Shown: piece after piece, positions 1 through 39,551 of the stretch | Numbering within the stretch: the first letter of the stretch is position 1 | How the letters are laid out: each line of letters starts with the position of its first letter | Origin: a virus | DNA length: 39,551 bases | Virus record (IMG/VR): IMGVR_UViG_3300027969_000201 | Span: 1-39,551 of that record | Strand: one strand, 5' to 3' | The notes under the pieces: model-generated | Databases searched by the model: none | What the model was told of the DNA's origin: nothing | What the model saw: only the letters and a program-made list of their open reading frames with translations | Translations under genes and position numbers: made by a program

Positions 1-3000
1 GGGCGCACCCTTTAAGAATTGAGGCGAACTGTCCAATTGTGGATCAATGAACTTGCCCGGCAAACCCGCTCTTCTTACCACTGGAGGTGGTGGTGGAGGA
101 GGCGGAGGTGGTGGGGGCGGCGGCGGGGGAGGCGGCGGCGGAGGTGGAGGAGGGGGTGGCGGAGGTGGTGGTGGTGGTGGTGGTGGTGGTGGGGGAGGAG
201 GAGGGGGCAAAACAACAGGAGGCTCAACAATCACAGGAGGTTGAGTCACAGTTGTCAAAGGAGGTGTAACTGTAGTTGTAGGTGTAACTGTAGTTGTAGG
301 TGCAACAGTCGTTGGAGTAACAACCGTGGACAAGGGTGAAACAGTCGTGCTTGCTGGAGTAACTACGTTTGAAGGCGTAACCACATTTGAAGGGGTTACA
401 ACATTGGATGGTGTAACGACATTTGATGGCGTAACCACGTTTGACGGCGTGACAACATTTGAAGGCGTGACAACGTTAGACGGTGTAACTACATTTGAAG
501 GAGTCACAACATTTGAGGGTGTGACGACATTCGACGGTGTGTTTGTGGCAGTCGCGGCTTGAACAGCAACACTTGTTGCATCAGCTACGCTCATACCGTT
601 AGCCACAGCAACTTGCACTGCGGCGTCAATTGCAACAGTTGAAGGTGTCCCAGCTTGAACAGCGGCAGTTACGGCTGAAGTGACTGAATTGCTTACATTT
701 GCACCAGCATTTACAGACGCAGTCACAGCACTGTCCACAGCAGAGGCCGCGCTAACGCCAGAGTTGATCGCCGCCGTTACGGTTGGAGCAACTGCAGAAC
801 CTACATTCCCATTTGTTTTTGCCGTGTTATTGATTGCGGTGGTAATGGCTGTATTTACATCAGCACCAGCATTTAACGAATTACTGACACTTGTTGATGC
901 GGCGTTCGCTACAGAAGTTGCCGCCGCACTTGAAGCACCAGTAGATGGAGCTACAAAGCTAGTTGTAGTATCAACTCCTGTTGATGGCGCTTCAGCCATC
1001 GCAGTGATTGAAGTAGGCGAAGACAAAGATGCTGTGTCTGTTGCACCTGCGGTGCCTGCGGCGCTACCAAACGCCAACGATGCGGCAAGGCTTGCTGTTG
1101 CAAATTGGTTTTTTATCCCATCAAGAATAGATTTTTGGCTAGACGGATCTTGTGACATGAAGTCAATGGCTTCACTGCTGACTTGGTTTAAGCCTTGATT
1201 AGATGTGTCGCCGGGCTTTGCACCAAACTTTGCACCACTTGTCAGCAAAGACGTATCAGGCGACACCGCAGTACGATCAGCATCAGCAATCTGTTTGGTA
1301 TCTACACCACTTCCCGCTCTCGTAGCGGTAGAGATGCCACTAGAAGTTCCTACAGCGGCTGTCGTTGCAATGATGGTATCTTTGAGCGCTTTTTGGAAAT
1401 CATCAAACGAAGCGTCTTTGCTCAAACCAAACGAAGCAAATTTGTCCACACCAAATTGAGCAATTGTGGTCAACAACTCGGATGCGTTTTCATTAAGCAA
1501 ACCGCCGCCAGCTTTGGTTAAAGCATTGACAATCTCGGTTGCAGAGCCAGTGACTGGGATGCCCTTCATGATGGCCTTCATGCCGGGAATGCCCAACATC
1601 TCGCCAGCCACCTCAAGCGCAGTCATAGCCGCTGTGCGTTTTGCATTGTCTTCAACACTTAAACCAGCTTTGGCACCCTCAACCCACGAGTTGTTAGCCA
1701 CCACACCAGCGATGGTGGCAACGCCAGCCATAGGGCCACCAAGCGTCCACGCCACAGCAGACTCAATGCCTGAGGCCATACCACCAGCAACAACCTTCTC
1801 GTTTCCGACCAACTTAGACATCGATTTGTCTTTGTCGTTGACCAACAAGTCCTGAACTTTGGCAAAATTGTCTGTGTCTTGACCCATCAAGTCGCCCAAG
1901 AATTGAGCACCACGAACACCAAGACCTGCAATATCTGCGGCGGCAACATTGCCTGCAGATTTGGTTACGTCCAGAGCGGTTGGGATAAATCCCTTGTCAA
2001 AAGCTTTAAGTTCAGTAGTTCCAGCAGGAACAGCTACATCACCAGCCCCTGTGGGGTTCATTGTTGCGGTTTGCTTTAACAGTGTGTCAATGACTTTAAA
2101 TGTCATTGAATCTGCACCTTTTAACAATGTGGCTTTTTGTGCATCAGTAGCGTTAGCATATGTGTTAACGAACTGAGACATTTCATCTTTAGTCAAGTCC
2201 GCAGGATTAAACTCAGCACTACTCAAGTTTTTGTTTAACTTGTCAGTAACATAATTTGTGATTGTTGCGTTAGGAATTGTCGAGGTTGTTTTTGTGCCAG
2301 ATAAATCTGGTCGCTCTTCAGCGGTGGCAGTGCTGTAACTCTGACCATTCCATGTAAATGTTTTACCTGCTCCAAGACCTTCACGAGCAATTCTGAATGC
2401 TTCACTACGCGACGGCGCATTGGCAATGTTGCTGTTTAATTCTTCCGCTTTAACTCGGCTTAATTCTGTATTTACTTTGTTTTCTAAACCACCCACGTTG
2501 TAGGTTAGACCGCCATACGTGAATTGGGTTGCATTAGGATTTCGAGCTAAAGCCAGTTGTTGTGCTTCTTGTGGAGAGTCAGCATCAGCATTACCTACTG
2601 CCACAACGTCTGCCGCTTTACGTGCAGTAGCGGCATCTTGTGCGCCTTTTAAATCACCAAATTCAGTATCTTTTGCTACGGCTGTTGTTGTGGGCAATCC
2701 ACCAGTAGTGGTTGTATTTGCGGCAATCTTGTCAACTTCCTTCATGGCGTCCAAGGTTGCCTGTGTCTTAGTGTCAACACCGCCCAAATTAGAAGCTACG
2801 CCTGTAGTATCTCCAGCAACTTGAAGACCACTAGGTGGCGTGGTTGCATCTGCAACTGTGGTCAGGCCACTTTTTGTTGGAGTAAAGTAAGGAGAAACAA
2901 CTTGATCTGTTGTTGCATTCTTAACTTTTGCCACTTCAGCATTTGCGGCGGCAATAGCTGTGTTGATGACAATCTGATCCAATGGCTGACCTGAGATAGC

Positions 3001-4599
3001 ACCAGTCACGGCGTTGATAGCCATTTTCTTTTGTACAGGGGTCAGATCTTTGAAGCCATCAATATTGCCCATGAGTGCATCAACAGCTCCACTTGTGCCG
3101 CCAGCAACAGCACCCTTGAGCATAGCCGCACCAACATCTTGACCGCTCAGTAAAGCTGTACCGCCTGATACTGCGGCATTCTGAAACGAATTTGTCAGAG
3201 TCTTTGTAAGCTCTGGTGACAAGCCAAGATCTTTGATGAAGGATGTACCTTCTTTGAGCGCGTCAAGGCCGGGGATCTGCGCACCAGCATAGCTAATTGC
3301 GGCACTCTTGATCGCATCGCCAATATCTTCACCACTAAGCACCTTAACAGCCATGTTTGCGGCAATCTGCTCAGGGATAGACAAACCACCTGTTGCTACA
3401 GCCAACGCAATCTGACCAAGTGGGCCAAGATCGTCCATGATCTTTTTTAGATCATTAGAAGAATGAGCAGTGGTGTAAAAATACGGTTTGCCTTGTGCGT
3501 CAAATTGAACCTTGTAGGCGGTGTTTCCCTTACCTGCATAGGTTCCTGACCACGTTGCTGAGTCACCTCCGTCATAGTCTTTAATCAGAGCTTGACCAGT
3601 GATTTTGTTGCCAATGACTTTTTCTGTTCCAACAGGTGCAACGTAGGCAGTGCTATCGCTTCCAGCTTCTCCGCCATAAACAGTCTCAGTTTTAACTAAA
3701 CTCGGATCAACAGGATTTCCGTTTTGATCGGTGTAACCAATAATTTTTGGTGAGTAGAAAGTCTGGCCTTCACTGTCAGTTACCAATTCGCCTTGCCCAT
3801 ATACAGGCTGTACAGCAACATCTACTTTTTTATCAATCAATCCAACTTGATTGATGTCTGTGATACCAGCGGCGGCAAGCTGTTCAGCCATGTTCTTAGC
3901 ATTGGCTTCAGCAGAACCGAATCCCTCACCCTTCCACTTGGAGGTAAGACCTTGTCCAATAATTTGATCTGCTAATTTATCGGCAACAGTGGTGTCAATG
4001 TCGTAGTTTTGACCTTGAAGTTGAATTGTCTTTTTGTCTTCTTTGGTAGTATCTTGGACGCTGGAAAGACCGCTAACTGTAGATGTATCGACAGCTTCAG
4101 ACGTATCCAAACCACTGTATGCGGCTTCAACTTGCTCTGCAGTAATTCCAAGATCCGCCGCCGCAGTCAGTATGTCTGCCTTGCTTGCGTTTGGATCTGT
4201 AGCCAACGTATCTGCTAGCGCTTGGTTTACTTCTTCCTGCGTGTATGTTGTTTGCTGATCAGCAGAAGTATCTGTTAAGTTAGAAGTAACCTGTGATAAG
4301 CCACCCGTGACTGGAGCACTCGATGTGCCAGCAACAGTAGATGTGTCAGCGGAGGTGTCTTCAAGAACAGAATTTTTGTCAGCAACAACACTAGATAAAC
4401 CAGAAGGTGGTGCAACATAATTGTTGTAATAATTGCTTACTTCATCCGCACCAATGCTGTAGCGACTACCAATCATGTCAGCTAAACCAGCGTTGGCTTC
4501 TAACCCGCCAATACTTTGAACTACGGCGGCAACATCATCAGCCGTAGCATTAGGGTTTGCGTCAAACCACGCATCAACTTGATCTTGTGTTACTGCCAT
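1..4599 (-). CDS. Giant repeat-rich virion/ejection-type protein (partial, C-terminus off the window)
   Basis: The frame is open from ATG 4599 to base 1 (1533 codons, no stop seen), so the 3' end is missing. The first ~330 residues are acidic and Ser/Thr/Ala-rich. A motif TFTWNGQ lies at residues 747-753. An Ala/Gly-rich hydrophobic stretch at about 936-970 could cross or insert into a membrane. The C-terminal part is a stalk made of four 18-residue Ala/Val repeats (1268-1339), ten perfect TPSNVV hexapeptides (1354-1413), Thr/Pro-rich sequence, then 42 consecutive prolines (1465-1506). I recognise no enzyme domain. Size, membrane-active-looking middle and position after the neck genes suggest an internal virion or DNA-ejection protein (T7 gp15/gp16 analogue), but this is inference. 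A fibre-like or surface stalk role is the alternative. It starts 2 bases after the stop of the preceding 77-residue gene. Confidence 0.75.
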   Translation of the reverse strand, partial: MAVTQDQVDAWFDANPNATADDVAAVVQSIGGLEANAGLADMIGSRYSIGADEVSNYYNNYVAPPSGLSSVVADKNSVLEDTSADTSTVAGTSSAPVTGGLSQVTSNLTDTSADQQTTYTQEEVNQALADTLATDPNASKADILTAAADLGITAEQVEAAYSGLDTSEAVDTSTVSGLSSVQDTTKEDKKTIQLQGQNYDIDTTVADKLADQIIGQGLTSKWKGEGFGSAEANAKNMAEQLAAAGITDINQVGLIDKKVDVAVQPVYGQGELVTDSEGQTFYSPKIIGYTDQNGNPVDPSLVKTETVYGGEAGSDSTAYVAPVGTEKVIGNKITGQALIKDYDGGDSATWSGTYAGKGNTAYKVQFDAQGKPYFYTTAHSSNDLKKIMDDLGPLGQIALAVATGGLSIPEQIAANMAVKVLSGEDIGDAIKSAAISYAGAQIPGLDALKEGTSFIKDLGLSPELTKTLTNSFQNAAVSGGTALLSGQDVGAAMLKGAVAGGTSGAVDALMGNIDGFKDLTPVQKKMAINAVTGAISGQPLDQIVINTAIAAANAEVAKVKNATTDQVVSPYFTPTKSGLTTVADATTPPSGLQVAGDTTGVASNLGGVDTKTQATLDAMKEVDKIAANTTTTGGLPTTTAVAKDTEFGDLKGAQDAATARKAADVVAVGNADADSPQEAQQLALARNPNATQFTYGGLTYNVGGLENKVNTELSRVKAEELNSNIANAPSRSEAFRIAREGLGAGKTFTWNGQSYSTATAEERPDLSGTKTTSTIPNATITNYVTDKLNKNLSSAEFNPADLTKDEMSQFVNTYANATDAQKATLLKGADSMTFKVIDTLLKQTATMNPTGAGDVAVPAGTTELKAFDKGFIPTALDVTKSAGNVAAADIAGLGVRGAQFLGDLMGQDTDNFAKVQDLLVNDKDKSMSKLVGNEKVVAGGMASGIESAVAWTLGGPMAGVATIAGVVANNSWVEGAKAGLSVEDNAKRTAAMTALEVAGEMLGIPGMKAIMKGIPVTGSATEIVNALTKAGGGLLNENASELLTTIAQFGVDKFASFGLSKDASFDDFQKALKDTIIATTAAVGTSSGISTATRAGSGVDTKQIADADRTAVSPDTSLLTSGAKFGAKPGDTSNQGLNQVSSEAIDFMSQDPSSQKSILDGIKNQFATASLAASLAFGSAAGTAGATDTASLSSPTSITAMAEAPSTGVDTTTSFVAPSTGASSAAATSVANAASTSVSNSLNAGADVNTAITTAINNTAKTNGNVGSAVAPTVTAAINSGVSAASAVDSAVTASVNAGANVSNSVTSAVTAAVQAGTPSTVAIDAAVQVAVANGMSVADATSVAVQAATATNTPSNVVTPSNVVTPSNVVTPSNVVTPSNVVTPSNVVTPSNVVTPSNVVTPSNVVTPSNVVTPASTTVSPLSTVVTPTTVAPTTTVTPTTTVTPPLTTVTQPPVIVEPPVVLPPPPPPPPPPPPPPPPPPPPPPPPPPPPPPPPPPPPPPPPPPVVRRAGLPGKFIDPQLDSSPQFLKGAP
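82..207 (-). repeat. Run of 42 consecutive proline codons
   Basis: Codons from 207 down to 82 are all CCN in the open frame of the giant gene, giving 42 uninterrupted prolines. They are flanked by Glu-Pro-Pro-Val-Val-Leu on the N-terminal side and Val-Val-Arg-Arg on the C-terminal side. All four proline codons are used, with a CCA/CCT-rich core (186-160). Confidence 0.9.
361..540 (-). repeat. Ten tandem TPSNVV hexapeptide repeats
   Basis: Ten contiguous 18-base units encode TPSNVV without a single amino-acid change, while the DNA units differ at synonymous third positions (for example ACACCGTCGAATGTCGTC against ACTCCTTCAAATGTAGTT). They are in frame with the giant gene and abut the 18-residue repeats. 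Confidence 0.95.
541..798 (-). repeat. Four in-frame 18-residue Ala/Val repeats plus a partial fifth
   Basis: Residues 1268-1353 of the giant protein form units of the pattern x-A-V-x-x-A-V-x-A-x-V-x-A-G-x-x-x-x: 1268-1285, 1286-1303, 1304-1321, 1322-1339, and a shortened fifth unit to 1353. The period of 18 is compatible with an extended helical or coiled stalk. Confidence 0.7.
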
Positions 4600-4601
4600 T
4601 T

Positions 4602-4835
4602 TTATCCTGCCAAGCTCATAATGCCAACCATTTGTTCTGCCCAGTCTTGCCATGTCTCGCACATGCGCTGATCAGGAATAGCTGATTGACCAAAAAGTCC
4701 AATACCGTTAATACCATCGACCCAGTCGCGCCATCTCTCTTCTGGGACTGTACCAATGTCATTGGACGAAAACAATTCCGCCATAAGACTGCAGTACAGA
4801 TCCCATTCCATGTTGCGAGGATCGTAGGTGACCAT
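4602..4835 (-). CDS. Small conserved-type phage protein, 77 aa
   Basis: The protein is acidic and Trp-rich (WRDWVDGINGIG, TWQDWAEQMVG) with no membrane segment or signal peptide. Its ATG overlaps the stop of the gp10/nozzle-like gene (TAATG), and it ends 2 bases before the giant gene starts, so the three are probably translationally coupled. Small proteins of this look occur next to neck genes in freshwater phage contigs, but I know no function. A minor tail component or chaperone for the giant downstream protein would fit its place. Confidence 0.75.
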   Translation of the reverse strand: MVTYDPRNMEWDLYCSLMAELFSSNDIGTVPEERWRDWVDGINGIGLFGQSAIPDQRMCETWQDWAEQMVGIMSLAG

Positions 4836-6823
4836 TATGGGTTACCTGTAGAACGCTCGTCGCCCATGTCGGCACTTATAAGAATCCTACCCATGAAGTA
4901 ATCGCCATTGAATGTGTTTGATTCAAACTTTAAACGCAGTTCACGACGTTGTTCACGCATGTCAATTTTAAGGGTTGTATTGTCAAATACATAAGCGTCA
5001 GAGATTTCATCTACGTCATCTGCGTAGCCTCTACCAATCACGAACAAACTCATGTCGCCGTTTTGTACAAAGTCAGGTTCAACACGCTCGACACGTAGCC
5101 AACGGTTGTCGCCTGAGAGCTGGGGGTTGCCCGGCCCACCCGTGACCCAACCCAAGTTATTTGTCTCAAACGATGAGCGAATAGCATTCACGTTCGTCAA
5201 GTACACCTCGTCCACACCAGTCTCGTGTTGCCACAAGGTGTAGTTGCCCTCTGAGTTCTGTACGTTACCGCCCCAAATAGGTTTGCGGAACACTTCGGAG
5301 AACGTGCCTGCAGAGCGCTGTGCGCCGGGCGACTCGCCTGCGTCATACCAAATCTTGTCACGCACGTTGTAGATGATCGCGTCCGTGCATTCCGTGGCAT
5401 CCCCTCTTGGATAGAACCACCAAATCTCACCCCAACGAGGAACCTTTGTACACCACACCTTTTGGCGCTGTGCATAGTTCAAGTTGTCAAAAAAGTGGTT
5501 TTGGTTTGCAGTATTGGGGATCTCTTGAACAACACCGTTGTACATCAAGAAACGATCCACTGCACACCAGTAGAAAATGCCGTCGTACTCGATCACGCAT
5601 TGACTGGACATGATGGAGGTCTGGCTTGTCAGTAGGTCATACTTCCAATAGAAGTTGATCCCATTGACGGTGCTAGGGGTGTATGTCACGCGAATCAGGG
5701 AGTCCAATGACCAGAACAGACCTGCCGGCGAAGTTGTACCGCCACGCAACGGTAGTCCTTTGACGATCTTACCTGTGGCAACGTTGTTCGCATTAGCATC
5801 CGCAGATACCCAATTTGAGAAGTCCCCAGCGGCTGAGTTCTGGATCAAACCGTTGTTACCGTAGACAAACAAATAAGGGTGCATCATGACAACACCACCA
5901 GATACGGAAATGTTGTTGTCAAACGTAACTGTGACGGTTCCAGTCGTCATTGCGGCTGAAGTTGTCAGCGTAGTTGTTGCACTGCCTGAGAAGGCCACAC
6001 TAGTACCCACAGCACCGACTGTCTGCGTGTTATTGACGGTGTAGGTACCTATCCCCCCAATACCCGTTCCACGCGCTGTAATCGTCGTATTTGCAACAAC
6101 ACCAATTCCAACACCGCCAATGATGGTTTGACCTACTGTCAATGACCCGTCGTTAGCGGCGGTAACGGTCAATGTGGTGCCAACAATATACCCAGAGAAA
6201 GTTACGTTTGCAGTAACGTTTGTGTTGGTGATTGTGGTGCCTGCCGTGATACCAGTCCCAGAGATTGTTTGACCATTACCCACCAAATAGTTGGCACCAT
6301 TGAGGATGATGGTAGATCCGTTCAGATAGCTACTTGCAACAGTGAACACGCCAACTGGAGCCAGTGTTGTTCCTGTGAAGTCACCAATCAATGGTTTTGT
6401 GTTGACGGTGGAGTCAATTGCCGCCAAGTTTTGACCGGGGTGTGCAATCAAGTTATTAACCGCACCGCCAGATGAGTCATAACCAATGTCAAACTGCCAC
6501 AGATTATTGGCGTTTGTTGTAAACCCTGACAGCGTGAAATCAACTGGGCCAAACCCAATACCGTCATCGTTATCGGTTGTCCACTGCTGAAGGCCATCAT
6601 AAAAACCTGCAACCACGTAGTTCAGACCGTCTTCGGACGTCATGGTCATGCCACGAGGAATACTTTCAGCGTTTAAGAATACGCCCTTGTATCCACCCAT
6701 CTTGCGTGGCAAAGCATTCTGAAAGCGAACCCATTCACCGTCCACATAAGTAGAGGCGGCAAACAGGGTGCCGTCCCGTTGGATGCCGGGCTTTACCTGA
6801 AGTTGTATGACCTTCGCTGTCAT
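4835..6823 (-). CDS. Tail nozzle / packaged-DNA stabilisation-like protein (P22 gp10 type), 662 aa
   Basis: The N-terminus (about 5-47) has the pattern typical of podoviral neck or stabilisation proteins: VKPGIQRDGT, then YVDGEWVRFQNALPRKMGGYKG. Residues 310-500 contain Trp/Tyr-rich blade-like repeats (FWSLDSLIRV, FYWKYDLL, IFYWCAVDRFLMYNG, WGEIWWFYPRG, KIWYDAG), consistent with the beta-propeller core of P22 gp10-like or SU10 nozzle-like proteins. Residues about 208-272 are a Thr/Gly-rich beta module that interrupts the family-like sequence and also occurs in the 325-residue protein at 23837-24814. The protein probably closes the portal channel and joins the tail. The family call rests on pattern only. 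Confidence 0.65.
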   Translation of the reverse strand: MTAKVIQLQVKPGIQRDGTLFAASTYVDGEWVRFQNALPRKMGGYKGVFLNAESIPRGMTMTSEDGLNYVVAGFYDGLQQWTTDNDDGIGFGPVDFTLSGFTTNANNLWQFDIGYDSSGGAVNNLIAHPGQNLAAIDSTVNTKPLIGDFTGTTLAPVGVFTVASSYLNGSTIILNGANYLVGNGQTISGTGITAGTTITNTNVTANVTFSGYIVGTTLTVTAANDGSLTVGQTIIGGVGIGVVANTTITARGTGIGGIGTYTVNNTQTVGAVGTSVAFSGSATTTLTTSAAMTTGTVTVTFDNNISVSGGVVMMHPYLFVYGNNGLIQNSAAGDFSNWVSADANANNVATGKIVKGLPLRGGTTSPAGLFWSLDSLIRVTYTPSTVNGINFYWKYDLLTSQTSIMSSQCVIEYDGIFYWCAVDRFLMYNGVVQEIPNTANQNHFFDNLNYAQRQKVWCTKVPRWGEIWWFYPRGDATECTDAIIYNVRDKIWYDAGESPGAQRSAGTFSEVFRKPIWGGNVQNSEGNYTLWQHETGVDEVYLTNVNAIRSSFETNNLGWVTGGPGNPQLSGDNRWLRVERVEPDFVQNGDMSLFVIGRGYADDVDEISDAYVFDNTTLKIDMREQRRELRLKFESNTFNGDYFMGRILISADMGDERSTGNP

Positions 6824-8089
6824 TTAGAAAGTTCCGCCAAAAATACCAGTCGTAGCAGTTATTGTTGTACCTGAAATTGCATTTGTAACCGCCAACCCCG
6901 TAGAACTCAATGTCATGCCATTGGTTGCGTTAACTGCAAAGCCAATTTGATTAGATGCAGGCAAATACAAACCAGTTGTCGTACTTCCTGTGAAGTTCAA
7001 AGATGGCGCTAGGACTGAACCTGCCGCCAGTGTTGCTGACGAGAACGTACTTGATGAGTTGGACGTAGCACTGTAAACATTTGTACCATCGCAAACAACA
7101 AACGCTACTTGACCTTGGTTCACAACAAGAGTTGCTCCACCAACTACAGCCGTTTTAAACGTAAGCGTAAATGCGCCTGACGTATCATTTTGCAAAGAGT
7201 ACAGTTGAACTGTAGAAGGCAAAACAACAATCTGATTCGATGTTAGAACACCCGAATACTCTTGAATAATGTTTGCCCCTTGAGCCGCTGTAAGCGTCAA
7301 AGTACCACCAGTTACCACTTGGGCTAACTGAGTAAACGCAAAGGTGTTTGATCGACCATATGCATAGGTGCTGTAACCTGTAGTTCCATTTGAAACAATC
7401 ACCAAAGACTCAGTCAACTGTAGCTGTTGGTTTGCGTTGCCGTCAATTGTGTCTGTACCTACAGGTGTAAGGGTCAGAATACCACTGCCACTGTTTCGAA
7501 TAATGGTGAACCAATTGTTTCCAACAGTAGCGGCGGAAGGGAGCGTAAACGATCCAACTCCGCTAGTCCACACGTTGAATTGAGCACGGTCTGTTGCATC
7601 GAGAACTGCACTGCTGAAATAGTTTGTGACGTTGTAGGCTTGATTCAATGTCAGCCCACTTGCCAACAAGCCATAACCTGCCAAGGCACTAGCATTTGCA
7701 GAAGATGTTCCTGCGCCAAAAACAACTGTTTGCCACACACCGTTTGTTGTGGAGTTGTTGGTCAAAAATATGAACTGAGAGATGCCTGAAGCAACCGCAA
7801 TGATCGTATTTCCACTGTAGTCCGTTACAGTAAAAGTATTAGATCCAGTGTTACGAACGATCAATGATTGACCAGTGGAAACCTGTGAAGCAGGAGGTAG
7901 CTCAAGCAACCATCCTGTAGCAGTTCCAGATGATGTAGCAGTTACGTCAATGATGGAACTTGCAGGTGTTGCATCGTTGCCGTTGATAGGCCATTCAAGC
8001 TGAAGGTTAGCCGTCAGAGATATGGACTCGTAACTGACCTGAGACGGTGAAATCGTCTGACCTGAAAAGGGGTTTACATATGATGTCAT
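6824..8089 (-). CDS. Tail fibre / spike-like structural protein, 421 aa
   Basis: The sequence is rich in Ser, Thr, Gly and Asn with repeated short beta-strand patterns (SLIVRNTGSNTFTVTDYSGN, NNWFTIIRNSGSGILTL), typical of phage fibre or spike shafts. The C-terminal segment (FTGSTTTGLYLPASNQIGF, NGMTLSSTGLAV) matches the style of fibre tails, and it ends GIFGGTF, echoed by the 97-residue fibre protein at 17012-17305. I chose ATG 8089 rather than the TTG two codons upstream; it lies two bases after the stop of the preceding adaptor gene. No enzymatic motif is visible. It probably sits in the tail near the neck proteins encoded on both sides. Confidence 0.7.
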   Translation of the reverse strand: MTSYVNPFSGQTISPSQVSYESISLTANLQLEWPINGNDATPASSIIDVTATSSGTATGWLLELPPASQVSTGQSLIVRNTGSNTFTVTDYSGNTIIAVASGISQFIFLTNNSTTNGVWQTVVFGAGTSSANASALAGYGLLASGLTLNQAYNVTNYFSSAVLDATDRAQFNVWTSGVGSFTLPSAATVGNNWFTIIRNSGSGILTLTPVGTDTIDGNANQQLQLTESLVIVSNGTTGYSTYAYGRSNTFAFTQLAQVVTGGTLTLTAAQGANIIQEYSGVLTSNQIVVLPSTVQLYSLQNDTSGAFTLTFKTAVVGGATLVVNQGQVAFVVCDGTNVYSATSNSSSTFSSATLAAGSVLAPSLNFTGSTTTGLYLPASNQIGFAVNATNGMTLSSTGLAVTNAISGTTITATTGIFGGTF

Positions 8090-8091
8090 GA

Positions 8092-8733
8092 TCAATTATC
8101 CACGGCAATAGCTGAACGATCTGCGACACGCAGGGTATCTTCAGTTTTAAGGGCGGCTAAAGCTTCGTCAAACATTTGTTTCCAAAGCGCCAAACGCGCA
8201 TCATTCTTGAGGAACGGCGCAGTCTGTTTTAATGTGCCAAACAGCATGGCATTGGGTGCATTCTGAGTCAGCCAATTTGTTTGAGCCGAAGACGACAACG
8301 GCTGTAAACGTGTGTAGCAAAGTGCTTCAAAAGCATAGGCTTGATTCGGTGTAGGAGCTACAATCCAATGCTCATAATCGTAGTCAGCGTAATACAAGGG
8401 TATACCTGTCGCTGTGACGTCCTGAGCATATGCGTTCAGATACTCCAATTTGCGAAGTAGTATGGGTTGCTTTGAACCTTCATTGGAAAGCGTCATTGAC
8501 ACTGTTTTACGCCAACGAGCAGGCTTGGCAATGACTGCATTACCAATGTTCATGGTAGCGTCTACCACTTCCATTTGACCCAAAGTCTTGATGTACTGGG
8601 CAATTTCAAACTCGCACAGCGTGATAAATGTCGGGATTGCTTCGACTACGGCGGCGTCTCTACGCTCCAGATACTGAAGCACCGTACTCGTCAGCGAGTC
8701 GTATGTCATTACCCAAGATGGAGTTGTTGCCAT
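8092..8733 (-). CDS. Head-tail adaptor protein (SU10/phiEco32-like), 213 aa
   Basis: The helical N-terminus (YDSLTSTVLQYLERRD, then FITLCEFEIAQYIKTLGQ) followed by a central beta part (residues about 70-130) and a helical C-terminus is the pattern of phage adaptor proteins that form the ring under the portal, as in SU10. Its place just before the fibre and nozzle-like genes agrees. A second connector-type protein is encoded far away (19932-21005), so the neck may have two rings. Ribosome site AGAGAAGATAAAATG precedes the start. Confidence 0.65.
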   Translation of the reverse strand: MATTPSWVMTYDSLTSTVLQYLERRDAAVVEAIPTFITLCEFEIAQYIKTLGQMEVVDATMNIGNAVIAKPARWRKTVSMTLSNEGSKQPILLRKLEYLNAYAQDVTATGIPLYYADYDYEHWIVAPTPNQAYAFEALCYTRLQPLSSSAQTNWLTQNAPNAMLFGTLKQTAPFLKNDARLALWKQMFDEALAALKTEDTLRVADRSAIAVDN

Positions 8734-8790
8734 TTTATCTTCTCTGAGTTCGTTTATTCATTTTAGTCTGCCTTTTAGCTTGTGACAAGG

Positions 8791-9228
8791 CTACTTGCTT
8801 GCCACACCTTTGGTTTTCTCAAAAGAGCGCATACCAGCAATACCTAAAATTCCTGACAGGATAACCCACAGTTGGTCAGCTTCAAGCACTGGAGGTGGAT
8901 CCATGCCCACAGGCACCCAACCCATAGCCTGTAAATACTTCCAAGCCCACTGAAACAGCGGGTAGGCTAGGAACTGGTAACCCATAGCCGCCACACCGAT
9001 CCAACCGATGGCAGGACGCCAGCCGCTAACAAACACGCTAGATGACGCCGCTTCAATCTTGTTAACCTCGATCTGGGCTAGGTCTGTAGCTTGGTCTATT
9101 TTTTTCTCTTCAAGATCGAGCTTTCGTTGCTCAATCTCCATCTCCATCTTTTCTTTGTCGGTCGTGATTAGGTCGCCAGCAACCTTACCAACAGCTTCAA
9201 TGATTGATCCAACGGCAAGCAAGCTCAT
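8791..9228 (-). CDS. Holin of the 3TM (GTA-like) family, 145 aa
   Basis: After a short N-terminus (MSLLAVGSIIEAVGKVAGDL) comes a charged helix (about 24-55, EKMEMEIEQRKLDLEEKK). Hydrophobic segments follow at about 66-84 (SGWRPAIGWIGVAAMGYQFLA), 85-100 and 119-134 (LWVILSGILGIAGM). The RPAIGW motif is typical of the 3TM holin family. I chose ATG 9228, which overlaps the endolysin stop (ATGA), over a 23-codon longer form with no good ribosome site. It should make or regulate the inner-membrane hole for lysis. Confidence 0.8.
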   Translation of the reverse strand: MSLLAVGSIIEAVGKVAGDLITTDKEKMEMEIEQRKLDLEEKKIDQATDLAQIEVNKIEAASSSVFVSGWRPAIGWIGVAAMGYQFLAYPLFQWAWKYLQAMGWVPVGMDPPPVLEADQLWVILSGILGIAGMRSFEKTKGVASK

Positions 9229-9740
9229 TTCAAACCTTTCAGTGTGCGATTCAGCCAGCCCTTGAGGAACTTGACTTGCACGGGGTTCTTGTTGCAAATC
9301 TCAACGTATCTAGCAATTTTTGCCAAGGCGTATTGCTCCTTAAACCGTTGACCGTCTGGAATCTGGTTGAGACGCTCAATAGTCTTTGCCCCGATACCAC
9401 CGTCAGGGGTAGCTCCAACGACCAATTGGGCGAGCTTCACAGCCATTCCCATGCCTGCATTTACACCAAAGTTAAAGATGGTGTTGGCTACGTCTTGGTT
9501 TGCAATCTCGTTACCACGCATCTTGTCCCAGAACTCCACACGGTAGAACTCACGCACCATAGGCGTCAAGGAACCACCAAACTCTTTACGATCTACCAAT
9601 GCCCAACCTTGCCACTGTGGGTTCTTGTTTCGGGCAATACCAGCGTAGGTCATGCCACCTGTGTCGCCGGGTACTTCGTGTAACAAATAGCCGCCCTCGT
9701 CGGTAATCATTTGCTCAAAAGCAGGTTCAAACTGTGCCAT
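9225..9740 (-). CDS. Endolysin, GH108-type muramidase with peptidoglycan-binding domain, 171 aa
   Basis: The N-terminus has the family signature around a Glu in EGGY (catalytic E15), followed by PGDTGGMTYAGIARN (24-38). Residues 69-100 (EFWDKMRGNEIANQDVANTIF, NFGVNAG) and the C-terminal TPDGGIGAKTIERLNQ (111-126) match the companion peptidoglycan-binding domain. The length of 171 is normal for this single-piece lysin. There is no signal peptide, so it needs the holin encoded immediately downstream with a 4-base overlap. It cleaves the glycan backbone of peptidoglycan. Confidence 0.88.
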   Translation of the reverse strand: MAQFEPAFEQMITDEGGYLLHEVPGDTGGMTYAGIARNKNPQWQGWALVDRKEFGGSLTPMVREFYRVEFWDKMRGNEIANQDVANTIFNFGVNAGMGMAVKLAQLVVGATPDGGIGAKTIERLNQIPDGQRFKEQYALAKIARYVEICNKNPVQVKFLKGWLNRTLKGLK

Positions 9741-9741
9741 G

Positions 9742-10440
9742 TTATTTAGCCATTTCAGTTGATGCTAGGTTGATACGAGTCTTAACAGCGCCAAGGTCTT
9801 GTGGTTCTTTGGTAAACCCAACAGAGACATAGCCCTCAAACGCGCCCATTTCGGGAGGAATAGAGCCACGGCAGATGTAGTTCACGCCCTGTTTCTCTTC
9901 CCAGTCCGATGTTTTTCCAGAGGCAACCAGCTTGTCGCAATGCACCTCGCCATTCATCATGGCAATGACGGCGGCATTACGGGTAGCATCTTTGCCAAAA
10001 AGAGTGGAGTTGTAACCATCAAGAGTAGTGTCTCGACCCTTTGGGCCATACGAAAGAAGCGTGACCCTGCTGTTTACAACAAGCGCCACCTTGTGAACCA
10101 ATACAGTTTCAGCTTCTAAATCTTTCTTGAGTCTTTCAGCTACGTGCTCCAACACTTTGATTTCTTTAAGCTGAGGCTGATGGCTTGAATTTGTGATGGC
10201 GTTAAGAATGACTGTTCGAGAGTCCCAAGCAAAGTAACCAGCAAAGAACAGGAACGACAACAGGATTACCGTGAACAGCTTGAAAGGATTGTCTACCCAC
10301 TCAATTAAACCAATTACTTTGCCAACGGTGCTGTCGTCTTTTTTAACTTCAGGCTTAGGCGCTGGAGTTTCCACTTTGGGCTTAGGCGTCCTGCGCTTTA
10401 CAGGAGCTACCTTAGCTGGGGGTTTCTTTGCTGTGACCAT
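9742..10440 (-). CDS. Membrane-anchored periplasmic protein of the lysis region, 232 aa
   Basis: The N-terminus is Lys/Pro-rich and cytoplasm-like (residues 1-35). One hydrophobic segment lies at about 53-72 (FKLFTVILLSFLFFAGYFAW), followed by a ~160-residue soluble domain with two cysteines (in GEVHCDKL and NYICRGS). The topology would put the large domain in the periplasm. I recognise no family. It sits directly before the endolysin, so a role as an envelope or lysis factor is an inference. I chose ATG 10440; a TTG two codons upstream is possible. It starts 2 bases after the previous stop. Confidence 0.72.
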   Translation of the reverse strand: MVTAKKPPAKVAPVKRRTPKPKVETPAPKPEVKKDDSTVGKVIGLIEWVDNPFKLFTVILLSFLFFAGYFAWDSRTVILNAITNSSHQPQLKEIKVLEHVAERLKKDLEAETVLVHKVALVVNSRVTLLSYGPKGRDTTLDGYNSTLFGKDATRNAAVIAMMNGEVHCDKLVASGKTSDWEEKQGVNYICRGSIPPEMGAFEGYVSVGFTKEPQDLGAVKTRINLASTEMAK

Positions 10441-10442
10441 GT

Positions 10443-10682
10443 TCAAACCAATATGTCTATTTTGCGGTTAGTAAAAATCTCAAGGCTCAGTTGATTTCGT
10501 TCTGCTTTCTTTACGTACAACTCAAACTCAAGATCATCAATTTTGTCCTTCACCTTCTTCATCTTTAGGGCTTGCTTGTATTCCTCTTCAAGCCGCTGTG
10601 TCCTACGTTCAAGCGCATCTGTCTTAGTCGGATAGTCGGCGACATCCAGCATTGGATACCACTTGTGTATGGGCGGAATCAT
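10443..10682 (-). CDS. Small coiled-coil protein, 79 aa
   Basis: Residues about 20-70 are strongly charged with heptad-like spacing (ALERRTQRLEEEYKQALKMKKVKDKIDDLEFELYV broken into helical repeats), so a coiled coil is likely. There is no signal peptide or membrane segment. Its start overlaps the end of the 43-residue membrane ORF in another frame. The role is unknown; a spanin-like or membrane-protein partner is conceivable from context only. Confidence 0.65.
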   Translation of the reverse strand: MIPPIHKWYPMLDVADYPTKTDALERRTQRLEEEYKQALKMKKVKDKIDDLEFELYVKKAERNQLSLEIFTNRKIDILV

Positions 10683-10755
10683 TGTGAATAAAGATCCAAT
10701 AGATGTAATTTATAGGCACTGCCAACCAAAGCAGTATTTCCAGTACATCAATCAT
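10624..10755 (-). CDS. Tiny single-membrane-segment protein, 43 aa
   Basis: ATG 10755 overlaps the stop of the preceding gene (ATGA) and is preceded by GGAGAAGAA, a good ribosome site. The N-terminal half is one hydrophobic helix (LEILLWLAVPINYIYWIFI, residues 5-23) and the C-terminal half is polar. It overlaps the next gene by 59 bases in another frame. The good ribosome site, stop/start coupling and membrane helix support a real gene. Function is unknown; a holin or antiholin-like peptide is possible. Confidence 0.5.
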   Translation of the reverse strand: MIDVLEILLWLAVPINYIYWIFIHNDSAHTQVVSNAGCRRLSD

Positions 10756-11039
10756 TTCTTCTCCCGCTCAAGTGCATCTTTATATCCATGAACAACTTTG
10801 TTACGTAGCCATGTGGAATCTGAAGCACCAGCCCACTCTGCCAGATTGTTCCAAATAACCACGTATTCTGAAGCTTTGCAGTGGTTGGCATTCTGATCGA
10901 GCCACGCCATCATTTGCTTGTGGCGCTCGGTTGGATCGTGTACTGTGTAACCAATCCCGTAGAACTCGCGGACGTGACAGCCATTCTTGGCTACGGCTCC
11001 AACTAGCCCTAACAACAGTAACAGCAAGAACCAGCGCAT
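10752..11039 (-). CDS. Small exported protein, 95 aa
   Basis: The N-terminus MRWFLLLLLLGLVGAVAKN is a typical signal peptide or membrane anchor. The rest is polar with cysteines at about 21 and 54, and tryptophans in WLDQNANHC and VIWNNLAEWAG. The Cys-21 surroundings (KNGC) do not make a good lipobox. Its start follows the 31-residue membrane ORF (TAAATG). It is probably periplasmic. A spanin or lysis accessory role is only suggested by location. Confidence 0.65.
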   Translation of the reverse strand: MRWFLLLLLLGLVGAVAKNGCHVREFYGIGYTVHDPTERHKQMMAWLDQNANHCKASEYVVIWNNLAEWAGASDSTWLRNKVVHGYKDALEREKK

Positions 11040-11135
11040 TTACCATATCCCAGCCCATGCAATCATGTAAGTGCAGAAAGCCACAAAAAATAAGATTGAG
11101 ATGGCGGCTACTACAACTTCCACCCAATCCCACAT
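11040..11135 (-). CDS. Tiny membrane peptide, 31 aa
   Basis: This short reading frame fills the gap between two better-supported genes exactly: it starts one base after the upstream stop and its TAA abuts the next ATG. The product is almost entirely one membrane helix (VEVVVAAISILFFVAFCTYM) with Trp-rich ends. The ribosome site is weak (GGGG about 9 bases before). The fit in the gene chain is the main support. Confidence 0.45.
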   Translation of the reverse strand: MWDWVEVVVAAISILFFVAFCTYMIAWAGIW

Positions 11136-11136
11136 G

Positions 11137-11331
11137 CTATAGCCCCAAAATCTTTTTGACGAGTTCTCCAGCAACGCCGGGGCCGAACAGGACGCACACG
11201 ATCACCCCATACAAGAGGTACTCAATCTTCGTCATGCGCTTGTCCCCATCACGCAAAGAGCGATCTATGCTGTTGTAGCGTTCGGTACAGATGGCTTCAT
11301 GTACGGCAAGCTTTGTCTCTACTGTTTCCAT
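11137..11331 (-). CDS. XhlA-like small membrane protein (putative holin partner), 64 aa
   Basis: Residues 1-37 form a charged helical region and residues about 38-57 one membrane helix (IEYLLYGVIVCVLFGPGVAG), ending in a short basic tail. This N-soluble, C-terminal-anchor design resembles the XhlA family of phage lysis proteins. It is the first gene of the lysis region after the adhesin genes. The family assignment is from architecture only. Confidence 0.55.
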   Translation of the reverse strand: METVETKLAVHEAICTERYNSIDRSLRDGDKRMTKIEYLLYGVIVCVLFGPGVAGELVKKILGL

Positions 11332-11333
11332 GA

Positions 11334-12263
11334 TCAGAAAGTAATAGAACCAGAAGCTGTAAACTTGTAGACCCGAAAGCCTCCAGCCACAGTAATTGTT
11401 GGTGAACCTGTTGTAGCTGTTGCGGCTATGAATGTGTCTGGATAACGAAGGATGACAATACCTGAACCACCAGCGCCACCAGTTTTAGCAGTACCTGTAA
11501 TATTACCTGCGCCACCACCGCCACCACCTGTATTTGTTGTTCCAGCGCCCCCTGCCACATCTCTCGCACCCCCATTACCACCCCCACCAACACCACCCGA
11601 TGCGCTAACTCCTACGGTGTTTCCACCACCACCACCACCGCCTGCATAAGTGGTGACTGTTCCGGAAATGGCTGAAGCAATACCTGCTCCGCCGTTACCG
11701 CCGGTATAAGTTTCTGTAGCACGAAGACCAGCAGTACCTGCGCCACCACCGCCAGTGCCGGGGCCGGTTACCGCGCTAACATTAGACCCTCCGTCATTTC
11801 CTTGCCCTGAAGTCGCAGTACCTCCAACACCCGCGCCACCTCCGCCGCCTTGACCGCCACCAGAGCCGCCATTGCCGCCATTAGTAACACCGCCGCCGCC
11901 AGCGCCACCACCGTAACCGCCGCCAACAGCCACAATACGACCTGTAGTTGCCGCAGAACTTGTGGCATCAAAAACGGAATTGCCGCCCGCACCACCATTA
12001 CCATTAGACGTTGAGCCAGCAGTGCCAGCCGCACCAACAGTTACAAAGTAAGAAGCACCAGCCGTAACTCCTGCGTATCCCGCAAGCACTCCACCAGCAC
12101 CGCCACCACCGCCCATATTGGAACTGTAAGCCGCGCCGCCGCCTCCAGCACCTCCAGCAACAATCAAATACTCAACAACAGACGGCGGCAAGCTCGTCCA
12201 ATTCAGGTTTTTAACCGCCTGACTGACTTGACTCAGTGTCCACATTCCGTTGTATGTTGGCAT
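11334..12263 (-). CDS. Glycine-rich adhesin paralogue 4 (N-terminal type A), 309 aa
   Basis: The N-terminal segment (WTLSQVSQAVKNLNW, then SVVEYLIVAGGAGGGG at 29-44) leads into about 200 residues of Gly-rich sequence with runs such as GGGGGGG. The C-terminal cap has SGIVILRYPDTF and ends VYKFTASGSITF. This is the layout of Gly-rich phage tail adhesins, where polyglycine-type helices display variable loops that touch the receptor. It is the last of four paralogues in transcription order and shares its N-terminal type with the 510-residue protein. Confidence 0.85.
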   Translation of the reverse strand: MPTYNGMWTLSQVSQAVKNLNWTSLPPSVVEYLIVAGGAGGGGAAYSSNMGGGGGAGGVLAGYAGVTAGASYFVTVGAAGTAGSTSNGNGGAGGNSVFDATSSAATTGRIVAVGGGYGGGAGGGGVTNGGNGGSGGGQGGGGGAGVGGTATSGQGNDGGSNVSAVTGPGTGGGGAGTAGLRATETYTGGNGGAGIASAISGTVTTYAGGGGGGGNTVGVSASGGVGGGGNGGARDVAGGAGTTNTGGGGGGAGNITGTAKTGGAGGSGIVILRYPDTFIAATATTGSPTITVAGGFRVYKFTASGSITF

Positions 12264-12278
12264 CTCTTGCTCCGATGA

Positions 12279-12653
12279 TTAGGCTGGTGTTTCTGGAGTT
12301 GGCGCTACCACTTCAACCCAAGAGGTTGTAGGTTCATCCCATTGAAACATCTTACCTTCTACAACAGGCATAGCTGTAGGTGCGTCCCACAGGCAAGTGT
12401 TTTCGTTCAGCACCCAACTTGGGAATGGTGAAGGCGGAATAAACGCATCACGGCCTGAGTCGTAGGTAAAACCAATACCCGCGTAATTTTTACGCAGTGG
12501 TGTATCGCCAAGCTTATGCTCACCGCCTTGTGTGTTGTATGAGGTCTGAACCCAAAGTGCTGGGTCGCCCCAGTGACCAAGGTTTAAAACGTCCTGCTCG
12601 ATGACAATGACTTGCGTCACTACACCGTTCTCTACTTTTGCAAAATGGCTCAT
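12279..12653 (-). CDS. Conserved tail-associated protein between adhesin genes, 124 aa
   Basis: The sequence contains FAKVENGVVTQVIVIEQD (4-21), LRKNYAGIGFTYDSGRDAFIPP (53-74) and a Trp-containing C-terminal part (CLWDAPT, FQWDEPT). Proteins with these motifs are common near fibre genes in cyanophages and freshwater phages. Whether it is a virion part or a fibre-assembly helper is not clear. It lies between adhesin paralogues 3 and 4 with its own ribosome site. Confidence 0.75.
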   Translation of the reverse strand: MSHFAKVENGVVTQVIVIEQDVLNLGHWGDPALWVQTSYNTQGGEHKLGDTPLRKNYAGIGFTYDSGRDAFIPPSPFPSWVLNENTCLWDAPTAMPVVEGKMFQWDEPTTSWVEVVAPTPETPA

Positions 12654-12662
12654 AGTTGCTCC

Positions 12663-13814
12663 TTAGAAAATGATTGAACCAGAAGAAGTCCAAGTGTAAA
12701 TTTGATACCCGTCAGAATAACTTACTTGGGGGGAACCTGTCACTAAAGCTGGTGCTGAATTGATTTGTGGGTAACGGATGATGACAATTCCTGAACCACC
12801 GTTACCTGCTGGGAATGCGGGGCTTTGTCCGCCAAGTCCAGCACCGCCGCCGCCGCTTCCAGTATTTCCTATAGCTGATGTACCCGAAAATTGCGTAATT
12901 TGAGACTGCGATGATCCGCCAACACCCCCACCCCAAACTGGAGGAATTGCTAAACTTTTAGATGCATTGCCACCTACTCCGCCACCACCACCACCTGCGT
13001 AAAATACACGTAAACCTGTGATTGTGGAGCAGGTTCCTGCGCCCCCCACGGTATTAGCGCCATTACCATTAACTGCGGTATCTCCAACCGACCCCGAACC
13101 ACCCCCGCCACCAGCAGGGAAATTAGCGCCATCAACGCCTGCACCTCCAGCAAACCCTTGCCCAGCAGTTCCAGCGCCTCCGGCTCCTGCGGCATTGACT
13201 CCGCCACCGCCTCCAGAACCACCAGCACCACCCGCCGCAGGCCCACCTGCACCATACCCACCACCTGTAGTAGATATAGAGCTAAATACAGAACTTGAGC
13301 CTTGTGAACCATTACCACCGTTACCGCCAGCGCCGCCTGCTCCAACAGTTACAGTCAATGCAGTACCAGCCGCAACAGAAAAATTAGCCGCAGTTAAAAG
13401 CCCACCAGCGCCGCCGCCACCTCCGTTGTAGTAAGCAGTCGCACCACCACCACCACCGCCAGCAACAACCAAATACTCAACAGTATCAGGAGCGCCAGCA
13501 TAAGGATTAAATGCGCGTTGGGTTACAGCAGTGTGAGTGCCGGAACCTGTGCTATTGGTGTATGTAGTAGCAGACCCGCTAATCGTTGTAGAAACTTGGC
13601 AGGTGTTTACGCTAACGCTAATAACGTAGTAGTTTGTGTTTAAAGAAATGCCCGTTGGCAAAGTGCCAGTGGTTGTGAACTGCACTGGAGTGCCAACAGG
13701 TGGCGTTGCCGCCGTAGAACCGAATGTAAGGTCTGGTGTATTTGCAAAAGTGACCGTGCCAATCGACACGTTGATGTTCTGCCCTGCAATAAAACCACCC
13801 AGTCTATTACTCAT
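12663..13814 (-). CDS. Glycine-rich adhesin paralogue 3 (N-terminal type B), 383 aa
   Basis: It begins SNRLGGFIAGQN, a type B start like the 304-residue paralogue. An extra beta domain at about 14-98 has the LPTGISLNTNYYVISV pattern. Then comes the shared DTVEYLVVAGGGGGG start, the Gly-rich body, and the C-terminal cap (SGIVIIRYP, then IYTWTSSGSIIF). The added N-terminal beta domain is absent from the other three. It is probably a distal tail adhesin. Confidence 0.82.
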   Translation of the reverse strand: MSNRLGGFIAGQNINVSIGTVTFANTPDLTFGSTAATPPVGTPVQFTTTGTLPTGISLNTNYYVISVSVNTCQVSTTISGSATTYTNSTGSGTHTAVTQRAFNPYAGAPDTVEYLVVAGGGGGGATAYYNGGGGGAGGLLTAANFSVAAGTALTVTVGAGGAGGNGGNGSQGSSSVFSSISTTGGGYGAGGPAAGGAGGSGGGGGVNAAGAGGAGTAGQGFAGGAGVDGANFPAGGGGGSGSVGDTAVNGNGANTVGGAGTCSTITGLRVFYAGGGGGGVGGNASKSLAIPPVWGGGVGGSSQSQITQFSGTSAIGNTGSGGGGAGLGGQSPAFPAGNGGSGIVIIRYPQINSAPALVTGSPQVSYSDGYQIYTWTSSGSIIF

Positions 13815-13823
13815 GTCTATTCC

Positions 13824-15356
13824 TTAGAAGGTGATTGAACCACTGGATGTCCAAGTGTACACACGGTTCTTGTAGCCCGTACCTGTGAATGGAGACAGTT
13901 GGTTCCAACTGCCAGCAACAGTAGTTGATGCGGGAGCAAAACTGTTTGTAGAACCGTCTGCAAGATATGCCCCAGAAACTAAATTCATTAACAGCTGAGT
14001 TCCCGATACAGCAGTCAAAGGTGTTGTGCTTGGCGTAAAGTTGCTTGTGTATAAAGCTGTGCCAACAACATATCTAAAATTTGATATGTATCCGTTTGTG
14101 TAGTACCCGTTATAGTCGCCCAATCTTCCAATTGTCATTGGTGTAGAGCCAGATGTTACTGAACCAGCAACAGTAACTGTCCCTACTGATGTTCCATTGA
14201 CATACAAAGTCATAACGGTACTGTTTCTAACAAGGGCAATGTGATACCAAGTGCTGATGTTCATTGTTGTTGATGATGAAATAGTGTAGCCTGTGCCGCC
14301 CACAAAAACTTCACCATTAAATAAATTGCTAGCATCTATACCAATATCAAATATTCTTGCACCTAAACTTGAATTATTTTGTCCAGCAAATACTTGCGAT
14401 CCACCAGCAGACCTATAGGCCCACATTTCAATTGTAAAATTGCCTGAACCTAAATTAAATGCTGAGTTTGATGCATACTGTATAAATTGCGTACTGCCGT
14501 TAAAAGCAATACTACCCGACCCACTTGTACTTACAGTTGGTGAACCTGTTGTAGATGCCGCCGCCGCATATACGTCTGGGTATGAAACGATGACAATGCC
14601 AGAGCCGCCAGCGCCCCCAGTGCCAAGACCACCACCACCACCGCCCCCACCTGTATTTGCAGTGCCCGCAGTGGCGGCAGTGCTTGAACCACTCTCACCT
14701 CCCGCACCTCCACCACCTACGCCGCCAGAACCTTTAACTCCAACATATGCGCCACCACCTCCACCACCAGCGTAGGCAGTTACAGTTCCGTTAATAACAG
14801 AAGCAATGCCACCTCCGCCATCACCCTTACCTCCAGTAGTACCAGTTTTTGCGTTAAGACCAACAGTCCCTGCGCCGCCGCCTCCGCCACCATGTCGATA
14901 CGATGTGCTGTCAGAAATACCAACACCGCCAAAATTACCTTGGCCCGAAGTCCCTGCGCCGCCCGTAACACCGCCCTGCCCAGTACTGCCGCTACCCCCG
15001 CCAGAACCGCCAGAACGACCCAAAGTCTCTGCTACTGCCGCATCAGAAGCTCCGCCACCGCCACCGCCAACAGCAGATATTGCGCCAAATACAGAGTTTG
15101 AACCATTTGCACCAAAAGTGGTTATACTGCCCGCGCCGCCAGCACCAACAGTAACTAACAGAGCTTGTCCGTTTGGTACTGGATCAATGCCTAGCAACAA
15201 ACCGCCAGCGCCACCTCCACCACCACCGTTGTAGCGACCGCCACCACCGCCTCCAGCCACAGCTAAGTATTCAACTGCGGGTGGTTTTTGAGCGGGCCAG
15301 CCACCTTGCTGAACAGCTTGAACAACTTGTTTGAGATTAAATAAACCGTTTGCCAT
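13824..15356 (-). CDS. Glycine-rich adhesin paralogue 2 with inserted LamG-like domain (type A), 510 aa
   Basis: The type A start (LFNLKQVVQAVQQGGW) and AVEYLAVAGGGGGG open a Gly-rich body to about residue 258. Residues about 282-458 form a concanavalin/laminin-G-like jelly roll: FNGSTQFIQY, NFTIEMWAYRS, TWYHIALVRNSTVMTLYVNG, ISNFRYVVGTALYTSNFTPS. This domain lies inside the C-terminal cap, splitting TTGSPTVS from NRVYTWTSSGSITF, segments that are adjacent in the paralogues. LamG-type domains often bind sugars, so it may extend receptor choice. Confidence 0.85.
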   Translation of the reverse strand: MANGLFNLKQVVQAVQQGGWPAQKPPAVEYLAVAGGGGGGRYNGGGGGGAGGLLLGIDPVPNGQALLVTVGAGGAGSITTFGANGSNSVFGAISAVGGGGGGASDAAVAETLGRSGGSGGGSGSTGQGGVTGGAGTSGQGNFGGVGISDSTSYRHGGGGGGAGTVGLNAKTGTTGGKGDGGGGIASVINGTVTAYAGGGGGGAYVGVKGSGGVGGGGAGGESGSSTAATAGTANTGGGGGGGGLGTGGAGGSGIVIVSYPDVYAAAASTTGSPTVSTSGSGSIAFNGSTQFIQYASNSAFNLGSGNFTIEMWAYRSAGGSQVFAGQNNSSLGARIFDIGIDASNLFNGEVFVGGTGYTISSSTTMNISTWYHIALVRNSTVMTLYVNGTSVGTVTVAGSVTSGSTPMTIGRLGDYNGYYTNGYISNFRYVVGTALYTSNFTPSTTPLTAVSGTQLLMNLVSGAYLADGSTNSFAPASTTVAGSWNQLSPFTGTGYKNRVYTWTSSGSITF

Positions 15357-15362
15357 AGAACC

Positions 15363-16277
15363 TCAGAATGTGATAGTGCCAGAGGCAAAAAACTTATACA
15401 CGCGCCATCCGCTTGCAATGTACGTTTCGGGGCCACCTGTTGTTGATGCGGCGGCTATTTGATAAGAAGGGTAGCGGATAATCACTACGCCAGAACCGCC
15501 TGCTCCAACGTTGCCAACTGCTGGCCCACCTGATCTTCCGCCTCCGCCACCACCGCCCGTATTTGCTAGTCCGTCTTGACCATTAGCTGTTGAGGTATTT
15601 GAAGTGTAAGAGCTAGCACCACCAATGCCACCGCCATTACCCCCGCCACCCGCACCCCCTAAACCGCCCATTTCTGGGTTGTTAGAATAAACATCACCGC
15701 CACCACCACCGCCACCAGCGTAAAACAATCTTACGCCAGTAATTGAAGAAGCAATTCCAGTTCCGCCATTGCCAGCGCGTTGGCCTGTACTAGCATCTAT
15801 TTGAACGCCGGGCAAACCTACGCTTCCAGCACCGCCTCCGCCACCAGACGCTCTTGCGGCGTAAGTTCCGCCATTATTGCCTTGTCCGGGTGTTCCCAAT
15901 GTGGTTCGGTCGCTTGAATCGCTTGCTTGAGAGCCTCCAGCACCTGATCCACCAGATGTACCCGCGTAATAGTAATTCCCACCCCCGCCACCACCAACTG
16001 TAGAAATGTTTCCAAAGACGGAACTTGTCCCTTTTCCACCAGCATTTCCACCACCGTTACCAGCAATACCGCCACCACCAATTGTGACGGTAATAGATGT
16101 TCCGGGTGTAATGGGATACCCCATAGCGGTTAAAAGACCGCCAGCACCACCTCCGCCAGCACCAGCCGCCGCGCCGCCACCTCCGCCAGCCACGACAAGG
16201 TACTCCACCGTTGTTACAGGTGAATTGATGCCGTCAAGCCCGACAGAAAGAATGCCGCCAACTCTATCAAGAGACAT
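15363..16277 (-). CDS. Glycine-rich adhesin paralogue 1 (N-terminal type B), 304 aa
   Basis: It starts SLDRVGGILSVG, matching the 383-residue paralogue, then TTVEYLVVAGGGGG, a Gly-rich body with variable inserts, SGVVIIRYP, and the cap ending VYKFFASGTITF. It is the first adhesin transcribed and lies 6 bases before paralogue 2. Confidence 0.83.
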   Translation of the reverse strand: MSLDRVGGILSVGLDGINSPVTTVEYLVVAGGGGGAAAGAGGGGAGGLLTAMGYPITPGTSITVTIGGGGIAGNGGGNAGGKGTSSVFGNISTVGGGGGGNYYYAGTSGGSGAGGSQASDSSDRTTLGTPGQGNNGGTYAARASGGGGGAGSVGLPGVQIDASTGQRAGNGGTGIASSITGVRLFYAGGGGGGGDVYSNNPEMGGLGGAGGGGNGGGIGGASSYTSNTSTANGQDGLANTGGGGGGGRSGGPAVGNVGAGGSGVVIIRYPSYQIAAASTTGGPETYIASGWRVYKFFASGTITF

Positions 16278-16289
16278 AGTAGCCTCCTA

Positions 16290-16691
16290 TTAGGTGATTG
16301 CTTCAAATGTGGCTGTGTAGTTCAGTGCGCTACCTGTACCGGAGATCACGCCTACAGACTGGTTCTCAGTCACATAGAACGATGAAGTCTTGTCGGTAAC
16401 AATGACGGAAGTGTTCGGGGGAACGCTCACTTGGTATGCAATGTAGTAAGGTGTACCACTTGCATAGGTAGCATTGTTTGAAATAGCCACAGTACAAGTT
16501 GCCGCAGATGAAGTGACGTTAGCCACCACAATGCTGGTCACGCGATTCACTGTGTTAGCCGCAGGCGTTAAACCTGTTAGCGCCGTAGAACCGTTGTATG
16601 TCCATGCAACTGAAACAGATGTATTAGACGGGATAACGTATGCTGAGTTACCGTAAATACTCGTGACGTTGACAATGTTTGGATTTGCCAT
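16290..16691 (-). CDS. Small beta-rich fibre-associated protein, 133 aa
   Basis: Ser/Thr/Val-rich sequence with alternating hydrophobic residues (VNRVTSIVVANVTSSAATCTVAISN at 48-72, VSVPPNTSVIVTDKTSSFYV at 88-107) suggests an immunoglobulin-like or jelly-roll beta sandwich. There is no enzyme motif. Position between fibre and adhesin genes suggests a virion collar or fibre part. A strong ribosome site (AGGAGCAAAC) precedes ATG 16691. Confidence 0.68.
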   Translation of the reverse strand: MANPNIVNVTSIYGNSAYVIPSNTSVSVAWTYNGSTALTGLTPAANTVNRVTSIVVANVTSSAATCTVAISNNATYASGTPYYIAYQVSVPPNTSVIVTDKTSSFYVTENQSVGVISGTGSALNYTATFEAIT

Positions 16692-16700
16692 GTTTGCTCC

Positions 16701-17012
16701 TTAGAATCCGAAGATCATCGCCATCGCGATGGATTTACCTGTTGAAATGCCAGCGGAACCAAAACTTAGTGTCCCACTACCGTTTGTCACTAGCGCTTGA
16801 CCGTTTGTTCCATCCGCTGTTGGATAAATCAAATTGGCTGGGTTGTTCATAATGCGCTTGACAACACCAGAAGCATTCTTTGTGTACAAAGTCATGTCCG
16901 CATTGGCAATGTTTAAAGCCAACTCACCGTTGACCAAATTGCCAGCGGACGGGACTGTCGTCGCTGTAGTGCTGTAGTACAGCGAAATAGGGGTGAAATT
17001 TGTTGCCGCCAT
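16701..17012 (-). CDS. Short tail-fibre protein, 103 aa
   Basis: Residues 27-46 (LVNGELALNIANADMTLYTK) are a hallmark of phage fibre shafts, and the C-terminus (STGKSIAMAMIFGF) is hydrophobic. Start and upstream stop overlap by one base (TAATG), so it is coupled to the 97-residue gene. It may be a separate small subunit of the same fibre. Confidence 0.68.
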   Translation of the reverse strand: MAATNFTPISLYYSTTATTVPSAGNLVNGELALNIANADMTLYTKNASGVVKRIMNNPANLIYPTADGTNGQALVTNGSGTLSFGSAGISTGKSIAMAMIFGF

Positions 17013-17305
17013 TAGAAGGTTCCTCCAGAAATACCGCCAGTTGTGCCTGTCCCAACAGTCAACACACTCGTTGACGAATTATAGGAGAGATTAGTTGCTT
17101 GAGCTAGTGCGCTTGAACTAGAAGCAAATATGACTCCGTTGGCGGTAAACGAAGACAAATTCGTGCCGCCATTAGCGGTTGGAAGGACGCCCGTCACACC
17201 AGAAGTCAACGATAAACTATCCGCTTGGGACAAGTTTAAGGTGTCTCCAATCTGGAGTTCCTGTACGGACGTTCCGCTTAGAACAAGTGAGTATTTGGAT
17301 GCCAT
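17012..17305 (-). CDS. Short tail-fibre protein, 97 aa
   Basis: It carries the fibre repeat motif VLPTANGGTNLSSFTANGV (39-57), also seen as NGGTG/NGGSG units in the 758-residue protein, and ends GISGGTF, similar to the end of the 421-residue protein. It lies 10 bases after the 758-residue fibre gene. Confidence 0.68.
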   Translation of the reverse strand: MASKYSLVLSGTSVQELQIGDTLNLSQADSLSLTSGVTGVLPTANGGTNLSSFTANGVIFASSSSALAQATNLSYNSSTSVLTVGTGTTGGISGGTF

Positions 17306-17315
17306 TTTTTAATCC

Positions 17316-19592
17316 TCAGAAGCAAGTTACGTTGACGCTGGTAACCCCATTGTGCAACAGCACAGGGAAGTAACCATTTGCAATTGGAACGTCAACTACT
17401 GTTACGCCAGAGTGCAATGTGACAGGGAAGCCAGTGGAAAGCAGTTGCCATGATGGAACACCACTAGCTACCCTCAGAGCATAGCCTTCAGTGCCAATAG
17501 CCCTCTTAGACAACGTCGTGGAATTTGACGCATACAGCAAGTCACCAGTGGTGTATGAAGTCTGACCAGATCCACCATTTACAGCAGTCACTGGAGCCGT
17601 CAAAGCAAATTGAGTTCCTGTCAGCGTTAAGCCGTTGCCTGCTGTGTAGACCTGAGCTGAAGAGATCTGAGCAAACGTAATAGCTGTCGTACCAAATGTG
17701 ATCACACCTGTTGTCGTGCAGACGTATGTTTCACCAGCACCAGTGCTACCAGCTTGCACAAAGAAAGCGTCGTTGAAACCTAGAGCGTTAGGATCACGAA
17801 GACCGTATGTGTTTGCATCAGTTGCTCGAGTCAAAACCCAATTGGTTGAGACTGTACCAACAACCGTGACCGTGTACACGCCGTTCTGAGCTTGAGCTGT
17901 TTGGTTGTAAATCAACACACGCATACCAACGGTGGTTAACACACCGTCAATTGTCAACGCCGCTTGTGTACCTGCGTTGGTCAATGTAGCGCCAACACCA
18001 GACGAGCCGTTGTTGTAAGTTGCATTCAAGTTACCAGCAGTATCTGGAGACTCAACGTAAACAGGGCTATGGTATGAAATACCTTGAGTAACCAGTCCGT
18101 CAACATACTGCTTTGTGGCGACTTGCAACGCTGTAGAAGGATCTTGCGTAACAGCTACAGAAGTCAAACCACCTAAGGTGAGTGACGTAGCGCCTAGAGC
18201 AATGTTTGTTGTACCAACAGTAAGTGAACTGTTTGACAACTGAGCATTCGTAACGGTGCCGCTCAGATCAGTCGTTGGGACTGTCGGACTAGCGGTCATG
18301 GCTGTTACGCCAGTACCTTTAACGTAGCCAGTCAGTGTGTTTGCACCAGTACCACCATTGGCAGGGTTTAAAGTGCCTGCAAGAGTAATTGCACCACTTG
18401 TTGCAGAGGCAGGTGTCAGACCTGTAGTTCCTGCACTGAATGTGCTCACCAGAGCGCTTGTGCTACTTGCCGCAGTAAGCTGACCTTGTGCATTCACCGT
18501 GATGTTGGCGGCTGTATAGCTACCAGCGGTCACAGTGGTGTTGTCAATCGAAATTGTGCCTGTTGATGTGATTGGGCCACCAGTCAAACCAGTGCCAGTG
18601 TTGATCGACAGAACGCCAACACCAGTAGAGGCAAATGAAGTCCACGCTCCATTTAAATAACCTTCAAAAAGAAGTGAATCGGTGTTGTACCGCATCATTC
18701 CGTTTGAAGGGCTTACTGGACGTTGTGCAGTTCCACCAGTGGGCAACTTCACGTATGCGGTGCCGGGCAGTGTTGGATCAGTTGCAATGCTCACTACAGG
18801 TGTAGTCGAACCATTTGCAACAGCAATTTGACCTGCAGTTCCAGACACAGAGGTCACAGAACCATCGCCTGAACCCATTGTTGCCCATGCACCATTCACA
18901 TAAGCTTCCAAACGATTCAAGCTTGTGTTGTATCGAATCTCACCATTGTTTGGTACAGCAGGACGTTCTGCGCTTGTTCCAGCAGGGACTGTAAAACCTT
19001 CGGTGCCTGAAAGAACAGGATTGTTTGCAATTGCAATTGTTGGGTTGCCAGTGCCATTTCCATTGGCTACAGAAATTTGATTTGCGGTGCCAACAATGTT
19101 CACTGCTGTTGCAGTGGAACCGTTTTGAATTGACAGCAAACCAGTAGCAACACCTATATTGGCAATTGCACTTGAAATACCTGTTAATTGGAATGTTGGG
19201 TTGCCTGCACTTCCATTTCCATCGGTGACGCTTATACCGCCACCTGAAGTGCTAAGGGTACGTGCTACGAGGTCATTTGAGCTATTTTTGGCAACAACTC
19301 CAGTGCCAATGGTGTTCAAATCATTTACAAGACCTGTAAGCTCCAAACGGTAATACGATTGTGCTCCGCCATCTGTAAGGCTAAAGTTGCCGTCAGTCGA
19401 GAAATAACGACTGTTTGGCAGAGTAGGTTCCAGATTTTTAGTCAGGAACGTTTGTGTCTGTGTTGGGGATGCGGCAATTGCACCCGTAGTTGTCTGTACC
19501 GTCACCCCATTTTGGACAATCGGCACTGCCTCATTTCCAGTAATGGTTCCTGCGGATGGTAGCTGAGTGATTTGTACTTGTGCTGATGCCAT
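17316..19592 (-). CDS. Large tail fibre protein, 758 aa
   Basis: The N-terminal segment (VQITQLPSAGTITGNEAVPIVQNGVT) resembles fibre attachment regions. Two copies of a block with the pattern R-P-x-x-P-x-N-G-x-x-R-Y-N-T followed by a NGAW motif lie at about 200-240 and 282-320. NGGTG/NGGSG shaft motifs occur at about 412 and 672, and KQYVDGLVTQGISYHSPV at 494-511. The C-terminus holds two related strands (TLHSGVTVVDVP and LLHNGVTSVNV). It is a trimeric-fibre-like shaft protein. Confidence 0.82.
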   Translation of the reverse strand: MASAQVQITQLPSAGTITGNEAVPIVQNGVTVQTTTGAIAASPTQTQTFLTKNLEPTLPNSRYFSTDGNFSLTDGGAQSYYRLELTGLVNDLNTIGTGVVAKNSSNDLVARTLSTSGGGISVTDGNGSAGNPTFQLTGISSAIANIGVATGLLSIQNGSTATAVNIVGTANQISVANGNGTGNPTIAIANNPVLSGTEGFTVPAGTSAERPAVPNNGEIRYNTSLNRLEAYVNGAWATMGSGDGSVTSVSGTAGQIAVANGSTTPVVSIATDPTLPGTAYVKLPTGGTAQRPVSPSNGMMRYNTDSLLFEGYLNGAWTSFASTGVGVLSINTGTGLTGGPITSTGTISIDNTTVTAGSYTAANITVNAQGQLTAASSTSALVSTFSAGTTGLTPASATSGAITLAGTLNPANGGTGANTLTGYVKGTGVTAMTASPTVPTTDLSGTVTNAQLSNSSLTVGTTNIALGATSLTLGGLTSVAVTQDPSTALQVATKQYVDGLVTQGISYHSPVYVESPDTAGNLNATYNNGSSGVGATLTNAGTQAALTIDGVLTTVGMRVLIYNQTAQAQNGVYTVTVVGTVSTNWVLTRATDANTYGLRDPNALGFNDAFFVQAGSTGAGETYVCTTTGVITFGTTAITFAQISSAQVYTAGNGLTLTGTQFALTAPVTAVNGGSGQTSYTTGDLLYASNSTTLSKRAIGTEGYALRVASGVPSWQLLSTGFPVTLHSGVTVVDVPIANGYFPVLLHNGVTSVNVTCF

Positions 19593-19593
19593 A

Positions 19594-19929
19594 TCAAGGA
19601 CTCAAAATATCGAGGTTACCATTCTGTTCAGGAGTGGAAGTATTACCCTCGGTGGAAATAATAAACTGATCATTACCCCCTGTTACCAAGGAATTATCAT
19701 CAGTCGCAACACTAACATCTGGACGGGGATATTGCAACGTAATTTTTTCAGTTTTACGTGCTGGAAGTCTGTAAGGATCTTTCTCGTCCGCACACCCTTG
19801 TTGACACACCTTCAGACCCGGAAAATTGGGGTCTGGTTGTGCCTCAACAATTGCTCGCTTCATTTTACAACGATCACAGATAAAAATCGCTATTGAAGCA
19901 TTGCCTTCGGTGTTCAGGAATCTTGGCAT
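19594..19929 (-). CDS. Zinc-ribbon-like small phage protein, 111 aa
   Basis: The N-terminal 45 residues contain CDRC (18-21) and a second pair in VCQQGC (42-46) around DPNFPGL, followed by DEKDPYRLPARK. The two Cys pairs suggest one bound zinc. The C-terminal half is polar and disordered-looking. Proteins of this kind are common near neck genes of marine and freshwater podoviruses. The function is unknown; it is 1 base before the large fibre gene. Confidence 0.7.
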   Translation of the reverse strand: MPRFLNTEGNASIAIFICDRCKMKRAIVEAQPDPNFPGLKVCQQGCADEKDPYRLPARKTEKITLQYPRPDVSVATDDNSLVTGGNDQFIISTEGNTSTPEQNGNLDILSP

Positions 19930-19931
19930 GA

Positions 19932-21005
19932 TTACCTTGTGTACACACCTATGTTCGGAGCAAAGTAGATTGGCGACTTATCACGCTCTTCTTGCTCCGC
20001 CATGATGAAGTACTTCTCAGCTTGATTTTCAAGATAAGTAATACGTGCCAAGTCAACTTGTGGCAACTCCAAGCTCATCTGGTGAGCCAGCATGCTCTGA
20101 ATTGCCAACATCCAACGATCAGGGATAGCCAATTGACCACTCAAGGCACCAACATCTTCAATCTGGCTTGAATACCACACCGTCATTTGGTAGAAGGCGT
20201 CAGAAGGCGTAGGCCACAAAGTGATCGTAGCCTGAGGAATTGTGCGGTTCAACCAAAACTGAAACGGTTGATTAGCTGTGAAATTTTTGTTTGGCAGGTT
20301 TGTGTAGTCGTCGCGGTTCAAGCGAGCCATCGTGATTTCAGTGGAGTTAACTCCAAGGTACCACTCACGCACAGCCAAAGTTGTTCCACCAGTAGCAAGA
20401 AAACGGTAGTACTGGACGTTTGCGCCGGGGTCTATATCTTCCCAAATCCACTGTCCGTCAGTCACGGTGACGCTTGTACCCGTGTACAGCGTAGTCCATG
20501 TAGTGCCGTCAGTAGATGCTTGGAACGCATAACTCCACGTTGCGCTACCACCACCAGCCACATAAGGCATAAAGCCAATAGAGCCGATGTATTGAGGTTG
20601 GTTTGTACCGTAGTTAACTACAAAATTGCCGTTTGCAGTTGTTTGTTGGCAATACGTTGCAATGTCGCCATCATAGATATTGGCAACAGTTCCGCCTGCC
20701 GATGTCGTATAACCACCCGTAGGACGTGTCATCCAGCGGTATAGAGCGTTTAAAACGTCATTCCCACCCACAGGTAGCAGGTACTCGTATTTATTCGGCT
20801 GGAGGCCGTATACGTACTTCTTGATAGCAAAGTACTGGATACCTTGATTGATCAAGTTGCTTAAAAGGAAAAACAACGATTGTTTTGCGCTCAAAACCTG
20901 CTCAGAAGTCAACTCCTCAGCCAGCTTACCGCACCGACGTGCTCCGTTGTCAATCAGGTTTTGAACCGTGACGACTGTTTGACCGACTGTGCCGCTGTAT
21001 GCCAT
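19932..21005 (-). CDS. P22 gp4-like head-tail connector with inserted discoidin-like domain, 357 aa
   Basis: Residues 1-92 (TVQNLIDNGARRCGKLAEELTSEQ, then FFLLSNLINQGIQYFAIKKY) and 218-357 (ITMARLNRDDYTNLPNK, FWLNRT, ITLWPTP, IPDRWMLAIQSMLAHQMSLE) read as one continuous gp4-type connector. Between them, at about 95-218, sits a F5/8 type C (discoidin)-like domain: NIYDGDIATYC, YIGSIGFMPY, YAFQASTDGTTWTTLY, VQYYRFLATGGTTLAVREWYLG. The connector ring binds beneath the portal; the insert would project outward. It lies between basic GG-motif genes and the fibre genes. Confidence 0.78.
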   Translation of the reverse strand: MAYSGTVGQTVVTVQNLIDNGARRCGKLAEELTSEQVLSAKQSLFFLLSNLINQGIQYFAIKKYVYGLQPNKYEYLLPVGGNDVLNALYRWMTRPTGGYTTSAGGTVANIYDGDIATYCQQTTANGNFVVNYGTNQPQYIGSIGFMPYVAGGGSATWSYAFQASTDGTTWTTLYTGTSVTVTDGQWIWEDIDPGANVQYYRFLATGGTTLAVREWYLGVNSTEITMARLNRDDYTNLPNKNFTANQPFQFWLNRTIPQATITLWPTPSDAFYQMTVWYSSQIEDVGALSGQLAIPDRWMLAIQSMLAHQMSLELPQVDLARITYLENQAEKYFIMAEQEERDKSPIYFAPNIGVYTR

Positions 21006-21014
21006 GTTATTTCC

Positions 21015-21263
21015 TTACCATCCGGGGCAATTCCACCGTTGCATTGAAGCTCGCGCTCTACTGCCTTTTTCGCTCTTCTCAGCGACTGGCCCCATTCTCG
21101 CGCAGAACGAGTCCCTACGCGCACCACCTTGCGGTTGTGGTGCCTTTAAATTTGAACCTGTCTCGCGGTTGTACTTGGCTCGACCTTTTGCAGTCAAACC
21201 AGCACCCTGTTTTGCAGGGAGCTTCTCACCACGACCAATAGCTAAAGATGGATTCTTTGCCAT
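21015..21263 (-). CDS. Small basic phage protein (DUF6321-like), 82 aa
   Basis: The motifs GAGLTAKGRAKYNRETGSNLK and RRDSFCARM are typical of a short basic protein family common in cyanophages. No catalytic residues are known. I chose ATG 21263, just after the upstream stop, over a TTG start four codons earlier. It ends WNCPGW, part of a pattern of Cys/Trp C-termini in this cluster. Confidence 0.75.
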   Translation of the reverse strand: MAKNPSLAIGRGEKLPAKQGAGLTAKGRAKYNRETGSNLKAPQPQGGARRDSFCARMGPVAEKSEKGSRARASMQRWNCPGW

Positions 21264-21265
21264 GA

Positions 21266-21718
21266 TTACCAACAAGAGTTAGATTTTTTAACCGCGCCAC
21301 CAGACTTCTTAGGCACATTTGATTTGCGATGCTCACCAAGTGATAGCTTAATGAATTTTTTTAATTGGTTAGGACGGTCAGCTTTTTCACGCATAGTCTC
21401 TTCCCGTCTTGCGTCTGTATCGTAAGCAACTCTTTTTGCAGTAGGATCATTTATGGCATAAATTTCACGCCTATCGGTTTGACCTTCGCGTGGCATCCTG
21501 TGTTGTGCATTCATGTAAGTACGTGCTCGTAACTTATCTTCAAGAGGGTGAAAATAATTTGGCGCTCCGCCTGCGCTCATTTTGGCTGTTCGGGCGGATT
21601 GTCTGAAGGCTTTAGACGTTGGCGCACCTTCGCTACCAACTCGGCGCATTTTCTCGCCAGACCCTTTAGCGATTCTTTCACGTTTTCGATGAATATTTTC
21701 ATATAGACCTTGTTTCAT
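21266..21718 (-). CDS. Basic virion-type protein, 150 aa
   Basis: The N-terminus (KQGLYENIHRKRERIAKGSG, then APTSKAFRQSARTAK at 32-46) is a recurrent phage motif of unknown function. The protein is highly basic, with predicted helices but no membrane segment. It ends KKSGGAV followed by KKSNSCW, combining the GG motif and the Cys-Trp tail found in neighbours. It may bind nucleic acid or be packaged. Confidence 0.72.
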   Translation of the reverse strand: MKQGLYENIHRKRERIAKGSGEKMRRVGSEGAPTSKAFRQSARTAKMSAGGAPNYFHPLEDKLRARTYMNAQHRMPREGQTDRREIYAINDPTAKRVAYDTDARREETMREKADRPNQLKKFIKLSLGEHRKSNVPKKSGGAVKKSNSCW

Positions 21719-21721
21719 GAT

Positions 21722-22228
21722 TTACCAGCAGGAACTGCCACCTGTTTTGAATGGAGCGGGTTTACCTTTGCCAATCTTTTCAGACCACTCTTTACGAGCA
21801 GAATCAGCAATTGGTGCTTTTGATGTTTTAGCTTTGAACTTCAATTTTTCAGATTGCTCGCGACGTCCCCATCGATCTTGAATCTTTTTGTTTTCTTCTG
21901 TATCACCAGCGCGTTTAGCCATCATGGACATGTTGCTAGCCGCCGCATTCTTTCTGCGCATAGACTTCTGTTTGTTTAAAACAGCAGAGCTAATGCGAGG
22001 GGTTTCTTGCGGCTCATCATCTTCATCTTTCAATTGACCAGTAGCGCTTTTGTAATCCCAATCGCTGTCATAGTCATATGGACTCATAGAGCCTCCAGTA
22101 GCCTTTTTAGCCATACGTTTAGTGCTGTAAGCAATTGCTACGGCTTGCTTTTGGGGCTTGCCTGCGGCGATCTCAGCTTTAATGTTTGACTTGAACGCCT
22201 TGTCAGATTTTGATTTGATGAGCGGCAT
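21722..22228 (-). CDS. Basic virion-type protein, 168 aa
   Basis: Residues 1-37 (PLIKSKSDKAFKSNIKAEIA, AGKPQKQAVAIAYSTKR) are a widespread small domain at the N-terminus of phage basic proteins. GG motifs appear at KKATGGSM (41-48) and at the very end, FKTGGSSCW. Basic and acidic low-complexity sequence lies between. No enzyme motif is visible. Confidence 0.72.
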   Translation of the reverse strand: MPLIKSKSDKAFKSNIKAEIAAGKPQKQAVAIAYSTKRMAKKATGGSMSPYDYDSDWDYKSATGQLKDEDDEPQETPRISSAVLNKQKSMRRKNAAASNMSMMAKRAGDTEENKKIQDRWGRREQSEKLKFKAKTSKAPIADSARKEWSEKIGKGKPAPFKTGGSSCW

Positions 22229-22236
22229 GGTTTTCC

Positions 22237-22641
22237 TTAGGTGTAAGACTTAACCATCTCAAGCACAACGGTGTATGTATCGCCAGAACTTGCGTCAGAA
22301 GTACTAAACACAATGTTACCGTTTTTACCTGTACCAGAATTATTAGTAATGCCGCCAAATTTTGAAAAGTCATTTTCGTAATTACTATTTACGTTTGACA
22401 GGAAAAAAGGAACGTCTGTTGTTGCGTCCCAGTACATACGTACTTCCATGCCGTGGCAAGCAGAAGTGATCTTTGTAACTGTCACACCACTACAAGCTTT
22501 TCCAGAATTACTTGCGGCAAGACTAGAAGCGGTTACTTTTGTAACTGCTGTTTCACCAGTGCCATCACTGATGTTTGTAAATTTCATGATTGCCAGACGC
22601 TCACCATCGAGTAGCGTTTGACTTGTAACTGCATCAGCCAT
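22237..22641 (-). CDS. Conserved virion structural-type protein, 134 aa
   Basis: The motifs MKFTNISDGTGETAVTKV (19-36), MEVRMYWDATTDVPFF (65-80) and SSGDTYTVVLEMVKSY (118-133) are conserved in many marine and freshwater phage genomes and suggest a beta sandwich. The function is not established. It follows a terminator (22657-22681) and a good ribosome site (GGAGAATAAATT). Confidence 0.75.
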   Translation of the reverse strand: MADAVTSQTLLDGERLAIMKFTNISDGTGETAVTKVTASSLAASNSGKACSGVTVTKITSACHGMEVRMYWDATTDVPFFLSNVNSNYENDFSKFGGITNNSGTGKNGNIVFSTSDASSGDTYTVVLEMVKSYT

Positions 22642-22656
22642 AATTTATTCTCCGAT

Positions 22657-22681
22657 AAAAAGTGGGAGCCGAAGCCCCCAC
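22657..22681 (-). terminator. Terminator-like hairpin with TTCG tetraloop
   Basis: Read on the minus strand, GTGGGGGC-TTCG-GCTCCCAC forms an 8-pair stem (one G-T) closed by a UUCG tetraloop and followed by TTTTT. It lies between the GG-motif gene and the 134-residue structural gene. Confidence 0.65.
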
Positions 22682-22686
22682 CTTAC

Positions 22687-23826
22687 TTAACAACCGCCGC
22701 CACGCTTTTTGCTTGCAGGAGCTACAGTCACTGATTTCTCAGTCTTTGTAACACTACCAGCAGGCTTGGGGGTCATACCCATCATGCTCTTCGCACCTTG
22801 AAACAACTTGCTAGGAATACTACGGATGGCTTTCGCCATGTCCATTTCTTCCTCGCTTGGCCCAATGGATTTATCGTATGCGCCTTTTGATGCGTCTACG
22901 GTGCTTCCAGTGTTATAGCGTTTCGCTGTGCCACCATGCTTATAGCGAGAGTGTTCTACTTGGTTCTTGGCTGTTGAGTGAGCATCTTCAGCGTCATCAG
23001 TGTGTGAGTCGCCTTCAGTTAGATACTTACCGTCAGGAGTATAGAACTTAGTTCTGTACTCTTGCCAGTCACGATCCTTGTAAACTTTAGCTACATGTCC
23101 TTTAGGGCCAGTGTAGGTCTTCAAAAGGCGGAGGTTTGGTTTCTCCGCTTTTTCAACCTTACCGCCTTTAGCAAAAGTCCCAGACTGCAGACTGTTTGCT
23201 ATTGGCTTTGAGACTGGCTTTTTGGGCATCGCGACGGGTTTGCCTGTATCAACAGTTCCCCCCGTCGCGTAGGCTTTTTTTGTGGAACCACCCATCTTGT
23301 AACCACCACCATTAGCCTTAGCAACGCCACCAGTTTTATAGCCACCGCCATTACCCAACTTCACACCACCAGTGTTGGCGGGTGAATGATCGGGTTTGGC
23401 TGTAACCATCTTTGTCTCGCCCTTGGTTGACTTGATGATGCCACCATCTTTGAAGCCACCTTGACCGTTGACAACGCCACCAGTTGCAAACTTCTTACCA
23501 GCCATAGCCTTCTTGATCATTGCACGATCTTGAGCGGCGTCTTCATGCTTGTCAGTCTTACCACCTTTTTTCATCAGGGTAGGACTCATAGCAGGCTTTG
23601 CCATCATCGCTTTACGACGAGCCGCCATAGACGGTTTCATGGGGCTAGCCGCAGGCGCTAAACCACCACGAGCAGGCGTAGCTGGCATTGCTTGAGCAGG
23701 CATAGTTGACTGCATGGGCATGTACCCACCGTCCATCTTATGCTCTACTTTGCCGCCTTTCTTTAGCTTCAGGATAACTGAAGGCTCAGTGGTCATCATT
23801 TTGACCATTGGTTTAAATTGTCCCAT
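22687..23826 (-). CDS. Gly-Gly-motif repeat protein, basic, 379 aa
   Basis: It contains about a dozen short motifs of the type K/A-x-G-G-x-V/A, for example LKKGGKV (21-27), MKKGGKT (85-91), FATGGVV (113-119), YKTGGVA (163-169), YATGGTV (186-192) and FAKGGKV (218-224), separated by Lys/Met/Pro-rich spacers. A compact domain lies at about 230-295 (RLLKTYTGPKGHVAKVYKD, DWQEYRTKFYTPDGKY). It ends KKRGGGC. I chose ATG 23826 because it has AAGGAGAGCAAC upstream. The function is unknown; it shares motifs with the 1676-residue protein. Confidence 0.78.
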   Translation of the reverse strand: MGQFKPMVKMMTTEPSVILKLKKGGKVEHKMDGGYMPMQSTMPAQAMPATPARGGLAPAASPMKPSMAARRKAMMAKPAMSPTLMKKGGKTDKHEDAAQDRAMIKKAMAGKKFATGGVVNGQGGFKDGGIIKSTKGETKMVTAKPDHSPANTGGVKLGNGGGYKTGGVAKANGGGYKMGGSTKKAYATGGTVDTGKPVAMPKKPVSKPIANSLQSGTFAKGGKVEKAEKPNLRLLKTYTGPKGHVAKVYKDRDWQEYRTKFYTPDGKYLTEGDSHTDDAEDAHSTAKNQVEHSRYKHGGTAKRYNTGSTVDASKGAYDKSIGPSEEEMDMAKAIRSIPSKLFQGAKSMMGMTPKPAGSVTKTEKSVTVAPASKKRGGGC

Positions 23827-23836
23827 GTTGCTCTCC

Positions 23837-24814
23837 TTATGCTTGTGTGACGCCAAACGCGCCAACACGAGTTGCATTCGGGCCTGCCGCAATTGCTGGC
23901 AGGGCTATTCCCATTACAAGACGCTTGATACCGTCACAAGCAGACGAGGGCAAATAAGTACCCCTCACATCACCAGTGGTTGTGGTTGCTGTGGCGGTAG
24001 CGGCAACAGTCATAGTTCCAGCATCTTCAGCCAAAGTATTGTCCCAACCAGCGCGGGTAACGTAGCCTCTATCAATGATACGCAATGGTGCGCCCAAGAT
24101 GTCGGTTGTACCTACCGCAACAGTTACCACACTTCCGCCAGAAGCAGTAACACTAGAGATCTGGTAGAAGGCTTTTTTACCATTGACAGTTGTTGACGCC
24201 ACTGTTCCTGTTGCAATTACCTCGCTCATGGCTTGACCGTAGTAGTCGTAACCAGAAACAGTAATGTTGACAGAAGTTGGTGAACCAGCACCAGTGGTTG
24301 TACATACGGCACGAGGGCAATCAAGTTGCAAACCTGTTGTACCGCCAGTAATGGTTGTTGATGTAACACCAGCACCTGCGGCAAGCGTGAGCGTGGTAGC
24401 AGTTGTGATGGCGGCGGCAACAATGTTGGTCGTCAGTTTTGCCTGTGGTACAGCGTCCCAAATATAGACGCGACCCAATGGGCCAACACCTACAGTCATT
24501 GTGGATGGGTTTTGCAACAAAGCATTACCAGAGCCAACGATTGTGGAGCTTGCTACAGTTTGTGAGGCACTTACGGTGTAAGTTCCTACACCGCCAGAAC
24601 CTGTACCAAAAGCGGTAATGTAAGTTCCATTGGTAAGTGACGTTGAACTGTCAATAAACATACCAACAGCAATATTGTCACCAGAAAGCATTGCGGTGAC
24701 GGTTAGTGTAGTGGTAGAAATTGAACCAGTAAAAGTTGCAACAGCAGGGTAGGTGTCCGCACCTTGATAGGTAACAGCGGAACCTAAAAATAGGTCATCT
24801 GAAAATTGTGGCAT
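23837..24814 (-). CDS. Virion structural-type protein with inserted Thr/Gly beta module, 325 aa
   Basis: The family-like part ([15 protein letters not shown] at 4-18, then [24 protein letters not shown] at 102-125, and a C-terminal part with [20 protein letters not shown]) looks like a phage structural protein of unknown role. Residues about 27-93 are a separate module ([33 protein letters not shown]) also present in the 662-residue protein. Start has AAGGAGAAGATCAA upstream. It is the first gene after the major capsid terminator. Confidence 0.72.
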
Positions 24815-24846
24815 TTGATCTTCTCCTTGAAAAGCTTGATCAGATT

Positions 24847-24879
24847 AAAAAAAAGGGGTGGAGTATATTCCACCCCTTT
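24847..24879 (-). terminator. Strong intrinsic terminator after the major capsid gene
   Basis: On the minus strand AAAGGGGTGGA, six loop bases and its perfect complement TCCACCCCTTT (11 pairs) are followed by a T8 run starting inside the stem edge. It lies just past the capsid stop and would limit read-through into later genes. Confidence 0.85.
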
Positions 24880-24882
24880 GGC

Positions 24883-25797
24883 TTAGACGCCTGCTGTGCC
24901 GTAAGCGGCACGAGGGTCAGTGAAGCCAACGTCGTAACGCTCTGTCGCTTTGTAGCGCATAGAGTCAGTCTCGAAGTCACCTTCCATAGTCTTCTCCAGA
25001 CGACGGCGCATCAAGAGCTTGAAGCCCTCAGGAGCGTCGGTCTGAACCCACCATGCTGTAGGGCTAGTCAAACGTGACAGAACAGCCGCGCCTTCATCCA
25101 ACAAACCGATGGACTTAACAGGGTTGATGTCATTGTTTGCGTTACCTGTACGCAAGACAGATTTCAAGAGAACTTCAGCTTGGAAAATGTTGCCGGGAGC
25201 CACGATCAATTGACGTGGAACCAAACGAATTTTCTTGCCGTTGTTGTCAACTGCTTGACGGATCTGGATCAACATTTGTTCCAAAGAAGTCTGGGACAAG
25301 TTGGCAGATGTAGCCAATTGGTTGCTGAATGTACCGTTCACGATGGGGTGAGCAGTATTGGTCAGGGACACGCCGTCGCCACCGGGATACGATGAGCTGA
25401 AAGCTGTGTTCAACACGTTAGCTGACAACAACTCTTTGGTTTCCACCAAAGACTGTGCCAAGTGACGTGCATAAACTTGACCGATACGGATGTGATCACC
25501 GTCTTCCACCAACACTTTGGTCAGAGCGAAGGCAAGGCCATACACTTTGTACACATAGCGTTTGAGGAACAACACACCACCTTGTTGGTACGTCACAGGA
25601 GTGCCGTCAGGCAACTGAGGTGCCGCGCCGAAACCGTACAAGACGGGTTCTTCGTGGTAGTTACGGGGAATGCCATCTTCTTCACGGAACACACGGCTCC
25701 ATTCGTCGGCTCGTTGGTCATAGACTCCATCGAAGCACTCGTTGAGAATAGGTTCAACGATGCTTCTAAAGTCCGTACTGCGCATTGGGGCGGCCAT
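24883..25797 (-). CDS. Major capsid protein, HK97-fold type, 304 aa
   Basis: Typical pattern of a phage major head subunit: N-terminal arm (DFRSIVEPILNECFDGVYDQ), E-loop-like region with PVTYQQGGVLFLKRYVYKVYG, spine helix (YARHLAQSLVETKELLSANVLNTAF), A-domain parts (RQLIVAPGNIFQAEVLLKSVL, WWVQTDAPEG) and C-terminal RRRLEKTMEGDFETDSMRYKA. The length of 304 is normal. It follows the decoration-like and scaffold genes. The capsid is assembled on the scaffold encoded upstream. Confidence 0.88.
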   Translation of the reverse strand: MAAPMRSTDFRSIVEPILNECFDGVYDQRADEWSRVFREEDGIPRNYHEEPVLYGFGAAPQLPDGTPVTYQQGGVLFLKRYVYKVYGLAFALTKVLVEDGDHIRIGQVYARHLAQSLVETKELLSANVLNTAFSSSYPGGDGVSLTNTAHPIVNGTFSNQLATSANLSQTSLEQMLIQIRQAVDNNGKKIRLVPRQLIVAPGNIFQAEVLLKSVLRTGNANNDINPVKSIGLLDEGAAVLSRLTSPTAWWVQTDAPEGFKLLMRRRLEKTMEGDFETDSMRYKATERYDVGFTDPRAAYGTAGV

Positions 25798-25816
25798 AAT
25801 TTATGCTCCCTTTAAA

Positions 25817-26413
25817 TTAAGCAATCGCGGTGACAGCACCGAAGAATTGCGAGTTAGCGATAACGACACGAACGATGGTGTATGAATCACCCCATGCATT
25901 GTCAACGTAGGGTGCGAGGTCAACCACACGAACTTGGGCTTGCGAACCATTGCCAGCCGCAGAAGCGGAGTTCAAGGTTGCTTGTGACAGACCAGTAGTG
26001 GTCGAGCCAGCAGTCAAGTTGTTTAGGTTGAACTCATTACCGATTGTGGTTTGAGCCATAGAACCGTCAGCTTGGATTTCATAAACGATGTTTTGATCGT
26101 TGTAGAAGTAAGCTACGCAAGAACCAGTGGTGTATGCAGTAGATGCAGGCCAGTAGTTGCTCACGCGACGACGTCCAGTAGTGTCAGTCCACTCAACACC
26201 AGCAAACGCACCAGCGATAGCGCCAGTAGTTGCGGCGATACCAATGGTACCGAGAGTGATACTGTTAGCGGTCGTACCGTATTGAACGGGTTGACCTTTC
26301 AAGATGTTGCTGGCATAGCCAGACGTAATACCATTCGCAAGCGCTTGTGCGCGATCCAGACCAGAAGGGTGGAACGCGGGGCGCAAGCCGAACGGAGCAG
26401 AGGTTGAACTCAT
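25817..26413 (-). CDS. Capsid decoration-like protein, 198 aa
   Basis: FGLRPAFHPSGLDRAQALANGI (8-29) and the beta-rich middle (GQPVQYGTTANSITLGTIGIAA, AFAGVEWTDTTGRRRVSNYW) are typical of head decoration or stabilisation proteins that sit next to the capsid gene. A good ribosome site (AAAGGAGTCTATT) suggests high expression. It is 19 bases before the capsid gene. Confidence 0.68.
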   Translation of the reverse strand: MSSTSAPFGLRPAFHPSGLDRAQALANGITSGYASNILKGQPVQYGTTANSITLGTIGIAATTGAIAGAFAGVEWTDTTGRRRVSNYWPASTAYTTGSCVAYFYNDQNIVYEIQADGSMAQTTIGNEFNLNNLTAGSTTTGLSQATLNSASAAGNGSQAQVRVVDLAPYVDNAWGDSYTIVRVVIANSQFFGAVTAIA

Positions 26414-26428
26414 AATAGACTCCTTTGG

Positions 26429-26977
26429 TTAGCCCGAAAATACGGGCGTTTTGCTTGGCTGTTGATCAAAATTACCAATACCTTCACCCTCGACATCCAC
26501 AAGTCGCTTACCGTTGCTGTCGCGCTGACCTTGCAAGCTTTCCAATTGAACACGAATCTTCTCAGCTTCTTCACGAGGTTGGTCGTGATGATGATGCATC
26601 ATGATCTCTTGGAATACATCCATAGGTAGTTTGAACAGTAACATTTCGTTACAAGAGATATACCCAACATGTTCTCCCGCCTTCACGCGATAGTCTTCAT
26701 ACCCCGGTAACTCTTCAGATTTAACTGGAACGTACCCTAGGCGAATCCGCTTATCGATGGAGTCGTAGCTGTTGGTTGTCGAAAGCCAGCAAAGGTGCCA
26801 CCCATCCATGTTGGGCAGTTTTGGCAAGGCTGATTGCGTCCACTCCTCGCTCCACATCTTGCGACGTTCCTGCGTAGAAATGAACTTATCCTCAGGTGCT
26901 GTGCGGGTTGCATCCTCGCTTCCGCGATCCTTGCGTCCACCAGCGTTGAGAGATTTTTTGAGACGTGATTCAGTCAT
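26429..26977 (-). CDS. Conserved morphogenesis-cluster protein, 182 aa
   Basis: The charged N-terminus (RLKKSLNAGGRKDRGSEDATR) is followed by a Trp-rich core (WSEEWTQSALPKLPNMDGWHLCWLSTTN at about 42-69), a segment with KAGEHVGYISCNEMLLFKL, and a run of four His (MMHHHHDQPREE). No catalytic family is recognised. Its steady place between scaffold and decoration genes suggests a role in head assembly. Confidence 0.72.
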   Translation of the reverse strand: MTESRLKKSLNAGGRKDRGSEDATRTAPEDKFISTQERRKMWSEEWTQSALPKLPNMDGWHLCWLSTTNSYDSIDKRIRLGYVPVKSEELPGYEDYRVKAGEHVGYISCNEMLLFKLPMDVFQEIMMHHHHDQPREEAEKIRVQLESLQGQRDSNGKRLVDVEGEGIGNFDQQPSKTPVFSG

Positions 26978-26997
26978 GATAGTTTTCCAAGTATTAG

Positions 26998-27969
26998 TTA
27001 ACGGGCGCCGTTTGCACGGTCATATTTGATGAAGTTTTCAATCATTGCTTTCTTGCGCGTAGGGTTGTCCCAAGCGCCCACTTCCTTCATAGCTTTGACC
27101 CGTTCGGGAGAAAGCACGAATTGTGTGCGGTTGTTACCACCAAATGCGGCTGAAGCTTCACGACCTGAACTACCCACAACGTTCCTCGGTTTTCTAACAG
27201 CAGAATTACTGTCGTTGTTGTCATTGTAGCGGTGTGGTAATGCTTTTTGCAAGCGATTATCTAATTCATCCCAATAATCTGGATCAGAGGGGTTCATTCC
27301 TTCTGTAACTAGCAGTTCGTCAACCTTTTTGGCGACTTGCGAGTCACGGTCTGAGGTATCTGGGCGATACCATGAATTACGACGCATCCAGTCAGCGGCA
27401 TTGCGTTGCACTGTAGGGTCAACAACAGGTGTGTCGTTGCGATTTTGTGCTTCACGCTCTGCAGATTGCTTTGCACGAGCAAATTCGCCCACTGCGGCTT
27501 GCGCTTCGTTCCACATCGTCTGCGCTTCCACCATCGCGTCACCGTCACCAGCTTGTACAGCCTCGGACAGCTTCATCTTGGCGTATTCCAAGCGCACTTT
27601 CTGGTCTTCTAGGTGCTTGTCAATACGTGCGATCTGACTATTCTTAGTCTCACGCTCCACATTGGACAAACGACGCTTGAATTCTTCGTTTTCTCGTTGC
27701 AGTTGTTGCAATCGAGCGTCTTTTTCCTCATTCGTCTTGCGAATCAGGTCTTTTTTAGACCTACGACGCGCTCTTTTTGCCGCTCTTACAGCATCAGAGT
27801 CATCAGGATGGTCATCTTCTTCTGCAGATACGTCACCGCCAGTGCTTCTCTCGGCAATTTCGTCTCCATCTTCAGAAGAAAGCATACTTTCAGGCAGATC
27901 AATCACTGCAGAGCCGTCTTTCGTCTCTTCAATGTTCAAATCTACTTCTTTTTTGTCTTCAGTACTCAT
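26998..27969 (-). CDS. Scaffolding-like protein, 323 aa
   Basis: An acidic N-terminus (1-55) is followed by a basic patch (AKRARRRSKKDLIRK) and a long coiled coil (about 85-175; QLQRENEEFKRRLSNVERE, QVRLEYAKMKLSEAV style). The C-terminus is basic (NPTRKKAMIENFIKYDRANGAR), as in scaffolds that bind capsid protein. Residues 18-26 (DGSAVIDLP) match the portal N-terminus at the same residue numbers. Confidence 0.78.
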   Translation of the reverse strand: MSTEDKKEVDLNIEETKDGSAVIDLPESMLSSEDGDEIAERSTGGDVSAEEDDHPDDSDAVRAAKRARRRSKKDLIRKTNEEKDARLQQLQRENEEFKRRLSNVERETKNSQIARIDKHLEDQKVRLEYAKMKLSEAVQAGDGDAMVEAQTMWNEAQAAVGEFARAKQSAEREAQNRNDTPVVDPTVQRNAADWMRRNSWYRPDTSDRDSQVAKKVDELLVTEGMNPSDPDYWDELDNRLQKALPHRYNDNNDSNSAVRKPRNVVGSSGREASAAFGGNNRTQFVLSPERVKAMKEVGAWDNPTRKKAMIENFIKYDRANGAR

Positions 27970-27981
27970 GAAATTCTCCGA

Positions 27982-28440
27982 TTAAACATAAGCCTTGAAT
28001 GAAAGCGGATCGTCAGTGACTCTCGCAATCAATTCGTGGTCGTTGATGGTCATAAAAAGAACAGGGTCTTCGTTACCCTCTTCGTTAGGAACCTCGCGCT
28101 CCCAACGATCACCGCCCCATTTAGGTACTCGCACGTAGTCGCCTACGCTTGCCCAGCTACCTTCGGGCCATGACTCCATAGTTTCGCGGTTCTTAAAGGC
28201 CAGAGGGCCAATCTCCACCACTCGACCAATCATGTTCTGCCACTTTTCAGTCTCTTTGGTTTCGGCAACCAAAATGATCTTGCTGGCAGTTGTCTTTTTG
28301 ATGCGTCGTAGCTGTACAACTACGCGACCACCGAACGGCTTTTGACCCGGACTCACGTCGGGGAAAGCCCACTTTAGCTCCTGTTCATCAGGTACGCCTT
28401 CACTTCCCGAAATCGTCGGGATCTTTTCTCTCTCACTCAT
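27982..28440 (-). CDS. GroES-like co-chaperonin, 152 aa
   Basis: From residue 36 (FGGRVVVQLRRIKKT) the pattern follows GroES: a flexible loop with IIL (55-57; GroES uses IVL to bind GroEL), GRVVEIGPLAF (72-82), ASVGDYVRVPKWGG (97-110) and MTINDHELIARV at the end. The N-terminal 35 residues are an extra. I chose ATG 28440, preceded by TAGGAGTGAGT, over a GTG two codons upstream. It probably works with host GroEL to fold capsid proteins. Confidence 0.75.
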   Translation of the reverse strand: MSEREKIPTISGSEGVPDEQELKWAFPDVSPGQKPFGGRVVVQLRRIKKTTASKIILVAETKETEKWQNMIGRVVEIGPLAFKNRETMESWPEGSWASVGDYVRVPKWGGDRWEREVPNEEGNEDPVLFMTINDHELIARVTDDPLSFKAYV

Positions 28441-28520
28441 ACTCACTCCTAAAAATCACCATATTTCAGGTGCATCGTTAAAGCACTTTTCAGCGCGGCC
28501 TTTAGCCCCAAGGATTGGGG

Positions 28521-28703
28521 TTAATCTTCTCTACCTTCTTGCTCTTGCAGGATGTTGTCCAGTGAATCAAGGGTGTACTTCAACCCCTGATACTCACCGA
28601 CCATCCGTTGGTATGACTCCCAGTTGAACGCATTCCCCAAGGCAAGGGACTGCGCCAATTCTGCTTGTCGAATCTTGATCACATGGATCAATTGTTCAAT
28701 CAT
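28521..28703 (-). CDS. Small helical phage protein, 60 aa
   Basis: One helical protein (IEQLIHVIKIRQAELAQSLA, GNAFNWESYQRMVGEYQGL, LDSLDNILQEQEGRED) of a type common beside portal genes in podoviruses. It overlaps the previous stop by 4 bases (ATGA). The function is unknown. A 6-pair hairpin lies directly after its stop. Confidence 0.75.
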   Translation of the reverse strand: MIEQLIHVIKIRQAELAQSLALGNAFNWESYQRMVGEYQGLKYTLDSLDNILQEQEGRED

Positions 28704-28846
28704 TTTTTCTTAGCTTGAGACAAACCACCTTGGGGCTTACCGTTACCCTTAGGTTGCATGCTTTGGCCTGAGAGCTTCTCGCCCATAGCCAAGCGCTTGT
28801 GCTGGGGAACCAACACGCTCTTTTGTTCTTGATCAGATGTTGACAT
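28700..28846 (-). CDS. Short basic protein, 48 aa
   Basis: ATG 28846 overlaps the portal gene end in another frame and has AGGAGTTCCAA upstream, so I prefer it over a longer form starting in the portal gene at 28954. The product is polar and basic, ending GKPQGGLSQAKKK. Function unknown; it may be coupled to portal translation. Confidence 0.65.
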   Translation of the reverse strand: MSTSDQEQKSVLVPQHKRLAMGEKLSGQSMQPKGNGKPQGGLSQAKKK

Positions 28847-31352
28847 TTGGAACTCCTTGAGGTTGTGGCATGCCTTCTGGCATACCTTGTTGCGGCATCT
28901 CTGCCATTGGTGCGCCCATTGTAGGCGCAGGTTCTGGTAATTGCCCAGTGGCAATGTCTGTAATTGTTTGATGTGTCAGCTTGGCATTCTCGATGGCAAT
29001 CTTTGTCTTGTTGTCTTCGAGGTGCTTTTGCATATCCATCTGCAATTTTTGAGTGTCGAGTTGCAAACGAGCCTGATCCTCTTGCGTTTTGCGCTGAGTC
29101 TCTGCCATGTTTGTGTCTTTGACAACTTGTGCGTCTGGCGGTAGCACTTGCTTCTGTGCATCTTTGCGCTTCTGTGCTTGCTGAATAAGCGCTTGGAACG
29201 CTGGAGCAAACTGCTCGAACACTTCCTTTGTATCCATACCAACGTGAGCACCAACAGCCGTGTAAAGCTGGTCAATGGTGCCTGTGAGCATTGGATCATC
29301 GTAGTTGTCCACGGGCTTACCGTTGCGAGACTGAGCCACATAGCCATTTGAGCGGTTCAAGTACCACAAGGTCATGTGTTGCTTGATGTGCTCGATCAGG
29401 TTGTTCAGGTAGCCGGGATCTGCAAACGGTGACTGGCCCAAGAATGGGTTCATCGCAAATTGCAAGTGATCCTGAATGTGAGCAATGTGATCCTGTTGCA
29501 TGTAGGCATACGCAGGTTGACCAATCAACATAGCCGCATTCTCGTCAGCAGAAGTGCGCTGTTCAGGCGATGGAACATCCTTCATCAACTCATTGATGTT
29601 GGGGATCTTCATCTGCTTCAATGAACGCGCCAGCACTTTGTTCATGTTGAACTGCTCAGGGTGCTTATCCGCCAAAGACAACACAGCCTGCATTTGAGCC
29701 ATACGCTGAGTCTCAGAGAAGATGTGCGGATCAGAGACAGGGATCACGTCCGTGTTCTTTTGGAAGTCTTCGCGGCTGATTTCCAGATCTGCTACCACGT
29801 CAGACTTGCGCATCTCGTCAAAGTGCCAACGGTTTAGCCGGCACAAGATCTTCAACACACGGGCTTGCGACTCATGCAAACGAGCATGAATAGACGAGAA
29901 CACCGCCGCACCCTGCTCAATCAATGCTTGAGTGGTACCTACAGGGGCATTAGCGTTGACGTCAGCGATTTTTTCCTCTGAGGTGGACACTACCCCCTTC
30001 GCCGCTGTATCTAACCAGCCTAGGAGCCTAAATAAGACCTCTGAAGGTGGGTTAAATGGCATAGGCATCGCAATCTGGCGAATGTCTTGGACGCCGGGCG
30101 CTCCCTCAATCTCCACAATCTGGGTCACATCCACCTGCTGGGACTGACCAGACATCTTCGCTCCCTTGAGCTTCAACATGGTCGCCGCATTGTTGATATG
30201 GGCAGAGTCCAATAAAGCGCGTAGAGAGCCTGTAAGAGCCGCTGACAGCCCTCCTATGAGGTGTGGCAGACCAATAGCATAGGCACCACGCCAAGGAATG
30301 AACTTGAACTCCACAATCCAATCCAGCTTGGTCATCGTCTCGTCTTGCTCTTCCCAGTTACGGTACAGACCAATGACTTCGTTGTCCAACTCGTCGATCA
30401 TTAGGATGTAAGGAGCCATCTCACCCTTGGTGTACTTGTCTTCTTTTAACTCCAAGTAAGTGTAGATGTGGTAGACGTTACGCAAGCCATCGTCGTTGTC
30501 TTCAAACTTCTTACCTTCAATCTTGTTGGTCGCCTTCTGAGCCTTCGTCATTTCAGGCTCCATCGTGTTAGGGATCATGTCGATGTTGCGGTACATACCG
30601 CTGACTACTCGACGATTGAATTCCCACGCTGTGATCTCATGCACCTCAGCGGCACGTTGTGCTGTGTAAAAGTTGCTAGCGGCAAACGGCAGAATAATCC
30701 TATCGATTGGAACAAACTCCACGCAGGGACGTTTCTTCTGCTCGTCAAACCAAATCTTGAAGTACTGTGAGCCACCCAATGGCAACTGCGTCAGCAACTG
30801 CTCTTGCTCATCCCTGAACTCCTCGATCTGCTCAGTGATCTGCCAATTCAGGTAGTCGCGTTTGCGCTCTGCCTTCTCAGATTTAATGTCGTCCATCTTG
30901 CCCAGCACCTTAGTGCGAACAGGGCCGTCAGGTGGGAACATTTCTTTGATAGCTTTGGCGGCAAAGTCAACACAGCCCTCAGCCATAGCAGGGTGAACCA
31001 CCTTGCTGGCACCCATGAAGGTGGCGCCGCCGGGCGCATCATTGCCCATGCCAGTGCGCTTGATACCCTCTTCGTACTGCTTATCTCTCTGCTCACGCGC
31101 TGACTTGTCCGTCTTGAGCAAGTCGCTGTAGCGCATTGCCAGCTTGCCAAGGTCATACTCGTCATAGGACTCCGCCATGTTGGAGTAAAAGTCTGGATTC
31201 TCTTCAGGGCCACCGTCAGGCATCGTGACAACAGCCGATCCATCAGGCATCTCCTCGATCTCAGACAGATCATCAGGCAGATCTACGTCAGCACTGCCGT
31301 CTTCATTCTCAGTGATCATGGGATCTTGTGTTGGGTCAAGTTCGTCCATCAT
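28833..31352 (-). CDS. Portal protein, 839 aa
   Basis: The acidic N-terminus (1-50) carries two DGSA motifs. A portal core follows with YFKIWFDEQKKRPCVEFVPIDRIILPF (214-240) and a C-terminal helical barrel and coiled-coil tail (about 740-800). The tail ends in a Pro/Met/Gly-rich segment (PQQGMPEGMPQPQGVP). At 839 residues it is a large podoviral portal, forming the dodecameric DNA entry ring. Its ATG overlaps the stop of the polyvalent gene (ATGA). Confidence 0.85.
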   Translation of the reverse strand: MMDELDPTQDPMITENEDGSADVDLPDDLSEIEEMPDGSAVVTMPDGGPEENPDFYSNMAESYDEYDLGKLAMRYSDLLKTDKSAREQRDKQYEEGIKRTGMGNDAPGGATFMGASKVVHPAMAEGCVDFAAKAIKEMFPPDGPVRTKVLGKMDDIKSEKAERKRDYLNWQITEQIEEFRDEQEQLLTQLPLGGSQYFKIWFDEQKKRPCVEFVPIDRIILPFAASNFYTAQRAAEVHEITAWEFNRRVVSGMYRNIDMIPNTMEPEMTKAQKATNKIEGKKFEDNDDGLRNVYHIYTYLELKEDKYTKGEMAPYILMIDELDNEVIGLYRNWEEQDETMTKLDWIVEFKFIPWRGAYAIGLPHLIGGLSAALTGSLRALLDSAHINNAATMLKLKGAKMSGQSQQVDVTQIVEIEGAPGVQDIRQIAMPMPFNPPSEVLFRLLGWLDTAAKGVVSTSEEKIADVNANAPVGTTQALIEQGAAVFSSIHARLHESQARVLKILCRLNRWHFDEMRKSDVVADLEISREDFQKNTDVIPVSDPHIFSETQRMAQMQAVLSLADKHPEQFNMNKVLARSLKQMKIPNINELMKDVPSPEQRTSADENAAMLIGQPAYAYMQQDHIAHIQDHLQFAMNPFLGQSPFADPGYLNNLIEHIKQHMTLWYLNRSNGYVAQSRNGKPVDNYDDPMLTGTIDQLYTAVGAHVGMDTKEVFEQFAPAFQALIQQAQKRKDAQKQVLPPDAQVVKDTNMAETQRKTQEDQARLQLDTQKLQMDMQKHLEDNKTKIAIENAKLTHQTITDIATGQLPEPAPTMGAPMAEMPQQGMPEGMPQPQGVPNVNI

Positions 31353-34300
31353 TTGGCTTTCTTGTTACGTGTCAGTTCTAACAACATGGTGTCCATGTCT
31401 TTGTTCATTGTAACTTTGCGTTTGGTATTCGACAAACCGTGTTTTGCAACTGGTTCATGATCATGTCCACGCATAGCTAAGTGACGTTGTGCAACCACGT
31501 TTTGCTCAGGGAACGCATGGAAATCATCATCGCTAAAGCCAATGTGACGACCACCAACTTGACCGCCTCCAGCATAAAACTTAATTGATTGTGGTGCGCG
31601 GTACTCTTTGTTAGAAGCTTTAATTTGATCTTCTGGTTTGTCAATTTCGTACTCGCCTTTGTTCTCAATTGCATGCTCGATGTGCTTGGGGCTTACATTG
31701 TGAGTGAATGAAGTCTCGTGACCAATGTTACTTGTGGACTCAGTAGGCGTGGTCATCAAGATGTGACCAGCGTCTTTGCCATTTTTAGTTTTAAATTTAT
31801 TTTTGGGCAAGAACTCAGTGTCTTTGAAACGTGAATCTGTAGGGATCATGTGATCCTTAGTTTCCATTTCACCAGTCTTTTTGTTCTTTTTACGAATAGG
31901 AACGTTCACCAAGCGTGGGTGCAAGATGTGTTGCTTCTGGTAGTCATAACGCTTTCCATCAATGGTTTTATGACCATAGTGAGCCTCGTCTTCGCTTGAA
32001 GGCTTGCCGTTGCCACCAAAATGTCCTTCTGCGCCTTCTTCTTTCTCTTGCGGTGTCAACTCATACTGTTCACGTCCAGTCGTCCAGTACTTGGCGTGAG
32101 TGATGTGCTTCTCCATGTTCTTAGACATTTCAGAGCCACGCTTAACGTCAGTCACCATGTACGAACCCTTTGGTGGCGTCTTGTGACCCTGTTCGTTTTT
32201 AAAGTCACCCTTGTTGTCAGACGCCATTATGGTGTTGCGAACACGGGCTTTGTCGCGAGCAATATTCTCGCTGATCTCTTGACCCTTCTTGACCTTTGGG
32301 CCTACGTTCGAATGCGTCACATGGTAACCATTCTCAGGGTCATGCAACTCATTTGTCTTGCCGTATGAGTTAGCAATAATTGGTGGCTTGTCGTTTACTT
32401 TACGTTGTTCATTCAAGTGACGGATCACGTGGCGTGAAGACACGTCAGTCTCGTCCACAACATTAGGACGGAACAAAAGTCGTTGATTACTTTTGTCTGC
32501 TTTGTTTGCCGCATCACGCATTGATCCTGTATGAGCCAAAATCCAATCGCGTGTCATCTTGGGGTCGTGCTTGGCTTGTTCGTGTGTTGCACGACGAACA
32601 GCCGCATGCACGTACTGTGATTCGGCATTGGGTGCAAAGCAGGTACCACGGCTAGTGTCGATCACACCCTTTGAGTCTTTACCGCCACCACAGCCCTCTG
32701 TTTGACCGGGGCAAGTGTTGATGATGTGATGCTTTTCATTCTTGCCGTGTCCAGATGTGTACAGTGCATGACCTGCCACACCCTTAGAAGCAAATCCAAC
32801 ATGGGTACGACCTTCTTCGTCCGTCTCATGACGCACAGTATCCAGCTTCTCAGACTCGTCCAGCGTGTTGTTCTTGGAACCCAAGTGTTTAGCGGCTCGC
32901 AAACGTGCAGTCGCTTCTTTCTCTGAGGCTAACTGGTCTTTGAGTGGCTTGGCAAAGTGATCCTCAAGTGTTTCTTTATGGATCTTGCCCGTTTGACCAA
33001 TGCTCAAGGGATCACGGTTCTCAGAACCATAAACTTCAGCACGTGCTTTGTTGATGTCTTTAAGTCCCGGCACCACAACTTTCTTGCCTTTTTTGTTGAT
33101 CCAACTGCGACCATGAAGCATATGGTGCGGGATTACAATACCAGTCACTCCGCCAGCGCCTTCAGCTTTAACCAAAATGCGTTTGGACGGCGCTTTCACC
33201 TCTTCTTCATCATCATCGTCGTCGCTTGCCGCTGGTGCCGCTTGTGCCTTTTTCTTAGCCGCCAACTCAGCTTTCATCTCGTCAACTGACTTAGCGCTAC
33301 CGCCCTTAGCCAAACCTTGGGGCTTTAGAGCCGCCATCGCTTGTCCTTGGGGGGTCATGCTCAAGATGTTGCTTCCAGCTTGCTGTGGTTGCATTGCGCC
33401 CTTTACAGGCATGCTGTCCATAGGGGGTTGGTCAGCCATAGGCACCTGCCCCATGCCGGGTTGCTGACCCGGTTGGCTGGGCATCAATTGGTGACCGGGC
33501 TGTTGCTTGCTCATGTCGATCCCACCAACAGGAAGATCCCCTTGCGACGTGTCTATACCGCCTACAGGCATGCGACCAGCGTCTGGGCTACCAGTGGTAG
33601 GCACATACGCTTTAATGCCCATGCTGGGGGCTTCCTCGGCGCCAATGGATTGGAGTTGATTCAGCCCTTTGAATCGGTTCATCATCTGAGCTTTGACTTG
33701 TTCAATAGGTAACACAGCGCCTCCTTCGGCTTTGCGAATAATTTGTTGCTTGCCTTCTTTGCCACTTACGTAGTATCCGTTGTGACCTGCTTGCTTGATG
33801 GCACTCTGAATGCGTGGGTCTTCAACAAACTTGTAGCTACCCTGCGACAACACGCTAGCCAAGTGTTTAGCCGCATCAGGGATCTGATTGAAGTCCTTGT
33901 GCTTGGCGGCAATGCCAGCGACGTTCTCAACATGTGATGGGTTGTCGTAGTCGAATGGGCTTCTCACTTCACCACCTTTAGCTCGTTCCATAACACCACC
34001 ACTGTAGTCATCATAATTTTTATACGATGGAGTTGACTCCATTTGATACTCAGGCATCTTGTATGACATCTGTTGGATCGGCTCTGGTGGGGTTGGTGTC
34101 TGCTCGACCAATGAAGCTTGCTCCAACGGTGATACTAGTTTAGTCGCGTCCGCCATCTGATTCGTGTTGTTTTGCACGTTATCCGCTGGTGTGATTGCTG
34201 TCAATCCACCAATAGGATTGGTGTTGGTATTTGTGGTGTCTACAACGTTCTGCGTTGGCTGGTTTGCCTTGTACGCATCTGCAAACTTGTTGATGTAATC

Positions 34301-36379
34301 TGCTTTTGACTGCTCATTGTTCAAGTGGAAACCAGATTCATCCATCAAGTTCTTCTGGTTCAGCATCCCAGACATGGCATCGACAAGAGTCACGTTTGGA
34401 TTGTTGTTCGCGATGTCGCTGTACATCTCGTTCATCACCAAGTTGGGATTGTCAATCGCTTCTTGAAATGAGTTAGCAAACGGCTGGGCAGACAAGATAA
34501 TGCTCACGCCGCTTTCACCAAGCCTAGACACAATCTCATCTAGGTTGGCGCGGGTGATCGCTGGGTCTACACCAGTAGCAATGTCGTTAGCTCCGATGTC
34601 CAACACTACGGTGGTGCCGGGAGCAAAGGTGCCTCCATCCCTTTCAAACACGTTCAGTTGGTTCAGCACATCTGCTGTCTTGTACCCACCTACCGCTGTG
34701 TTCGTAACGTCCTGACCAAAGGCTTGATTAGCAAGCTTAGTGTTCTGATCACCAGCCAGCCAGCTAGCACCAGACAATACGACGCCTTTTAATTGGTTAG
34801 GCTTTTTAATGACGTCTTGAAGGATGCCACCATCAGCCATGCGCACAACTCCACCGCTTGCTTTGCGCATCAATGCTTGGCGCATTTCATGTTGGCTTGG
34901 GTTTACTTTGCCGCCTTTGGCTTTGTAGTTTACATACTCTTCAGCTTTAAATTCATCAGGGGCAATCAAGCCTTGAGCAGATCCACCCTGAGCAAAGCCA
35001 AACGTCTTCTTTGCAAACGGTTCAGTGCGCGGTAGGTCAGCCATGCCAGCCTTCTTGTTGATGCGCTCCACCTCAGCGTCGGACAACACCTTGTTGACTT
35101 TCATAGATCCACCGATCAACCAATTACCCGTCATGTTGGGGTTGGTCTTATATCGATAGTGTCCGCCTTTGGGGATCTGATCCGTGATGTGCGCCTTCAC
35201 TGGAATGACCTTGCCTTGTGCATTGGTGCCACGCTTGGTAGCCTCAGACTGCCAGTCCACATCATTAGGCATCTCGACCTCAGCCCATGCATGGTTAGAT
35301 GGGCGACGATCAGGCGCTGTCTTTGATGGGTCGGACTTCTCTCCAATGTGGGTAGCCATAGGCAGATCACCAGCATGCCAGCCGGGTCGGTAGGCAAGGT
35401 CGCCGATCTTTGACTTGACCTTACCGTTTTTCATGTCGCCTTCTTTGGCGTCCACCCACTTGTTCATCTCAACTGGGGTGTTGGCGTCTACGAAGAGTGG
35501 GAAAAGTTTGCCGGGGTGATCCTTATGCACACGGAACAGCTTATACGCCTTGACGGTGCTCTCGGGTTCTTTGGCTACTGATCCACCCTTTGCCATGTTC
35601 GTTATCGCTGACTTGACTTTGCTTGGGTCTAAGATAATGTAGTCATTGTGGGCGTCACTCTTCAAGGCGTCGTAGCCTGCATCGATGTACGGCTTTAGCT
35701 CGCTTGGTTCGCCAGCCATTAACCTAAAGTCCTCGTCAAGGACATGCGCAATCTTGGTCGCTGACATGTGAACGGGCATCACGATTTTGCCATGCTTAGA
35801 CGCATAGTCTGGGTCGTCGGTCAAGTATGAACCAACATTGAACCGTTTGAATTCTTTGTCCGTGCCGTGATACAGGCGCTTTACATGCTTGGGTTGCTTT
35901 GCAGTCTTACTTGCCAATTCTTGGCGCATTTGTTCTGTTGTAGGTTGCACTGTTCCACCTCTTGCTTTGTGTATTACCTGACGCGACACGATACCGTGAC
36001 CGACGTCGCGCTCCTCCTCGTACCGCACAGGATCATGCATGGGGTACAAGTGTTTGGTCGGCGTATTGATGTCGAACCGCGATCCCTTGGGGACTAAGTG
36101 GTCGCCCTCCATCGCACGGAACTGTTTCTGGTTCACCACCTTCGGCTCACCCACCGTAACCTCACCAATAGCCTTAGCCTTGCCTTCACCAGTGCGGACA
36201 ATCGCCACGCGCTTACCAACATAGGGGCGCAGTGTGTCGCTATTGCGTGACTCAAGGGTCTTCTGCCCATCGACAATCATGTCAGCGTACCTCAGCCCTG
36301 CCTTGGTATCGCTCGCTACATTGATGCCCATAGGGGGCTTGCTTGGGATCATGGAATGTCCTTCATGAATGCCGCCCAT
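31349..36379 (-). CDS. Giant multidomain polyvalent-type protein, 1676 aa
   Basis: Domains, numbered from ATG 36379: ASCH-like at about 16-95 (YADMIVDGQKTLESRNSDT, VGKRVAIVRTGEGKA); ADP-ribosyltransferase-like at 166-260 (LYHGTDKEFKRF, YLTDDPDYASKHG, IILDPSKVKSAI); a domain with RPGWHAGDLP and HAWAEVEMP at 276-455; SGNH-hydrolase-like at 533-705 (SGAS with Ser 539, GAND 596-599, FHLN with His 685); low-complexity linkers; a small segment at 805-880 that may be a degenerate second ART; and a C-terminal part from about 1066 with TCPG, GC and GTC cysteines (1223, 1230, 1247), possibly GP88-like. AxGGxV motifs separate the parts. A GTG 10 codons upstream is an alternative start. It may be packaged and injected to counter host defence; that is inference. 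Confidence 0.75.
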   Translation of the reverse strand: MGGIHEGHSMIPSKPPMGINVASDTKAGLRYADMIVDGQKTLESRNSDTLRPYVGKRVAIVRTGEGKAKAIGEVTVGEPKVVNQKQFRAMEGDHLVPKGSRFDINTPTKHLYPMHDPVRYEEERDVGHGIVSRQVIHKARGGTVQPTTEQMRQELASKTAKQPKHVKRLYHGTDKEFKRFNVGSYLTDDPDYASKHGKIVMPVHMSATKIAHVLDEDFRLMAGEPSELKPYIDAGYDALKSDAHNDYIILDPSKVKSAITNMAKGGSVAKEPESTVKAYKLFRVHKDHPGKLFPLFVDANTPVEMNKWVDAKEGDMKNGKVKSKIGDLAYRPGWHAGDLPMATHIGEKSDPSKTAPDRRPSNHAWAEVEMPNDVDWQSEATKRGTNAQGKVIPVKAHITDQIPKGGHYRYKTNPNMTGNWLIGGSMKVNKVLSDAEVERINKKAGMADLPRTEPFAKKTFGFAQGGSAQGLIAPDEFKAEEYVNYKAKGGKVNPSQHEMRQALMRKASGGVVRMADGGILQDVIKKPNQLKGVVLSGASWLAGDQNTKLANQAFGQDVTNTAVGGYKTADVLNQLNVFERDGGTFAPGTTVVLDIGANDIATGVDPAITRANLDEIVSRLGESGVSIILSAQPFANSFQEAIDNPNLVMNEMYSDIANNNPNVTLVDAMSGMLNQKNLMDESGFHLNNEQSKADYINKFADAYKANQPTQNVVDTTNTNTNPIGGLTAITPADNVQNNTNQMADATKLVSPLEQASLVEQTPTPPEPIQQMSYKMPEYQMESTPSYKNYDDYSGGVMERAKGGEVRSPFDYDNPSHVENVAGIAAKHKDFNQIPDAAKHLASVLSQGSYKFVEDPRIQSAIKQAGHNGYYVSGKEGKQQIIRKAEGGAVLPIEQVKAQMMNRFKGLNQLQSIGAEEAPSMGIKAYVPTTGSPDAGRMPVGGIDTSQGDLPVGGIDMSKQQPGHQLMPSQPGQQPGMGQVPMADQPPMDSMPVKGAMQPQQAGSNILSMTPQGQAMAALKPQGLAKGGSAKSVDEMKAELAAKKKAQAAPAASDDDDDEEEVKAPSKRILVKAEGAGGVTGIVIPHHMLHGRSWINKKGKKVVVPGLKDINKARAEVYGSENRDPLSIGQTGKIHKETLEDHFAKPLKDQLASEKEATARLRAAKHLGSKNNTLDESEKLDTVRHETDEEGRTHVGFASKGVAGHALYTSGHGKNEKHHIINTCPGQTEGCGGGKDSKGVIDTSRGTCFAPNAESQYVHAAVRRATHEQAKHDPKMTRDWILAHTGSMRDAANKADKSNQRLLFRPNVVDETDVSSRHVIRHLNEQRKVNDKPPIIANSYGKTNELHDPENGYHVTHSNVGPKVKKGQEISENIARDKARVRNTIMASDNKGDFKNEQGHKTPPKGSYMVTDVKRGSEMSKNMEKHITHAKYWTTGREQYELTPQEKEEGAEGHFGGNGKPSSEDEAHYGHKTIDGKRYDYQKQHILHPRLVNVPIRKKNKKTGEMETKDHMIPTDSRFKDTEFLPKNKFKTKNGKDAGHILMTTPTESTSNIGHETSFTHNVSPKHIEHAIENKGEYEIDKPEDQIKASNKEYRAPQSIKFYAGGGQVGGRHIGFSDDDFHAFPEQNVVAQRHLAMRGHDHEPVAKHGLSNTKRKVTMNKDMDTMLLELTRNKKAK

Positions 36380-36405
36380 TATGCCTTCACCAACATGGCA
36401 CGTCC

Positions 36406-36443
36406 ACACTTTTCAAAGTGTAGTTAACTACAGTTTTAAACTG
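36406..36443. promoter_or_regulatory. Three consecutive palindromes between terL and the polyvalent gene
   Basis: ACACTTTTCAAAGTGT (36406-36421), TGTAGTTAACTACA (36419-36432, perfect 14-mer) and CAGTTTTAAACTG (36431-36443) follow one another, the last covering the terL stop codon. A protein-binding site, RNA structure or packaging site is possible. Confidence 0.45.
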
Positions 36444-37872
36444 CATATGGGTTTTCTCTTCCACGCGCACGTTTGTTGTACTCGTCGGCGTCGTATATGT
36501 CGTCCTCGTCCAGATCCTCGCGAGGTGGTGCATCAATGCTGATCCAGCCGGCATCACGCATGTACCGTAAGCCCTGTGAGATGCAGTCAACGAACTCGTC
36601 ATGCGCCGTCTCAGGGAATGAGCAGATCTGGCTGACCATGCCTTCAGCCCAGTCCCTCACGAATCCCTTGCGCTTACTGCTCTCAGGCACCCACACACGC
36701 CCTGCGCGGATGATGTTGGACACAATGCTTAGGCGCTGGGTCTTGTCCGCTCTGCCGGGGTTGTACCCAATCACAGGCAGGTGCGCTCGTTGCAAGTCTT
36801 GTATAAGACTGATGCCGGCGGCTTTGTCCTCCACCAGCAGTAAGTCAACGCGCTTCTTCTCTTTGCCTTCACCGTACACCGACTCGAACTCGTCAATGAT
36901 CTTGGGGCGCAGATCTGGGTAGGTCAGCTTCTCCTGCCAGCAGTCGATCACCATCACGCACATGCCGCCGTCCATTGGCTTGTATGCGCCCAGTGTGATG
37001 CACCCAGTAGGGTCGTTAGCTTCACCGTCTTTGTATCCACAGTCGTAGCTCTGGATAATGAACTCGAACTTGGGGAACGGCTTGTTGTTGGGCCACAGCT
37101 TGAACCATTCCCTCTTGACGATGCCGCCCTCTTCAGGGTCGATGATCTCGGCGTGGATCTCTTGCCGGCCTAGGTTCGTACCCTCGTACTGCAGGATCTG
37201 CTTTTGGAATGATGGCGCCAGATTCTTCATGTTGCTGTACGTGCTGGCGCGTGTGATCACCACGTCGTCACCCTCACGGTCAATCAACTCCATCACTACC
37301 TCTTTGGGCTTTGGAGTTGTGGAGCATATGAGCTTGGTGCGTTGGCCCAGTCGTATGCCGAACTGGATCATGTCCCACGACTCGCGCAAGTACTCCCATG
37401 CCGCTAGCTCGTCCAGCCAGCCACCGTGGAACTGTGGGCCCCGGAAGCGCTCTGGCTCCGACGCTGGTATGCCCTTGATGAAGCTCCCATTGATCAGGTG
37501 GATCTCGTGCAGGCTGGAGTTGTACTTGGCTATCAATGCAGGCGGGATCACGGATATAAGCCCTGAGTCACCCTCGAAGCATGTACCCTTCAAGTCGCCG
37601 CTGGTAGGGGCTGAGACAAGCCATCGTGTGTTGGGTTGCTCCCATGCCCATGATGCCAAAGTTTCAGCGGACGCCCTAGTTTTACCGGCCCCACGACCCG
37701 CGAGCATCAGCCATATGTTCCACCAGTCACCCGACGGCTCTATCTGGTGCTTATGCGCCTGTTGGCCCAGCCACTTCAACTGCCAATTGATAACCGCCTG
37801 CTCAATGGGATGCAGGGTTTCAAATTCCTTTTTGATGCTGGGATCGTCCAGCACCGCATCTAGTGCGCTCAT
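36436..37872 (-). CDS. terL: Terminase large subunit, 478 aa
   Basis: Walker A AGRGAGKTR (58-66), Walker B region GGWLDELAAW with D154 and E155, coupling-type motif CSTTPK (183-188), and the nuclease domain with D277 in SYDCGY, the acidic LVEDKAAG (345-352) and HDEFVD (424-429). Length and order match the ATPase plus RNase H-like nuclease architecture of phage terminases. ATG overlaps the small-subunit stop. It cuts the concatemer and pumps DNA through the portal. Confidence 0.93.
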   Translation of the reverse strand: MSALDAVLDDPSIKKEFETLHPIEQAVINWQLKWLGQQAHKHQIEPSGDWWNIWLMLAGRGAGKTRASAETLASWAWEQPNTRWLVSAPTSGDLKGTCFEGDSGLISVIPPALIAKYNSSLHEIHLINGSFIKGIPASEPERFRGPQFHGGWLDELAAWEYLRESWDMIQFGIRLGQRTKLICSTTPKPKEVVMELIDREGDDVVITRASTYSNMKNLAPSFQKQILQYEGTNLGRQEIHAEIIDPEEGGIVKREWFKLWPNNKPFPKFEFIIQSYDCGYKDGEANDPTGCITLGAYKPMDGGMCVMVIDCWQEKLTYPDLRPKIIDEFESVYGEGKEKKRVDLLLVEDKAAGISLIQDLQRAHLPVIGYNPGRADKTQRLSIVSNIIRAGRVWVPESSKRKGFVRDWAEGMVSQICSFPETAHDEFVDCISQGLRYMRDAGWISIDAPPREDLDEDDIYDADEYNKRARGRENPYAV

Positions 37873-38216
37873 TCTGATTGGCGTTGCAACTTAATTGACT
37901 TGAGCAACTCACCGAACACGTCCACGTTGTGCTCAATCACCAATGGCTTGTTGTCGTCACCTACATGCTCTTGACGCGCCAGCTTGGGTATGTGGTACTC
38001 CACCACCGACTGGAACATGTCAAACGCTTTGGCTGGGTTAGGTGCCACAACGTATGCACCGTCGGCATCCTGCACACCCTCAGCGACCTTGTCGAGCCAT
38101 CCAGTGAGCCTGTGAGCGTTTCCATCAACAAATGAGGCTATGGCCTGCCTTGCCTCCGTTGTGGCCTTGTTGGGGCTTCCTGCTGGCCTTCCTGCACCCT
38201 TGTTAGCTGTTGCCAT
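37869..38216 (-). CDS. terS: Terminase small subunit-like protein, 115 aa
   Basis: It precedes terL with an ATGA overlap. The N-terminus (GAGRPAGSPNKATTEARQAI) is the basic segment common in small terminases; the rest has HRLTGWLDKVAEGVQ, PAKAFDMFQSVVEYHIPKLAR and a C-terminal part rich in charged residues. I chose ATG 38216, with GGAG six bases upstream, over starts at 38222 or 38228. It should recognise phage DNA for packaging. Confidence 0.78.
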   Translation of the reverse strand: MATANKGAGRPAGSPNKATTEARQAIASFVDGNAHRLTGWLDKVAEGVQDADGAYVVAPNPAKAFDMFQSVVEYHIPKLARQEHVGDDNKPLVIEHNVDVFGELLKSIKLQRQSE

Positions 38217-38244
38217 GATCATCTCCAATAAAATCGAATTGTTT

Positions 38245-38272
38245 ATTGTATATGTTAGTGGTTACCAACCAA
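38245..38272 (-). promoter_or_regulatory. Possible sigma-70-type promoter before the terminase genes
   Basis: On the minus strand TTGGTT (38272-38267) and TACAAT (38250-38245) are separated by 16 bases. The -35 match is weak. It lies at the end of the 93-residue gene and before terS. Confidence 0.25.
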
Positions 38273-38543
38273 CTCGTCCACCTGATGCTTTACGAATAAC
38301 CTTCATGGGTTTATCCACCTTTTCATTGACTTCAATGTCATCTGGTTTGACTTTGTGTCTGTCCAATACTTTCCACAAAGCATTGTTTAGGATCTCGTCT
38401 TCATGGGTGCTTGGGCTGATCTGTTTGTAGCCTTCGTAGGCTTCGCGCACGTCGTCGCCATGCACGGTTACGGTGTCGAGGTGCCTACCATCTTTGTGGG
38501 TGACATCCCATGCACGGTCTTTGAACTTGTACTTCTCTGCCAT
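38262..38543 (-). CDS. Small accessory protein with C-terminal GG motif, 93 aa
   Basis: The sequence has KFKDRAWDVTHKDGRHLDTV, a middle helical part (DEILNNALWKVLDRHKV) and the ending RKASGGRVGW. The end resembles the KASGGVV motif in the 1676-residue protein and the GG/Trp tails of other small proteins here. ATG 38543 has GAAAGGACATAT upstream and is preferred to a start 12 codons earlier. The function is unknown. Confidence 0.7.
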   Translation of the reverse strand: MAEKYKFKDRAWDVTHKDGRHLDTVTVHGDDVREAYEGYKQISPSTHEDEILNNALWKVLDRHKVKPDDIEVNEKVDKPMKVIRKASGGRVGW

Positions 38544-38591
38544 ATATGTCCTTTCACGCAATTGTTTCAGCGCATTCATATGGACGTGAGT

Positions 38592-38849
38592 TTAACCTGA
38601 AGTTTGTTTGCTTGTGAAGTCTTTACCTGCTTTGTATCCTTTGTTGTATTCCAACATGAGTCTGTATTGGAATACGGTGCTGAGGTGCTCCATGAATTCG
38701 ATTGCACTCTCTTCGGCGTTTCCCTCAAAGGATAGGTAGTTGTCGGCGAAGTCCATCACGCCTATTTCGTCGCCGTTCTTGTTGTAGAACGAGATCTTGC
38801 TGTCGTGCCTTGGCATCTTGGTGCCAGACTCTTTGCCTTGTGCGCTCAT
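38592..38849 (-). CDS. Hypothetical small protein, 85 aa
   Basis: It has a beta-like start (ISFYNKNGDEIGVMDFADNYLSF) and a helical end (AIEFMEHLSTVFQYRLMLEYNKGYKAGKD). No family is recognised. It lies just after the coiled-coil gene. Confidence 0.62.
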   Translation of the reverse strand: MSAQGKESGTKMPRHDSKISFYNKNGDEIGVMDFADNYLSFEGNAEESAIEFMEHLSTVFQYRLMLEYNKGYKAGKDFTSKQTSG

Positions 38850-38856
38850 GATGTCC

Positions 38857-39108
38857 TCACTCTGGTGAACTGTTCAAGATGCGGTGCTCTGCCCAGCGCT
38901 TGTAACTCTTGAGTTCTTTGTTCTCGGCTTCTAAGCGCTCCACCTTGCTCTGTAGATTCTTCAGGCGGCTCATGGCTTGGTCGATCCAGTCCTTCACCTC
39001 CATTGGCATGCTGAACTCTTGTTCCTGCTTCACCGTCTTTTTGGGTGTAGTTAACTTCACCGTCTTCTTTGGCGCGGCTTTCGCCGCCACCTTCTTTGCT
39101 GTTGCCAT
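38857..39108 (-). CDS. Small basic coiled-coil protein, 83 aa
   Basis: A Lys/Ala/Thr-rich N-terminus (1-27) is followed by a likely coiled coil (MSRLKNLQSKVERLEAENKEL). ATG 39108 overlaps the previous stop (TAATG), which decides this frame over a competing 101-residue frame on the same strand. The function is unknown; it may bind nucleic acid. Confidence 0.65.
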   Translation of the reverse strand: MATAKKVAAKAAPKKTVKLTTPKKTVKQEQEFSMPMEVKDWIDQAMSRLKNLQSKVERLEAENKELKSYKRWAEHRILNSSPE

Positions 39109-39311
39109 TAGTGTCCTTTTGAGAGTTTGAATTGGCGCTCACGGATGGCATCGATCTCCGCCCACAACTTGATGTAGTAGGGATCGTCCGTGGGCAGGTG
39201 ATTGTTCAACTGCAGTGTAGTGTGGCAGTCCTGCAATGCGCGTAAGCACATGTTGGAGTCGTACTCCCTGAACTTGTTAACGCAAGTCTCGCGTAGTTGT
39301 CCGTAGTTCAT
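39108..39311 (-). CDS. Hypothetical small protein, 67 aa
   Basis: ATG 39311 overlaps the upstream stop (ATGA), so I prefer it to a longer form starting 20 codons earlier. It is helical, with cysteines in RETCVNK, NMCLRALQDCHTTL and a PYYIKLWAEIDAIRERQ end. No family recognised. Confidence 0.65.
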   Translation of the reverse strand: MNYGQLRETCVNKFREYDSNMCLRALQDCHTTLQLNNHLPTDDPYYIKLWAEIDAIRERQFKLSKGH

Positions 39312-39551
39312 TCTGTGTATCCCTTCAAGTATGCGCGGACAATGTCCATGTCTCGTGCAGATACAGTCCATGAATCAGCGTTGCCGCCGTCGAGGATCAA
39401 GCCGCCCTCACCCTTGCCAGAGTAACCGTCGTTGCCCAAGATGGTGCCAACGTAGTAGCGAGTGATGAACTGCCCAAACTCTGTGTGTGGGTAGCGAGCA
39501 TCATAGAACTCCACCAAAGGCTTGTCGCTCTCATTGGTGAGTTTGAAGTCA
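39308..39551 (-). CDS. Hypothetical protein, 5' end outside the window
   Basis: The frame is open to the right edge, so the start is missing; a TTG at 39517 need not be the start. Visible residues include PLVEFYDARYPHTEFGQFIT, YYVGTILGNDGYSG and WTVSARDMDIVRAYLKGY. I do not recognise the family with confidence. Confidence 0.6.
   Translation of the reverse strand, partial: DFKLTNESDKPLVEFYDARYPHTEFGQFITRYYVGTILGNDGYSGKGEGGLILDGGNADSWTVSARDMDIVRAYLKGYTE

Follow-up and report, generated by a model that had tools for sequence, protein, structure and literature searches.

What keeps a peptide unchanged through ten tandem copies while the DNA of every copy has changed? The question is raised by a 39,551-base contig of an uncultured bacteriophage (the window, by which we mean the whole stretch of DNA analysed), in which the hexapeptide TPSNVV is repeated within a large minus-strand open reading frame (ORF). 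An earlier note had described ten perfect units with diverged synonymous codons at 361-540, and this description is exact. The ORF is divided as follows.

1-4662, minus strand: the large ORF, coding for a putative virion protein; GTG at 4662; 1554 codons seen; truncated by the contig start.
541-861, minus strand: helical repeats with an 18-residue period, approximately residues 1268-1374, recognized by autocorrelation and by AlphaFold.
361-540, minus strand: the TPSNVV array, residues 1375-1434; ten tandem units, codon-scrambled, residues invariant.
208-360, minus strand: a Thr/Pro/Val-rich linker, residues 1435-1485, containing an SPLS motif.
82-207, minus strand: a polyproline run of 42 residues with mixed codons.
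1-81, minus strand: the start of the C-terminal part, beginning VVRRAGLPGKFIDPQLDSSPQFLKGAP.

The ten units are uninterrupted and all perfect, and the array was detected independently by Tandem Repeats Finder, with periods of 18, 36 and 54. The adjoining helical repeats are Ala-rich and have a lag-18 autocorrelation of 0.31. The same protein is complete, at 1865 amino acids, in contig L002, which is practically the same phage (99.64% identity to the window over 10,689 bases) and carries an identical array. The polyproline run is 43 residues long in L002 and at least 31 in a second relative, L003, whose contig ends within the run. The conserved C-terminal module proper lies past the contig start of the window and is visible in L002; the SPLS motif also occurs near this module in several relatives.

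At the DNA level, all ten units are distinct, with the differences confined to third codon positions: none of the 120 first and second positions varies, while all six third positions do. Any two units differ on average at 4.02 of 18 bases, against 4.06 expected from random synonymous codons in a simulation based on the phage's own codon usage in ten ORFs (2.5-97.5% range, 3.58-4.40). Serine is always encoded by TCN, and asparagine by AAT in seven of the ten units as opposed to 35% in the ten ORFs, a bias that fits descent from one ancestral unit. A higher-order unit of 54 bases was considered and rejected, as units three apart are no more alike than expected at random (p 0.27 in the window and 0.24 in L003); one of 12 lag tests gave p 0.024, uncorrected (lag 4, L003). 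Mixed codons, to about the background level, were also found in the low-complexity arrays of three more distant relatives (L041, L044 and L081), so that scrambling is not alone a sign of special function. The array of L054 is less mixed, with ACC making up 21 of its 24 Thr codons.

The nearest independent relative is L003, whose gene is 85.9% identical to that of the window at the DNA level. Its array also has ten units, and no residue out of 60 differs from the window, as opposed to 23 of the 60 codons, all synonymously (dN 0, dS 0.64; for the whole aligned gene, dN 0.058 and dS 0.41). Because L003 has the same ten units in other codons, the array is neither a chance product nor an artefact of a single assembly. 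Units with the same index differ by 2.3 bases on average and other pairs by 3.9, a value as low being reached in 29 of 100,000 permutations; the best matches thus join same-numbered units, and the ten-unit array predates the split between the two phages. The earlier note had called for a comparison of dN/dS and copy number in related contigs, and had taken amino-acid drift or a frame change as the outcome that would count against selection on the peptide. Neither is present in this one close independent relative. Read in the other five frames, the same differences would change 23/59, 23/59, 19/60, 9/59 and 23/59 residues, compared with 0/60 in the sense frame. An opposite-strand gene was likewise rejected: the antisense frame reading VTT[FL][ED]G, although open, is the one with the 9/59 changes.

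How strong must this constraint be? When two lineages were simulated at matched silent change, zero residue change had a probability of 4% for an omega of 0.05 and 0.25% for 0.1. With a ten-unit star at 0.7 substitutions per site, the probability of no residue change was 2% at an omega of 0.05, although a star tree exaggerates independent time and this bound is therefore optimistic. An array omega above about 0.05 is unlikely. Three neighbour genes have dN/dS values of about 0.05, 0.08 and 0.06 between the window and L003; constraint on the array is no weaker than on these genes, and given 60 codons its excess is not large. Purifying selection on the TPSNVV peptide, as the earlier note proposed, is well supported by these sequence comparisons with one independent relative.

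The constraint is not peculiar to the hexapeptides. While residue-changing codons are fewer in the array (0/60) than in the rest of residues 1-1480 (129/1383, p 0.005), the flank at 1270-1374 has only one in 105, and the longest residue-invariant stretch runs from 1289 to 1447, 159 residues covering most of the helical repeats. Strict conservation is thus not confined to the array. Silent divergence is uneven along the gene, making a single gene-wide rate inappropriate: four-fold sites differ from L003 at 10/92 in the N-terminal part, 21/50 in the array, 4/43 in the linker and 16/33 in the polyproline run. The sharp fall from the array (361-540) to the linker (208-360) may reflect mosaic ancestry.

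Is ordinary selection on a peptide then enough? Scrambled arrays might simply be those that persist and assemble, being free of slippage or collapse. The codon-mixed arrays of L041, L044 and L081 are in keeping with this idea, as is the somewhat higher four-fold divergence of the TPSNVV array relative to residues 221-1374 (Fisher p 0.053). Low-complexity runs also contain the end of the L003 contig and the start of the L053 contig, breaks that would be natural at places difficult to assemble. Nonetheless, instability explains scrambling and not the absence of residue change, given that the same DNA yields 9-23 changes in other frames, and we regard this explanation as unlikely.

The earlier note further suggested that the repeat is a functional stalk or binding site, and that it be modelled together with the 18-residue repeats. 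An AlphaFold model built from six aligned sequences bears out the repeats, which form six helices of 13-16 residues (pLDDT mostly 79-94), and leaves the array structureless. Over most of the TPSNVV blocks the pLDDT is about 31-38, with no helix or strand, and model residues 115-200, comprising the array together with some of the linker, are structureless at a pLDDT below 50; a low pLDDT does not establish disorder, and the array was covered by just two near-identical sequences. A model of the C-terminal part (23 sequences) has a mean pLDDT of 58.6; near residues 197-290 it shows a strand-strand-helix-helix element in duplicate, which belongs to the final stretch of approximately 155 residues. 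Neither model matched a solved structure in the PDB at E 0.001 or better. In its low sequence complexity (one hexapeptide ten times over) and its want of secondary structure, the latter as a prediction only, the array resembles a disordered linker.

An ordered stalk or beta-solenoid, in which hexapeptide coils build a rod, finds some encouragement in the six-residue period with its paired valines and in the adjoining period of 18 residues. However, each unit contains a proline, no strands are predicted, the pLDDT is 31-38 over most of the array, and no Pfam family of the hexapeptide repeats that form left-handed beta-helices was matched up to E 0.1. We consider such a rod very unlikely.

How widely is the motif distributed? 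Relatives were scanned for the whole protein, for three units of TPxxVV, for two units with S/T and V/I/M allowed, and for the helical repeats, and TPSNVV was found only in L002 and L003 (L014, L085 and L086 are the same contigs, and L040 is L002). The three-unit scan returned 30 stretches, 28 of which have other repeats, such as (TPTPVV)n and (TPPPVV)n, without TPSNVV. A cellular origin was rejected, the two-unit pattern having no match among cellular genome contigs. Searching with the C-terminal part gave 43 loci, one of them L002, and TPSNVV was present in none of the other 42; these were found by their C-terminal module, several are near-duplicates of each other, and many from about L058 onward match the last part only, without a comparable layout. 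A single coding unit of the form TP-x-N-[VI]-[VI] was absent from all four wider records searched whole.

Among wider-family members of comparable layout, other low-complexity sequence takes the place of the array. Ahead of the C-terminal module, L041 (52% identical over its length) has Asn/Ala/Thr runs, L053 and L054 have (PVT)n, L044 has 33 prolines, and L043 and L046 have Pro-Val runs. Such replacement is what a linker would be expected to show. Very cysteine-rich low-complexity runs (CCTCCTCC-like) occur upstream of the same module in L071, L074, L075, L077 and L079. Unlike these preceding sequences, the last approximately 155 residues (KGHNPEFITG...SPLDYLKMAK; L002:11300-11776) are conserved across the family far above the rest of the protein. 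At L042:7260-7634 and L048:7251-7625, and upstream of these, are 18-residue Ala/Thr/Val helical-repeat arrays far longer than that of the window, with further lags near 22 and 40 residues.

The structureless prediction, together with the absence of the motif from all 42 wider-family loci, leaves the proposal of a functional stalk or binding site unsupported. The array is probably, on the strength of the structural model and the family comparison, an extended, largely unfolded and lineage-specific spacer in a large putative virion protein. It would connect the 18-residue helical repeats to the Thr/Pro linker, the polyproline run and the very conserved C-terminal module, and may serve to determine the length, extension and solubility of the connection between two parts of the protein that might have to thread through or reach out as DNA is delivered. 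The units would have originated through tandem duplication long ago, and selection on the peptide would have purged residue changes while the codons diverged. As arrays of identical codons would be unstable, the silent divergence would both record age and protect copy number. Against a spacer, a generic one should accept conservative changes, and none is found in 60 codons. The conservation is that between the window and one independent relative.

The array is a protein segment of an ordinary kind, if an unusually strict one. Like the low-complexity linkers of prokaryotes and phages (PMC6821194), it is a short Pro/Ser/Thr-rich repeat in a large phage protein at a spacer-like position, but as far as the accessible part of that source describes them, such linkers differ from these ten units, which are residue-identical at saturated silent divergence. 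The same part of the source reports Val and Asn to be under-represented in low-complexity regions, whereas these two residues make up half of the TPSNVV unit. Residue drift in near relatives, a common though not strictly defining trait of linkers, is likewise not seen (0/60 against one relative, L003). The protein repeats described by Persi, Wolf and Koonin (PMC5120217, accessible part) are similarly conserved between orthologues; there, copies inside one protein are reported to diverge faster than their orthologous counterparts do, whereas the TPSNVV copies show zero residue divergence within the protein. The robustness statement in that part of the source covers repeats longer than 10 residues, and a hexapeptide falls outside that range. 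The array thus offers a clean natural case in which silent saturation with zero residue change reveals selection on a low-complexity peptide. Moreover, it shows that a segment can be strictly conserved within one lineage although the wider family has something quite different in its place, so that conservation among near relatives is no warrant for assuming a conserved binding site.

Why a spacer would permit no residue change remains a puzzle, and a bolder reading deals with it directly. Every TPSNVV might act as a short linear motif, each docked at one site of a partner that is itself repetitive. The partner could be an oligomer of a tail or ejection protein, or else the helical repeats of the same protein, and the units would then have to stay alike. 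Docking of this kind accounts for the zero residue change in any unit and for the same copy number in L003. The adjacent region is, moreover, a predicted helical-repeat solenoid whose top fold match, 7udk, is a designed helical repeat in complex with a tandem-repeat peptide, although an E of 0.1 is far from significant. On the other hand, the motif is missing from the 42 wider-family loci, the model containing both segments gives the array low confidence only, and the invariant stretch reaches well past the array. We therefore think docking rather improbable; if true, it would offer a way into the arrangement of large ejection-block proteins.

What kind of protein, then, carries the array? Upstream, in the direction of transcription, lie terminase, portal, adaptor and stabilisation-type genes, the last matching phrog_3287 (1.2e-21). 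Downstream, as read in L041, are two genes without a family match, followed by a third that encodes an endolysin-type domain (phrog_873, 4.4e-14). In MW202545.1, which has the C-terminal module too (at 61.9%), a stabilisation protein is encoded upstream and a transglycosylase-type protein downstream. In the window, L041 and MW202545.1 alike, the gene thus occupies the ejection-block position between tail-stabilisation and endolysin- or transglycosylase-type genes. The part of the protein within the window had no convincing family match in PHROG or Pfam, ejection proteins included, and the next gene matched a DNA ejection protein (phrog_4287) weakly, at E 0.063. Judging from gene order, the large, putatively virion protein probably belongs to the DNA-ejection gene block. 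Tape measure proteins were also considered, since part of the C-terminal module recurs in phrog_6090 (45 residues, E 2e-06) and in a Caulobacter phage GB2A protein annotated as a tape measure (53 residues, 56.6%). This identity is not supported: the homology does not extend beyond the short C-terminal motif, the remainder is without a match, and the gene context resembles that of a short-tailed phage.

The ejection (internal virion) proteins of podoviruses are typified by gp14-15-16 of T7, whose counterparts in P22 are gp7-20-16. Like these, the window protein is large and mosaic, and its gene lies close to tail-stabilisation genes and precedes an endolysin- or transglycosylase-type gene (PMC8954989). 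Unlike them, it has no sequence match to those families, and its repeat-rich C-terminal half is a feature that the accessible part of PMC8954989 does not describe for podovirus ejection proteins. In T7 gp16, the same part of that source describes an extended 'molecular tape'. The array of the window could be a ten-register docking tape, each hexapeptide engaging one of a set of identical partner sites during genome delivery. In any one lineage the sites would hold both the sequence and the number of units constant, and other lineages would have replaced tape and partner surface together. We rate such a tape quite unlikely; were it true, the array would be conserved unit by unit, the opposite of the usual faster divergence between copies.

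Two further observations concern other minus-strand genes of the window. Four glycine-rich proteins encoded at 11334-16277 share a VEYL[VA]VAGG start and are apparently paralogues. The adaptor-like protein encoded at 19932-21005 has, midway along, what looks like an F5/8 type C (discoidin-like) domain, matched in Pfam at E 2e-05, just below the curated cut-off.

Follow-up and report, generated by a model that had tools for sequence, protein, structure and literature searches.

A large multi-module protein encoded between the terminase and portal genes of a tailed phage carries ten copies of a short peptide, xAxGGxV, at the borders of its modules, and this tag belongs to one phage lineage, in which it occurs mainly in structural-region genes. 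Together with a short helix that often follows it, the motif may serve as a docking or packaging tag for the cargo modules of the polyvalent protein, a reading in which we place about even confidence. The window analysed here is the whole of virus record IMGVR_UViG_3300027969_000201 (39,551 bases).

Modules, motif copies and helices of the polyprotein

The window belongs to a tailed phage, in which the polyprotein ORF is flanked by TerL (36436-37872) and the portal gene (28833-31352). The following modules were recognised, with residue numbers in brackets:

31349..36379, minus strand: polyvalent (multi-module) cargo-type protein, 1676 aa translation
36083..36292, minus strand: ASCH domain (30-99), Pfam PF04266, 21.6 bits against a cut-off of 21.2
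35681..35881, minus strand: ART-PolyVal-like module (167-233), a sub-threshold match in the window protein but one far over the cut-off in relative L008
34991..35557, minus strand: phrog_30118 module (275-463), PHROGs, folded in the model, possibly ART-like
34313..34738, minus strand: GDSL/SGNH hydrolase domain (548-689), Pfam PF13472, 3.6e-13
32459..32740, minus strand: GP88-like region (1214-1307) of a conserved C-terminal module, below cut-off here, above it in relatives L008 and L009

With its ASCH, ART-PolyVal and GDSL modules the polyprotein is a phage polyvalent protein: a single polypeptide unites at least two effector-type domains (ASCH and GDSL, which both pass the cut-off, phrog_30118, and ART-PolyVal in a relative), and its position between TerL and portal places a portal-terminase packaging system alongside. 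Segment 141-263 gives a weak ART-PolyVal match; the L008 protein scores 9.7e-21, and its match (169-297) fills the gap between two motif copies. Both ART-PolyVal and PcfJ modules exceed the cut-off in relatives. For the phrog_30118 structure, the VIA list consisted largely of ARTs, but with Z of only 2.4-3.9, and Foldseek returned no significant match for it or for either polyprotein model (residues 125-526 and 1017-1676).

A preliminary description had listed nine motif copies, all of which proved exact, and had missed a tenth near the C-terminus:

35948..35968, minus strand: copy 1, KARGGTV (138-144), coil outside domain in model
35576..35596, minus strand: copy 2, MAKGGSV (262-268), sequence and model
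34976..34996, minus strand: copy 3, FAQGGSA (462-468), sequence and model
34904..34924, minus strand: copy 4, KAKGGKV (486-492), sequence and model
34844..34864, minus strand: copy 5, KASGGVV (506-512), sequence and model
34820..34840, minus strand: copy 6, MADGGIL (514-520), tandem doublet with copy 5, sequence and model
33965..33985, minus strand: copy 7, RAKGGEV (799-805), sequence
33713..33733, minus strand: copy 8, KAEGGAV (883-889), sequence
33293..33313, minus strand: copy 9, LAKGGSA (1023-1029), sequence and model
31556..31576, minus strand: copy 10, YAGGGQV (1602-1608), coil in model

The pattern xAxGGx[VILAFM] was thus found ten times in the polyprotein, against a mean of 0.37 and a maximum of 4 in 2000 shuffles. 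Copies lie at the edges of the ASCH, ART-like, phrog_30118 and GDSL modules and none inside them, as proposed in the preliminary description.

Five helices of one kind accompany these copies:

35903..35938, minus strand: helix after copy 1, TTEQMRQELASK (148-159), helix in model, relatives' consensus
34859..34891, minus strand: helix after copy 4, HEMRQALMRKA (497-507), helix in model
33671..33712, minus strand: helix after copy 8, LPIEQVKAQMMNRF (890-903), sequence only
33245..33286, minus strand: helix after copy 9 (1032-1045), helix in model
31355..31396, minus strand: C-terminal tag helix, MDTMLLELTRNKKAK (1662-1675), model, relatives' consensus

The first four, expected after four copies in the form x-E-M-R-Q-x-L-x-x-K, are indeed there (TTEQMRQEL after the copy at 138, SQHEMRQAL after 486, IEQVKAQMM after 883, VDEMKAEL after 1023), but the literal E-M-R-Q is confined to those after 138 and 486; the fifth forms the C-terminal end of the polyprotein. 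Structure models with mean pLDDT of 59 and 62, which support rather than prove the assignments, predicted helices at 148-159, 497-507, 1032-1045 and 1662-1675. All eight modelled copies lay in coil outside the folded parts, mostly at pLDDT under 50, and some ran into the last residues of a tag helix; none of the eight fell inside a folded domain (those at 799 and 883 are outside the models). Such a position, in low-confidence coil between folded domains, would also suit a passive module linker, that is, a hinge with a helix cap that keeps modules apart and spread by repeated insertion, with no binding partner. This is the strongest rival to a docking tag, although we consider it rather unlikely. 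A plain hinge would require no particular residues at -2 (A) and +2 (V), and no fixed P-S/T-x-x-Q-M-R-x-A-L helix either.

Module borders and helices across related phages

We compared 93 non-redundant terminase-to-portal ORFs of up to about 2000 aa, taken from a set of 80 viral contigs whose terminase is related. Mosaicism was strong: window residues 1-435 are matched at 100% in one contig and residues 487-1676 at 97% in another, and the N-terminal module of the window protein lies deeper within the L021 and L067 proteins, where it is joined by KAKGGSV. Pairwise alignment breakpoints fell within 5 residues of AxGG for 49% of left ends and 43% of right ends, compared with 5% for rotated motif positions, a figure that may be sharpened because a shared motif can pull alignment ends towards itself. 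After collapse to unique 8-residue bins, enrichment at breakpoints was 4.7-fold for AxGG and 4.1-fold for the helix, against 1.2-fold for other GG pairs and 1.4-fold for a Pro/Gln-rich proxy; as the relatives are not independent, the permutation values should be read as descriptive. Two mixed-module alignments, A1 and A3, in which fragments were misplaced, were discarded. The helix and control enrichments speak for a specific border signal, and we rejected generic GG or disorder as its source. A passive linker is likewise disfavoured by the other GG pairs of these proteins, which are not at borders. The motif is conserved in homologues and enriched at the module borders of the 93 ORFs, and the landing of relatives' breakpoints on it bears out the earlier domain-join claim.

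The helix has the consensus P-[ST]-[ILVM]-x-[QE]-M-[RK]-x-[AE]-L in N-terminal and internal positions and K-[ND]-[LM]-D-T-M-[RK]-L-E-L at C-termini. It starts 8-10 residues past GG in 65 of 347 motifs (about 0.7 expected per position), and among 58 distinct ORFs, 14 have the pattern within 40 residues of the N-terminus and 25 within 40 residues of the C-terminus, where internal stretches would predict 2.8. Examples beside unrelated modules are MSKKPTTDQMRLALLNKGG, MKKPEPTLNEMRLALTRG and MQPTMAQMRLAIAGK. Tags at free N- and C-termini count against a passive linker, as there is nothing to link there; in its favour, copy number scales with protein length (r = 0.83) and many copies lack the helix, the bare motif standing at 185 of 301 junctions. 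Some split ORFs of the terminase-portal interval (L062 12624, L027 8600 and L006 3717) contain neither motif nor terminal helix, and the tag is thus not strictly required in each ORF. A helix-like PIAQM[RK][AS]QL in another structural-region protein was taken as chance, as it sits within a long conserved stretch.

In split polyproteins (L015, L016, L019, L024, L027, L062 and others), the first ORF after the terminase ends in ...GGxVTHAHHLDIEERPL or close variants and overlaps the next ORF; this conserved tail may also serve the next ORF's translation start.

Module exchange at the motif could also mean that the repeat is a DNA-level recombination seam, a homology site of which the peptide is a by-product. 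However, Ala/Gly codon agreement among copies matched the expectation from codon usage (0.31 vs 0.28, 0.37 vs 0.36 and 0.37 vs 0.36), leaving no conserved DNA word, and the motif is present in non-modular genes too. Because the motif codons vary freely, selection acts on the peptide; with synonymous codons free, a DNA recombination word was rejected, and we regard the seam reading as largely refuted and very improbable. Least credible of all is the idea that the GG codons are translation signals, either ribosome-binding sites for internal starts or remnants of fused genes. KGG/EGG codons can look like AAGGAGG, and KAKGGSV immediately precedes the module's Met in L021 and L067; yet GGA is not preferred at the first Gly (GGT 48%, GGC 33%, GGA 18%) and the Met is usually 8-10 residues off. 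A Shine-Dalgarno or fused-gene origin was rejected, as the codons do not fit.

Distribution of the motif in the phage lineage

Relatives of the window's portal are found in Caulobacter phage RW, Roseobacter CRP-901/902, Pelagibacter HTVC027P/023P, DSL-LC04 and Planktothrix phage Pag-Yong1, and gene order in the window's portal group continues from the portal with GroES-like, scaffold-like and capsid genes. DSL-LC04 also encodes a PcfJ-like protein with three motif copies. In five relatives of 53-57 kb, motif copies concentrate in structural-region genes, namely in the polyprotein, in the GG-rich ORF that follows the capsid gene (4-6 copies, present in each of the five) and in a few more. Strand bias was dropped as an indicator of late expression, most ORFs being on one strand, and gene identity was used instead. 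Scaffold-like proteins carry the motif near the N-terminus in 15 of 32 cases, about half being without it. The window has further copies outside the polyprotein:

22687..23892, minus strand: GG-rich ORF after the capsid gene, copies FATGGVV, YATGGTV and FAKGGKV
27829..27849, minus strand: RSTGGDV, one copy near the scaffold-like N-terminus (gene 26998-27969), sequence
38262..38579, minus strand: small ORF ending in the motif copy KASGGRVGW, sequence

The phrog_30118 module is motif-flanked in portal-bearing phages and occurs without the motif in the polyvalent proteins of L139, L144, L151 and L158, where no match to this portal was found; that the same module can be joined without the motif in other phages argues against a plain linker. 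Further phages with a relative of the GDSL module have both portal and motif copies, the exceptions being L184-L186, in which the module is not motif-bordered. Caulobacter RW and CRP-902, with the portal and no adjoining polyprotein, have motif copies at or below chance in the stretches read. In G011, a 23.7-kb fragment, the motif was present and the portal was not seen. Searching phage records by tblastn with the short tag as query retrieved only MW202545 and chance-level Shewanella phage matches, and no significant PDB sequence match was obtained for the capsid, the portal or either of two small head proteins.

Several further features of these genomes were recorded. Just before phrog_30118, L139, L144 and L151 have a DIRFS-like sequence (VDIRWSPRR, LQFSRRR and GDIRFSADR), perhaps a different border signature of the motif-less polyvalent proteins. 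A DGSAxVxLP-type peptide, conserved in relatives and possibly another shared docking peptide, occurs near the N-termini of the portal (28833-31352, minus strand; EDGSADVDLPD, PDGSAVVTMPD) and the scaffold-like protein (26998-27969, minus strand; KDGSAVIDLPE). The GroES-like gene in the head operon (27982-28446, minus strand) is kept across the portal group. Three structural-region proteins, at 21266-21718, 21722-22228 and 22687-23892 (minus strand), have Cys or Cys-Trp C-termini (NSCW, GGSSCW and RGGGC). Several glycine-rich proteins encoded next to one another at 11334-16277 (minus strand), with repeated GGGGG stretches, resemble phage fibre or structural proteins. Polyprotein relatives L209, L210 and L211 lie on contigs binned as Rubrivivax, Betaproteobacteria and Paceibacterota; these are probably phage contigs, and their bins hint at betaproteobacterial hosts.

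Possible roles: packaging tag or processing site

We propose that the polyprotein strings together exchangeable enzyme-like modules. It would probably be synthesised alongside the head proteins, travel in the virion and be delivered together with the DNA. In this scheme xAxGGxV, often followed by a P-[ST]-x-x-[QE]-M-[RK]-x-[AE]-L-x-x-[KR] helix, would be a short linear docking tag at module borders and protein ends. Repeated tags would bind the cargo to a common partner in the growing head, the scaffold-like and GG-rich proteins of many relatives would bind the same partner through their own tags, and a newly gained module would thus come ready for packaging. Presence in the virion, a binding partner and packaging caused by the tag are what we infer here. 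A shared targeting or packaging tag, one of two functions first suggested for the motif, is compatible with all tests: conservation at the protein level, position at borders and at unrelated ORF termini, and occurrence in structural-region genes and in about half of the scaffold-like proteins. The other half, and the many junctions without a helix, count against it.

Precedents exist for such a signal. Packaging has been proposed for phage polyvalent proteins (Iyer et al. 2017, PMC5512222), and in phage P1 the first 30 residues of DarB are enough to bring a reporter into the capsid (PMC9024508). The capsid-targeting sequences of T4 internal proteins and of P1 DarB (PMC9024508) are short terminal peptides that guide cargo to the head; the window's group has similar short helices at the N-termini of unrelated modules, and others at C-termini. 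Unlike those signals, the window's tag, recognised from sequence alone, is also internal and C-terminal and is repeated up to about ten times. To our knowledge, capsid-targeting sequences are single and N-terminal, which weighs against a docking tag.

The other function first suggested, processing sites that release single domains, was not upheld. Cleavage at GG by a phage or host protease, freeing single modules, would explain the border position and the invariant GG. Moreover, in T4-like phages the prohead-protease sites are a short motif common to scaffold and internal proteins, and here too a short motif is found in both a scaffold-like protein and the presumed cargo; in contrast to that system, no such protease was found in the window's group. 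P1 DarA and DdrB are also reported to be processed (PMC5512222). Nevertheless, S78, S14 and JAB peptidases were searched for in seven records, the window and those of six relatives, on contigs that may be incomplete, and none was detected although the positive controls worked. No protease was found among the head genes, and no pro-region is evident in the capsid protein. Motif doublets one residue apart, such as KANGGTI-H-MAKGGSV, make poor cut sites, and the GG-rich ORF would be shredded. We consider proteolytic processing improbable.

The protein class itself is already known: like the polyvalent proteins of phages and conjugative elements (PMC5512222), the window's protein is a large multi-module effector-type protein near terminase and portal genes, and the recurrent peptide-helix border tag is what sets its group apart. 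A search of the main text of PMC5512222 for 'linker', ASCH, GDSL, GP88 and PcfJ gave no match. The border tag is the part for which we found no description, including as linkers, processing sites or domain borders, in the literature searched, a set lying mostly outside subscription journals and preprints.

How cargo is chosen for packaging is largely open beyond a few T4 and P1 examples, and a compact tag repeated in several protein families of one phage group, and missing from other phages that have the same module, offers a concrete peptide to test for packaging and a sequence handle for further injected effectors. The borders also delimit modules cleanly, which would help in cloning unknown domains such as phrog_30118. 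More tentatively, a peptide-helix signal common to cargo modules and scaffold might allow modules to be gained, lost and reordered without losing entry to the virion, a plug-in arrangement for injected effectors.
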